Source: Patiria pectinifera (lineage: Eukaryota; Echinodermata; Asteroidea; Valvatida; Asterinidae). Taken from it: a DNA stretch of 64,000 nt. The translations under genes and the position numbers were made by a program. Numbering within the stretch: position 1 is the first letter of the stretch; every line of letters starts with the position of its first letter. The notes under the pieces are model-generated. The model made no database searches. It was given only the letters and a program-made list of their open reading frames with translations, and had not been told where the DNA came from. Shown here in pieces: positions 1 to 64,000 of the stretch. Location: positions 10,531,430-10,595,429 of the forward strand of contig CM057129.1 of NCBI GenBank assembly GCA_029964075.1. Reading direction: 5' to 3'.

Positions 1-49
1 AAAAAGCTCAAACATGTAAACAGAACAAAATGAAAAATGAAAAATGCTG

Positions 50-600
50 GATGTCAGGCCCATGTATCTTTGCCCCCCTCCCTCCTCCCCAACACAACCG
101 GAAGCCCACCGACAGTGTTGTTCTGCATCCGCCTGTGAAGGGCAGGGTGTTCAGGTTGGCTTGGGTTTGAAGGGTGATAGAGATAAGGTGGTTGCGTTTC
201 GCTGATTAATGGGATATGGGTGAGAATGAGAGTGAGAGCATTGGTGAGAGAGACTGATAGGGTGAAAGCTGTACAATTTTCTCATACGCTTATCTCACAA
301 ACGCCGGGTATGTTAGGGCCAGGGTCATCGCCACGCGCACGGGGGAGGTGGGTGTGGATCCAGGAATGTTCGAAGGAGGGAGGGGTTTATCGGCAAAACA
401 AATCTGAAATGCAGAAAGGTGTATTTTTCCAGACACTTGGCCCCCAAAAGGCGGACATTATTATTGTTACCAGTAAAACATGAGCTTCCGCAATTTTTAA
501 ATGTCCGTTGGCAGATTTATTTCAGTAAAAATAGCTTTGCTGTACGTTCCCATCCTGGTAAACCATGGCCCCGCATGCGAATTTTCTTTTCCTAAACTAC
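50..600. repeat. Internal direct repeat of module X, first member
   Basis: The stretch from about 50 to 345 (ending near the motif CCGGGTATGTTAGGGCCAGG) and the following part around 490-570 (GGCAGATTTATTTCAGT...CTGTACGTTCCCATC) recur in diverged form at about 3200-3720 in the same module. The corresponding pairs in the other modules are 12016-12960 with 15690-16650, and 27200-27910 with 30720-32316. The repeat is older than the X/Y segmental duplication because every module carries both members. Confidence 0.7.
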
Positions 601-2454
601 ACCCACATACATGGTTGTTAAGCGCCCTCTACGATACTTTTATGATACGTACGCAGGTATATAATTATATTTTGCATTGCGAGGTTTTGTCCCCGATTTT
701 TTTTCTTTTCTAACCTTAGGCTTCAGAGGATATTTTGTTAAAGGGAAATAAAGTCCGAATTTCATTACGTTCGACATCATTTCTTTTCTTCTCACGTTTT
801 AGAAAAGTAAATTCCAAAACGCCATAGCGTACACCAATTATGCGGATGACGTTTGGGAGAGAAACAAATCGCGCCCATGCAGGATGGTAAAGGGTGTACA
901 CCGGTAAATATGCCTAAACCCATCCGCCGAGTGCATGAAAGAAAGTTATACCCTCAAAATATTCTATATTAGAGAGTTCTGAGAGCCACAAATTTGGGGA
1001 TTTGAAGATATCAGGCAATGAGCCCTCTGGCTCGGACTTGGGGCTTCCAATTCTGAGCATTTTGGATGCAATTGGGTTCAGAAGTGGTGCTATTGTGTCA
1101 TGTTGTGGAGGGATCGTTTTTGAAGATGGCTACTGTTCCACTTTGGGAACAAATAGGGGTCGCCTTCTTTGGGTGGAAATATCTCGAAAAGTCAATGGTA
1201 AAAAAAAAATGAAAATAAAATAAAAGATGACATGTTGATTACCTTTATTTCTGTGCAGCTATACCCGTGAGAGTTCTGAGTATTTTTACAAGAATTTTGA
1301 AGCATGGGCATTTAGCACTGGTGTCTATGGGAATTTTAATACAGGGCTGCACCCCAAGACCTGTAAATCGACTCCCAAAGACACAAGTGATAACTACACG
1401 TACTTCCCGATTATTTTTTAGTAATACTCATGACTGTAGATCTCCAACGCATGGTGTTTGAAATTTTAATTGAATACATGTAGTATTTCTTGAGTTGTTG
1501 CCCCCAAAACGAGTTAATTCTGTATTTCAAAATTAGAATTTCGTCCAGTGATTTGTCATGATGACTGCGTAACATTATGAGATTTAATATTATGGGGAAA
1601 CTGTCAAACAATGAAATAATCATACATGTTTGACCGAAACAAACATAGTATCTTAAACGCGAAAAATACAAACCGAATGAAAACAGAAAGTCAACGTCTA
1701 AGAAATATGACACACTCGTTTTGGAGGGCCGGGCAATAACCCGAGCCTACCAGGCCAAGATTTTTCAAGTTGTAATTTCGGCCAGTGATCGGGCTTGATG
1801 TATTATTCATCAGGATATTCTATTTCGCGAGCAAACGTCAAACAACTAATAAAAGTTTCTTTCGAGAAAGGGCACGCTAAATAAAAGTTTCCATCAATAG
1901 AGGGGGCGTCTCATAAATAGTGGTCTCCACAAAAAAAAAAAAAAACTAAAAAACGAAAACAAAGAAATGAGTTTGAATTGCACCATAGTGGACCACTGAC
2001 TCTTAAATATCATTATTATTTTTGTTCTTGTGTGCCAAATTATTTTTATTGGATTTTTAACGTGTTAAAAGTTTGGTCTTAGAGTTTAATTCTGATGAAA
2101 TGATTTTTTTTTACGATTGAATGAAATTTTAGTTGTTAATGTGACACTATCAGAGCATTTTCAAAATGCAGTTATAATTCTATTGCAAATGATTATTTTA
2201 TTGTACTAAAGGTAAATTTAGTAATATCGTGTGATAAGATATAGAATATCAATTCTAAAAAACAAGGTTTTTGAAAACTCTAGTTTTTGATAATGTGGGA
2301 CATACATGCCCCTTGTTATACACTCTGGAAGAATGAAATCGAATTCTCCCAAAAGTAGAATTGCAAAGACATTTTGAATATTTACTAAAAAAAAGGTACA
2401 GAAATCGTTTGTCGTCGAAATGGACGAGCAAATACCAATCTGACTCTCGTGAAC

Positions 2455-3720
2455 AAATGTCTATTAAGTACTTAAATCAGTGATTATTATTAACAATTCT
2501 AGTCAATTTAATATTAAAATATTTGCACTAATGCGGTGAATTACTTTGTATTTCTGTATAGTTATTTTGCTGTTTTGTAGTCTTGAATTTGGGGTTCGTG
2601 TTTAAGGCCCTGTACGTATGTGTGTCGAGGGGGTTAGGGGTTGAAAATGGGAGGGGGCAACAAAACTGATACCAATAGTTATTTATCTTTCAATAATTGA
2701 ACAAGAGCAGTAAATATTACTAAGACGATGGTGTAGTCCACTCGTTTCATTTCCCCCACGGATTCTTGAAATATAATAATTAATAATTTGGGAGGCTAAT
2801 CATCCTTACTCGCAGCTGGGATGCTGAATTGCGAAGGACGCGGCTACAACGTGGTCGGGCCGCTGGCACGTAAAGGCGCCTATGGCTGCCGGCCACATCC
2901 ACCCATATATGACCACGGAGCACAGCCCGAGATCGAAAGTGTTTGATTTTTTTTCCGGAGGGAGGGAAACCGGAGGGCACGGAGAAAAACCCTCGTGGCA
3001 CAGGAGAGAACCAACGCACAACTCTACTCACATTTGATCCCCTGCCAGGATTCAAACCGTTGTTACCTTGGTGAAAGGCGAGCGCTTTACGCATAAGCCA
3101 CCCACGCCACCCAAAATGCTAGTATAATGTAGTCCGAAAAATAATAAGGGAAAAATGAAACGCATCCCCACGCCTATCGATTTTGTAACGGCCAGCTTGC
3201 CGGGTGTCAGGCCCTTTTACCTGTCCCCCTTACCCTCCACTCACAGCACATCGACAGCTTGGTTCTGTATCCTCCGTTGAGGGGCAGGGTGTTTAGGCCG
3301 TTTGGGTCTGAAGGTTGTAAGACTTTAATTAGGTGGTTGCGTCCCGCAGATTGATGGGAGATGGGTGAGATGGGGGGGGGGGGGTAGGGCTGGCAAAGCC
3401 TTGGTGAGAGAGGCTGGATATGGTAAAAGCTGAACCCACGTCAGCTTACGGACAGGTATGTCAGGTGCAGGGTCGTTGCCAAATGAAGCGGTGAGGTCTG
3501 AGTACCCGATTTAGTAAAAATGGTCTTCGCATTGAACAGACGGCCAGCTCCTAAGGCCACACGGCGTAGTACTTACGTCCTGTCCTCTTTGCCACTGGTT
3601 GTGGCTGTCCCAACCCACCCCCCCCCCCCGATATTTTAAAATATCCGATGGCAGATTTATTTCAGTTAAAATATTATTGCTGTACGTTCCCATCGTGGTC
3701 AAACTCATGGTCCCGGCCGG
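2455..3720. repeat. Internal direct repeat of module X, second member
   Basis: Diverged partner of the repeat at the start of the module. It begins with a match to 12016 onward (TTAAGTACTTAAATC) and ends with the CTGTACGTTCCCATCGTGG stretch. It contains a tRNA-derived SINE (2806-3114) that the first member lacks. A further diverged copy of the sequence preceding it is seen at 26690-27250, so this looks like an old ~3.2 kb tandem unit and not a pair of retrotransposon LTRs. Confidence 0.65.
2806..3114 (-). mobile_element. tRNA-derived SINE, X copy 1
   Basis: Read on the minus strand it starts GGGTGGCGTGGGTGGCTTAT. This contains an A-box-like TGGCTTATGCG and, about 50 bp on, a B-box-like GGTTTGAATCC (GGTTCGAATCC in copy 2), the internal RNA polymerase III promoter layout. 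The body includes a CCTCCGG-rich central part. In X copy 3 short similar sequences flank it (GATGCTACT and AATGCTAGT), compatible with a target duplication. Open frames across it (for example 2780-3094) are shadows of the repeat. Confidence 0.65.
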
Positions 3721-3796
3721 ATGATGAAAAACGATACGTCACTTCAAACTCAGTGGCTTAACACGGAAAGCTGTCACCACTCACCTTGCCTGGGAT

Positions 3797-3808
3797 TCGG
3801 GGAGGCGC
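3797..3808. other. Uninterrupted paralogue of the P-like insertion site
   Basis: Here the sequence reads GGGATTCGGGGAGGCGCTTA. In module X copy 3 the same left flank (from about 32290) ends GATTCGGGGG at 32419 and the same right flank resumes GGGGGAGGCGCTTAAC at 47341, with 14.9 kb between. The site therefore defines both ends of the insertion independently of the terminal repeats. Confidence 0.85.
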
Positions 3809-4819
3809 TTAACTCTTTTGAATGCCTTCTCCAGAAAATGAGGAGTCTAAATGAGAACTACGCCAATGAGTAATACTTCGCAGCGCAATATCTCTCGGAA
3901 ATACTAGGTTTAAAAACTGCACACCCTAGATAGGTAAAAGATTAGGTACTGTCTGGAATTGTGGGAAGTATTGTTCCGCTAGAAATCAGGGGCACAATTA
4001 GTGATTATTTTGGACTTTCGGTAGAATATGGGCCACCGTCTTTTCAAATTTTCTCAGTAGGTATTATTTTAGACCGGTCTATTTTGGCGGGGAAAACTGT
4101 TAGTGGTCATCAGCAAAAAATTGATGAGTTAATAACTAAAAACAGTGGCACTCGATAGGTTACCCAACGACAAACAAATGTCACGACAGGACTGTTAATG
4201 TTGTAAACATTATATTTACTCTTCCTCTTCCTTTCGATGAAACTATTAATAGAAAGGGGAAACAGCACTCTAGCATTAAATAAGCACCCCTTTCTCCGCC
4301 TCGGCATATTGGTTCGGGATCCGCCGTTGGCTGCCCAGGGTGGTTAGGAGGGGGAATGGATGGTGGGGGCAGGGGTTTAATATGGGGATTCGTGCTTGGC
4401 TTGGAGATCAGGCTATTGAAGGCTAGTGTTTCCTAAGGAAAGAAGTTTGTTGCACATGGTAGGATCCAAACAGTTGGGGTAAGTTTGGGATTAAGTTTGA
4501 TTAGGCGAGGGTCAAGATTGGAGTTGGCATAATTATGTGTTTGGTTTTAAGTATATGGGCTCAATAAGCGGAGGTGGGAGGGCCTCAATTAGCGAGGAGG
4601 GGGTTTTGCAGGTGCAAGGTCGATTGCATGCCGAGAAGTTGGCCGGGTCAACAAGTTTGACAAGTGGATGGGGATAGATGAATGGTTATAATTAAGTTGC
4701 CTTTGGGAACGACTGCAATCTGCAAAATAAGTATACTTCATCGTAACAGGGCGGCAACTGTGCATGCACCTGATATTATGCACACAATATATTGAAGTTC
4801 ATATTACATTTTCTTTTCA

Positions 4820-5277
4820 AGCTAAATTATTACGCCTTCGTGTTTCTATCAAAAATGTAGACTGCATAACCTGACTACAAAATACTAGCCACCAAATGCG
4901 TGGCTCCATTAAATCACACGAAGCGCACAACAAACACTGATTTAATCACGTATAGCCGATGTACGTCATTATTCTATCCACCAATCAGAGTTAGTCACCA
5001 ACAAGTCGGTGACCACAAGTGAGTGGTCTGTGATTGACAGGTGCCGGGTCACCGATTGTGTCACCGACATCCATACAATCATTCCACCAATTAGATGCGT
5101 CTATTTCAGTGTCGGAGTTACAGGCTTCTGGTTTAAGGCCTGGCAATGTAACATTACCATAATTTCCCTCTCATCAATATGAAGAGAGTCAGTGATGTAT
5201 GATTGACAGCGCGCAGGGGGCCAATCACAAACCGGGCTTGCACGTTCCTCAGTCACTGCTCGGGAAATCGACGTCAA
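4820..5277 (+). promoter_or_regulatory. Conserved upstream region of C1q-1
   Basis: Matches the region upstream of each of the other promoters (17600-18058, 47541-47989, 54380-54749). It contains repeated TGATTGACAG motifs, several GTCGGTGA motifs, and a CCAAT box (5221-5225) about 55 bp before the TATA-like element. Conservation across five copies, one of them strongly diverged, suggests a working control region. No factor assignment is made. Confidence 0.6.
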
Positions 5278-5386
5278 TATTTAAGGCACAACTTGCCGGT
5301 TCACTCCTCACAACGACCGCAGATCACGTTCACGTTCAGGCGACAACCCGAGAGAACTGTTTGCAAGATCAAGCAAGAATTGCACG
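5278..5386 (+). promoter_or_regulatory. Core promoter and non-coding exon 1 of C1q-1
   Basis: TATTTAAG at 5278-5285 is preceded by a CRE-like GACGTCAA and by CCAAT at 5221. About 30 bp downstream begins a stretch conserved in all five copies, ending GCACG with a strong splice donor GTGAGT at 5387. The short exon (about 5308-5386) has no conserved ATG or frame, so it is taken as 5'-UTR. The transcription start is inferred from TATA spacing only. Confidence 0.6.
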
Positions 5387-6414
5387 GTGAGTGTTTGAAA
5401 CAAGCTTTTGCAATAATTCTTCCAACTTTGGGATTGATCTTTTTGATATATGATATTGACAAAAAAATGTGCTTATAGCCTATAAATATTTCCGACCATG
5501 ATGATCCCGTTTCCATACGGTTACTCGATAACTTATCGATAGGTGCTTGAATAATCACCAGATAATATAATGTATAGCTGAATTAGTTCTTAGTCCAAAC
5601 AGTTGATGCAGATACATGCCAACATTTTGTGACTTATCGATATTGGTGCTTGAATTTATAACCAGGTATTATGTTGTATAGACTATAGCTGAACTAGCTC
5701 TTAGTCTGAACAGTTGATGCGGATTCAGATCAACATTTTGTGAGGCCAAGTTTTTAGCTAAGAGCATCAGTCTTGGTTGTGTTTGTTCGGGATAAGGAAT
5801 TCCTGTCTGACAATATTTCTGCTACTACCTATATCCATATGGTGCACTCTCGACGCACAGTAATTGGCCAAATACTGAATAGTGAAAAACAACACTATAA
5901 ATTCATGGAAATTTTATAGTTTTTATTACCATTCAGTTTCGCCAGTTTCCAGTGAAACCTGGCTGTAGCTTTTTCAAGAGTGTATTACATCAAGTTTCTT
6001 ATTGTTATTGAAGTTCACGCACTTACACAATTTTTCAGATGATAAATTAAAACCCTTTTTGTGTTCAAATTAAGAAATACATCTTGCGAAAGCTCGACAC
6101 TTGACCCATAATATCGGTATGATCAATCAACCCCTTTATTTTCTCGCTAGTTTTCCCTGTTTGTTGTCAAACATAAAATCCCGATGCGATGCACTCACTT
6201 TTTTTCCGGAAATCACTCTTACTAATACAGGATAAAAGGTTATGCGGAAGTTGGCCACGGAAAAACGTATAGGGGAGATCGAGACATCTCAAACATCATG
6301 TTCCATGTTGTGTTATTGAAAATTGGGATAATCTCAATACCTTTTGCGAAATGTGTTTTTAAAGTGTGTCATTTCGCTAGTTTACAGTGCGCCATTCCTG
6401 TTTGATCACTACAT

Positions 6415-6883
6415 GGGTGCAGGCCAGCAAATCAGTCCGAAATTGCCTATGCCGGCCAAATCACGATTTGCATGTCCTCAAATTCTTCAGTATAAAAGCA
6501 TTTTGAAGGCCGTGAACTTGATTATTTGTAAAAAAAAAAAAAAAAAAGGTTTGAAGCCGTGCAGAGGACTGCGAGCTCGTATTTCTGTGAAATGAGGATA
6601 ATGATTAGGCCCTAAAATGCCTCTATTTTGCAATGGAGCGTAAGCGTCCATTTAAAAAAAGCGTTGGGCGTCAGGACTGCTTTTAGGGGTGATCTTCTTT
6701 GATCACACAGATGATTGAACCCCCAGAAAATTGAACAGAAAATGAAAGATGATGAAAAAAGCTTTAATTTGATGTACGTCTTGAACAGCCCTCAGAGAGT
6801 TGTGAATACTTTTCCTGAACTTCTGAAGTGGGGACATAACAATTTGAACATTGGGTCTATTAAAATGTATTTACTGGTCTGCC
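6415..6883. mobile_element. MITE family A, copy in C1q-1 intron
   Basis: Begins GGGTGCAGGCCAGCAAATC and ends TTACTGGTCTGCC, imperfect inverted termini. The same ~465-bp sequence occurs at 22119-22577 and 49033-49502, and inverted at 43934-44397 and 45584-46052. The 19560 region of Y copy 2 lacks it. Non-autonomous DNA transposon; superfamily not assigned. Confidence 0.65.
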
Positions 6884-7929
6884 AAAAAAAAAAAAAAAGG
6901 TCACTGGTCAGAAAAGGACCATTGCGCGTAAATACGAATGGATTGGGTCATGATCAAACATATTTATTCAATTTTAAATTGCTTTATCTGGCTGTATGCA
7001 TTGGCGTCGTGAAGCAGTGGCAAGGTGGGGGGGGGGGGTGTCCCCAGGACGAGCAAAAACCAAAAAAAAAGGAGAATAAAAGGGGATAAAAAAAGAAAAA
7101 AAAAAAACAGGAGCGAAATCATATTGTTGTTAATCTAATTGGTTGGGGTGAAAAATGTCCCTGCCAAACCCCGAAAAAATTTCAATCGGGAAAATAAACG
7201 AATAATTGGGGGGGGGGGGTACTTTGTCCTCCTCTACACAGAAAAAAATCCTGGCGACGCTCATGGCTGGATAAGTGTGGAAATCATGCCAAAAGTTGAG
7301 GTTTGTACTTATTATTCGAGCGTCTGCTGTGCTGTCTGATATTAAAGTTTAAAGCCCCAGCTTTCCGATGAATTCAGTGTACATGAACACTGTAAATTTA
7401 GATTTTGCATCTTCCCTTAAAAAAAAGTAGATTCCTCCTCATATTTTTACCGGGTTCTTCAAATTGATTACTGACGAAACACACGAGTTTTTCTTTCTTT
7501 CATATTTATCTACGTACAATCAGTTTCGCAAAACCAACAAAAAAGTAAGGGAACTAAAAGGAAATAAAAGAGAGATATGCATGCAAACTAAAATAGATTG
7601 AAGGCTGCATAAACCGTCTAATCGTGTTGGCGAAAAGAAAAGAAATTTGATTCATTTAAAGTATCTTTTTTATTTTATTTTACAAACTGGTTAATATGGT
7701 CTAAATATAAAAAAAAAGTATATTTTTGCGCAATAGGCATAATTTTGAACGAGTGCTTAAAATTTCACTCTTTCTATCATCTAGCCACTCAACAATGTTT
7801 AAGTTTTGATACGCATGTGTCATGTTTCCTTCCCTGACAATTAAACAAAAAATAGTACATTCCTTCATAAAACTTTATCAAAGGTTATGTCATTTTATCA
7901 TTTTCTTCAACACTGCCACATAATATCTT

Positions 7930-8092
7930 TAAGGGCGGACCCAGAGAGTTTATTGCCGGGCGAAGATTGTGCCGAGAGAAAAGGTGAGGGTGGGAGGGCT
8001 CTCCCAATTAAAATTTGGCTTTTTTGATAATTTTTCGGTCACTGCCAGGGGAGGGCCCCTTCCACAACCCTGGATCTGCCACTGATCGGGCT
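7930..8092. mobile_element. hAT-like MITE in C1q-1 intron
   Basis: Starts AAGGGCGGACCCAGAG and ends CCTGGATCTGCCACTG, forming imperfect inverted termini of the CAGNGGCGGATC type common in hAT MITEs. The orthologous copies in other introns are at about 23843-24000 and 50815-50982. Confidence 0.4.
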
Positions 8093-9273
8093 AAACTGCC
8101 GAATTGTATTAAACCTGTATCACTTTTTTGAATGTATGCATGTTAAATTCCCGCGCTGGACTGAAATCCAAAGCAAAATAAATTCAATGCAAATACGCCA
8201 ATTGCCTACATTTTTATGCGTATAGCGGAGATTCCCTTAAATAATTTGATCGTTCGCTAAATTCAACTGGGTTTGAGAATGCTTGCACGTTTGTATGAGA
8301 ATTTGAAAAAAAATGTTCGAATATTGAACGGGCAAGTGTTCACACATTGAATGAGCAGGTTGTGAAATTGGACTGGAAAAAAACATATTTAAATGAAGAA
8401 TATGCTGTTTTCAAAACTCACATAATTATTCTTTCAAAAATGATTCAATGACTTACTAGTGCCTTAAAAATACAGAGTTTTTTTGTATAATGATTTTGAA
8501 AAAAAATTGTATAATTAATTAAAAGGCTTTAACAAAAGCGTTTGAATAAATGTAATGTTGATTTCAGGGAGCATTCAGGTTCCTGAGAAAATTATCTTAA
8601 AGCGTCAGTAACACATGTTGCCTGGGCGTATTCGGTCACGAAAATACAAAGAATCTTTGACCATTGGTTTTATTAGTGAATAATTGTTCCTGATTTCGAA
8701 TAATTATTGATCAAAGTGAAAAAAAAAAAATCAAAATTGTATTAAAATCGAAGAATAAAGTATTTCTTTCTTTACTCAAGCATAAACGTTACCGGTTTTC
8801 TTTGTTTATTATTTTTTCAGCCTACAGTGAATTCCTTTTGATCTCTTCCTGGACCTGATCTTCAAGACTTTAAGAGCGAACCATCGAGGTCGGTGTGGTG
8901 ATGTTTAATTGATTCTGTCATGACAGTTGAAAGGGCACACCGTCCCCATGAAAAAAATCTAATATAATTTGGTCTCCTTTCCTAACTAATTTCGGAAAAT
9001 AATGACAAGCCCAATAATGTGGATTGCCCGCAGTTGCCATGGAAACCGATTAAAAACCTTTTCATATAATGTTATAGCCCCTTGCCACCGGATGGGCCAT
9101 TGTCATCACGCCGTACACATTCTCTGAATAATGATTCCACAAAATTATTATGAAGTCACACGTGTCTCTAAGACAAACTCTTCAGTGTATGTAACATCAT
9201 TATGCCTATTTCTTATTGCTTATTGATTTTGTTTTTAGATTTACATATAGGCCCTGTATTGGTTTCTTTACAG

Positions 9274-10110
9274 ATGAGGATCTGCGTGGCCATCATTCTG
9301 TCAATCGCCCTCCTTCTGGGTAACTCTGTCAAGCTCCGAGCTTCCGAAACTGGGCCGGTTCCCTCGGACGGTGATGGTCCTGCGTCTCAGGTGTGTCAAC
9401 AATGCTGCCAGGGACCTGCTGCAATACCCGGCATACCAGGTCTGCCTGGACCGGTAGGACCAATGGGGCCGTATGGTCAGTCGGGGTCAAAGGGCGATGC
9501 AGGTCAAAAAGGTGATATTGGACATATTGGCCATATGGGTGAGCGGGGAGCACCTGGGAACACTGGGTCTAAAGGTGACAATGGGATTGGTCTGCCCGGC
9601 AAGATAGGTCCGAGAGGCCTACCGGGTCTTGTTGGAGAAGCCGGTCAGGCTGGTGTCAAAGGTCAGAAGGGTGAGCCAGGGGAGATACCAGACGACTCCA
9701 ATCAGCAAGTAGCATTCACCGTGGTGAGGACGAGCCACTCAGATGCCTCTTCGAGTCACGACACCCGTTTGCCCTTCCAGCAGACCGAGACGCTTCTGCC
9801 GGGCACCAGCTTCGATCTTGAGACCGGCACGTTCACCTGTAGTGTGCCGGGCACCTACGTATTTACGTTTTCTGTTCTTAAGTTTATCAACAGCGGTAGC
9901 CTTGACATCAATCTTGTTAAAAACAACCACAAGGTGATTACCACCTATTGTGCAGCAAATCAACGAGTTCAGTTGTCTGGAAGCGCGGTGCTGGTTCTGC
10001 AGCGTGGGGACACGGTGTATCTTACCATGTACGGTAAGGCGCATAGTCATCCCACCTATCGCTACACCTCATTCAGTGGCCTCCTCCTTTACCCGGAATC
10101 AATTAACTAA
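9274..10110 (+). CDS. Secreted collagen-C1q domain protein (C1q-1), intact
   Basis: Predicted 278-aa protein. Residues 1-24 form a signal peptide (basic start, then ILSIALLLG). CQQCC at 41-45 could give inter-chain disulfides. A Gly-X-Y collagen stem spans about 53-136, with one break at GIG (104-106). A globular C1q domain spans about 146-274, with FTCSVPGTYVF (187-197), GSAVLVLQRGD (236-246) and FSGLLLYP near the end. C1q-type chains trimerise and bind ligands through the head; complement-like or pattern recognition is inferred, not shown. The ATG at 9274 is chosen because it directly follows a splice acceptor and aligns with the other three copies; an upstream in-frame ATG (9202) is intronic. 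An unusual unpaired Cys226 replaces the Gly of the paralogues. AATAAA follows at 10134. Confidence 0.9.
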   Translation: MRICVAIILSIALLLGNSVKLRASETGPVPSDGDGPASQVCQQCCQGPAAIPGIPGLPGPVGPMGPYGQSGSKGDAGQKGDIGHIGHMGERGAPGNTGSKGDNGIGLPGKIGPRGLPGLVGEAGQAGVKGQKGEPGEIPDDSNQQVAFTVVRTSHSDASSSHDTRLPFQQTETLLPGTSFDLETGTFTCSVPGTYVFTFSVLKFINSGSLDINLVKNNHKVITTYCAANQRVQLSGSAVLVLQRGDTVYLTMYGKAHSHPTYRYTSFSGLLLYPESIN

Positions 10111-10385
10111 TTAACTAATCATCACCTCGCATAAATAAAGAGCAGTGCAGCCCCCCCCCCCCAAAAAAAAAACAAATCCCAAAAAACCCCAACATTTTCG
10201 CTTTTCATTTTGCCGAAACAATAACCAATATAATAAATATGAATTAAATACGCATGATAAAAATGATTAATTTGTAATACAATGTATAGCATTAAAATAT
10301 CGAAACGGTTTGCACGACATAAAAACTAGAAAAAAAGTAAGACTGCTGCAAACTGCTTACTGACTGGATGGACCTGAAATGTATA
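10111..10385 (+). other. 3' flank of C1q-1
   Basis: Contains a polyadenylation signal AATAAA at 10134-10139, 24 bp after the stop codon, then C and A runs. It matches the flank after C1q-2 (25937-26150). No gene is seen. Confidence 0.7.
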
Positions 10386-10489
10386 AATCTAAAAATTAAT
10401 GTGGCCTGACGTTGCGAACTTAGCAAGTTCTTCTTCAGAGGCTAAAACAGAAATGACAGAGGACAGGGGTGACCTCGAAGAACGCATGC

Positions 10490-11580
10490 TTGCCTCGGCC
10501 CCATGTCGCCCTTGGATCTGGTGGAGATATATTGATGATTTTTTTTCATCTGGACCAGTGATGAGGACAGTCTCTTGACCTTCACTAACCACATCAATTC
10601 CTTCCACAGAACCATCAAATTCACGTCGGAGTTCTCGGCTCACCAAACCCACTTTCTGGATGTCACCGTCCGCAAGCAAGGCAACTCACTAACCACTGAC
10701 CTGTATTCCAAACCCACAGACACCCACCAGTACCTCCACTCCTCCAGCTGTCACCCCAGGCACTGCAAAACTGGCATAGCGTTTAGCCAGGCACTCAGAC
10801 TCAGAAGAATTTGTTCTAATGATTCCGATTTCTCCCGCCATACACAGATACTGAGGAACAACTTGGTGGCCAGGGGTCACAGCTCTCGCCAAGTTCATCG
10901 TGCCATTGCCAGAGCTAAAGCTATCCCCAGAAATCTAGCTCTCACGGGAAAGGCCCCTGATGCCATGGCCAAACCCATGATTCCCTTGGTTACCACGTTT
11001 CACCCCAATCTCCCTCCCCTTCGCAAAATCACTAATGACAATCATCATATCCTCCATACTTCAGATCGCCTTGCCCGCGCCATCCCCAACGGCCCCACAC
11101 CTGATTGTTCGAGCTGAAGTCCCATCCTTAGATGCATCCCCTCCCACCCAGCATGGTACTTTCAAGTGCAGTTCCAGATGTGTTGTCTGCCAGATTCATA
11201 TCCAGGAGTCTGACTCCTTTTCTGGCCACTCTTCTGTCACTACCCACAGAACCATTGGTAACATCACTTGTAACACCTCTAATGTCATATATCTCATTTC
11301 TTGCAGGGTCTGTGGAGTGCAGTATGTAGGTGAGACTAAGAATACGCTCAAGAAGCGTTTCTATGCCCACCGGTCAACGGTCAACACCAAGAAACTAGAC
11401 ACCCCTGTTGGTCATCACTTCAACCTGCCTAACCACTCCATTTCTGATATGATTTTGCAGGGCATTGAATCTCTTGGCCATCGCAAGGACTCAGTTCGCC
11501 TCAGCAGAGAGAAAGTGTGGATGAATCGTCTTCGAACTATTCAACCACATGGTCTCAACATCCAACTTGGAAATGATTAA
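10490..11580 (+). pseudogene. Penelope-like RT (C-terminal part) plus GIY-YIG endonuclease, frameshifted
   Basis: RT motif YIDD at 10528-10539 follows RPWIWWR. The run of eight T at 10539-10546 breaks the frame, which resumes as TFTNHINSF with the conserved FLDVTV and LYSKPTDTHQYLHSSSCHP motifs (10575-11100). A second frameshift near 11090-11117 leads into the linker GTFKCSSRCVVC and the GIY-YIG nuclease (VIYLISC from 11284, YVGET from 11323), with a stop at 11578-11580. In intact elements this is one polyprotein that nicks DNA and primes reverse transcription. Two frameshifts plus 5' truncation make it inactive. Either frameshift could be a sequencing error, but the truncation cannot. Confidence 0.85.
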
Positions 11581-11962
11581 TCCTTTTCTTCCTCCATTGT
11601 CTTCTGTTACAGATAATCCATCTGGTCTTCCTTGTTTGTGTTTACCCATCTTCCCCCATCTTTCATCCCTTTCCACCTCCATACTGTTCCCCCCCCCCCA
11701 TCATCATCACTCTCACACTCTTTTGTCCGTTCCCACTCCCTGTGACCTTTGATCCTTCCCCTTTCTGGTCCCTCCCCTGTTTACACCAGACCCCTTGTGG
11801 TTTGCCATCTCCCTTTGTTCCTTTGTTCTCTCATCCACCCTCCCCTGCATCTTTCCACACCTTTCCCACCTAATCCTCCTTTTGTGTTTCTTCTTTCAGC
11901 CCTGCATGTTTGTGTGCACCCCCATGTTAATGTACGTACCTCTGTCATTTCTGTTTTAGCCT

Positions 11963-11990
11963 CTGAAGAAGAACTTGCTAAGTTCGCAAC
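11963..11990 (+). other. Hammerhead-like core in the Penelope terminal repeat
   Basis: CTGAAGA fits the CUGANGA hammerhead core and is followed by a hairpin (GAACTT-GCT-AAGTTC). The next bases are GCAAC where GAAAC is expected. Hammerhead ribozymes have been described in Penelope-like terminal repeats. Here the second core is imperfect, so activity is doubtful. Confidence 0.25.
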
Positions 11991-13055
11991 GTCAGGCCAC
12001 ATTAATTTTTAGATTCTTATTAAGTACTTAAATCTGCGATTATAGTTAACAATTCTAATCTCTTTGATATTACAAATTATTGCAAACAAAGTCAGTTAAT
12101 TACCTGTATTTTTGTAAATTTTTATTTGTTTTGATTTCTAGATTTGGGGATCGTGTTAATGAAAGGCCGGGTTAACATTGGTTGAGGATGGTTGGGGTGG
12201 AGGATGAATGATTAGTGGTGTCGAGGGGGTTAGGGATTGAAGATGAGGGGCGGGGAGCAAAATATGATGCCGATTGTTACTTATCTTTCAATAATTCATC
12301 AAGAACAATAAATGACACTAAGACGATGGTGTAGTCTACTTATCCCATTTACCCCACGGATTCTTAATATGCTAAAACATGTAGACAGAACAAAATGAGA
12401 AATGAAAAATGCTGGATGTCAGGCCCATGTATCTTTGCCCCCCCCCTCTCCCCCAACACAACCGGAAGCCCACCGACAGTGTTGTTCTGCATCCGCCTGT
12501 GAAGGGCAGGCTGTCCAGGTTGGCTTTGGTTTGAAGGGTGGTAGAGATAAGGTGGTTGCGTTTCGCAGATTAATGGGAGATGGGTGAGAATGAGAGGGAG
12601 AGCATTGGTGAGAGAGGCTGAATAGGGTGAAAGCTGTACGATATCCTCACACGCTCATCTTACAAACGCCGGGTATGTTAGGGCCAGGGTCATCGCCACG
12701 TGCATGGGGGAGGTGGGTGTGTGCAGGGGCGGAACCAGGAATTTTCGCAGGAGGGAGGGATTCATCGGCAAAACAAATCTGAAATGCAGACAGGTTTTTT
12801 TTTTCTCCGGACACTTGGCCGCCAAAAGGCGGACATTATTATTGTTACCAGTAAAACATGATCTTCCGCATTTTTTTAAATATCCGTTGGCAGATTTATT
12901 TCATTAAGAATAGCTTTGCTGTACGTTCCCATCGTGGTAAACCATGGCCCCGGATACAAATTTTCTTTTCCTACACTACACCCACATACATGGTTGTTTA
13001 GCGCCCTCTACGATACTTTCATGATACGTACGCAGGTTTATAATTATATTTCCCC

Positions 13056-13135
13056 CCACATTTTTGCGAGCAGTAGGATAGCACAGTCGATAGGGTTGTG
13101 ATTTTGCATTGCGAGGTTGCCGGTTCGATCCATCG
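13056..13135 (+). mobile_element. tRNA-like SINE head, X copy 2
   Basis: TAGCACAGTCG fits the A-box and GGTTCGATCC fits the B-box of a type-2 RNA polymerase III promoter, about 40 bp apart. A second copy lies at 28033-28110. The equivalent place in X copy 1 (about 665-690) lacks both boxes. No acceptor-stem closure is seen, so this is not called a tRNA gene. Confidence 0.5.
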
Positions 13136-15943
13136 TTGTTTTGTCCCCGATTTTTTTTCTTTCTAACCATAGGCTTCAGAGGATATTTTGTTAAAGGGAA
13201 ATAAAGTCCGAATTTCAGTACGTTCGAATTCATTTCTTTTTTTTTTCTAATTTATATTTTCTTCTCACGTTTTTAGAAAAGTAAATTCCAAAACGCCATA
13301 GCGTACACCTATTATGCGGATGACGTTTGGGAGAGAAAACAATCGCGCCCATGCAGGATGGTAAAGGGTGCACACCGGTAAATAGGCCTTAACCCATCCG
13401 CCGAGTGCATGAAAGAAAGTTAAACCTTCAAAATATTCTATATTAGAGAGTTCTGAGAGCCATCAAATTGGGGATTTGAAGAGATAAGGCAATGAACCCT
13501 CTGGCCCGGACTTGGGGCTTCCAATCCTGAGCATTTTGGATGCAATTGGGCTCGAAAGTGGCGCTATTGTGCCATGTTGTGGAGGGATCGATTTTCAAGA
13601 TGGCTACTGTTGCACTTTTGGGAAAAATTATGGGTCGCTTTCTTTGGGTGAGAATATCTCGAAAAGTCAATGGTCAACCCACAAAAAAATGAAAATAAAG
13701 TAACAGATGACATGTTAATTACCTTTTTACTGTGCAACTATACCTGTGAGAGTTCTGAGTATTTTTACAAGAATTTTGAAGTATCGGCATTTAACACTGG
13801 TGTCTATGGGAATTTTAATACAGGGCTGCACCCCAAGACATGTAATTCGACTCCCAAAAACATGTGATAAATAGGCCAAGATGTTTTAAGTTGTAAGTTT
13901 GGTCAGTGATCGGGCTTGATGTATAACTCATAAGGAGATTCTATTTCGCGAGCAACCGTCAAACAACTAATGAAAGTTTCTTTCGAGAAAGGGCGCGCTA
14001 AATAAAAGTTTCCATCAATAGAGGGGGCGCCTCATAAATACTGGTACTCATCGGCAGAAACCATAAGCCTCAAAACATTATCTTCAATTGTGTGTTTTCT
14101 GTTGGTGTCCTCCCAAACTGGTAATGTGGCCCCTCCCCTCCCCCATGCCCCCAGCTGCCAATGGTGCTGCTCCTCAGACACTCCGGTTGAGACTGATTCC
14201 CTATAAATGATTCTCTCATCCAAACTTCATTTAAGAAAAAAAAGGCTCTGGATTCACCTCAACGACATCTAGCTCCCACTACTCCAGACTGATGGGTCTC
14301 CTATACCTTAGGTCCTCGGCTACACCTAAACTGATGGTCTCCTATACTCTAGGTCCTTCCTCTACTGAGACTGCAACCTAACTGTACCACTTCATTGGGC
14401 ACACCAAGGTTGCTCTATGATCCTACCTACTTGACATCCACACAGGATGCAACTTCACACTTCATCGATTTCGCGTTTGCTATACTGGTGTTTAATTTCT
14501 TACTGAGCATACTGACCGGAATGTCGAGTTTATACGTCTGGTTCTTTTCAGAACCATTCACTTAGTTGAGAAATTATTCGCACACGGTGTTTCCGCAAAC
14601 CTTTCATTATTTGTTAAACGTATTTACCAAATTGAATTCAATGTACAAGTTACCTAGATTGCACACTTGTTATGCGAGTAGTGAAGATATCCTGAAACAT
14701 TTTTATATTTTCGCTAAACTCAACCGGGTTTGAAAACGCTTGCCCGCTAAACTCAATCGGGTGTGAAAACGCTTGCCCGTATTTAAGTACATTTGAAAGA
14801 AAGTTTTGCATTTTTTAATGAGCGAGGGTGAGAAATTGGACTAAAATTTCAATGAAGACTTTGCTGCTTTAAAACTCACATAATTATGTCTTCTACAAAC
14901 ATTTATGTAATTGACTTACTAGCACCCTATTATTGGTTAAACTCTCTCGCGTGAGCGGTCACTCTACTAATTATCACCACCTAGACACGCACTATAATAT
15001 TAATGAGTCTGTATTTCATAGGGTCCTAAATTCACGCTACTCCGGATAAGAGACACCCCGGCGGAGACACGCCCAGTGCAGTATCATCCATTAATCCTCG
15101 GAAGGATTTGTTTTCTTTCTAAAAGAAAAGAAAACGAAAACAAAGAAGGAAATAAGTTTGAATTGCGCCATAGTGGACCAATGACTCTTAAATGTCATTA
15201 TTGTTTTTGTTTTGTTCTTGTGTGCCAAATTATTTTCATTGGATTTTTAACGTGTTAAAAGTTTAGTCTTAGAGTTTAATTCTGATGAAATGATTGTTTA
15301 CGATTTAATGCAATTTTAGTTGTCAATGCGACACTATCAGAGCATTGTTAAAATGCAGTTATAATTCTATTGCAAACGATTATTTTATTGTCCAAAAGGT
15401 GTTGTTTATTTTCAAGTGCATTAACATTTCATAATATCTCTTTGTTTAATAGCTTAACTAATTTAGTAATATCATGTGATAAGATATAGAATATAAATTC
15501 GAAAAAAACAATGTTTTAAACACTCTAGTTTTTGATAATGTGGGACATTCACGCCCCTTTTAATACACTCTAGAAGAACGAAATCGATTTCTCCGGAAAG
15601 TATAATTGCAAAGACATTTTGAATATTTACAACAACAAATATCGTTTGTCGTCGAAATGAACGAGCAAATACCAATCTGACTCTTGTGAACAAACGTCTC
15701 ATTAAGTACTTCCATTCGTTCATATTATTAACAATTCTACTCAAATTGATATTAAAAATATTTGCACCAATTCAGTGAATTACTTTGAATTTCTGTATAG
15801 TTATTTTGCTGTTTTGTTGTCTTGAATTTGGGGTTCGTGTTCAAGGCCCGGTACAGATGTGTGTCGAGGGGGTTAGGGGTTGAAAATGGGAAGGGGCAAC
15901 AAAACTGATACCAATAGATATTTACCTTTCAATAATTGAACTA

Positions 15944-16217
15944 GAGCAGCTACAACGTGGTCGGGCCGCTGACACGTAAAGGCGCCTATGGCTGCCGGCC
16001 ACAACGAACCATATATGACCACGGAGCACAGCCCGAGATCGAAAGTATTTGATTTTGCCGGAGGGAGGAAAACTGGAGGGCCCGGAGAAAAACCCTCGTG
16101 GCACTGGAGAGAACCAACGCACAACTCTACTCACACGTGATCCGCGGCCAGGATTCGAACCGTAGTCACCTTGGTGAGAGACTAGCACTTTACGCACAAG
16201 CCACCCACGCCACCCAA
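15944..16217 (-). mobile_element. tRNA-derived SINE, X copy 2
   Basis: Same SINE as at 2806-3114, with a clean B-box GGTTCGAATCC on the minus strand. Its distal part is missing: the copy begins at GCTACAACGTGG, fused to upstream sequence. Confidence 0.6.
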
Positions 16218-17599
16218 AATGCTAGTATAATGTAGTCAGGAAAAATAATGAGGGAAAAATTAAACGCATCCCCACGCCTATCAATTCTGTAACGGCCAGC
16301 TTGCCGGGTATCAGGCCCTTTTACCTGCCCTCCTTCAACTGGACTCACAGCCTAACATAACCGGAAGCACATAGACCATTTGGTTCTGTATCCGCCTTGA
16401 AGGGGCAGGGTGTCCAGGCCGTTTGGGTCTGAAGGTTGTAAGACATTCATTAGGTAGTTGCGTCCTGCACATTGATGGTAGATGGGTGAGATGGGGGTGG
16501 GGGTGGCAAAGCCTTGGTGAGAAAGGCTTGATAGGGTGAAAGTTGAACCCACGTCAGCTTACGGGCAGGTATGTTAGGGGTAGGGTCGTGATTTTCAAAT
16601 ATCCGATGGCAGATTTATTTCAGTTAAAATGTTAGTGCTGAACGTTCGGGGGAGGCGCTTAACTCTTTGAATTGCTCCCTCCAGCAAACGAGGAGTCTTA
16701 ATTACCGTGTCTTTAATGAACCACGCCAATGGGTAATACTTCGTGGCGTAATATCTCTCGAAATACTAGGTTTGAAACGACACACCCTAGATAGGTTTAA
16801 GATAGGTACTTTTTGGAATTGTGGGCAGTATTGTTCCGCTAAAAATCAGGCACACTCAGGGGCACACTTAGTGATTATTTTGGACCTTCGATCGAATATG
16901 GGCCATCGTCTTTTCAATTTGTCTCAGTAGGTACTCTAATAGGCCGGCCCATTGTAGGGGGAAAACTGTTGGATGTCATGGGCAAAACATTGATGAGTGA
17001 ATTACTAAAAATAGTGGCACTCGATAGGATTTACTTTTCCTCTTCCTTTCGACGAAATTTTTAATAGAAAAGGGAACAACAGCACTCTAGCGTTGAATAA
17101 GCACCCGCCCCCTTCTCCGCCTAAGCATATTGGTTCGGGATCCGCCGTTTGCTGCCCAGGGTGGTAAAAAGGGGGAATTAAGGGATGATTGGGGCAGGGG
17201 TTTAATATGGGGATTCGTGCTGGGCTTGGAAATCGGGTTATTGAATGCTAGTGTTTCCTAAGGAAAGAAACTTGTTGCACATGGTAGGATCCGAACAGTT
17301 GGGGTATGTTTGGCATTAGGTTTGATTAGGCGAGGGTCAAGATCGGGGTTGGCATAATTATGTGTTTGGTTTTTGGTATAGGTTTGGGCTCGATAAGCGG
17401 AGGTGGGAGGGCCTCAATTAGCGAGGAGGGGGTTCTGCAGGTGCCAGGTCGATTGCATGCCGAGAAGTTGGCCGGGCCGAGGGCACGTTTGACTAGTGGA
17501 TGGAGATAGATGAATGGTTATAATTAAGTTGCCTTTGGGAACGGCTGCAATCTGCAGAATAAGTACACTTCATCGTAAGAGGGCGGCAACTGTACATGC

Positions 17600-18167
17600 A
17601 CCTGATAAATTACTAAGCCTTCGTGTTTCCATCAAAAATGTAGACTGCATAACCTGACTACAAAATACTAGCCACCAAATGCGTGGCTCCATTAAATAAC
17701 ACGGAGCGCACAACAAACACTGATTGAATCACGTATGGCCGGTGTACGTCATTATTCTATCCACCAATCATAGTTAGTCACCCAACAAGTCGGTGACCAC
17801 AAGTGAGTGGTCTGTGATTGACAAGTGCCAATCACAATACACGTGTTTGAATGTGTCACCGACATCCATACGATCATTCCACCAATTAGATGCGTCTATT
17901 TGAGTGTCGGTGATACAAGCTTCGGGTTTAACGTGTGGCAATGTAGCATTAACATCATTTCCGTCTCACAAATATGGAGCGAGTCGGTGATGTGTGATTG
18001 ACAGCGCGCAGGGGCCAATCACAAGTTCCTCAGTCACTGCTCGGGAAATCCACGTCAATATTTAAGTCACAAGCTGCCGGCTCACTCCTCACAACGACTG
18101 CAGCTCATGTTCACGTCTAGACGACAACACGAGAGCACTATTTGCAAGAGCGAACAAGAATTGCACG
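17600..18167 (+). promoter_or_regulatory. Orphan promoter and exon 1, Y copy 2
   Basis: Same layout as the C1q-1 promoter: CCAAT at 18015, TATTTAAG at 18059-18066, and a conserved non-coding exon ending GCACG with donor GTGAGT at 18168. No C1q coding exon follows before the next promoter at 21148, because the intron is cut off at the junction near 21046. If transcribed, it could splice over the second promoter to C1q-2, an alternative first exon; that is inference. Confidence 0.65.
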
Positions 18168-21045
18168 GTGAGTTTTTGATACAATCCTTTACGATAATTC
18201 TTCCAACTTTGGGATTGATCTTTTTGATTTATGATATTGAAAAAAATGTGCTTATAGCCAAAACAGTGCGCTGTAAATATTTCCGACCATGATGATCCCG
18301 TTTCCATACGTTAACTCGATAACTTATCGATAGGTGCTTGAATAATCACCAGATATTATAACGTATATAAGGCCAAAAAAAAGTCTCGGGTTTCTGGTAT
18401 GGAGCTTGCCCAAAAAGTGGTGCGGCGATTTTTGTTTTTTTGTTTTTTTTTACCTGTTTTTTTTTGCTTCAAATGTCGGCAGATGACTGCAAATGGTGCC
18501 CGACTAAAAGTGCAAATATTATGGGAGACTAGAGAGGCCACATAAAGCTTATTCTCGATCATAACCTCATCTAAAAACACGTTAAAATTGTGAGGCAGCA
18601 GGATTCCAGGAGACATCATCTTTCATTGCAACAAAAAAAAAAAGTTTTTCATTTTGCCGACACGCATGGCTTCGGCGACGCGAGCGCATACCAGAAATCG
18701 GAGACTTTTTTGGGGGGCCTAATATAGCTGAATTGGCTCTTAGTCTGAACAGTTGCTGCAGATTCATACCAACATTTCATGAGGCCAAAGTTTCAGGCAA
18801 GAAAAGCTAAGAGCAAACTAATCAGGGTTTTTATTTTATTTGTTCGGAATAAGGAATTCCTGTCTGACGATATTATCGCTGCTACTTCCATGGTGCACTC
18901 TCAACATACAATTGTCCACAATTCTGACTGATTTTTCTAGCTCTTGAAAATTCACTTGTATTGTATACCGATAACACACTATAAATCTATGGATGTTTTA
19001 TAGTTTTTATTGCCATTGAGGTTCGCCAGATTTCCAGTCATACCTGGCTGAAGGTTCTAAAGAGCGCATTTCATCAAGTTGCATATTGTTATTGAGGTTC
19101 ACGCAATTACACAATATTTCAGATGATAAATTAAAACTTGTTTTGGTGTAAAGAAAGGAATACTGCGAGAGCTGAACACTTGCCCCATAATATCAGTACG
19201 ACTATTCACCCCCTTTATTTTCCATTCACCCCCTATATTTTCTTGCTAGATTTCCCTGTTAATTGTATCAAACAGAAAATCTCTATGCGATGCGCTCACC
19301 TTTTTTTTTGGCAATCACTCTAACTAATTCAGGATAAAAGATTTTGCGGAAGTTGGCCACGGAAGAACGTTTAAAGGAAATCGGGACATCTCAAACATCC
19401 TGTCCTATGTTGTGTTATTGAAAATTGGGATAATCTCAATACCCTCTGTGCTTTGTTTTTAAACTGTGTCATTTCACTAGTTGACAGTGCGCCATTCCGG
19501 TTTGATCACTATACACGTATAGGTCTAAGCATTACTTTTAAGCATTGCGTGATAAAAGTGTCACTGGTCAGAATAGACTAGAGGGCGCACATACGAACGG
19601 ACCGGACCATGATCACACTTTATTCAAGTTCAAATTGCTTTATGTAGCTGGATTCATTTCTAGGAATCATGTAAATAGTTGAAGTTCGTACAGATTTTTC
19701 GGGCCGTCTGCTCTGCTGTCCGACTTCAACGTTTGAAGCACTAGCTTTTAGAATAATTCACTTTGCATTTAGGGTTCCACTGATTCTGTTAAATATCTTT
19801 TTGAAAAAACAATATTTTTAGTGTTTAAGGTGTGCAATAATAGTACAGATTTTCGAAGACCCTACAGATTTTCAGAGACACAGTCATGGTTGACAAACAG
19901 ATGGTGGCTGATGCTAATAGCCAAACAGGTGCGCTGATTTCCCACCACCGGGGAAACAATTCTTTTTGAAACGACAGTAACTTAACTGCGGTGGTCCACC
20001 TGTAATATTTTCGCCACTATACTTCACTGGTATCAGATCGGTCTTCCATATCAATGAAGAAAATAACTCAATAACTCATTTTTAAAAGCCAGCAATCTGC
20101 TCACGTGTAGATGATTTCTTTCGTGATAAAATTCAAGAACATTACATCAAGTGAGTATTTCTTGTTTTACATTTTCTCGCAATTTAGCGTTACAATAGCA
20201 TAGTATTTTGGCGGAAGACTGTGTTTGTTTATGCACCGAAAACGTTTTGGTCACCATTATAAATAGAAAACACGTCATTCGATTCAAAACAAAGGTGCGA
20301 CAGTGATATTTAAAGAAGTGAGGGATCCCCCTCCCCTACAACCACCGTCAAACCGTGACAAATGGCCAATCGTTGCTTAGAAATCCTATTTGAAGCATAC
20401 AGATTATTTAAAGACCATCATTAATGTAGGGTTTCCGGCTGAATTCGTTCAATTCAAATTTTAGATGAAAACAGTTTTGCTAATTCCTAAATCACTCAAA
20501 GTCGTTCTCAGACATGCAATTTTGTATATGAGGCCTGTCAATTTAGATTTTGCATCTTTCTTTTTAGAAAGGCAAATTACTCGTCATATCGTCACCTGGT
20601 TCTCCGGGAAAAAAAATAGTTTCATTTTTGTGTATGCCTACGTACAATTTACAAACTAAAAAAAAAAAAAAAATCAGAGAACTAGAAGAAATAAAAGAGA
20701 GATACAGATACCAAAGATTGAAGACTGACCGTCAATCGTATTGGCGAAACTTGAAGAAATTGGATTGATTTATAGTATTTTTTTCCATTATCTTTTTATT
20801 TCCACATGATGATAATAAAAATTAACATGTCAATATAAAAAAAATCTGTTTTTTTTTCGTAAGAGGCCGATTTTTGGGCGAGTGCTAAAAAGTTCATTCT
20901 TTCTGTCACTTTATAGACACTTAACGATACATTGTTAAGTTCTGATATGCAGGTTTCATGACATTTTAAATTTACTTTGTACGTTCCTTTATACATGTTT
21001 ATCAAAACCTCATGACATTATATACCTTGTTTTAACACTGCCACA
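18168..21045 (+). other. Truncated intron of Y copy 2
   Basis: Matches the first half of the C1q-1 intron and, at 19660-20160, parts of the C1q-4 intron (54960-55330, 57390-57460). It contains a MITE at 18370-18720. The sequence ends at CACTGCCACATAAT, equivalent to position 7921 of copy 1. No gene is seen. Confidence 0.65.
18370..18720. mobile_element. MITE with AGGCC...GGCCT termini
   Basis: The left end is AGGCCAAAAAAAAGTCTC and the right end is its imperfect inverse (GAGACTTTTTTGGGGGGCCT). Arms pair further through TTTCTGGTATG and CATACCAGAAA. The flanks, GTATATA before and AATATAG after, suggest a short TA-rich target duplication. The paralogous introns lack it, so it inserted after duplication. 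Confidence 0.7.
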
Positions 21046-21051
21046 TAATAT
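21046..21051. other. Duplication junction
   Basis: Left of this point the sequence follows copy 1 up to 7921 (CACTGCCACATAAT). Right of it the sequence follows copy 1 from about 5178 (ATGAAGCGAGTCAGTG). Both parents share AATAT at the crossover, a 5-bp microhomology. This is the breakpoint that put a second promoter inside the intron of the first. Confidence 0.8.
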
Positions 21052-21256
21052 GAAGCGAGTCAGTGATGTGTGATTGACAGCGCGCAGGGGCCAATCACAA
21101 ACCGGGCTTGCAAGTTCCTCAGTCACTGCTCGGGAAATCGACGTCAATATTTAAGTCACAAGCTGCCGGCTCACTCCTCACAACGACCGCAGCTCATGTC
21201 CACGTCCAGACGACAACCCGAGAGAACTGTTTGCAAGATCGAACAAGAGTTGCACG
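21052..21256 (+). promoter_or_regulatory. Core promoter and non-coding exon 1 of C1q-2
   Basis: CCAAT at 21091, TATTTAAG at 21148-21155, then the conserved short exon ending at 21256 before GTGAGT. The farther-upstream part of the control region (before the GAGTCAGTGATG motif) is absent because the junction cuts it off. Confidence 0.65.
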
Positions 21257-24200
21257 GTGAGTGTTTGAAACAGTCTTTGACGATAATTCTGTTAACTTTG
21301 GGATTGATCTTTTTGATATATGATATTGGCACTCATGTAATATAGCCAAAACAGTGCGCTCAAATATTTCCGACCATGATGATACCATTCCCATACGTTT
21401 ATTCGATAACTTATCATGCGATATTGGTGCTTGAATCTTAACCAGGTATTAGGTTGCATAGACTACAGCTGAATTAGCTGTAGTCTGAACAGTTGATGCG
21501 GATTCAGACCAACATTTTGTGAGGCCTAAATCAGGCAATGATATAGCCAAGAGCAAAAAAGTCAAGATTTTTTTTATTTGCATTTTAATTGCCCTAAATA
21601 CTGAATAGTGAGAAACAACTCTATACATTCCTGGACGTTTTATAGTTTTATTTGCCATTCAGGTTCGCCAGTTGTCCAGTCAAACCTGGCTGTAGGTTAT
21701 TCAAGAGTGTATTACATCTAGTTTCTTATTGTTATTGAAGTTCATGCACTTGCACAATTTTGTCAGATGATAAATTTAACCTTTTTGTGTTTTACGAAAG
21801 AAATCTTGCGAAAGCTCGACCGCTGATATTATCAGTAAGACCAATCACCTCCTTTATTTTCTCGCTAGTTTTCCCTGTTTATTGTCAAACCTAAAATCCC
21901 GATGCGATGCGCTGACTTTCCCCCCCCCCCCGGAAATCACTCTAGCTAATACAGGATAAAAAGGTTATGCGGAAGTTGGCCACGGAAAAAAACATTAAAA
22001 AAAAATCGTGACATCTGAAACATCCAGTCCTATGTTGTGTTATTGAAAATTCGGATAATCTCAATACATTTGGCGTAATGTGTTTTTTAAACTGTGTCTT
22101 TAAACCATTTCTGTTTATGGGTGCAGGCCAGCAAATCAGTCCGAAATTGCCTTCGCCGGCAAAATCACGAACTGCATGCCCTCAAATTGTTCAGAATTAG
22201 AGCATTTTGAAGGCCGTGAACTTGATTTTTTTTAAAAAGAACTTCAAGGTTTAAAGCCGTGCAGAAGACTGCGAGCTCGTATTTCTGTGAAATGTGGATA
22301 ATGGTTCGGCCCTTATGGCTCTATTTTGCAGTGGAGCGTAGCCGTCCATTTTCAAAATGGCGATTGGCTTCAGGACTTCTTTTAGGGGTGATCATCTTTG
22401 ATCACCTAAATGATTCAACCCCAGAAAACAGAAAAATGAAGTATGATGAAATAATCTTTAATTTGATGTACGTCTTGAACAGTCCTCAAAGAGTTATGTG
22501 TATTTTACCTGAATTTATGAAGTGGGGACATAAAACTTTTAACATTGGGGTATATTGAAATGCATTACTGGTCTGCAACGATAGGTCTAAGTGTTACCTT
22601 TAAGCGTTGCAGGATAAAAGTGTCAATTGTCATTATAGACTTTAGGGCGCAACGAACAAATTGAATCATGATCACACACATTTTATTCATGTTTAAATTG
22701 CCCCCCGGACATGCAAACAAAACAGAAACAGGAGAAAAAAGGGATTAAAATAAAAAGAAGAAAGAGGTGCGAATATCATATTGTTGTTAATTTAATTGGT
22801 TGGGGTTCAAATGTCTCTGGACACCCTCAAAAAATTATCAATCGGGAAAATGATATGGGGGGGGGGGTGCGCTTTGTCCTCCTCTACACACACACAATCC
22901 TGGCAACGCCTATGGCTGGATACATTTGTAGAAATCATGTTAAAAGATGAGGTTTGCACTCAGGTATTCGAGCGTCAATTTAGATTTTGCATCTTCCCTT
23001 AAAAAACCCCCCAGATTTCTTGTCCTAATTTCACCCGGTTCTTCATATTGGTTAATGACAAAACACGCATGAGATTTTTTTGTTTTCATGTTTACATGAA
23101 TTCCATCAGTTTCGTAAAACAAACCAACAAAAAATAAGAGAACGAAAAGAACTGAAAATGAGATATGCATGCAAACTAGAAAAAAGATTAACCGTTTATC
23201 GTGTTAGCGATAAGAAAAGAAATGTGATTGATTTTGAGTATCTTTTTAATTATCTTTTTATTTCCACAGAGTGATTACAACAATTAAAAAACTGGTTAAT
23301 ATGGTCTAAATATGAAAAAAAGTATATTTTTTGAGCAATAAACCTCATTTTGGGCGAGTGCTCAAAATGTCATTCTTTCTATAATCTAGCCACCTAACCA
23401 TGTTCCTGTCACGTGTCCTTCCCTGAATTTTTTTTTAAAAAGTGTGTAAATTGCTTCATGAAATTGTATCAAAAGTCATGTCATTTTATCATTTGTTTTA
23501 ATCCTAAAGGGGCTTGATTATTTTGACCATCTCTCAGCCGGGGGGGGGGGGGGCGGTACATGCATAGAACAACTCTTCATGAACAGACCCAAGAAATGTC
23601 ATGACTAAAGGTCACAGGGTTTTGGAATCATGGCTAATTGATTATTCATAGGTATGAATGGTTATGCTGGTCTGTGTAGACGACGTAAATTGGAAAATTA
23701 AGTTTTCAGTTTTATCTTTTTGATGCAAGAAATGCGCAAGGCTCGAGGCTAAAAAGTCATAAAAGCTCGGGTCGCGAAAAAGTAGAGGGGGGATTCCGCC
23801 CCCGTCCCGCCCCTTTAGGGTTAATACTGCCAAATAGTATTTTCAAGGGCGGATCCAGAGAGTTTATTGCCGGGCAAAGTTTGTGCTGGGAGAAAGAGTG
23901 AGGGTGGAAGGGCTCTCTCAATCGAAATTTGCCTTTTTGATTAATATTCGGTCACTGCCGGGGGAGGGCGCCCCCTCCGCACCCCTAGAGCCGCCACTGA
24001 TCTGGCTAAAATGCCGAATTTTATTAAACATGAATGACTTTTGTGAACGTAAGAATGATGTTGCATTCCCGAGCTTGACTGAAATCCAAAGCAAATTAAA
24101 TTCAAAGCAAATACGTCAATTGCCTACTTGTTTATGCGTATAGTGGAGATATCATTAAATAATTTGATCGTTCGCTAAATTCAACTGGGTTTGAGAATGC

Positions 24201-25108
24201 TAACGGGTTTGTATGCGAATTTGAAAGAAAGTGTTCACACAGTGAATGAGCAAGGTGTGAAATTGGACGGGAAAAACATATTTAAATGAAGGGTTTTTTT
24301 TGCAATTTTAAAAACTCAGACAATTATGCTTTCAAAAATGATTCAATGACTTACTAGTACCTCAAAAATACACAGATTGTTTTTTTGTGTAATGAATTTG
24401 AATAAAGGCTTTTGTGAAAACGTTTGAATCAATTTAATGTTGATTTCAGGCAGCAGTCAGGTTCCAGAGAAACATGTCACAAAGCGTCATTAAAACATGT
24501 TGCTTTTTTTCTGGGCGTATTCGGTCACGAAAATGCAAATAATCTTTGACCATTGTTTTTATTTGTGAATAATTGTTCCTGGTTTCGAATGATTATTGAT
24601 CAAAGTGAAAACAAAACCCTCAAAATTGTATTAAAATCAATGATTAAAGTATTTCTTTCTTTACTCAAGCATAAACGTTACCAGTTGTCTTTGTTTATTT
24701 TTTTCAGCCTACAGTGAACTCCTTTTAATCTTTTCTTGGACCTGATCTTCAAGACTTCAAGACCGAACCATCAAGGTCGATGTGATGATGTTTAATTGAT
24801 TCTATCATGAACGTGGAAAGGGCGTTCCCTCACATAAGACAAATAATGTAATTCGGTCTCCTTTACAAACTTTTACCGGCGGGCAAAACAATAATACTAA
24901 CAAGGGTGGATTGCCCGTAGTTGCCATGGCAACAGATTGAAAAAGAACCCTCCTTTTTATCTACATGTTATCCCCTTGCTCTCGGATAGGCCACTGCCGA
25001 CACATTCTCTGAATAATGATTCTTCCAAATTATGTCTCGTATACAAATTCTTCAGTTTATGTAGTGATTTTGTTTGTAATTTTAGGCCCTGTATTGTTTT
25101 CCTTTCAG
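21257..25108 (+). other. Intron of C1q-2
   Basis: Donor GTGAGT at 21257, acceptor TTTCCTTTCAG ending at 25108. It is collinear with the C1q-1 intron, and includes a family A MITE (22119-22577) and a hAT-like MITE (about 23843-24000). Nothing else is recognised. Confidence 0.6.
22119..22577. mobile_element. MITE family A, copy in C1q-2 intron
   Basis: Starts GGGTGCAGGCCAGCAAATC and ends ATTACTGGTCTGC; orthologous to the insertion at 6415 by shared flanks. Confidence 0.65.
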
Positions 25109-25936
25109 ATGAAGATCTGCGTGGCCACCATTCTGTCAATCGCCCTCCTTCTGGGTAACTCTGTCAAGCTCCGAGCTTCCGTTTCTGGGCCGGTTCCCTC
25201 GGACGGCGATGGTCCTGCGTCTCAGGTGTGTCAGCAGTGCTGCCAGGGACCAGCTGCAATACCCGGCATACCAGGTCTGCCTGGGCCAGTAGGACCGATG
25301 GGGCCGTACGGTCAGCCGGGGTCAAAGGGCGATGCAGGTCAGCAAGGTGAGATTGGCCCTATTGGACCTATGGGTGATCGGGGAGCACCTGGGAACACTG
25401 GGTTTAAAGGTGATGATGGGATTGGTCTGCCCGGCAAGGTAGGTCCGAGAGCGCTACCTGGTGTTGTCGGAGGAACCGGAGAAACTGGTGTCAAAGGTCA
25501 GAAGGGTGAGCCAGGGGAGACACCAGACGATTCCAACTAGCGGTTGGCATTCACCGTGGTGAGGACGAGCAGCTCGGATGAATCTACGAGTCACGACACC
25601 CGTTTGCCCTTCCAGCAGACCGAGACCCTTCTGCCGGGTACCAGTTTCGATCTCGAGACCGGCACGTTCACATGTAGTGTGCCGGGCACCTACGTATTTA
25701 CGTTCTCTGTTCTTAAGTTTAGCAACAGCGGTAGCCTTTACATCCAACTTGTTAAAAACAACCACAAGGTGATCACTACCTATGGTACATCAAATCAACG
25801 TGGTCAGGTGTCTGGTAGCGCGGTGCTGGTCCTGCAGCGAGGAGACACGGTGTATCTTACCATGCACGGTAGGGTGCTTGGTGGTTCCAACAATCACTAC
25901 ACCTCATTCAGTGGCTTCCTCCTTTTCTCCGAATAA
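25109..25936 (+). pseudogene. Collagen-C1q protein (C1q-2) with in-frame TAG
   Basis: The same 275-codon exon as C1q-1, opening MKICVATILSIALLLG after a splice acceptor. Codon 144 is TAG (25538-25540) where the paralogues have CAG or similar (SNQ), a single C-to-T change. The frame is otherwise open through the whole C1q domain, ending at 25936. Codon 115 is Ala in GPRALPG instead of the Gly required in a collagen triplet. Normal termination would give a 143-residue secreted collagen stem without a head. Promoter, donor and acceptor look intact. It may be a young pseudogene, a null allele, or a truncated decoy; the Gly change supports relaxed constraint. AATAAA overlaps the distal stop. Confidence 0.85.
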
Positions 25937-26690
25937 ATCAATAATTAAATAAATAGAATTAAATCACAACGCATAAATTATACGGGAGCAGTGCTGCATT
26001 TTTTTGGTTTCGCTTTCCATTTTGCCAAAACAGTAACCAATGAATCAAAAGAAAAATGTTCAATGTCATGATAATAAGAAAGATAATTGATTCTTAATAC
26101 AAAGCATTTTACATTCAAGTATCAAAACTGTGTAAAAACAGGAAATTAAAAAGAAGTTAAATATATGACTTTTGAAAAAGAAGGTTTGAGATGCGATTGA
26201 AAAACACTTCAAATTCATTATTTTTTGCTCAAATAACGTAGAAGTCTGCACGGTCACCGTATGCCTTGCCAGGCTTTGGACGAACTTAAGGAAGGTTGAA
26301 CTGAACCCCATCACAGCTTTTAGTGGGAATGTTAAACGCATGAACTGATATTGATTCTGTGAAGTACTGTAGCGCTGCCTCACCATGGCGGATACGTTTG
26401 AAAAGTACCGAAGAATGTTGAATTCATTCCGCACCGTAACCGAGAGCCAACGTAGTTCCTGAAGTACGGGCGTACGACCCTTCCTTCTGCATATATGTTG
26501 TTATTTCTTAAACTGGTAATCGTACGAAAAAAAAAACATAAACCGTTACAATAGTCTGTCTTGGAAGTAACAAATGCATGTATTATTTTTTTTTTCCATT
26601 TGCATTTCGCATACCGTATACAGCCAGAGACTAAATGAAGTCTGGTGATATCATTTATTTATCCTCAGAAACTTTTTTCTTAAAAAAAAC
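25937..26690. other. 3' flank of C1q-2
   Basis: The first ~200 bp match the flank of C1q-1. The remainder (26170-26690) shows no gene. A 122-codon open frame on the minus strand (26066-26434) has no recognisable domain and is not called. Confidence 0.5.
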
Positions 26691-28032
26691 AAGAGTTTCA
26701 AATTGCGCCACAGTGAACCAAGAACTCTCAACTTTAATTAAACACTTTATTTTGTATCCCATGTTATACATGTATTATTGAGTTTTTGTTTCATGTTAAA
26801 AGTTGAGTTTTAGAGCTTTCACTATGATGAAATTGTTTACGATTTAATGTAATTTGAGTTTATAATGTGACACTTTATCAGCAGATTATGCAATTATGAT
26901 TCTAAGAAACATTTTTCCCAGTGTACATTTGAGGATGTGCTCTGTTTAACAGCTTAACTAATTTAAGCACAGAAATTAATCATATAACATGTAATCAGTA
27001 TTGATTATAAATACTCGCAAACTGTATTTTGAACATTACTTTAATTGAACATTTAGCTTTTAACAATGTGGGAAAACCTTGTCCCACTCGTAATGCATTC
27101 CATCGAATTCCTCTCAAGAAAATAAAATTACAGAGTAATTGTGTCGTTGAAATGAACGAGCAAATCCCAGTCTGACTCTTGTGAACCAAATAATTTCTGT
27201 GATTATAGAAAACATTTCTTATCCCTTTGATATTACAAATTATTGAAAACAAAGTCAGTTAAATACCTGTATTTTTGTCCATTTTTGTTTGTTTTGAGTT
27301 CTAGATTTGGGGATCGTGTTAATGAAAGGCCGGGTTAACATTGGTTGAGGATGGATGGGGTGGAGGATGAACGATAAGTGGATGTCAGGCACATGTATCT
27401 TTGCCCCCCCCCCCCCTCCTCCCCCAACACAACCGGAAGTCCACCGACAGTGTTGTTCTGCACCCGCCTGTGAAGGGCAGGGTGTTCAGGTTGGCTTGGG
27501 TTTGAAGGGTGATAGAGATAAGGTGGTTGCGTTTCGCAGATTAATGGGAGATGGGTGAGAATGAGAGAGAGAGCATTGGTGAGAGAGGCTGAATAGGGTG
27601 AAAGCTGTACGATTTCCTCACACGCTCATCTTACAAACGCCGGGTATGTTAGGGCCAGGGTCATCGCCACGTACATGGGGGAGGTGGGTGTGTGCAGGGG
27701 CGGATCCAGGAATTTTTGCAGGAGGGAGGGGTTCATCGGCAAAACAAATCTGAAATGCAGACAGGTTTTTTTTCTCCGGACACTTGGCCGCCAAAAGGCG
27801 GACATTATTATTGTTACCAGTGAAACATGTTCTTCCGCAATTTGTAAATATCCGTTGGCGGATTTATTTCAGTAAAAATAGCTTTGCTGTACGTTCCCAT
27901 CGGGGTAAACCATGACCCTGGATGCGAATTTTCTTTTCCTAAACTACACCCTCATACATGGTTGCTTAGCGCCCTCTACGATAATTTTATGATACGTACG
28001 CATTTATATAATTATCTTTTCCCCCACATTTT

Positions 28033-28110
28033 GGCGAGCAGAAGGATAGCTCTGTCGATAGGGTTGTGATTTTGCATTGCGAGGTTGCAGGTTCGATTCA
28101 CAATTGTTTT
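28033..28110 (+). mobile_element. tRNA-like SINE head, X copy 3
   Basis: Second copy of the element at 13056. TAGCTCTGTCG is the A-box and GGTTCGATTC the B-box. Confidence 0.45.
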
Positions 28111-31074
28111 GTCCCCAATTTTTTTTCTTTCTAACCTTAGGCTTCAGAGGATATTTTGTTAAAGGGAAATAAAGTCCGCATTTCATTACGTTCGAATTCA
28201 TTTCTTTTTTTCTAATTCATATTTTCTTCTCACGTGTTAAGAAAGGTAAATTCCAAAACGCCGTAGCGTACACCCATTATGCGGATGACGTTTTGGAGAA
28301 CAAAACAAATTCGCGCCCAAGCAGGATGGTAAAGGGTGTACACCGGTAAATAGGCCTAAACCCATCCGCCGAGAGCATGAAAGAAAGTTAAACCCTCAAA
28401 ATATTCTATATTAGAGAGTTTTGAGAGCCATAAAATTGGGGATTTGAAGAGATAAGGCAATGAACCCTCTGGCCTGGACTTGGGCCTTCCAATTTTGAGC
28501 ATTTTGGATGCAATTGGGCTCGAAAATGGCGCTATTTTGTCATGTTGGGGAGGGATCGTTTTTGAAGATGGCTACTGTTCCACTTTGGAAAAAAGTAAAG
28601 GTCGCCTTCTTTGGGTGAGCTTATCTCGAAAAGTCAATGGTCAACCCACACAAAATAATGAAAATAAAATAAAAGATGACATGTTGATTACCTTTTTTGT
28701 CTGTACAGCTATACCCGTGAGAGTTTTGAGTATTTTTACAAGAATTTTGAAGTATGGGCATTTAGCACTGGTGTCTATGGGAATTGTAATACAGGGCTGC
28801 ACTCCAAGACCTGTAAATCGACTCCCAAAGACATAAGTGATAACTACACGTACTTCCCGATTTTTTTTTTTTTAAGTAAAATTCATGACTGTAGATCTCC
28901 AACGCATGGTGGTTTGAAATGTTAATTGAATACATGTAGTATTTCTTGAATTGTTGCCCGCAAAACGAGTTAATTCTGTATTTCAAAATTAAAATTTCGT
29001 CCAGTGATTTGTCATGATGACTGCGCAACATTATGATATTTAATATTAAGTGGAAACTGTCAAACAATGAAAACGATAATACATGTATGACCGAAACAAA
29101 TAAAGTATCTTAAACGCGTAAATTCAAATCGAATGAAAACAGAAAGTCAACGTCCAAGAAATATGACACACTTGTGTTGGGGGGCCGCGCATTAACCCGA
29201 GCCTACCAGGCCCAGCTGTTTTAAGCTGTAAGTTCGGCCAGTAATCGGGCTTGATGTATTACTCATCAGGAGATTCTATTTCGCGAGCAACCGTCAAACA
29301 ACCAATGGAAGTTTCTTTTGAGAAAGGGCGCGCTAAATAAAACTAGTGTTAAGTTTCCATCAATAGAGGGGGCGCCTCATAAATAGTGGTCTCCACGAAG
29401 CGAGCAACTGCCAAGCCCCAATTGGCAAAAAACATAAGCGTAAAAACATTATCTCCTATTGTGTGTTTTCTGGTGGTGTGCCCATAAGCTGGTAATGTGG
29501 CCCCTCCCCCTCCCCCATGCCCGGAGCTGGCAATGGTGCTACTCCTCAGACACTCAGGTTAATACTGATTCCCGATAAATTTCTCTCATCCAAACTTAAG
29601 AAAAAAAAACTTGTTCCCGGTGTCATATGGAAATCAGATTCCTTTGAAAACGCATCACGCCTTTACCCTTATATTGGTTGAAAATGTCTTGCTTTGGTAA
29701 ACGTATTTACCAAATTAAATTCAATGTACAAGTTACCTAGATTGCACACTTATTATGCGGGTAATGAAGATACCCTGAATTTTTTTTTTTTTTTTTTAGA
29801 TTTCGCTAAACTCAACCGGGTGCGAAAACGCTTGCCCGTGTTTAAGTGCATTTAAAATGAAGCTTTGCATTTTTGTATGAGCGATAGTGAGAAATTGGAC
29901 TGAAATTTGAATGAAGATGCTGCTTTAAAACTCACATAATTATGTCTTCTACAATCATTAATGTGATTGACTTACTAGCACCCTATTATTGGTTAAATTC
30001 TCTCGCGTGAGCGGTCACTCTACTAATTATCACCACCTAGACACGCACTATAATATTAATGAGTATGTATTTCATAGGGTCCTGAATTCACGCTTTCCCG
30101 GATAAGAGACACCCCGGCGGAGACACGCCCAATGCAGTATCATTTATTAATCCTCGGAAGGATTTGTTTTCTTTCTAAAAAAACCCCAAACAAACAAAGA
30201 AATGAGTTTGAATTGCACCATAGTGGACCAATGACTCTTAAATGTCATTTTTGGTTTGGTTTTGTTCTTGTGTGCAAAATCAGTTTCATTGGATTTTTAA
30301 CATGTTAAAAGTCTGGTCTTAGAGTTTAAATGATTTTAATTGTTAATGTGACACTATCAGAGCATTGTTAAAATGCACTGATAATTCTATTGCAACTGAT
30401 TATTTCATTGTACAAAAGGTGTTGTTTATTTTCAAGTGCATTTGCATTTCATATTATCTCTTTGTTTAATAGCATAACTAATTTAGTAATATCATGTGAT
30501 AAGATATAGAATATAAATTCTAAAAAACAATGTTTTGAAAACTCTAGTTTTTGATAATGTGGGACATACATGCTTCTTGCAATACACTCTGGAAGTATGA
30601 AATCGAACTCTTCGGAAAGTAGAATTGAAAAGACATTTTGAATATTTACTAAAACAAAGTTAAAGAAATCGTTTCTCGTAGAAATGAACGAGCAAATACC
30701 AATCTGACTCTTGTGAACAAATGTCTTATTTTAAAAGTACTTCAATCCGTTAATATTATTAACAATTCTAGTCAATTTGATATTAAAAATATTTGCATCA
30801 AATCAGTGAATTACTTTGTATTTCTGTATCGTTATTTTGCTGTTTTGTCGTCTTGAATTTGGGGTTCTGGTTCAAGGCCTGGTACAGATGTGTGTCAAGG
30901 GGGTTAGGGGTTGAAAACGGGAGGGGGCAACAAAACTGATACCAATAGTTATTTATCTTTCAATAATTGAACAAGAGCAGTAAATATTACTAAGACGGTG
31001 ATGTAGTCCACTCGTTTCATTTCCCCCACGGATTCTTGAAATATAATAATTAATAATTTGGGATGCTACTCATC

Positions 31075-31378
31075 CTTACTCGCACCTGGGATGCTGAATT
31101 GCGAAGGACGCGGCTACAACATGGTCGGGCCGCTGGCACGTAAAGGCGCCTATGGCTGCCGACCACATCGACCCATAAATGACCACGGAGCACAGCCTGA
31201 GATCGAAAGTGTTTGATTTTTCCGGAGGGAGGAAAACCGGAGGGCACGGAGAAACCCTCCTGGCTCAGGCGAGAACCAACGCACAACTCTACTCACATTG
31301 TGATCCGCGGCCAGGATTCGAACCGTGGTCACCTTGGTGAGGGGCGAGCGCTTAACGCAAGCCACCAACGCCACCCAA
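31075..31378 (-). mobile_element. tRNA-derived SINE, X copy 3
   Basis: Full-length-looking copy of the SINE at 2806, with B-box GGTTCGAATCC on the minus strand. It is flanked by GATGCTACT and AATGCTAGT, possible target duplications. Confidence 0.65.
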
Positions 31379-31731
31379 AATGCTAGTATAATGTAGTCAG
31401 GAAAAATAATGAGAAACAAATGAAACGCATCCCCCACGCCAATCGATTTTGTAAGGGCCAGCTTGCCGGATGTCAGGCCCTTTTACCTGCCCCCTTTCCC
31501 CCCACTCACAGCCTAACATAACTGGAAGCACATCGACAATTTGGTTCTGTATCCTCCCTGGAGGGGCAAGGTGTTTAGGCCGTTTGGGTCTGAAGGTTGT
31601 AAGACATTACGTCCCGCAGATTGATGGTAGATGGGTGAGATGGGGGGGGGGGGGGGAGTTGGCAAAGCCTTGGTGAGAGAGGTTGGATAGGGTGAAGGTT
31701 GAACCCACGTCAGCTTACGGGCGGGTATGTG

Positions 31732-32106
31732 AGGCCAAATAAAAAATAGTCGGTCTCTGGTCAGACCGAAGTACCGGAATTGATGCGGCAAGGCGGGTTT
31801 TTTTTTGGGGGGGGTGGCTTTTTGTTTTAAAGCTTGTATTGTACAGACAAGGTGCGTACTATTTTGTTTTTGTGTGTCCTTATTATACATAATGTGTCCT
31901 CCATAATTTGCCTTGGTGCCCTTTATCATTTGCCTTTATGCAATTTCCCCATTTCTTGATGCTCCTTGGTACAAACATTTGAGGAGGCGCGGCAATAGAG
32001 GGCGCTGTTGTAGCTTCCGTGTTAATTTGAAGACAAAAAAGGTTGATGCGCATGATTAAAATCGAAGCGCGCGCTGACCAGAGATCGAGTATTTTTTTTT
32101 TGGCCT
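31732..32106. mobile_element. MITE with AGGCC...GGCCT termini, second copy
   Basis: Starts AGGCCAAATAAAAAATAG and ends with the inverse ATTTTTTTTTGGCCT. The arms continue through TCTCTGGTCAG and CTGACCAGAGA. The uninterrupted site is seen in X copies 1 and 2 (near 3455 and 16572: GGTATGT followed by the AGGGG stretch). Same terminal style as 18370-18720 but a different interior. Confidence 0.7.
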
Positions 32107-32422
32107 TAGGGGCAGGGTCGTTGCCAAGTGTAGCGGTGAGGTCAGAGTACCCGATTTAGTTTTTTTTTTAAATGGTCTGCGCATTAAACAGGCGGCCAGC
32201 TCCTAATGCCAGACGGCGTAGTACGGATGTTCTGTCCTCTTTAAATCCGATGGCAGATTTATTTCAGTTAAAATATTATTGCTGTACGTTCCCATCGTGG
32301 TCAAACTCATGGTCCCGGCCGGATGTTGAGATACGATACGTCACTTCAAACTCAGTGGCGTAACCCGGAAAGCTAGGGAGGGCGTCACTCACCACTCAGC
32401 CTGCCTGGGATTCGGGGGCACG

Positions 32423-32451
32423 CATAGACATAAAGAACCTACAGACGGACA
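32423..32451 (+). repeat. Left terminal inverted repeat of the P-like element
   Basis: CATAGACATAAAGAACCTAC then AGACGGACA. One mismatch (C against T at the 20th base) to the right end. Confidence 0.9.
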
Positions 32452-32734
32452 AAAGGGGGCGCAAGGCCGTAATTTCAGTGAAGCCGCCATTTTTAAAAAC
32501 CATGGGCAAACTTGTTCGGCACGTCACACATAAAGCGCACACAATACGCGGCTGTCTGGTGAGGTTCTCCAAGCAGAACGTCAAAGTGAAGGGTAAGTTG
32601 TAGTATTATTACCTTTTATGACAGTAGAACCAACCTGACAATGTGTACATATCATGTATGAAATATCTGGGCATTGAGCAAGGGGGAAAAAAGCAAGTTT
32701 TTAAGGAAATTTTATAGGATATTTTGCCAATAAG

Positions 32735-33755
32735 AATTGATCCAGACGCCACTTTTCTGGTTGACACGGTTGTGCACGATTCAATTGTACTTTTTTTGTA
32801 GCATTTGTTATCATCTGTCCCAGTCACTCACTCACTCAGGCATGTCAGGAAAGAATGTTGTAACCTGACGCTACTTCATTTCAGCGTGAATACGAGGTTA
32901 CAACGATAATATTGGCATGGAGCCAGACTAAAATTTGTCACCGGAAAAAAACAGTAACTGCGCATGTTCAGTGCATATCCGGCAAACTAACATTTACTAA
33001 AGGTTTGCCGTCTCTGGCAAAATATCCACTGCCTAATAACAATGTCACAATGTGGCCAACCAGAACATATCAACTGCCAGAAGAGCATAGAGTGATCTAA
33101 AGAATACAGCATTAGTGTATTCAAATTTTGTTGGAATACTGTAAAGCTATAAGTAATAGGAGTGTGTCACACGATGTTTTACATTTTACATGACTTTTGA
33201 ATTTTTTGAAGTAATTTTTTAAGCGGCTTAAAAAGATTTGAATGGAAAGATTGCCATATACGAAGTTCACTTAACACCCTGTGTACAAACCCTATGAGAT
33301 TGGACTGAGATTGGACTATGAGATTTTCTCACTGCTCAAATTGACTTTGATGACATGAAATTGCTATCTGGGGGCTTGTTAGTCAATACAGAGGAAAATT
33401 AGTGAACTTCGTAATTGGAAATCTTTCCGATTTGAATCAAATCATTTAAATCAAACAACCCTGGCCTTTGTCCTTTATAAATATTCATGAGTTCATTATC
33501 TTGTTAATAATGCCATTGAAATGTGCATGTACACAGATTTAAAGATCGCTTGGGGAAAAAATGTTGCAATCTGACGCCACTTTTTTCTTCATACATAATC
33601 TCAAAGAAGGGCCATTCATTGCAAAAATGGTAATAAGACATGATCCTGGGACTGAGAAACATTTCCAATTTTGTTATTAAATACTAATAAACTTCTTGAC
33701 TCTCGATAGATTTTGTGCACAACTGCTAAAGTAGCGTCAGGTTACATCGTTCTTT
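32735..33755. repeat. Subterminal repeats of the P-like element
   Basis: A ~26-bp motif containing GTAACCTGACGCTACTT occurs at 32851-32876 and inverted at 33728-33754 (24 of 26 matching). A diverged direct copy lies at 33561-33582 (TGCAATCTGACGCCACTT) and a partial one near 32737. Such subterminal inverted motifs serve as transposase-binding or enhancer sites in some P elements; that use here is inference. Confidence 0.55.
33235..33437. repeat. Hairpin-forming inverted repeat
   Basis: About 38-bp arms: 33235 onward reads GATTTGAATGGAAAGATT and 33399-33437 is its imperfect inverse, both including TACGAAGTTCACT or its complement. About 125 bp separate them. Possibly a small MITE inside the element's 5' non-coding part. 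Confidence 0.5.
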
Positions 33756-34064
33756 CTGATCGCGCATACAAATTTTGAATTTGCACAAGTTCTAAATTTG
33801 TGTTCAACACCATTAAAAGTCATTCATTTCTTTGCTACTTGCAGTCAAGTCTGAAGTTTAGACAACTTCCATTGACATTCTATTTTCCTATTCCGTGTTT
33901 ATCCTCAACTGAGCTTTAATTTGGAAGTGCCTATAATTATAAAGATATTACATACACCATGTAACTTGATAATGAAATATGTTTGTAATAATATAAGATC
34001 ATTTTTAATAAACCTTTGTTTTCTTTTGTATTTGTTTTGCAGAATCTAAAATGATGCACAAACA

Positions 34065-34671
34065 ATGCCTCGAACTTGTGTAGCATGGGGCTGTAAACAG
34101 CGATATTCACAAGAAGCAAGGTGAATGGAATTACATTCCACTATATTCCGAAGGACCTCACCAGACGACGCCAGTGGCTTCATAACATGCGTTGGGATGG
34201 CTACGATCCAGCAAGGCAATTTTCGAGGCATTTCGAGCCAGAGTCTTTCAAAACAGGCTGTAATAACAAAATCCTAAAGAGAAATGCTCTGCCTACATTT
34301 TCGAATTTCCGAAACACCTTCAGCCGAGGCCCTTTAAGGAGCGTCGGGTATTGAATCTTGCTGAAGCTCGTGAAAAAGCCAATTCCCTTCTGGAACCCAA
34401 CGAAGACCTGGATATGCGTAGAAAGATAGTGACAGCTGTCCAGAGTGATCACGGATTGTACTCGTTGTCATCAGAGCTCTATCAAGTGAAGAAGTGTGTG
34501 AACAACTGGAGAGATAAGTGCGAATCTCTGCAAGCCAAGATCAATGCACTCCGAGTCAAAATTGTCGAAAATCCCTCGCAAACTCAGCACTCCGAGGGCT
34601 TCTGACAGACATAAAGCGCAAGGAGCTGCTAAGCGAAGAAGACGCCTTGGCATTGGAAGAGCACTTTGAAG
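34065..34671 (+). pseudogene. Transposase exon 1: THAP finger and coiled coil, frameshifted
   Basis: Follows the acceptor TTTTGCAG at 34042. MPRTCVAWGCKQRY supplies the first two THAP ligands (Cys5, Cys10). The frame then breaks at about 34113-34125 and continues as NGITFHYIPKDLTRRRQW. The expected third ligand in the C-x2-H motif is Phe (QFSRHFEPESF), while His is kept; the closing AxPTF-like ALPTF follows. Further frame changes lie near 34345 and 34515-34570, with the coiled-coil segment LAEAREKANSLL between. Donor GGTAAA at 34672. Confidence 0.75.
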
Positions 34672-35150
34672 GTAAAATTATAACAATATTTTTTGATGCA
34701 TGGAAATACTACAATGTACCTGTGTCACATATCAGAAAAAAAAACAGTTCTAGTACAAAATGTACATATGAAGTTAATAGTTTGGATAATGGAATACCAG
34801 ATATCCATTAAACAAGCTTTGAGAAAATAACTTCAAAAAGAACTTTTATACCGTGCACAATTGTGAAATTTGCATAATAAATAATTTCATGAAAGTCCTG
34901 AAAAATTTAATTTAAAAACTTTTCAAATTGTCAGGTGCATGGGCTTTGTGCATTTCCTTTCTGTAAAATTGGGTCTATGTTTATAAATCTTAATTCAATC
35001 AGGCTACATCCTTAATGCCGTCTGAAAAGCACTTTTCTTTTAATTTGTGTTGAAGAAATTGATGAAGGTGATATGCATGTAGAGGGATAACAAGTTAAAG
35101 GCAAAATATATTTTACAAACGATGGTTCTCTTTGCACTGTCCACACTTAG

Positions 35151-35410
35151 GTTCAAAGCTGACTCTGGTGAAATCTCTGATGAGCAAAGGCAAGCATGTG
35201 ACAGAATACGGGAAGGAGGTACGTCAGTTTGCAACAACACTGTACTTCTACTCTCCAAGAGCCTACACATATGTACGGAGGCTCTTCCAGCTGCCATCTG
35301 TGAGTACACTGCGATCTTGGGTCACAAACATCCATGCTCTCCTGGGCTTTTCACAACATGCTCTCAACTATCTGAAGGTGAAGTGCACATCTGGAGATGA
35401 GACCTACCAG
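35151..35410 (+). CDS. Transposase exon 2: helix-turn-helix region
   Basis: Open in one frame, from acceptor CACACTTAG to donor CAGGTGAGG. It encodes YGKEVRQFATTLYFYSPRAY and LPSVSTLRSW, the stretch between coiled coil and catalytic core in P/THAP9 transposases that resembles a helix-turn-helix. Confidence 0.8.
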
Positions 35411-35556
35411 GTGAGGGCTCATTTTTTAAGAAGTTTTTGCAAGGTATTCAATAAATGTGAATCATTATAGGTTTTGCCCTTCACCGACATACATGTATAA
35501 ACACTGTATACTCGGTGTGTTACCACACAAGTGAAAGTTGGAAAAAATCACTCATG

Positions 35557-35615
35557 TAGGACTCAAACCCACGGCCTCCTGCTTTCTACAGACGTCTTAC
35601 CACTCCACCTCAGAG
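35557..35615 (-). mobile_element. tRNA-like SINE, minus strand
   Basis: On the minus strand it reads GCTCTGAGGTGGAGTGGTAA, then GGTTTGAGTCCTAC. This carries A- and B-box motifs spaced as in a tRNA, with a 3' part AGAAAGCAGGAGGCCGTGGG like its partner at 35705. Confidence 0.5.
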
Positions 35616-35704
35616 CTTGCTTGATCAGTTGGCTGGTTCCTCTTGTAATTGCTGTACCAGCTGATATATGTACATGTAGGCTACATCAGATTCAAACCAG
35701 TCAA

Positions 35705-35790
35705 CCGATCCCGCAGGCTCTGTAGTCAAGTGGTAGGACGTCTGCACTAGAAAGCATGAGGCCATGGGTTTGAGTCCCACCAAATGATTC
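35705..35790 (+). mobile_element. tRNA-like SINE, plus strand
   Basis: GGCTCTGTAGTCAAGTGGTA is followed by GGTTTGAGTCCCACC. Partner in opposite orientation to 35557-35615; the 90-bp spacer between them also has weak self-complementarity. Confidence 0.5.
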
Positions 35791-36381
35791 AAAGCATAAC
35801 TCGGCAACTGTTATTCAGCGTTCCAGTAAATAATCGTCCGATATTCATCAAAGAGTCGTCGGATTTCATCTCAAAAAGTGTTTAAAACAGAAAAGGGCAG
35901 GGGTATGATGCAGTTTTAAAGAAAAAACAAGTTGGCGGTGGACTGTATAGCTACAGTGTACTTCGAAATTTCAACTGCTATTTTCGAGGCTAATTCATAA
36001 TTATTTCAATGAATTTTCCGTTTACAACTTTACACACATTGTATCGGTATTATAGTCTCATTTACATAATTTTATGGCATAAAACTGGCTAACAAAGGGC
36101 GCTTCTTATTTTGCGATGTCCACTAGACACATTGTAACTCGAGTTGTGATGTGTCGTAGTGCTTCGTGAAATCAATTGCAGGGGTGTTGCTGGACACCGA
36201 TGAAATGTCAATGAAGCCATCTCACAAGAAGAGTTTCATACTTTGAAGAAAATTATCTAATGAAAGAATAAACAAAATATAATTTGTTTCAACCCAGTAC
36301 ATTGTTAAATTAAAACTGAGGATAAGCATTCAATCAGTAATGCCCACGATCATTGAATGATATCTTCTGTTGTTTTAACAG

Positions 36382-36950
36382 GTTGCTGCTCTGGTAATAG
36401 ATAGTATGCATCTTAAGCAACACGTAGAGTATGATCAAGGTCTGAAGCGAGCATTTGGATACGTTGACTTGGGCATCTTGGCAGAGGAAGACAGTGAAGA
36501 AGTTGCTAAAGAGGCTCTAGTTGTCATGCTTGTAGGACTAAGGGGTCATTGGAAAATACCAGTGGCCTATTACCTGGTTAATGGCATCACAGCCGCTCTA
36601 CAAGCAGGCATAGTGCGAGACACAATCATCCAGTGCCAAGCGTTCAACCTGCGTGTGCTGTCGGTGACTTGCGATGGGACTGAGCACAACATCAAGTCAA
36701 TGAAGCTTCTAGGTGCAGGTTTCAATAAGGATCAACTCCGGCCCTACTTTGAACATCCCACAAGCCGAGGCACATCGGTCTACGTGTTCCTTGACCCGCC
36801 ACACATGATCAAGCTGATCAGAAACCTGCTGCACAAATTCAAATCACTGAAGTGGCCTGGCCATGGAGTTGTCCAATGGGAGATGCTGGAGCGGCTGAAC
36901 AGCCTTCAAGAGACTCATCAACTTCAACTGGCTAACAAAGTCACCAAGAG
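36382..36950 (+). CDS. Transposase exon 3: first part of RNase H-like core
   Basis: Fully open. Catalytic-type Asp at 36400-36402 (VIDSMHLKQHVEYD), then KRAFGYVDLG and VGLRGHWKIPVAYYLV. A second Asp at 36673-36675 (TCDGTEHNIKSMKLLG) is followed by FLDPPHMIKLIRNLL (Asp at 36793). All are conserved P-superfamily motifs. Ends phase 2 at donor AGGTGAGT. Confidence 0.88.
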
Positions 36951-37529
36951 GTGAGTTGATGAAGCAACTATTTATAATGCTCACAAAAACTGGCAACAGT
37001 TTAGAAAGCTGTAAACTGGTAAGCAAATAATTTTGTTCACTTTATATTTGAGGTTGTTTTTAACAATAAGCGCAAGTTTAGTTTACAAAATTGGTTATTT
37101 GTGTTGCTCATTTGTTAGAAAAAGAAATGCTGACAAGTTAGTATGAGTTTCCCACTCCAATGTTAAAGATAACAGCAATTTAGAATCAAAACCAAACAAG
37201 ACAAAAATTCCTGCTTACCAGTCTTACAAAATTGGGCCATGTATAACAAATAATGACTTTTTCAGATTTTCCTTAATACGCTTGTATTTTTACCGAAGAA
37301 AGTTTATTAAAAACTTTTCATGGAACACTTCAATTTTCTAGAGGAGTGAAAGTCAATTCAATTCAAAAATTCAATCCCAAATACTTTATTTATCAATAAA
37401 AAAAGGCAATTGCAAATAAGTTACAAGTGTTTGACCAAGCGCTTTTATTTTTTGATCTAGAAGATTGTCCTCATGTACTTTAGATTGTGAAAGATTATTA
37501 AATAAAATGAATGTTTGTCATTTTTACAG

Positions 37530-38712
37530 ACACATCAACTTTGACTACCAGAAGATGAAGGTCAAACTAGCTGTGCAGTGTGTTGCAAGCCGCTCAGTAG
37601 CGTGTGCCTTGAGGTTTTGTCATTTCAGCAGTGTGCCTGGTTTTGAGAGTGCTGATGCTCTAGCTACAGCAGATGCAATTGATCTGTTAGATAAAACCTT
37701 CGACATATTGAACAGTAGGTCAGTTCAAGCAAAGGGTTTCAAGCGTGCTGTTGTTCCCTCAGAAGGCTGCATTGAACGCACAGAAGAAGTATTTGCTGCA
37801 AGTGAAGAAATGCTGCAGTCACTTGAACAGCTGGATGGAACACCGCTCCTTGATGGCAGACGCAAGACTGGCCCCATGGGACTGCTCATCTCCATCCAGG
37901 TAGTACGCTGTCTTCTTGCTGAGATGCGTGATGGCATCCTACCTCTCAGGTACCTCCTTACATACAAGCTTTCACAAGATCATATTGAGCTCTTCTTCGG
38001 TGCTGTGCGTCTTCGCAATGGCTGTTCATACAATCCAACACCTCGACAATTCCGCACTGCTTTCCGTCGATTGTTGGTCCATGCAGGAAAAGGCGTTGTG
38101 GCGACCAATGGTAACTGTCAGGCACAAGATGACACAGCTGTTGTCACATTACCGTGGCGTACTGCTTCATCAGTATCTGATCTACCTCAAGCCAGTGATC
38201 ATGAAACTTCCTCCCAAGATCAACAAGAGAGTGTTGAAATGCCACACTCTGGGTGCTTTGTCAAGGACTGTAGTGTGTGCTGTGCAGTTGTGGCTTACAT
38301 AGCTGGTTTTGTTGTGCGGTCAGTTTCGGAGAGAAATCCGTGTGCGGACTGCAACTCTGCTATGAGACATTCTCAGGATGATCCATGTCCAGCTTTGTCA
38401 CTCATCACCATCAAGAACTACAAGACGTATGAAGAGTGCAATTCTGCTTCAGGTCTGATCTACCCTTTTGGTAGCGTGATGACAATTGTCCTAGAGACAG
38501 AGCGACAACTCAGATCTACTAGTCATCAGCTGTCTTCAAAGAAATGCATGGCTACAATCACAACCAAATCTCTGGAAAAGTTGGCTAACCAACCTCTTTT
38601 TCCAAGACTGAGTGACCACATGTTTGATGCAGAGGGTATCGAGTCACATTTCTGGTTGCTTATGAAGAGTATCATCCGCCGCTATGCCCTCACACACGTG
38701 AAAAATGTGTAG
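37530..38712 (+). CDS. Transposase exon 4: insertion domain, catalytic Glu and C-terminus
   Basis: The acceptor TTTTTACAG restores the frame (Arg codon split) into HINFDYQKMKVKLAVQCVAS. The last catalytic residue is Glu at 37987-37989 within YKLSQDHIELFFGAVR, followed by NPTPRQFRTAFRRLL. A Cys-rich stretch (CFVKDCSVCCAVVAYIAG, then NPCADCNSAM) is typical of the C-terminal part of these proteins. Stop at 38710-38712, no frame break. Confidence 0.88.
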
Positions 38713-38820
38713 GGACAAACAGATGCAGCTGGGCAAAACAGGTCTGGGCAACAAGTTACAAAGGACAAGAATCTTTCTGAATTCATAAGTGTGAACTTCC
38801 GGCACATGGTGGCTTGGAGG

Positions 38821-39365
38821 TTGTATACAGGTCAAACAGAATGGCTGCCAGTACCGATCCTTGTGGCAGGCCGTTCTTCAGGAGCTGCTAGCGTACATGT
38901 CGCCCATGTGAACACAGAATTGTTGTTGCAGCAGCAGCTCAACTGTGTCGCCAGCCCAGCGTTGTAGGACTTTGGAGATTTTAAGTACATGTAGTAGACC
39001 TTTGTGCCACACAGTATCGTATGCAGTAGTTAAATCGAGGAAGTCAGCGCCATGCAGTCTTTAAGCGTTGCAGGTATCCATTTTTATTCAATTGATCAGC
39101 AAATCTGTTTGCGCGAAATAGACCATGGCAAAAAGACTAAGGTTTTAAGATGGCGATCGATGGTTTTCAGTTCTCCAGGTTTTGGGTAAACTTTTCTCCG
39201 AAGTAACCCTGAAAGGAAGAGTGCTAGCCATTTTTTGCTGCATGTCCCATATGTTTCAGGAACTTGGGCTGGATGTTGTCATATCCTTGTGCTTTCCCAC
39301 ACTTCAGATCTTTCAAGGCTGTGTTGACTTCTTTGATGGTGATTGGAGTTTATTGTTGTTGTAGT
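38821..39365 (-). pseudogene. Non-LTR retrotransposon reverse transcriptase fragment (jockey/CR1-like)
   Basis: On the minus strand, in order: EVNTALKDLKCGKAQGYDNI with FLKHMG (about 39340-39250), RT motif A in FLDLTTAYDTVWHKGLL (about 39040-38985), and motif B in LKNGLPQGSVLAAILFDLY (about 38885-38825). Stops and frame changes separate them, and both ends are missing. A dead fragment, inserted antisense just past the transposase stop; it may affect the 3'-UTR. Clade assignment beyond non-LTR is tentative. Confidence 0.8.
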
Positions 39366-41018
39366 TTGATCTACTGGTTTTGACTTCCTGAAGGAATGCA
39401 TACTTGTGTAATCTCATGTTTGATCTGTCTGTCAGTCACAGTTTTGCCCACGTTGATGAGATTGCTTGCTACTGCATTTGGTTTGATTGATGGTCTGGTT
39501 GAATTGGGGGGGGGGGGGGGTTGTTGTTTGGAGCCGGGGTTGCGAATGAGGTTCCACTTTTTTTGACGTGAGTGTGTGAAGTTCAAGAAAGTCTTTGAAG
39601 TCTTTGAAATGATGCTTTTAAACATGTATAAAGTTAAACATTTTGGCAGGAAACAATGCCTGAGCGTTAATTTTCCATGATAAGTTTGCCTATGGAGTAA
39701 AATGTTACATGTAAATGTTAAAGTTTTTTCTGGCATACATCATACTGTACATGTAATGTCACAAGGCTCGAGTCGTCTTCTTATTTTTTAATACAAGAAT
39801 GAATTCACCCAGGAGTTTATGGGTACCTGGGAAGGTACGGTAGAGACCAAATTTGATGAAATTGTATGTAAAGCACTTTGAGACCAAGCACCATTATTAT
39901 TATGTATGCACAAAACACCATAACGGACAACCCTTTCATTAAGTCTTGTGCATGTGTTCATGGGTGCTTGTCACAATTTTATCATCTTGTTTTATGACTT
40001 ACAAAACTTGTTCTTGTCAAGATCTTTAAGGATATCTTAAGAATTACAACTAAAGAAATTTCATCTGAGAAAAAGGTTTTTTGGTTACACAAGATATAAA
40101 ATGCGTGGGTACAGGATTAATTTTTTATTGGACAATCAGTTGTGCTTACATGCATGTGCTCATACATTTTCATGCTGCTTCATGGCATGGATGTGGTGAT
40201 GGTTGCGGGTGCATGGAGATTTATATTTTGTTTTGTCAATGATTTTAGCAACTTCATGTATGTCCTCTGGCATTAAGAGTGTTTTTTTTCTGTGCTTAGT
40301 TACTGAGTACGGTCTATGTGCAATAGATGGAGGTTCAGTAAGCAAGACATTTATGTGAAGCGCTACAAAATTTGGCCAAGGTAGTATTTGTTTTAGATAT
40401 GTACTTCACATCTAGTGAATAGACCTACATCAAAATGCTCTAAAAAATTGTACACATTTGACTTCAAGCTTTAATGTCCATCGACCTGTAGAATTGTGCT
40501 GTTTTACTTTTGATTAAAAATATTTTGGGATCTTAATAACCAAAGTATAAAATTCATTACTCAGCCTTCCTCACTACAGGTCAGAAACTTTTTTTTTTTA
40601 AACCTTGGAGTAGACAAGGTACTGAATTATCTTTTCAAAATCATACTTATTTATTTGAAACTGTATTTTATTGTGTATATATTTGTATGCAGATGTTGTA
40701 CATGTACATAATTTATAGAAATTATAGCACATAGAAATTTATCCTTCTATGAATGTTGCTTTGTTTGATTTCAATTGTTACAAATAAATTGAAATTTATC
40801 TTGAAAGCTAATTGTGTATAAGTAATACATTGTATCACTTACAACCAACATATGGCAGTTAGTGCTTAGTGGACATGCTGTATATGAACAGGCCTTTTTT
40901 TCAATAGTGGGTAAATCGCATCTTTGGCTCTCAATAATTCTTTCAAGTTTTATATAAAGTTATTTAATAAAAATAACTATAAATCAGAGATGAGTCTCCC
41001 ATTGGATCTAAGACATCA
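39366..41018. other. P-like element interior without recognised genes
   Basis: A/T-rich. AGCACTTTGAGACCAAGCAC followed by ATTATTATTATG (39867-39905) resembles the 3' tail of CR1/L2-like retroposons. AATAAA occurs near 40783. No coding frame is supported. Confidence 0.5.
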
Positions 41019-41113
41019 GACGTCACGCTTTGTTTACATGTGCGCTTTCCTATTACATGTTCGTCCCTGCTGGCTCAAATAGGGAAGCACACATGTAAAC
41101 AGAGCGTGTCGTC
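41019..41113. repeat. Long perfect-like hairpin
   Basis: Arms of about 37 bp (GACGTCACGCTTTGTTTACA... and its imperfect inverse ending ...AGAGCGTGTCGTC) around a ~22-bp loop. The core TTTACATGTGCGCTTTCCTATT pairs with AATAGGGAAGCACACATGTAAA. Could be a tiny foldback or a structured RNA; no homologue in this window. Confidence 0.6.
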
Positions 41114-41367
41114 ATTATATTTTAGGTCTATTGAAATAATGAACAGAATCTGTGGAGAACACCACCATGACAATCAGACCACACTTTTTGAAGTAACTGG
41201 AGGAATCGTGGCTGACAGTAGTGTAGGCATATAGGTGGGGTGGGCGTGGACCTTGGCCGATGTAGCTCCCTGACCTACATACATGTACAAGTACGTTCTA
41301 GATCGCCTGAAACTAAAGCTCAATGGTTCTGGACTAGTGCTGAATAGTAACACGTGACGTAGCAACC

Positions 41368-41656
41368 AGGGGCAGATCCGGAGGAAGGGTTTGTGGGTCA
41401 GAAACACACCCCCCCCTTCTTTGACTGGGCTCCCTTAGTACAGGCATGCAACTGGGGAGTCGCAAAAAAGAGGAAATTCAAATCTTTCCAAGACTTTATA
41501 CAGTGTTTTTCTATTTTCAATGGCACACATGGGAAGTAAAAAAAGAGGAAATCAGCTGATCCGAGGAAAAGTTGCATGCCTGTTAGTAACAATAAAAGAA
41601 ATAACGTGCCTGATGGGCCGGACCCCCCCCCCAATTTTTCCTGGATCTGCCCATGG
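41368..41656. mobile_element. hAT-like MITE inside the P-like element
   Basis: CAGGGGCAGATCCGGAGG at the left and CCTGGATCTGCCCATG at the right form imperfect inverted termini. GCAAC lies on both outer sides, a possible part of a target duplication. Confidence 0.4.
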
Positions 41657-42101
41657 CAACCGATTATAAAATTTTTTGGTGTAATTTGGGGGGCGTGGGG
41701 GGCAACAGACCCCCCCATGAAACCTTGTCGCCCCAGTCTCCCCCTGAGATTTTGAGTTTTTAAAAATATTATCATTGATCTACATGACGCCCCCTCCCCC
41801 ATGAAATGTTCCAGCGCCCCCCCCCCCGAAAAATTCCTGGTTCGACCCTTTGACTTCCCTTGTTTTGTTAGGCAGTGTTAGGTCTATTTTATACTAGCAA
41901 GTATCCGCCGTAGTATCAAGTGAAACAAACGGGCCGATTTCGATTTCCTCAAAGCATGAAGGAACACAAGAAGGAGTTCGAACGGCCCGCTTAACCCCCA
42001 CAGGGTAATTCTCAACCAATTAGCGAGCTGGCCGACCAGTGGAAAAGGCATGGAGACCTCCTGCTGCGCAAGATTTACGACCTTCATAAGGATCCTTTAC
42101 T
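41657..42101. other. Spacer before the foldback element
   Basis: C and G runs (41625, 41700, 41815) and no recognisable gene. The minus-strand open frame at 41884-42087 has no domain and is not called. Confidence 0.4.
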
Positions 42102-42339
42102 CACAGTGTATGGGCGGCCTTTAGGGCAAAAAAGACAATCACAAAATTAAAGTTAAACAAAAATACAATAAAATCAAATGTACAATAATAAACAATAACG
42201 TACAATTAACAATGAAAATGTAGGACAACAAAATAAAGAAACCCAAAACAAAACTGAATCGTAAAAAAATTAAAAACACAAATTAAACATAACAAATAAA
42301 CATTCGTGTTCAATGTACAATAAACACAAATTAAACTAA

Positions 42340-42672
42340 ACCCAAAATTACTGTAAGTCCCGCGTCGAATGTAAACCCCAAAAGTACTGTAAGCCCAACA
42401 AATTACTGTAAGCCCCGCGATGAATGTATACCCCCAAATAATTACTGTAAGCCCTGCGACGAATGTATACCCCATTTTACTGTAAGGCCCGCGTCGAATG
42501 TATACCCCAAAATTACTGTAAGCCCCGCGTCGAATGTATATCCCAATATTACTGTAAGTCCCGGCCGCGACGAATGTATACCCCAAAATTACTGTATTAG
42601 TCCCGCGACGAATGTAAACCCCAAAATTACTGTAAGTCCCGCGACAAAATTGTAAACCCCAAAATTACTTAA
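42340..42672 (-). repeat. 36-bp tandem repeats, left foldback arm
   Basis: Units of the form CCCAAAATTACTGTAAGCCC followed by CGCGTCGAATGTATAC, with small variants. Inverted relative to 46180-46690. The open frames here (42206-42586) are a by-product of the repeat length being a multiple of three. Confidence 0.85.
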
Positions 42673-42960
42673 AGCGGGGTACCAGTCTACATGGACTGGT
42701 ATACAACAACCCATCACTGCTGCGTGGCCAAGCTACATAGGCTGTACACGTGCAACTTTTGCGTTTATTTGGAGGGGGCGTAATCATACACAAACAACTT
42801 TGTTACATGTCAAGTCGGATTGGAGGGGACATTTTTTTGGGGGGGGGGGCAGCCACCATGATCAATTAATATTGTCAGATTGGGCATTTGTTTCTTTTTT
42901 GAGAAGTGATTTATAGCTGAGAACATAGCAAGGATGGACCGATATGTGCAGGCTAAGTTC

Positions 42961-43767
42961 AGGGAACAATTTTCATTGTTGGAAAATTCCAAAAAAAACT
43001 TTCCAATTTGCCGCCGTGAAGTAAAGTTGATTTAACGGGGAATAAAATTGGGTTTTGTTATCAGCATCAGCAGGAGCGTTCCTCTTTCTTTTAACTTTTT
43101 GGGAAAGGAGTCAAATGATCTTAGGACCGAAGGCTCTGCGAACTGATGTACATTTTTGACTTTATCTTGCGACCAGCATGGCTATATGGTATGGATATCG
43201 GTACCAGTGTAGGTACATAATGCCTAGAGCGTATTTCAGAGACAAATTTGAAAAACGCGAATGCAACAAAAAAGATTTAACCCTTCTTCCTTAGTCAAAA
43301 AGGCGAGATCTCGTGAACGTTACTTGATGGGCTTTTAAAAAGAACTTTTGCAAATGGGAAAGACACTTTGGAAAAATCCAATCAGTTTCACTATGCTTCA
43401 TGAATTTCTCAATAAACGAGCACATTTTTAACAGTATTTAATTACTATTATTTTTTGGTGTGGTCGTGGTGGTGGTGGGGGGAGTGGGTGGCTGAGGGGG
43501 TGCCAGACAGAAGATATATCAGAATGGCGCAATAAGACCGACAGCGGGCGCAATAATTTTGATTAGAGTTTCAAAAATTTCTACGCGTCCGAGTCGTTAA
43601 TTTGCATAAAAAGTGCCCCCACAATTTTTTGTAAAAAACGAGACCGTCTAGTTTAAAAATCGGTGGAATCGTGCGGATATAGCCGAGGATCATCTAGCTT
43701 TTGGGCTTTTATCTCGGAGCAGATTTGATAAAATTAGGGTCCAACAATAAAAATTATTCCCTAAACT
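42961..43767. other. Central unpaired part of the foldback element
   Basis: No open frame of note, a G-rich run near 43455-43500, no gene recognised. Confidence 0.5.
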
Positions 43768-43933
43768 AGCCTGCACATATCGGTCCATCCTTGCTATGTT
43801 CTCAGCTATAAATCACTTCTCAAAAAAGAAACAAATGCCCAATCTGACAATATTAATTGATCATGGTGGCTGACCCCCCCCCCCCCCAAAGAAATTCCCC
43901 TCCATCCGACTTGACATGTAACAGAGTGGCTTC

Positions 43934-46052
43934 GGGTAGCAGACCAGTAAATAAACTTCCATTGACCCCAATGGTAAATGCTCCCACTTCAAAAATTCAG
44001 GAAAAATACTCACAACTCTCCAAGGTGTTCGAGACACACATCAAATTAAAGCTTATTTCATCATCTTTCATTTTCTTTTCAATTTTTGGAGGGTCAACTT
44101 TGAGGAGAAATTTCCATCTGAAGATGATCACCCCTGAAAATAGTCCTGAAGCCCATCGCCATTTTGAAAAACGATGCCTACACTCCATTGCAAAGTAGAG
44201 CGCTTTTAGGGTCCAAATTACATCAAAATTACACAGAACTGCAAGCTCCAAGTCCTGTGCACGGTTTCCACCCATATTTTTTACAAACCCTCAAGTTCAT
44301 GGCCCACAGCATGCTCAAATACCGAAGATTTTGAGGGCATGCAAATCGTGATTTGGCCGGCGCAGGCAATTTCGGACCGATTTACTGGTCTGCACCCTAT
44401 AGAGAAGCGAGGTTTTGAAAAAATTTCTCCAAACCACTTGTACGGCACGAGGAAGGATGGATGACTCATATTTCATCAAAAAATTGCGAAAAAAAAATCT
44501 CTGACTGCGATTTCTGGCCTGAAAACAAGCCCTCTGTTTGCGGCTACCTTACTGTAGGGCGCCCCCAACGGACGTGAGTTTTTGCTCCTTCCGACCCCAA
44601 ATTACCCCCCCCCCCCCTTGTTCGCTCGAAATTGCTGTGATTGGAGGACGGTCCATCGGCCCTATTCAGATTTTGGGCGCATTTGTTGCGGAACCGCCAT
44701 TGGTGACCCCTTTGAAACGCTGCCCCCCAGGTTCCGCCCCCTGAAAAACACTCTGCAAACATTAGACAAAAAACAGTGGATGACGCCATTATGAAACTAC
44801 AGAGAAGCTATGTTTTGAAAAATTTCTCCAAACCACTTGTACGGCACAAAGAAGGATGGATGATTCATATTTCATCAAATAATTGCGAAAAAAAATCTCT
44901 GACTGCGATTTTTGGCCTAAAAACAAGACCTCTCTTTGCGGCTACCTTACTGTAGGCGCCCCCAACGGACGTGAAATGAGTTTTTGCTCCTTCCGACCCC
45001 AAATTACCCCCTTGTTCGCTCGAAATTGCTGTGATTGGAGGACGGTCCATCGGCCCTATTCAGATTTTGGGCGCATTTGTTGCGGAACCGCCATTGGTGA
45101 CCCCTTTGAAACGCTGCCCCAGGTTCCGCCCCCTGAAAAAAACACTCCGCAAACATTTGACAACAAACAGTGGAAGACGCCATTTTGAAACTACAGAGAA
45201 GCGAGGTTTTGAAAAATTTCTCCAAACCACTTGTACGGCACGAGGAAGGATGGATGACTCATATTTCATCAAAAATTGCGAAAAAAATCTCTGACTGCGA
45301 TTTCTGGCCTGAAAACAAGCCTCTGTTTGCGGCTACCTTACTGTAGGGCGCCTCAACGGACGTGAAATGAGTTTTGCTCCTTCCGACCCCAAATTACCTC
45401 CCTTGTTCGCTCGAAATTGCTGTGATTGGAGGACGGTCCATCGGCCCTATTCAGATTTTGGGCGCATTTGTTGCGGAACCGCCATTGGTGACCCCTTTGA
45501 AACGCTGCCCCAGGTTCCGCCTCTGAAAAAACACTCCGCAAACATTTGACAACAAACAGTGGAAGACGCCATTTGAAACTACAGGTAGCAGACCAGTAAA
45601 TAAACTTCCATGGACCCCAATGGTAAATGCTCCCACTTCAGAAATTTGGGAAAAATTCTTACAACTCTCCAAGGTGTTCGAGACACACATCAAATTGAAG
45701 CTTATTTCATCATCTTTCAATTTCTTTTCAATTTTCGGGGTGTCAACTGATGACTTTTAGGGTAGATTTCCATCTGAAGATGATCACCCCTGAAATAGTC
45801 CTGAAGCTCATCGCCATTTTGAAAAACGATGCCTACACTCCATTGCAAAGTAGAGCGCTTTTAGGGTCCAAATTACATCAAAATTACACAGAACTGCAAG
45901 CTCCAAGTCCTGTGCACGGCTTCCACCCATATTTTTTACAAACCCTCAAGTTCATGGCCCACAGCATGCTCAAATACCGAAGATTTTGAGGGCATGCAAA
46001 TCGTGATTTGGCCGGCGCAGGCAATTTCGGACCGATTTACTGGTCTGCACCC
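43934..46052. mobile_element. Composite A-BBB-A insertion in the right foldback arm
   Basis: Two family A MITEs (43934-44397 and 45584-46052, same orientation) bracket three tandem ~395-bp B units. The outer ends are inverted repeats (GGTAGCAGACCAGTAAAT and ATTTACTGGTCTGCACC). TTCG flanks both sides, and the uninterrupted left arm has a single corresponding site near 42800, so the whole block was inserted as a unit or grew by recombination after a single insertion. Confidence 0.7.
44401..45584 (+). repeat. Three tandem B repeats of about 395 bp
   Basis: Units start AGAGAAGCGAGGTTTTGAAA at 44401, 44801 (AGAGAAGCTATG variant) and 45195, and end GCCATTTTGAAACTAC. Close similarity by eye, with differences mainly in C-run lengths. 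Parallel open frames in all three (for example 44538-44744 and 45031-45294) shift frame between units and are not coding. Confidence 0.85.
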
Positions 46053-46179
46053 TTCGTGTATGATTACGCCCCCTCCAAATAAACGCAAACGTTGCACGTG
46101 TACAGTCTATGTAGCGCGGCCACGCTGCAGTGATGGGTTGTTGTATACCAGTCCATGTAGACTGGTACCCTGCTTTAAG

Positions 46180-46690
46180 TAATTTTGGGGTTTATAATTT
46201 TGTTGCGGGACTTACAGTAATTTTGGGGCATACATTCGTTGCGGCCGGGACTTACAGTAATTTTGGGGTAAACATTCGACGCGGGGCTTACAGTAATTTT
46301 GGGGTACGCATTCGTCGCGGCCGGGACTTACAGTAATATTGGGGTATACATTCGACGCGGGGCTTACAGTAATTTTGGGATATATACATTCGTCGCGGGG
46401 CTTACAGTAATTTTGGGGTATACATTCGTTGCGGCCGGGACTTACAGTAATATTGGGGTATACATTCGACGCGGGGCTTACAGTAATTTTGGGATATATA
46501 CATTCGTCGCGGGGCTTACAGTAATTTTGGGGCATACATTTGACGCGGGACTTACAGTAATTTGGGGGTACAGGCCTACATTCGTCGCGGGACTTACAGT
46601 AATTTTGGGGTTTACATTCGTGGCGATACTTACAGTAATTTGGGGGTTTACTTTCTTCGCGGGGCTTACGGTAATGTTGGGTTTAGTTTA
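46180..46690 (+). repeat. 36-bp tandem repeats, right foldback arm
   Basis: About 13 units of the form ACTTACAGTAATTTTGGGGT followed by ATACATTCGTCGCGGG, some with a GCCGG insertion. Inverted copy of 42340-42672, with more units. Confidence 0.85.
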
Positions 46691-46904
46691 ATTTGTGTTT
46701 TATTGTACATTTAACACGAATGTTTTATTTGTTATGTTTATTTTTTTTATTCTTTTACGTTTCAATTTTGTTTTGTTGTCCTACATTTTCATTGTTAATT
46801 GTACGTTATTGTTTATTTTTTTTTGCATTTTATTTATTTTATTTTTGCTAAACTTTAATTTTGTGATTGTCTTTTTTGCCCTAATGGCCGCCCATAACAG
46901 TGTG

Positions 46905-47340
46905 TCTTGCCGCTGCACGAAAAGACAACTTACCTCGCACCGTATACGCGTATTATGCACAAACCATAGCACAAACACATTAAATGACAACTCACACGAC
47001 TCAGACGTGTCAGAAATGCATGACCAACGCAGTGCACTCCAGCATGCCGCGTTTCGCGGCGGTTGTAGGCCTAATTAATTTATTTTGAAATAACACACAA
47101 ATACATAGCTGTACAGCACTGTGAAGTGAAAGTTTCAAAGGGTTTTCAGTCACCATCAATGCGTTTTCGACCGAACTTGTCGATTTGTATCATTCCTTCC
47201 GATGTTATTCCATAGAGTTGTGCACATTTATTCAAAACTCCCGCCCATGGTTTCATACTTAGTCGGGCGCCGTCAAAATTACGGTACCCTGACGTTGATT
47301 TCCATAGGCGCTGTCCGTCTATAGGTTCTTTATGTCTATG
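46905..47340. other. Right end region of the P-like element
   Basis: Unique sequence ending in the right terminal inverted repeat (47312-47340). Inside the end, ACCATGGGC-type and CCGTAATTT motifs mirror those next to the left end. No gene. Confidence 0.65.
47312..47340 (-). repeat. Right terminal inverted repeat of the P-like element
   Basis: TGTCCGTCT then ATAGGTTCTTTATGTCTATG, inverse of 32423-32451 with one mismatch. Confidence 0.9.
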
Positions 47341-47540
47341 GGGGGAGGCGCTTAACTCTTTTGAATGATTACTCCAGAAAATGAGGAGTCTTAATTAAGG
47401 TCCCTTTAATGAACCACGCCAATGAGTAATACTTTGCAGCGTAATATCTCTCGAAAATATTAGGTTTCAAAACGACACACCCTAGATAGTTGAAGTTCTT
47501 ATTACTTTTCTTTTCAAGCTAAATTATTACGCCTTCGTTT
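47341..47540. repeat. Segmental module X, copy 3, right part
   Basis: Resumes at GGGGGAGGCGCTTAACTC and follows copy 1 from 3801 to about 3931. It then jumps to the equivalent of about 4790 (junction CCCTAGATAG/TTGAAGTTC near 47490), a deletion of about 0.86 kb relative to copy 1. Confidence 0.75.
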
Positions 47541-48099
47541 TTCAATCAAAAAATGTAGACTGCATAACCTGACTACAAAATACTTGCCACCGAATGCGTG
47601 GCTCCATTCAATAACACGAAGCGCACAACAAACACTGATTGAATCACGTATGTGCCCGGTGTACGTCATTATTCTATCCACCAACCAAATTTAGTCACCT
47701 AACACGTCGGTGACCACAGAGTGAGTGGTCTGTGATTGACATGTGCCAATCACAATAATCACGTGTTTGAATGTGTCACCGACATCCATACATTCATTCC
47801 ACCAATTAGATGCGGCTATTTGAGTGTCGGTGATACAAGTTTCTGGATTTAATGCGTGGCAATGTAACATTGACATAATTTCCCTCATCAATATGAAGGA
47901 GTCGGTGATATGTGATTGACAGCGCGCAAGGGCCAATCACAAACCGGGCTCGTAAGTTCCTCAGTCACTGCTCGGGAAATCGACGTCAATACTTAAGTCA
48001 CAAGCTGCCGGCTCTCTCCTCACAACGACCGCAGCTCATGTCCACGTCCAGACGACAACCCGAGAGAACTGTTTGCAAGATCGAAACAAGAATTGCACG
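47541..48099 (+). promoter_or_regulatory. Upstream region, promoter and exon 1 of C1q-3
   Basis: CCAAT at 47933. The TATA-like element is changed to TACTTAAG (47990-47997), where the other four copies have TATTTAAG. The conserved non-coding exon ends at 48099 before GTGAGT. The promoter may be weakened. Confidence 0.6.
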
Positions 48100-51000
48100 G
48101 TGAGTGCTTCTTGAAACAGTCTATTACGATAATTCTGCAAACTTTGGGATAGATCTTTTGTGATATATGATATTGACACAATGTGCTTATAGCCAAAACA
48201 GTGCGCTGTAAATATTTCCGACCATGACGATTCCATTTCTATACGGTTATTTCATAACTTATCATGTACGATATTTGTGGTTGAATCATAAATTCAGGTA
48301 CTATGTTGTATAGAATACAGCTGAATGAGCTCTAGTCTGAACAGTTGATGCGGATTCAGACCAAAATTTTGTGAGGCCAAAATCAGGCAATAATATAGCT
48401 AAGAGCGATTTCATAATAGTCACGATTTTTTTTATTTGTTCGTGATTCCTGTCTGACAATATTTCAGCTCCTACTTACATAGTGCACTCTCGACGCATTT
48501 AATTGTCCTAAATACTGAATAGTGAAAACAACACTATAAATTGTCCCTGGAAGTTTTATAGTTTGTATTGCCATTCAGATTCGCCGGTTTTCCAGTCAAA
48601 CATGGCTGTAGCTTTTCAAGAGTGTATTACATCAAGTTCCTTATTGTTATTGAAGTTCATGCACTTTCACATTTTTTTTTTCAGATGATAAATTTAAACC
48701 TTTTCGTGTTTAACGAAATAAATCTTGCGAAAGCTCGACCGCCCATAATATCAGTATGATCAATCACCTTCTTTATTTTTTCGCTAGTTTTCTCCCTCTG
48801 TTTATTGTCAAACCTGAAATCCCGATGCGATGCGCTCACCTTTTCCGGAAATCACTCTAGCTAATACAGGATTAAAGGTTATGCGGGAAGTTGGCCACGG
48901 AAAAACGTTTAAAGGAAATCGTGACATCTGGAAACATCCTGTCCTATGTTGTGTTATGGAAAATTCGGATAATCTCAATACCTTTTTGCGTAATGTGTTT
49001 TTAAACTGTGTCTTTAAACCATTTCTGTTTATGGGTGCAGGCCAGCAAATCAGTCCGAAATTGCCTTCGCCGGCAAAATCACGATCTGCATGCCCCCTCA
49101 AATTCAGAAATTAAAAAGCATTTTGAGAAGGCCGTGAACTTGATTTTTTTTTAAAAGAAGGTTTAAAGCCGTGTAGAGGACTATGAACTCGTATTTCTAT
49201 GAAATGTGGATAATGATTCGGCCTAAAATGCCTCTATTTTTGCAGTGGGAGGCTGTAGGCGTCCATTTTTCAAAATGGAGATGGAGCTTCAGGCTCTGCT
49301 TTTGGGGTGATCATCTTTGATCACCTAGATTATTGAACCCCCAGAACATTGAACAGAAAAAATGAAGAATGATGAAATATCTTTAATTTGATGTACGTCT
49401 TAGTACAGTCCTCAAAAGTTATGTGTATTTTACCTAAATTTCTAAAGTGGGGACATAAAACTTTTAACATTGGGGTCTATTGAAATGTATTACTGGTCTG
49501 CAACGATAGGTCTAAGCCGTTACTTTCAATCGTTGCAGGATAACAGTGTGTCAATTGTCGGGAATATACTTTAGGGCGCAACGAGCAAATCGGATCATGA
49601 TCAATATCATCACACATTAATGTTTAAATTGCCCCTGGACATGCAAACGAAAACAACAGAAACAGGAGAAAAAAAGGGTGATAAAAAGAAAAGAAGAAGA
49701 GGTGCAAACATCATATTGTTGTTAATTTTAATTGGTACGCGCCGGTGCAACATGTTCCTGGACACCCTCAAAAATTATCAATCGGGAAAAATGATATTTG
49801 CAGGGGGGATGTGCTTTGTCCTCCTCTACACAAAAAAAAGGTCCTGGCGACGCCTATGGCTGGATACATTTTTGTAGAAATCATGTTAAAAGATGAGGTT
49901 TGCACAAATTATTTGAGCGTCAATTTAGAACAGAATCTTCCTTTTAAAAAATGCATGATTTCTTGCCCTAATTTTACCAGGTTCTTCATATTGGTTAATG
50001 TCGAAACAAGCACGAGTTTTTTTATGTTCATGTTGGCCGTGAATACCATCAGCTTTCGTAAAAGAAACCCAAAAAAAAATAAGAGAAGACGAAAATAAAT
50101 AAAAATGAGATATGCATGCAAACTAGAAAAAGATTAACCCTTTATCGTGTTAGCGATAACAAAAGAAATTTGATTGATTGTGAGTATCTTTTTAATTATC
50201 TTTGAGTATTTCCACAGAGTGATGACAACAATTAAGAAACTGGTTATCAATATGGTCTAAATATAAAAACAGTATTTTTTTTTTGCGCAATAAAACCTCA
50301 TTTGGGCGTGTGCTCAAAATGCTGGCAGCTGTTTCTATAATCTAGCCACCTAACAATGTTCCTGTCAGTGTGTCCTTCCCCTGACAATTATAACAAAAGT
50401 GTGTAGAATTGCTTCATGAAATCGAAAGTCATGTCATTTTATCATTTGTTTTAACCCCTAAAGGGGCCGGATTATTTTGACCATCTCTCAGCCTGGGAGA
50501 GAGGCGGGTACATCAACTCTTCATGAACAAACCCAAGAAATTTCATAACTAAAGGTCAAAAGAGGTTTTTAAAATTATGGCTAATTAATTATTCATATAG
50601 TATAAATGGTAATTCTGGTCTGTGTACACGACGTGAAATGGGAAAATTCATTTTGACGGCGCGTAGCGCCAACCCCTCGTCGTGATTTTTCATGTTTTTG
50701 GTTTCAAAGAGATGCGCAAGGCTCGAGGCTAAAAAGTCATAAAAGCTCAGGTCGCGAAAAAAGCTATCCGCCCCCTCCGGCCCCTCTTAGGGGTTAACAC
50801 TGCCAATTTGTATTTTCAAGGGGCGGATCCAGAGAGTTTATTGCCGGGCGAAGTTTGTGCCGGGAGAAAGGTTGAGGGTGGAAGGGCTCTCTCGGGTCTA
50901 ATTCTTGCCTCTTTTTTGATAAATATTCGGTCACTGCAAATGGGGGAGGCGCGCCCTCCGCACCCGTAGAGCCGCCACTGATCTGGCTAAACTGCCGAAT

Positions 51001-52153
51001 TTTATTAAACATGTGTATGACTTTTGTGAACGTAAGCATTAGAAGTTGAATTCCCGAGCTGGACTGAAATCCAAAAGCAAAATAAAATTCAATGCAAATA
51101 CGTCAATTCCCACTACTTTTTATGCGAATAGTGGGAGATACCCCTTAAATAATTTGATCGTACCGCTAAATTCAACTGGGTTTGAGAAGACTTACACGTT
51201 TTTATGCGAATTTGAAAGAAGTGTTCACAAATTGAATGAAAGCAAGGTGTGAAATTGGACGGGAAAAAAAAACATATTTAAGTGAAGAATATGCTGTTTA
51301 AAAACTCACATTAATTATAAAAGCTTTCAAAAATGATTCAATGACTTACTAGTGCCTCAAAACTACACAGATTTTTTTTTTTTTTTGTATAATGAATTTG
51401 AATAAATTGTATAATTAATTTTGAATAAAGGCTTTGAACGAAAGCGTTTGAATCAATTTGATGTTGATTTCAGATAGCATTCAGGTTCCTGTGAAAATTA
51501 TCTGACAGCGCCATTAACACATGTTGCTTTTTCTGGGCGTAATTCGGTCACGAAAATGCAAATTATCTTACGACCATTGTTTTTATTTGTGAGAAAAATT
51601 GTTCCTGATTTTTGAAATGATTATTGATCCAAAAGTGATAAAAACCTCACAATTGTATTAAAATCAATGATTAAAGTATTTCTTTCTTTACTCAAACATA
51701 AACGTTACCAGTTTTCTTTTGTTTACTATTTTTTCAGCCTACAGTGAACTCCTCTTTTTGATCTCTTCTTGGATCTGATCTTCAAGACTTCATGACCGAA
51801 CCATCGAGGTCGGTGTGATGATGTTTAATTGATTATAGTCATGACCGTGGAAAGGGCGTGCCGTCACATAAGAAAAATAATGTAATTCGGTCTCCTTTCC
51901 AGAAACTTTTATCGGCGGGCAAAACAATAATACTAACTAGTGTGGATTGCCCGTAGTTGCCATTTTGCAGCAACAGATTTAAAAAGAACCCAATCCTTTG
52001 TATTTACATGTTATCCCCTTGCTCTTTGATAGGCCACTGCCGACACATTCTCTGAATAATGATTCCCTCCAAATTATGTTTCGTCATACAAATTCTTCAT
52101 TTTATGTAGTGATTTTGGTGGTAATTTTAGGCCCTGTATTGTTTTTCTTTCAG
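48100..52153 (+). other. Intron of C1q-3
   Basis: Collinear with the introns of C1q-1 and C1q-2, with family A MITE at 49033-49502 and hAT-like MITE near 50815-50982. Small insertions relative to both paralogues increase toward the gap. Acceptor TTTTCTTTCAG ends at 52153. Confidence 0.6.
49033..49502. mobile_element. MITE family A, copy in C1q-3 intron
   Basis: Starts GGGTGCAGGCCAGCAAATC, ends TTACTGGTCTGC; same position as 6415 and 22119 by shared flanks. Confidence 0.65.
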
Positions 52154-53015
52154 ATGAAGATCTGCGTAGCCACCATTCCTGTCAATCGCCCTCCTTCACA
52201 GGTAACTCTGTATCCAAGCTTCCGAGCTTCCGTTACTGGGCCGGTTCCCCACGGATGGCGATGGTCCTGCGTCTCAGGTGTGTCAGCAGTAAGCTGCCAG
52301 GGACCTGCTGCAATACCCGGCATTACCAGGTCTGCCTGGGCCAGTAGGACCGATGGGGCCGTACGGTCAGCCAGAGGTCAAGGGCGATGGCGGGTCAGCA
52401 AAGGTGAGATTGGCCCTCATTGGACCTATGGGTGAGCGGGGAGCACCTGGGAACTACTGGGTCTAAAGGTGATGATGGGATTGGTCTGCCCGGCAAGATA
52501 GGTCCGAGAGGGCTACCTGGTTTTGCTTATGAACTGGAAACTGGTGTCAAAGGTCAGAAGGGTGAACCAGGGGAGACACTGTTCCATCTCCAACAAGCGG
52601 GTGGCATCTCACCGTGGTGAGTGACAAGCAGCTCGGATACCTCTACGAGTCACGACTTGCCTGTTTGCCCTTCCAGCAGACCGAGACGCTTCTGCCAGGT
52701 ACCATCTTCGATCTCGAGGCCGAGGTACGTGTTCCAACTGTAGTGTGCCGGGGCACCTACGTATTTACGTTTGCTGCTCTTAAGTACATGGCAACTTAGC
52801 GGTGAGTTTACATCCATCTTGTTAAAAACAACCACAAGGTGATCACCACCTATGGTGCAGCAAATCAACGAGGTCAGTTGTCTGGAAGCGCGGTGCTGGT
52901 TCTGCAGCGTGGAGACACGGTGTATGTTAAGCACATGCGCGGTAGGGTGTTTAGCCATCCCACCTTTCACCACACCTCATTCAGTGGCTTCCTCCTTTAC
53001 CCGGAATCAATTAAT
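52154..53015 (+). pseudogene. Collagen-C1q protein (C1q-3), many frameshifts, 3' end in gap
   Basis: Starts MKICVATI after a splice acceptor. Recognisable pieces of every part of the family protein follow in shifting frames: SVTGPVP, the CQGPAAIPGI collagen start, KGDDGIGLPGKIGPRGLPG, VKGQKGEPGE, LPFQQTETLLPGT, then GSAVLVLQRGDTVY and HTSFSGFLLYPESIN, running into the N gap without reaching a stop. The lesions are mostly 1-3-base insertions relative to C1q-1 and C1q-2 (for example CAGCAGTAAGCTGCC for CAGCAGTGCTGCC). Substitutions are few, so poor consensus sequence at a contig end is as likely as true decay. The underlying gene may be intact. Confidence 0.8.
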
Positions 53016-53515
53016 NNNNNNNNNNNNNNNNNNNNNNNNNNNNNNNNNNNNNNNNNNNNNNNNNNNNNNNNNNNNNNNNNNNNNNNNNNNNNNNNNNNNN
53101 NNNNNNNNNNNNNNNNNNNNNNNNNNNNNNNNNNNNNNNNNNNNNNNNNNNNNNNNNNNNNNNNNNNNNNNNNNNNNNNNNNNNNNNNNNNNNNNNNNNN
53201 NNNNNNNNNNNNNNNNNNNNNNNNNNNNNNNNNNNNNNNNNNNNNNNNNNNNNNNNNNNNNNNNNNNNNNNNNNNNNNNNNNNNNNNNNNNNNNNNNNNN
53301 NNNNNNNNNNNNNNNNNNNNNNNNNNNNNNNNNNNNNNNNNNNNNNNNNNNNNNNNNNNNNNNNNNNNNNNNNNNNNNNNNNNNNNNNNNNNNNNNNNNN
53401 NNNNNNNNNNNNNNNNNNNNNNNNNNNNNNNNNNNNNNNNNNNNNNNNNNNNNNNNNNNNNNNNNNNNNNNNNNNNNNNNNNNNNNNNNNNNNNNNNNNN
53501 NNNNNNNNNNNNNNN
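53016..53515. other. Assembly gap, 500 N
   Basis: Exactly 500 N, a conventional placeholder of unknown true size. It removes the last codons and 3' end of C1q-3 and possibly another module X. Confidence 0.99.
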
Positions 53516-54379
53516 TAATTAGATCAGTAGCTTCGTCATTATCTTTTTCCCCCAACGGGTTGGGGAGGGGGCGTGTGGTCGTTCAACTTCCACCCGACCC
53601 CCATGGCTGCAAGGCTTTGCTTAAGAGATTGTTATAATTTGATGATGATGAATATACAGAACTGCACATTCTCATGTGATTTATTTGTCCGGATATCACC
53701 AAACCTAGTTCAGAATGAATCGTTATGCGGAAGTCATACAATAACAATCACCGGAAATCTGCTCAAACCATACATGTTTTTTGTTATTATATCGAGAGAG
53801 GGGGTAATTATCTTGAAATATTGTACATGCTATTGTTAAATTGTGTCATTATTTTAGCTCGTGAATGGGTGGTTTTAAGGTTGATCATCACCGGTCATAC
53901 ATTTTTACATTTTTGGGACTGATTATTCGGACTTAGAGATACACAAGCTCAAAAACGCACTTCCACCGTAAGAGGGCCTCAGTGATACGCGGACCGGATA
54001 TGATGCGTACAGTTTAACGAAGTTCATTTAACTTTCTTCCAACTCGTATTTAGTTGTTTTCTTTTTTCTTCAAGTCTCAATTAAATAGCAAAGCCTAACT
54101 CAGGGGCACAACTACGGGGGACACGGGGGACGTGTTCTTCCCCTTCTACTCCAGTGGAAGCCGGTGGCCGCCCCCCCCCCCCCCATTTTTAAATCCTTAT
54201 GTGGAAATGCACTGTTGTAATAATACCTTTCATTTGAATGTATTAAATGCACCATTTGAAAATAAAAAACATCACGAGTTCTCACTACACCCCACCCAGA
54301 AGTTTAACCTAGTATTGCCGCTGACTTGGCTAAGATTTAATTGCAAATAAAATCTGAACATTTCCTCACAATTTAATAG
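53516..54379. other. Sequence after the gap without recognised genes
   Basis: Unlike module X of the other units. A C run lies near 54171-54184. No coding frame is supported. Confidence 0.5.
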
Positions 54380-54867
54380 ACTGAAGTGCCAATTGAATGA
54401 ATCACGGCCGATGTACGTCACTTCGCTATCCACCAATCTTAGTTAGTCACCCAACAAGGCGGTGACCACAAGTGAGTGGTCGGTGATCGACAGGTTGTTT
54501 GTGTCAATCACAAATCACGTGTTTTGGATGTGTTACCGACATCCATACGATATTTGCCAATAAGATGCGACTATTTCAGTGTCGGTGATCTAAGTTTTTA
54601 TAGTGACTATATATAGCCTGGACCACATCGACTGAGACAATCCTTCTCAGTAATATGAAGCGAGTCAGTGGTGTGTGATTGACAGTGCGCAGGGACCAAC
54701 CACAAACCGAGCCATTTTCCTCAGTCACTGCTCAGGAAATAGATGGTAATATTTAAGGCACCAGCGCCCGCTTTTCCCCTCACAGGCGGCCGCAGTTCCT
54801 CTTCAGCCTCTAAAGACAAGCCGAGAGAGACCTAACTGTGAGAACAACAAGAACGTGATTTTGCTAG
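54380..54867 (+). promoter_or_regulatory. Upstream region, promoter and exon 1 of C1q-4
   Basis: The most diverged promoter copy: the CCAAT box has become CCAAC (54696-54700), TATTTAAG is kept at 54750-54757, and exon 1 ends at 54867 before GTGAGT. GAGTCAGTG and GATTGACAG motifs upstream are preserved. Confidence 0.55.
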
Positions 54868-56007
54868 GTGAGTTTTACAAACAATATTTTTACTTTAATA
54901 GTTCTCGCTGGGATTCATTTGTACAAATCAGTTGATGCAGTTGATGTTTGTACATATTGCTTATGCAGGCCTTCTGCTGTACTGACTCCCTAAAAAAAAA
55001 TGAAGCACATGCTCTCGCATGAATTCAGTCATGTTTACATGTAGGGTTCCACTTAGCATGCCACTGATATTCTGTTGATTTTTTTTTTACAAACAACGAT
55101 TGTGGTATTTTGATTAACATTTGGAATGTTTTTGTTGAGTGGTTGCACAGATGTTCACAAATCCTGAACATTCTAATACACATTCAGTTGACAGACAGAT
55201 GGTGGCTGACGCTTATAGTCAAACCAGTACCCTGAGTTCTCATGCAAAATATTCATTATTTTTACGACTGTAACTTGATTGTGGTAGTCCACCTGTAATA
55301 TTACCGCCTCTACTTCCTTGGTATGACATCGACTTCCTTAACAATGAAGAAAAATGTATGCTTATTGTGATGCATACAACAAATTCAAGCAAATTTAGAG
55401 GAATATAGGATCATTTTTCTTCCTTGCTATTTTGTTAGATGTAGCCACGTTACATAGTGTCTGAAGTAGGGTGCATAACAACTAACCTGCACGATGAGCA
55501 AAATATATGCAAAATGTACTGGTCTGAAATTCAGTCTTGGAAAAGGATCCCGTTGCAAACACACGTATTAAAACAATGTGCACGCGGGGACATTGTTTGA
55601 AAACCCATTCCATGTTAAGGTTTTTATACAATTTCACAGGGTATTTGATTCCAGTCCTATCTTCATTTTGAGCATTGAGATTCTGTCAAAGACCTTTATC
55701 ATGCTGCCACAATTTAAGTCATATTCCCTGTATCCAATAACAGTAGCGAATAATTGTGTGCAAAAAGGAACCAGACGATTTTTCCTCCAGCCTCGCTTTG
55801 CTTACGTTGATTTAAAAGGAAAAAACTCAAGATGGCCGCAATATGATAATTGTTTTTAACGGGTAGTTACTTTTCCGGGCATTTGCAAATAAACTTGCAC
55901 TGCTTAAGCTTGATGTTGTTGTTTTTTTAAGATAAAAAAGGATATAATCCCTATTTGTGAGAAACTATTTTTGTTAACTTTTGCGTGAGTCCATTCAGGC
56001 CGTTGTA

Positions 56008-56613
56008 CAGCGTGTCCCAAAAAAAATGTCCCTCTCATAGACCACAGAATAATTACTAAAATAAAGTTTTATACTCAATTAAGTTTACATATTTAAGCCC
56101 ACTTTATTTTGTAGTTCTGTGAAATTTTAAATGTCTCACTTCATTGGTTTTTGAATACACAGGCTTGTATGTAACAGCAGTGCTTTCCATTCATTCAAGT
56201 TTGATGAAAAGAAATGTTTTTGTTATTGAGTAACCATTCCTCCATGGAGTAACTAAAGTCAAGTTCATTTACCGGTACTTGTTTAAATGAAAACTAACCA
56301 AAGTTCAGTTCCACTGGTCGTGTTTGCTTTACAGGGTTTGTTCCACTTATGGTTTGTTCTTCAATGTCCAGCTTGTAAACCTTTATTGTCCCCCTGCACG
56401 TCCTTCCACCTGCAAACTTGGAATGGGCTGAAAAGCACTGCTGTTACATAATAGACTGTGTATTCAAAACCAATGAAGCGAGACCAATGAAATTTTCACA
56501 AAAGTTACAAAATTAAATGGGCTTTCTAAATCTGAACACTAAATTGAGAATAATACTTGATTTTGGAATTAATTAAGCAGTCTATCAGAGGGACATTCTT
56601 TGGGGACACGCTG
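56008..56613. mobile_element. Tc1/mariner-type MITE
   Basis: Ends CAGCGTGTCCC...GGGACACGCTG (right end GGGGACACGCTG), with TA immediately on both sides (56006-56007, 56614-56615). The arms extend well over 100 bp (ATGTCCCTCT, TTCATTGGTTTTGAATACAC and so on). No transposase inside. Confidence 0.75.
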
Positions 56614-56649
56614 TATAGTTCACTGGAGATAATCAATTCAAATCACAGT

Positions 56650-57290
56650 TCGCTCTAGCCTTTCGCCAAGGCCATAGTGGCTTAATCTGCCGGCATCACA
56701 CAAAGCGGCGAAAAGCGCAAAGCGACTGAAGCGAAAGACCACACACGCGAGTGGCGAAGCCACGGCCTTTTCCAACTCATCAAGAATTTTTTTATGTTTT
56801 CTTTATTATCTCGATTTTTGCTACCCCAAAAGGTTAGCAAAATTCATACCAATCATTATCCTTTTAGTGCGCGCGTTGCTACTACCCGGACGCGTCGACG
56901 CGCCCGGATGCTTGCACAAAATTTAAAACCAAAAATGCGAGTCCAGTTTTCCACGAAATATTATTTTAATTTTACTTATAAAAGTATTGCAAGAAATTAT
57001 TTGAGTGTATGAACTAATTTTCATCTGAACTTAGTTATTTGCTCTTACGTTTTCCTTACTCACCTTCTTTCACAAATGGAAGCAACTAGGCAATATCCGC
57101 GTTATGATTGGTTAACCTTTCGGCATCTTCTTATTTGCATAATGAATCATTCAATAAAAATCAATTTGGAAAAGGCCTCGTGGCTTCGCCACTCGTGTGT
57201 GCTGACTTAATCTTTGCTCCAGTCACTTCGTGCTTTCGCAGCTCCGCCGCTCTAAGCCACGATGACCTTGGCGAAAGGCTAAGTTCGCCC
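56650..57290. mobile_element. Foldback-like inverted-repeat element
   Basis: Outer arms TAGCCTTTCGCCAAGG and its inverse CCTTGGCGAAAGGCTA. The arms (56650-56790, 57160-57290) also share GAGTGGCGAAGCCACG and CCTTTTCCAA. The centre holds no supported gene. Confidence 0.65.
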
Positions 57291-57699
57291 CGACAGAGAG
57301 AGTTTTACTTTTGAAATTCAGCTATGCCTCCTCCTCCGGAGTTATCTCCGAGCGGATTTTTAGTAAATTATTGTTGTTGCTATTTTTTTCAGCCAGCAAT
57401 CAGCTCGAGTGTTGAGGATTCTTTTCGTGATAGGTTCGAAGAACATTACTTGAAGGTTAGTGTCTGTTACTTGGCATTTACCGCAATCAAGTATAGAGTT
57501 GTGATGAGGTGGGAGACTTCATCGTTTTGTTTATGTTCATTTATAGGCCTTTTTAGTTGAATGATAACATAAAACGTCGACCGTACATTCTTTAAAAGAA
57601 ACTCGCTTGATATCTCGTTGCAATAATAGCGCAATACAGATTCACAGTCACGGTACTTTTTATTGACCAAGGATGGCTATTAAGGTTTGACTGCATTTC

Positions 57700-58435
57700 T
57701 TTAACATTTTCTGCTAATTTACGAACAGTTTAACATTTAGTATGGTTCGTGGTGATTCAAATTTGCGCACTATTATTCTTTCCAATGTAATAAATTGTTT
57801 TGGGATAAGCTCGCCCCTGTATATTTCGACCCGTCAAATCAAGTATCACTGTATATTCTACCCCTTTTTTTCTGTTGATTCAAACCACACTCTACCTGTG
57901 TTCCTGAGGAATCTTCGGCAATTGCTTTTCTCAGACAACTGATTTTATTATCCTCATTAGTTTATTCATATACTTGTTGCATTTAATTGGTGGGGACTTT
58001 TAAATGATTTGGGCTTCGTTGCACTAAGTCATCTTGCTTGCGTGTAATATGTAACAGGGGTCAGTTTTCTTGTTGCTGTTTTCATTATTTTCATTATTTT
58101 ATTGTACCTTGTTTTAGTTCTTGTCTGCGTTTGTCTGCTTAATATTTGCGGGGTTACATACCTGTGGGTAATAGTAATGGACTTTACTTTTGTGACCCTT
58201 GACCCACATATGGTCTTTTTATATTTATTGCCTTCGGATTGTTTTCATATTATGCGTTGTTTTTCTGGCCCCTACACTTACACTACACTTAAACGGTGTC
58301 GTCTTTTATGTTTATTTTGTTTTATTTTGTACTTCTTAGCTTCCATACATTTTTGTTTAGTTATTGTTTTTCATACTGTGTTTGTTCATTGAGAATTATT
58401 TTGGTCGAATAAATAATAATAATAATTAAAAAAAC
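57700..58435 (+). other. Possible 3' end of a non-LTR retrotransposon
   Basis: A T-rich stretch ending in AATAAATAATAATAATAATT (58408-58428), like the short-repeat tails of non-LTR elements. Two short open frames (57742-57942, 58102-58392) have no recognised domain. Confidence 0.25.
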
Positions 58436-59156
58436 CTTCCTTTTCAAACACAAACATATGTTGCGATGTACATGTAAACATGTTTTCAGCAAAACACTCT
58501 AAACAATTTATGATGCAAAGTTGGTCACGGAAGAACGGATGCAGGAAATCCGGACCCCTACCACATGGCTGACTTATTGGTGTTATGAATGAGTCGGATT
58601 GCAATACCTTTTGCACTTTTGAACTTTGTCAGTTTGCTAGTTCACAGTTAGTCTTGGTTCCAAGTCGTTGAATATTTGTTCTCCGCGCGAAAATTATATT
58701 GCACTATAGGCCCGCGATAAAAATCTGTTATCGATTCTGCAAAGTATCCGATTCTTATTCACTGTGTTTATTCAACGAGTATCGATTATAGCGCAATCGT
58801 TCTCTTACTTCCACTTCTGTAATGCATTGAAGTGCGCCCTCTGTTGATTGAAAACAATTGTTTTGCAAAAGTGTTCATTAGTAAGATGATTACACACGTA
58901 CACAAACGCAGATAGTAATATACTGTAAACGAAATTGGGCATTTTTTTACCAACTGCTTGCCCTAAATTGGTGTAAATATCAACTTCCCAACTTTTGGTC
59001 ACTTAATGACCAACTGTCATTGGCAGGCCATTTTGACCAGAAGATGGGTAAAATATAAATTACAAGCTAATGATCAGACAGCCTTTCCCAATTAATTGGT
59101 CAATTAAAAATTTCAGGCTTATTTTCACATTGTGCAACAAGACATATTTTTCATAC

Positions 59157-59362
59157 ATCACTGTAAAAACGGCGGGCAAAATGAGTTGATATGTATGTAG
59201 ACCAGTGTTGTTAAACATATCAACAGGTTAAACACTTGGGCAAATATTTCCCAATAGTTGGAAAATTGTTACCCAAATCAACCCACAATGAAGTATTTTC
59301 AAACCAATGTTGGGTAAAATTACATTGCCCAGAAGTGTTTTACCCAACATTTTTACAGTGAT
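59157..59362. mobile_element. Short MITE with ATCACTGTAAAAA termini
   Basis: ATCACTGTAAAAACGGCGGG at left and the inverse of ATCACTGTAAAAATGTTGGG at right, 206 bp in all. Confidence 0.6.
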
Positions 59363-59717
59363 ATAGTTGTCAAGAAACACATATAAATTCACAGTTATCA
59401 CTTTGGCTCACGTCCTTCATCACATTATGTCAAAACGAGCATCATAAATTTATCAAAGTATTATTCAGCACATTACGCCCAGTTTATGAGCTTTGTGCCA
59501 TACTAATTGATGACCATGTTGTTGCCAACTACTATTGTGGCATCGATTATGCCTGTGGCATGTCCAACTGAGAGGACAACAGACCCAACAAGGGGCGGAT
59601 CCAGGAATTTTCGCCGTGTGGATTTCATAAGCAGATAATTTTGAAATGAAGACAGGTTTTTGTTTTTTCTCCGTACACTTGGCCTCCGATAATCAATATG
59701 GGGGTTGGGTTGTCTAG

Positions 59718-60425
59718 TGCCTTTCACCAAGTAATTGAGCACCAGTAGTTTAGGAAATGACAACCGACTCACACTAAAACTGATTGACCAACTTGTGGAC
59801 ATTATAGCTTTACCAAACATTTCAATACCCACGTTGCGATGATCTGGTCAAATTTTCTTCAATTTGTGTCTAATGCCTTTCACCAAATTAGGTGTTGGAT
59901 AAATATTATGGAAAATGACCAAGTTGTACTGTAACACTATGATTACCAAATTCTAGACAATTTAGCTTTACCCAACGTTTCAGTGCCCAATGTTACCCGA
60001 TTTTGAGGACAACAATTAATAATCAACTCAGCTTGGGCAAAGGACGTTCAAATGTTCTACAACAATTATTGTCTTAATGCCTTTCACCAAATGAGAGCAC
60101 CCGGAGTTGGGTAAATATTATGGAAAAAGACCAACATCTTCACTAAAAAGGACCAACATCTAAACAATTCAGCTATAACCAACGTTTTAATGCCCAATGT
60201 TACCCAATTGAGAGGACAAAAAATACCCAACTCAGTTAGGGTAAGGAAGTTACGATGATCTGGTAAAATTTTCTACAATTTTTTGTCGGATGTCTTTCAC
60301 CAAATTAGAGCACCCGGTGTTGGGTATATATTATGAAAAATGACCAACATCTTCACTTAAAAATGACCAACTTCTGGGCAATTTAGCTTTACCCAACGTT
60401 CAAATGCCTAACGTTTTTACAGTGT
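59718..60425. repeat. Tandem repeat block, ~155-212 bp units
   Basis: Four units beginning with variants of ATGCCTTTCACCAAAT at about 59718, 59873, 60077 and 60289. Each includes AAATGACCAA and TTTAGCTTTACCCAACGTTT. Confidence 0.65.
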
Positions 60426-61155
60426 ATCTTTGAACAAAGACTAGTTCACAGTGCACAATTCCGGCTTTATTATTAGGCTACTTTTATAAGCAATGTATAA
60501 TAAGAGAGTCACCGTTGATAATTGGATGATGATGATGCACAACGTATTATTCAAGTTCAAATGGCTTTATCTATCTGGAATGTAGAAATCCTGAATAGAT
60601 ATGATGTTTGTAGAAATTATATGGCCCTTCTGCTCCGCTGTCTGTTTTAAACGTTTCAAGCACAAACTCTTGGGTGAATATTTGCATGTATGGCACACTA
60701 CTGGGATGAATTCATTTTTGTATGTAAGTTTTCACCCAGCATGCCCCTTGATTCGAAACAACCATGGCTTGTTTTTATATTTATGTTTTCTTTTACATTT
60801 GGAACATATATTTACAAATCCAAAAGATTTTCTAAGACTCGATCTGTTACGAAACAGATGGCAGTTGATGCTAATGAGCAAAACTGATCTGCGCTGATTT
60901 CTGATTTCTCTTTTGGATGAAACATTAAACATAAACCACCTGCATTTAGATATTGAATAATTAGTGTACAACATAATTTTTTTGCGGCCAACAAGAATTC
61001 AGGAGAACTTTTCGTGCGACAAATGCGCTAAATCATCCCCGAATAAACTGTTTATTAACATGTGTATACTTTTAAATGCAAAACAGGTGGTTTTTTTAAT
61101 GAAATACAACGTACATTTGGTGGAAAACATTTCTAATTTAATTTTCTAAAAACCA

Positions 61156-61293
61156 CACTGTAAAAATGTTGGGCAAAATGGGTTAACTATTCGACCAATT
61201 ACTTAACACGTTCAACTATTGTGCAAAATTGCCTCTACATATTGCGTTGTTTATATTTTGCCCAACGAATTATTTGCCAAACATTTTACAGTG
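61156..61293. mobile_element. Short MITE with CACTGTAAAAA termini
   Basis: CACTGTAAAAATGTTGGGCA at left, inverse of CACTGTAAAATGTTTGGCAA at right, 138 bp. Same family as 59157-59362. Confidence 0.6.
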
Positions 61294-62169
61294 CACAAAT
61301 GAAATTGATTTTGCTCCACAACATTTGGCATACTAACTGGATACATCAATTTATATACAAGTAATCGATAATGGCCTAAAACTGTTTGTAACAAATTAAA
61401 AGGTATTTGAATGAAAAAATGCAGTCCCAAAACTACCCGGTTCTGAAATACTGATGGAGTTAATTTCCGCCCATATTCGTCCGAGTGATATCAAAATCAT
61501 TTCCCGTTCATAATTATCATGATCATATGGAATAATTTTGATAATCAAGTTTTCGCAGCGATTCTTTTCCAGGTTCAGGCATTTTTAGACTGGCAAAGTT
61601 TGATGACAAGATTTCATTTGTGAGAGGTAGATCCGTCATTCGAATTTGTCAAAGGGCGGATTCGTCGCAAAGAAACAGATTCACTCTAAAGTATTACCAT
61701 CATTTTCGTCTACAGAAAATGAATTTCGTTCAGTGAAAATGTTGAATAGAAGCTTTTCAAAGTGTATATAACTTTTGAGTAGTAAGAATACATAATGATC
61801 ACCGCTGGGTTAAGTGTGGTTAAAATCACTTCCACATTTCTTTATTTTATATTGTCCCAGCCACGTGGTAGCCATACCCCAGGTCATCTATCACTAGATC
61901 CTAGTATGGACCATTGTACATCCACCAGAGGGTGTCAGTCTTGTGATCCTACTGGAGGGTTGAAAATTGGTGGGAAACCTTGTGTGCTTGTGCACATTTA
62001 CATAGACATGTGTACAAATGCACTGTTTACATAGGGATTACCTCGATCACCCCTGTGACCAAAATGGAACTGGCAAATGGCATTGAGGGGGTAAGTCTCT
62101 GGTTTTAATGGCTGTTTGGAGCCTGAGGGATACCAGGGGTTAATAAGGGGTGAATGGTCCGACAGTGAG

Positions 62170-62225
62170 GCCGGGTGGCTCAAATTACATGGTGTCATGG
62201 ATTGATTCCCACCAGGCACCTGATG
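62170..62225 (+). other. Weak tRNA-like sequence
   Basis: GGCCGGGTGGCTCAAATTAC followed by GGATTGATTCCCACC has A- and B-box character but poor matches. Possible SINE remnant. Confidence 0.25.
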
Positions 62226-62415
62226 TTGTACATTAAAAACCACCCCGCGTAAGGATAATCATTCATTTCTTTTTCAAACGACGACAACTTTTCACAAGTC
62301 TTGCTTAGATGTGATTCCCAGTTTGTCTGCATGACTTCAATATTGTTTTCTCTATTTTTCCCCTCATTTCATTTGTTCTCATATACACGTGTTTTATTGT
62401 TATTTTTCTTTACAG

Positions 62416-63246
62416 ATGAATATCTGTGTGGCAGTATTATCAATCGCCCTCCTTCTGGGTAACTCTGTCAAGCTCCGAGCTTCCGTTACTGGGCCGGTTC
62501 CCTCGGACGGTGATGGTCCTGTGTCTCAGGTGTGTCAGCAGTGCTGCCAAGGACCTGCCGCAATACCCGGCATACCAGGTCTGCCTGGACCGGTGGGACA
62601 GACGGGGCCGTACGGTCAGCCGGGGTCAAAGGGCGATGTTGGTGATCCAGGTCAGAAGGGTGAGATTGGCCCGATTGGACCTGTTGGTGATCAGGGAGCA
62701 CCTGGCAACACTGGGCCCAAAGGGGACGACGGGATAGGCCTGCCCGGCAAGATAGGTCCCAGAGGTCCAGCAGGTTTGGTCGGAACAATCGGACAAAGTG
62801 GTGTCAAAGGTCAAAAAGGTGAGCCGGGGGATACACCAGACGACTCCAACCAGCGGGTAGCATTCACTGTGGTGAGGACGAGCGCCTTCACCTCTTCCAG
62901 TCGCAACACCCGTTTGCCCTTCCATGAGGCCGAGACGCTTCTGCCGGGTACCAGCTTCAATCTAGAGGCCGGTGCATTCACATGTAGTGTGCCAGGCACC
63001 TACGTGTTCTTGTTTTCGGTGTTGAAACCGTCTTTCTGCGCCCACATGGACATTCATCTTAAAAAGAACGACGACTGGGTTGTCTCTAGTGCTAGCAGTG
63101 ATTCAAGTAACGCTGAGCAGGTGTCTGGAAGTGCAGTTTTGGTTCTGCAGCGAGGAGACACGGTGTTTCTGACCATGAGTGGTCAGGCGTGGAGTAATTC
63201 CAAACACTACACCTCACTCAGTGGCTTCCTACTTTACCCCGAATAA
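62416..63246 (+). CDS. Secreted collagen-C1q domain protein (C1q-4), intact and most diverged
   Basis: Predicted 276-aa protein. Signal peptide at about 1-23 (VAVLSIALLLG), CQQCC at 40-44, collagen stem from about 52 to 138 with the same single GIG break (106-108), and C1q head from about 147 to 275. It has one more Gly-X-Y triplet than C1q-1 (GDVGDPGQKG). The head core is conserved (FTCSVPGTYVF at 188-198, GSAVLVLQRGD at 238-248, SGFLLYPE), but the loop at about 204-235 is quite different, with CAHMDIHLKKNDDWVVSSAS and an added Cys208. The ATG follows a splice acceptor directly. The stop codon overlaps AATAAA. Likely secreted and trimeric; ligand unknown, probably different from the other copies. 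Confidence 0.9.
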   Translation: MNICVAVLSIALLLGNSVKLRASVTGPVPSDGDGPVSQVCQQCCQGPAAIPGIPGLPGPVGQTGPYGQPGSKGDVGDPGQKGEIGPIGPVGDQGAPGNTGPKGDDGIGLPGKIGPRGPAGLVGTIGQSGVKGQKGEPGDTPDDSNQRVAFTVVRTSAFTSSSRNTRLPFHEAETLLPGTSFNLEAGAFTCSVPGTYVFLFSVLKPSFCAHMDIHLKKNDDWVVSSASSDSSNAEQVSGSAVLVLQRGDTVFLTMSGQAWSNSKHYTSLSGFLLYPE

Positions 63247-64000
63247 ATAATTGGCACATTAAAAAAATAACCCGAAAACTTAAAGAAATACTTTTTTACT
63301 AAATTAATGTGTTTTTTCCTTGTTGCATTGTACATTCGCTGTACATGTACACAATTTACTGTACAGCGACAGATTAACTATTGTTTAATGCATGTGTTTA
63401 GCTATGTGTATAAGTATTGATATACAAGAAAAAGTATGCTTTATTACAATTTGTTGACACCGATTTTTCTACTTTTTTATGAACTCTGTAAAGAGTGAAA
63501 TGCTTTGTTAATGGATTTTTTCAAAGCAAGGCTATTGTTCTTTTTTAGGAAATAATTATGTTTGCAATAAAGCGTGCCACCGTGACGTGACTGTATGCAG
63601 AATGTTTAGGCTGATACAATTGTGTATTGGGCAACCCATTTTGACTGGAATTTGTAGGCGTAATTGTCGACAGAAGACTTTTTATTGCCACATTTGGCCT
63701 AACACAATGTAAGGAATATTTTGAAAATAAAAGACTTTTGTTTTGTGTAATTAAACACTAACAGGTTAATTAAACAGAATATATGCAAACAAAGTAGAAA
63801 AGACAAGCATTAACAAGATACTAAATAAAATTAGTTTTGTTCCTCCTTACCTTGATAGTTTTAGGGTATTACCGTGCACACACAGTTTTATTTCTCGGCT
63901 GTATGTTCACTGTTTAACACGCTGTAGAAATAGCTACATCATATGCCGCCGGGGTCACCCGTTGCCTTATCCATTGGAAAATACAAATAACGGAATCCGA
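63247..64000. other. 3' flank of C1q-4
   Basis: AATAAA overlaps the stop, and another is at about 63566 (GCAATAAAGCG). No further gene to the window end. Confidence 0.6.

Follow-up and report, generated by a model that had tools for sequence, protein, structure and literature searches.

A large P element relative, probably broken, inserted and invaded within a C1q gene cluster of Patiria pectinifera and then copied

The segment at positions 32423-47340 of a 64,000-nucleotide stretch of Patiria pectinifera DNA (hereafter the window, meaning the whole stretch analyzed) is almost certainly a cut-and-paste DNA transposon of the P superfamily, belonging to a multi-copy family in a 613.5-Mb genome. 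It is a large relative, probably broken, of the P element of the fruit fly. There is also very little doubt about its history: the element was inserted in one repeat of an immune-type (C1q) gene cluster, a second mobile element then jumped into it, and the whole was afterwards copied together with its surroundings. It is an unreported member of an already known kind of transposon and, as a P element, it is ordinary. The locus provides an ordered case history, with a paralogous empty site, an insertion, a nested insertion, a block duplication and decay, in which the growth of a C1q-type gene array took a decayed transposon with it. Both the assignment to the P superfamily and the two boundaries, already proposed in a first-pass annotation of the sequence, are backed by the ends of the element, by Pfam domains, by the termini found in the genome and by alignment with the empty site. 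That annotation holds overall; it had not included a nested 4.8-kb insertion, the broken state of the THAP region, a segmental duplicate and possible excision footprints.

The element is bounded by 29-bp terminal inverted repeats, at 32423-32451 on the forward strand and at 47312-47340 on the reverse strand. Their sequences agree at 28 of 29 bases and the single mismatch, which had been noticed earlier, is at base 20, where the left end carries a C and the right end a T, as do both ends of a 1,233-bp relative found elsewhere in the genome (L006). Terminal inverted repeats of about 30 bp are a feature of the P superfamily, and in L006 the agreement reaches 29/29. Subterminal inverted repeats, another feature of the superfamily, are also present. 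Indeed, the 11-bp sequence AAACCATGGGC is found at element base 75 (32497-32507, forward strand; exact in L008, a lone left end, and with one mismatch in L006) and at base 88 from the right end (47243-47253, reverse strand; exact in L006). By our estimate, a comparison of the two 450-bp ends would yield about 0.04 such 11-bp matches by chance. Past the 29 bp, the only words shared by the first 450 bases of the two ends are one of 11 and one of 10 bases.

Within the element, five domains of P-type transposases are found above the curated Pfam cut-off: THAP, Tnp_P_element, the N-terminal part of RNase H, the GTP-binding insertion and the C-terminal part of RNase H. The domain set of the superfamily, with a THAP domain, a P-type helix-turn-helix and an RNase H split by a GTP-binding insertion, is therefore present, carried by separate open frames of the forward strand. 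The THAP coding region, which is broken, covers 34065-34351 (PF05485, 4.2e-10 for 34097-34351). On its 3' side, an open frame at 34267-34605, in a third frame, matched none of the Pfam families; judged by its position only, it is probably a part of the transposase. Next come the Tnp_P_element helix-turn-helix part (35099-35470; PF12017, 9.8e-18), the N-terminal part of RNase H with the start of the GTP-binding insertion (36379-36954; PF21787, 2.6e-36; PF21788, 3.8e-10), and the rest of this insertion, followed by the C-terminal part of RNase H and a THAP9-C-like tail (37456-38712; PF21788, 4.4e-17; PF21789, 1.3e-16). The match of the tail to THAP9_C (PF22824, E 0.005) is below the Pfam cut-off. 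For the two pieces searched against PDB sequences, the sole match at E 0.001 was the Drosophila P transposase (6p5a/6pe2), with an E-value against 6p5a of 6.2e-13 for 37456-38712 and a weak one of 7.1e-4 for 36379-36954. The acidic motifs VIDSMHLK, CDGTEHN and QDHIELFF occur in the transposase frames, and their acidic residues are candidates for the catalytic positions of a P-type transposase. The D of CDGTEHN and the E of QDHIELFF align with a D and an E of 6p5a; VIDSMHLK is outside the alignment. Folding of 36379-36954, in the RNase H part, from the single sequence gave an uninformative model (mean pLDDT 35).

The presence of a THAP-type transposase gene in the element, as first annotated, is thus correct with regard to its P-type domains, but the THAP region is interrupted by a frame change and a stop. 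The start of this region (from 34065) and its main part are in different frames, and a stop codon at 34122-34124 follows the first 19 codons. Moreover, a Phe occupies the position of the third zinc ligand, expected to be a Cys; here we assume the C2CH zinc pattern of the THAP domain, on which we read the Phe as replacing the third ligand. Therefore, the gene is most likely broken. The transposase is known from separate open frames alone, and unseen introns could be the source of some of the frame changes. Judging from its sequence, the window copy is probably immobile as an autonomous element, without a transposase of its own, but its ends are intact enough that it might still be mobilized in trans.

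The termini give access to the rest of the family. An exact search of the genome with the 13-base terminus gave 305 places (158 + 147) vs. 31 (14 + 17) for the reversed word, used as the control for these counts. Pairing was carried out with the exact 13-mer on contigs C1-C10. Among the first 100 of the 305 places listed, 62 termini form 31 inward-facing pairs less than 25 kb apart, with no outward pair and one same-direction pair, and 38/100 have no exact inward partner within 25 kb. The 31 pairs include the window element and its duplicate (2/31). Their spans, for these same 100 places, are 29, 29, 33, 35, and 46 bp (5/31), 0.72-2.07 kb (12/31), 4.25-5.67 kb (8/31), and 13.6-20.0 kb (6/31). 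Eight loci were read, corresponding to the two ends each of the window element, of its duplicate and of the 1,233-bp copy, to the lone left end L008 and to a lone terminus, L001. L006 is an independent complete copy, bordered on both sides by a perfect 8-bp duplication, GGCATGCC; the 8-bp target-site duplication of the P superfamily is thus found in 1/1 independent complete copies read. It matches the window element at 32423-32588, 41357-41442 and 47034-47340. The first base of L008 coincides with that of the left end of the window element, to which L008 is 94% identical over 287 columns, and the similarity of L001 to the window family is confined to the outermost 17-21 bases. Further copies of the terminus and 8-bp duplications beside them had been anticipated from the window, and the counts, the orientation of the pairs and the L006 copy agree with this expectation; the 38 unpaired termini and the short match of L001 count against the family reading.

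The insertion can be examined at the site that it occupied. The target is found uninterrupted at 3797-3808 (forward strand), in module 1 of the surrounding array. Indeed, when the left and right flanks of the element are joined, the alignment passes through the junction with module 1 (3676-3935), so that the flanks do meet at the place first indicated. The right flank starts with GGGGGAGG, the right copy of the 8-bp target duplication (47341-47348, forward strand); it has five G and does not read GGGGAGGCG, as had been written in the first-pass annotation. Compared to it, the module 1 site has one G fewer. A second paralogous site, in module 2 (GTTCGGGGGAGGCGCTTAACTC) at 16648-16655 (forward strand), corresponds to the right half only; it carries letters identical to those of the right flank and agrees with that flank only. 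On the left side, the flank GGGGGCACG (32414-32422, forward strand) would represent an altered copy of the target duplication, and the same letters are found beside the duplicate at C1:10422714. Under an 8-bp duplication, it takes about one single-base insertion and one substitution to turn GGGGGAGG into GGGGGCACG. An 8-bp duplication with a mutated left copy, as had been suggested, is therefore plausible, but imperfect. The insertion is supported, but calling it proven was a little strong, given this imperfect duplication and the formal possibility of a precise loss from module 1.

Mismatched flanks would also be produced if the left and right ends came from two P insertions, or if the copy had been re-joined after a hybrid-end event. 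Besides the inexact repeat formed by GGGGGCACG and GGGGGAGG, such an origin would fit the C at base 20 of the left terminus, where the right end and both L006 ends have a T. However, both flanks run on into one paralogous module around a single site, and the transposase parts and subterminal repeats follow each other in the expected order. We consider a composite origin of this kind quite improbable. An assembly artefact is more doubtful still, to the point of being hardly credible. Even if the array around the window is repetitive and an N run occurs at 53016-53515, this run is the only one in the window; no N is found within 32423-47340, where an assembly join would have contradicted the earlier description, and a separate copy of the element starting 141 kb away has the same junctions. 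A single insertion into one module accordingly remains our reading of the locus.

Part of the length of the element is contributed by a foldback-like block of about 4.8 kb, at 42109-46896. This block has long inverted arms, made up in part of 36-38-bp tandem repeats. It starts with TATGGGCGG, ends with the reverse complement of TATGGGCGG and is flanked on both sides by the 6-bp repeat ACAGTG. The L006 relative matches the element on both sides of the block and not within it. Most simply, the block would be a separate and later insertion into the P element. Its arms were also considered as the ends of a Galileo-like element (42.1-46.9 kb), a proposal that was rejected since the arms terminate inside the P element and are bordered by a flanking repeat of their own. 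Inside the block are two short inverted-repeat elements, copy 1 at 43935-44398 (464 bp), with relatives at 6415, 22109 and 49033, and copy 2 at 45584-46053 (470 bp), 94.7% identical to copy 1. Repeat analysis places three tandem 394-bp units between them (44397-45584). Inverted-repeat elements of about 465 bp also occur in the modules, at 6415-6882, 22109-22579 and 49033-49504, as well as in L007 (2596-3012), close beside the 1,233-bp P copy.

The 14.9-kb length could instead be the mark of a distinct giant P subfamily, carrying the inner repeats as cargo, and not the accident of a nested insertion. The separation of the 13.6-20.0-kb pairs (6/31) from the 4.25-5.67-kb class (8/31), among the first 100 of the 305 places listed, goes in this direction. 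However, the window copy and its segmental duplicate account for two of these six large pairs, and the four others, on contig C7, are known by their span only and could each consist of two different elements. The flanking repeat proper to the block at 42109-46896, and the 1,233-bp relative that matches around this block and has no match to it, also argue against cargo. We therefore regard a giant subfamily as unlikely and keep the nested insertion as the explanation for the block. On contig C7, 4/6 of the 13.6-20-kb pairs are grouped (G000:C7 12851870-12871834, 14707546-14721194, 15263582-15279744 and 29660561-29679152, from terminus pairing among the first 100 of the 305 places listed). To the left of the block, 41024-41108 forms an imperfect palindrome, perhaps a small inverted-repeat element. 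An Rfam match to mir-4716 at this position was rejected as a microRNA, since it occurs on both strands, is below the gathering score and coincides with the imperfect palindrome; at the gathering score, the Rfam search of the whole window gave no match.

A second copy of the element is located at C1:10422714-10437038 (14.3 kb), starting 141 kb away. It has the same flanks as the window copy, including the altered left flank, and was for this reason discarded as a second insertion. Identity between the two copies is 98.0% over 3,020 and 97.6% over 3,027 aligned columns, and the second copy also contains the right arm of this insertion within the P element (L003). Taken on its sequence, C1:10422714-10437038 is a segmental duplicate. 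Since the same odd left flank is present there, the change in this flank predates the segmental duplication. In the window, the modules differ by 8-20% in pairwise comparison (ten matches of more than 1 kb). The insertion took place after the duplication of the modules, as first deduced from the uninterrupted paralogous site at module 1, and before the copying of the block starting 141 kb away. The view that it is not recent is supported; the block copy carries the same junction and the same altered left flank.

The events can be put in the following order. A module would first have been duplicated in the tandem C1q/collagen array, and the P element would then have inserted in one of the modules. 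The change in the left flank and the 4.8-kb foldback-like insertion would have followed, in either order. Finally, the block with its flanks and its nested insertion would have been copied to the site starting 141 kb away. The breakage of the transposase frames, now present, may have occurred before or after this copying. By analogy with P-element biochemistry, the transposase of the family would recognize the vicinity of the 29-bp ends and of the subterminal repeats (11 bp), bind there and excise the element with a 17-nt stagger, integration would involve an 8-bp staggered cut of the target, and the short copies would be mobilized in trans.

Excision of this type may have left traces in the genome. 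The five short inward pairs (29, 29, 33, 35, and 46 bp) are likely to be P-type excision footprints, an interpretation that adds to the main reading and does not compete with it. The cut made by P transposase is staggered, with one strand broken 17 nt into the element (available part of PMC7776569). Among the excision sites joined in Drosophila mutant for spn-A, some retain as many as 17 nt from each end, enclosed by two 8-bp duplications, with short microhomology or insertions at the junctions (Table 1 in the available part of PMC2895639). A footprint would thus arise if the staggered cut left no more than 17 nt of terminus on each flank and the gap was then closed by end joining, with small overlaps or insertions. 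The observed spans are grouped about 34 bp (2 x 17); after the 46-bp pair, the next longest of the 31 pairs measures 718 bp (first 100 of the 305 places listed). Part of the spn-A excision products show the expected anatomy, but many events in the same table lost most of the ends (PMC2895639, same part). Moreover, the five candidate sites are known by their span alone. At the lone terminus L001, similarity is lost 17-21 nt in, beside ATTGTA, with ATTGTACC on the other side. This would be in line with a footprint; however, 21 nt match the left-end variant of the window terminus, ATTGTA overlaps a possible terminus, and another subfamily sharing the tip alone would look the same. L001 was therefore not retained as a proven footprint made of 17 nt and a 6-bp repeat; it may be a one-sided footprint, and is ambiguous.

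On balance, we lean towards the view that the genome preserves a fossil record of a single P family, with germ-line excision footprints, closed over 17-nt overhangs, frequent enough to be counted (5/31 pairs, first 100 of the 305 places listed). If this is true, sequence by itself would reveal, outside Drosophila and with no experiment, both the stagger of the P-type cut and the way in which a non-model animal joins broken ends. If the short pairs are footprints, the unusual 17-nt stagger known from Drosophila would apply to a further animal, and the family would document germ-line end joining as it occurs in nature. In the literature, judged mostly by titles, we found no study that counts P footprints across a whole natural genome, and the words “footprint” and “excision” are absent from the available part of a text on the D. 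melanogaster P element (PMC5602686).

The family can be compared with known systems, as described in the available parts of the papers cited. The family shares with the Drosophila melanogaster P element its ends of about 30 bp, which start with CAT, the 8-bp duplication, the 11-bp length of the subterminal repeats and the P-type domains of the transposase (PMC7776569; PMC2895639). In contrast, the Drosophila element is 2.9 kb long vs. 14.9 kb for the window copy and the terminal sequence differs past CAT. The similarity to the Drosophila transposase 6p5a is distant (E 6e-13 and 7e-4). In Anopheles gambiae, P masters of 4.2-7.5 kb have 27-31-bp ends and 8-bp duplications, as does the window family with its 4.25-5.67-kb class, and short derivatives of 205-2450 bp, the P-MITEs, have their counterpart here in the 0.72-2.07-kb class (PMC1562414). 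No 14-20-kb class appears in this part of the mosquito study, and the window copy differs further by its nested foldback-like element. Zebrafish Pdre2/THAP9 resembles the window family by its ends starting with CATA (CATACCTGTCAAC), its subterminal repeats, its 8-bp duplications and its internally deleted copies; however, its ends are 13 bp long vs. 29 bp here and its subterminal repeats are distant, vs. 75-88 bp in (PMC10983969). Galileo also belongs to the P superfamily and has a THAP transposase, but its own ends are foldback-like and 0.5-1.2 kb long, whereas here such arms belong to a separate nested insertion (PMC3688188). The ends of the window element agree over 29 bp and not over 0.5-1.2 kb, and the element is not Galileo. 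Finally, THAP9-like genes are mentioned in sea cucumber (PMC13228809).

The modules around the element hold C1q/collagen genes in a tandem array of four copies. Copies 1 (9172-10107) and 4 (62335-63243) are open through both domains, and copy 2 (25013-25933) has an in-frame stop between the collagen and C1q domains. Copy 3 (51983-53014), assigned by similarity to the other copies, is split over frames and ends at the assembly gap. The run at 53016-53515, just after this C1q copy, consists of exactly 500 N and is likely a scaffolding gap. Elsewhere in the window, an open reading frame at 10539-11577 contains a GIY-YIG domain (PF01541, 9.9e-6) and overlaps another long open reading frame; it is reminiscent of a Penelope-like retroelement.
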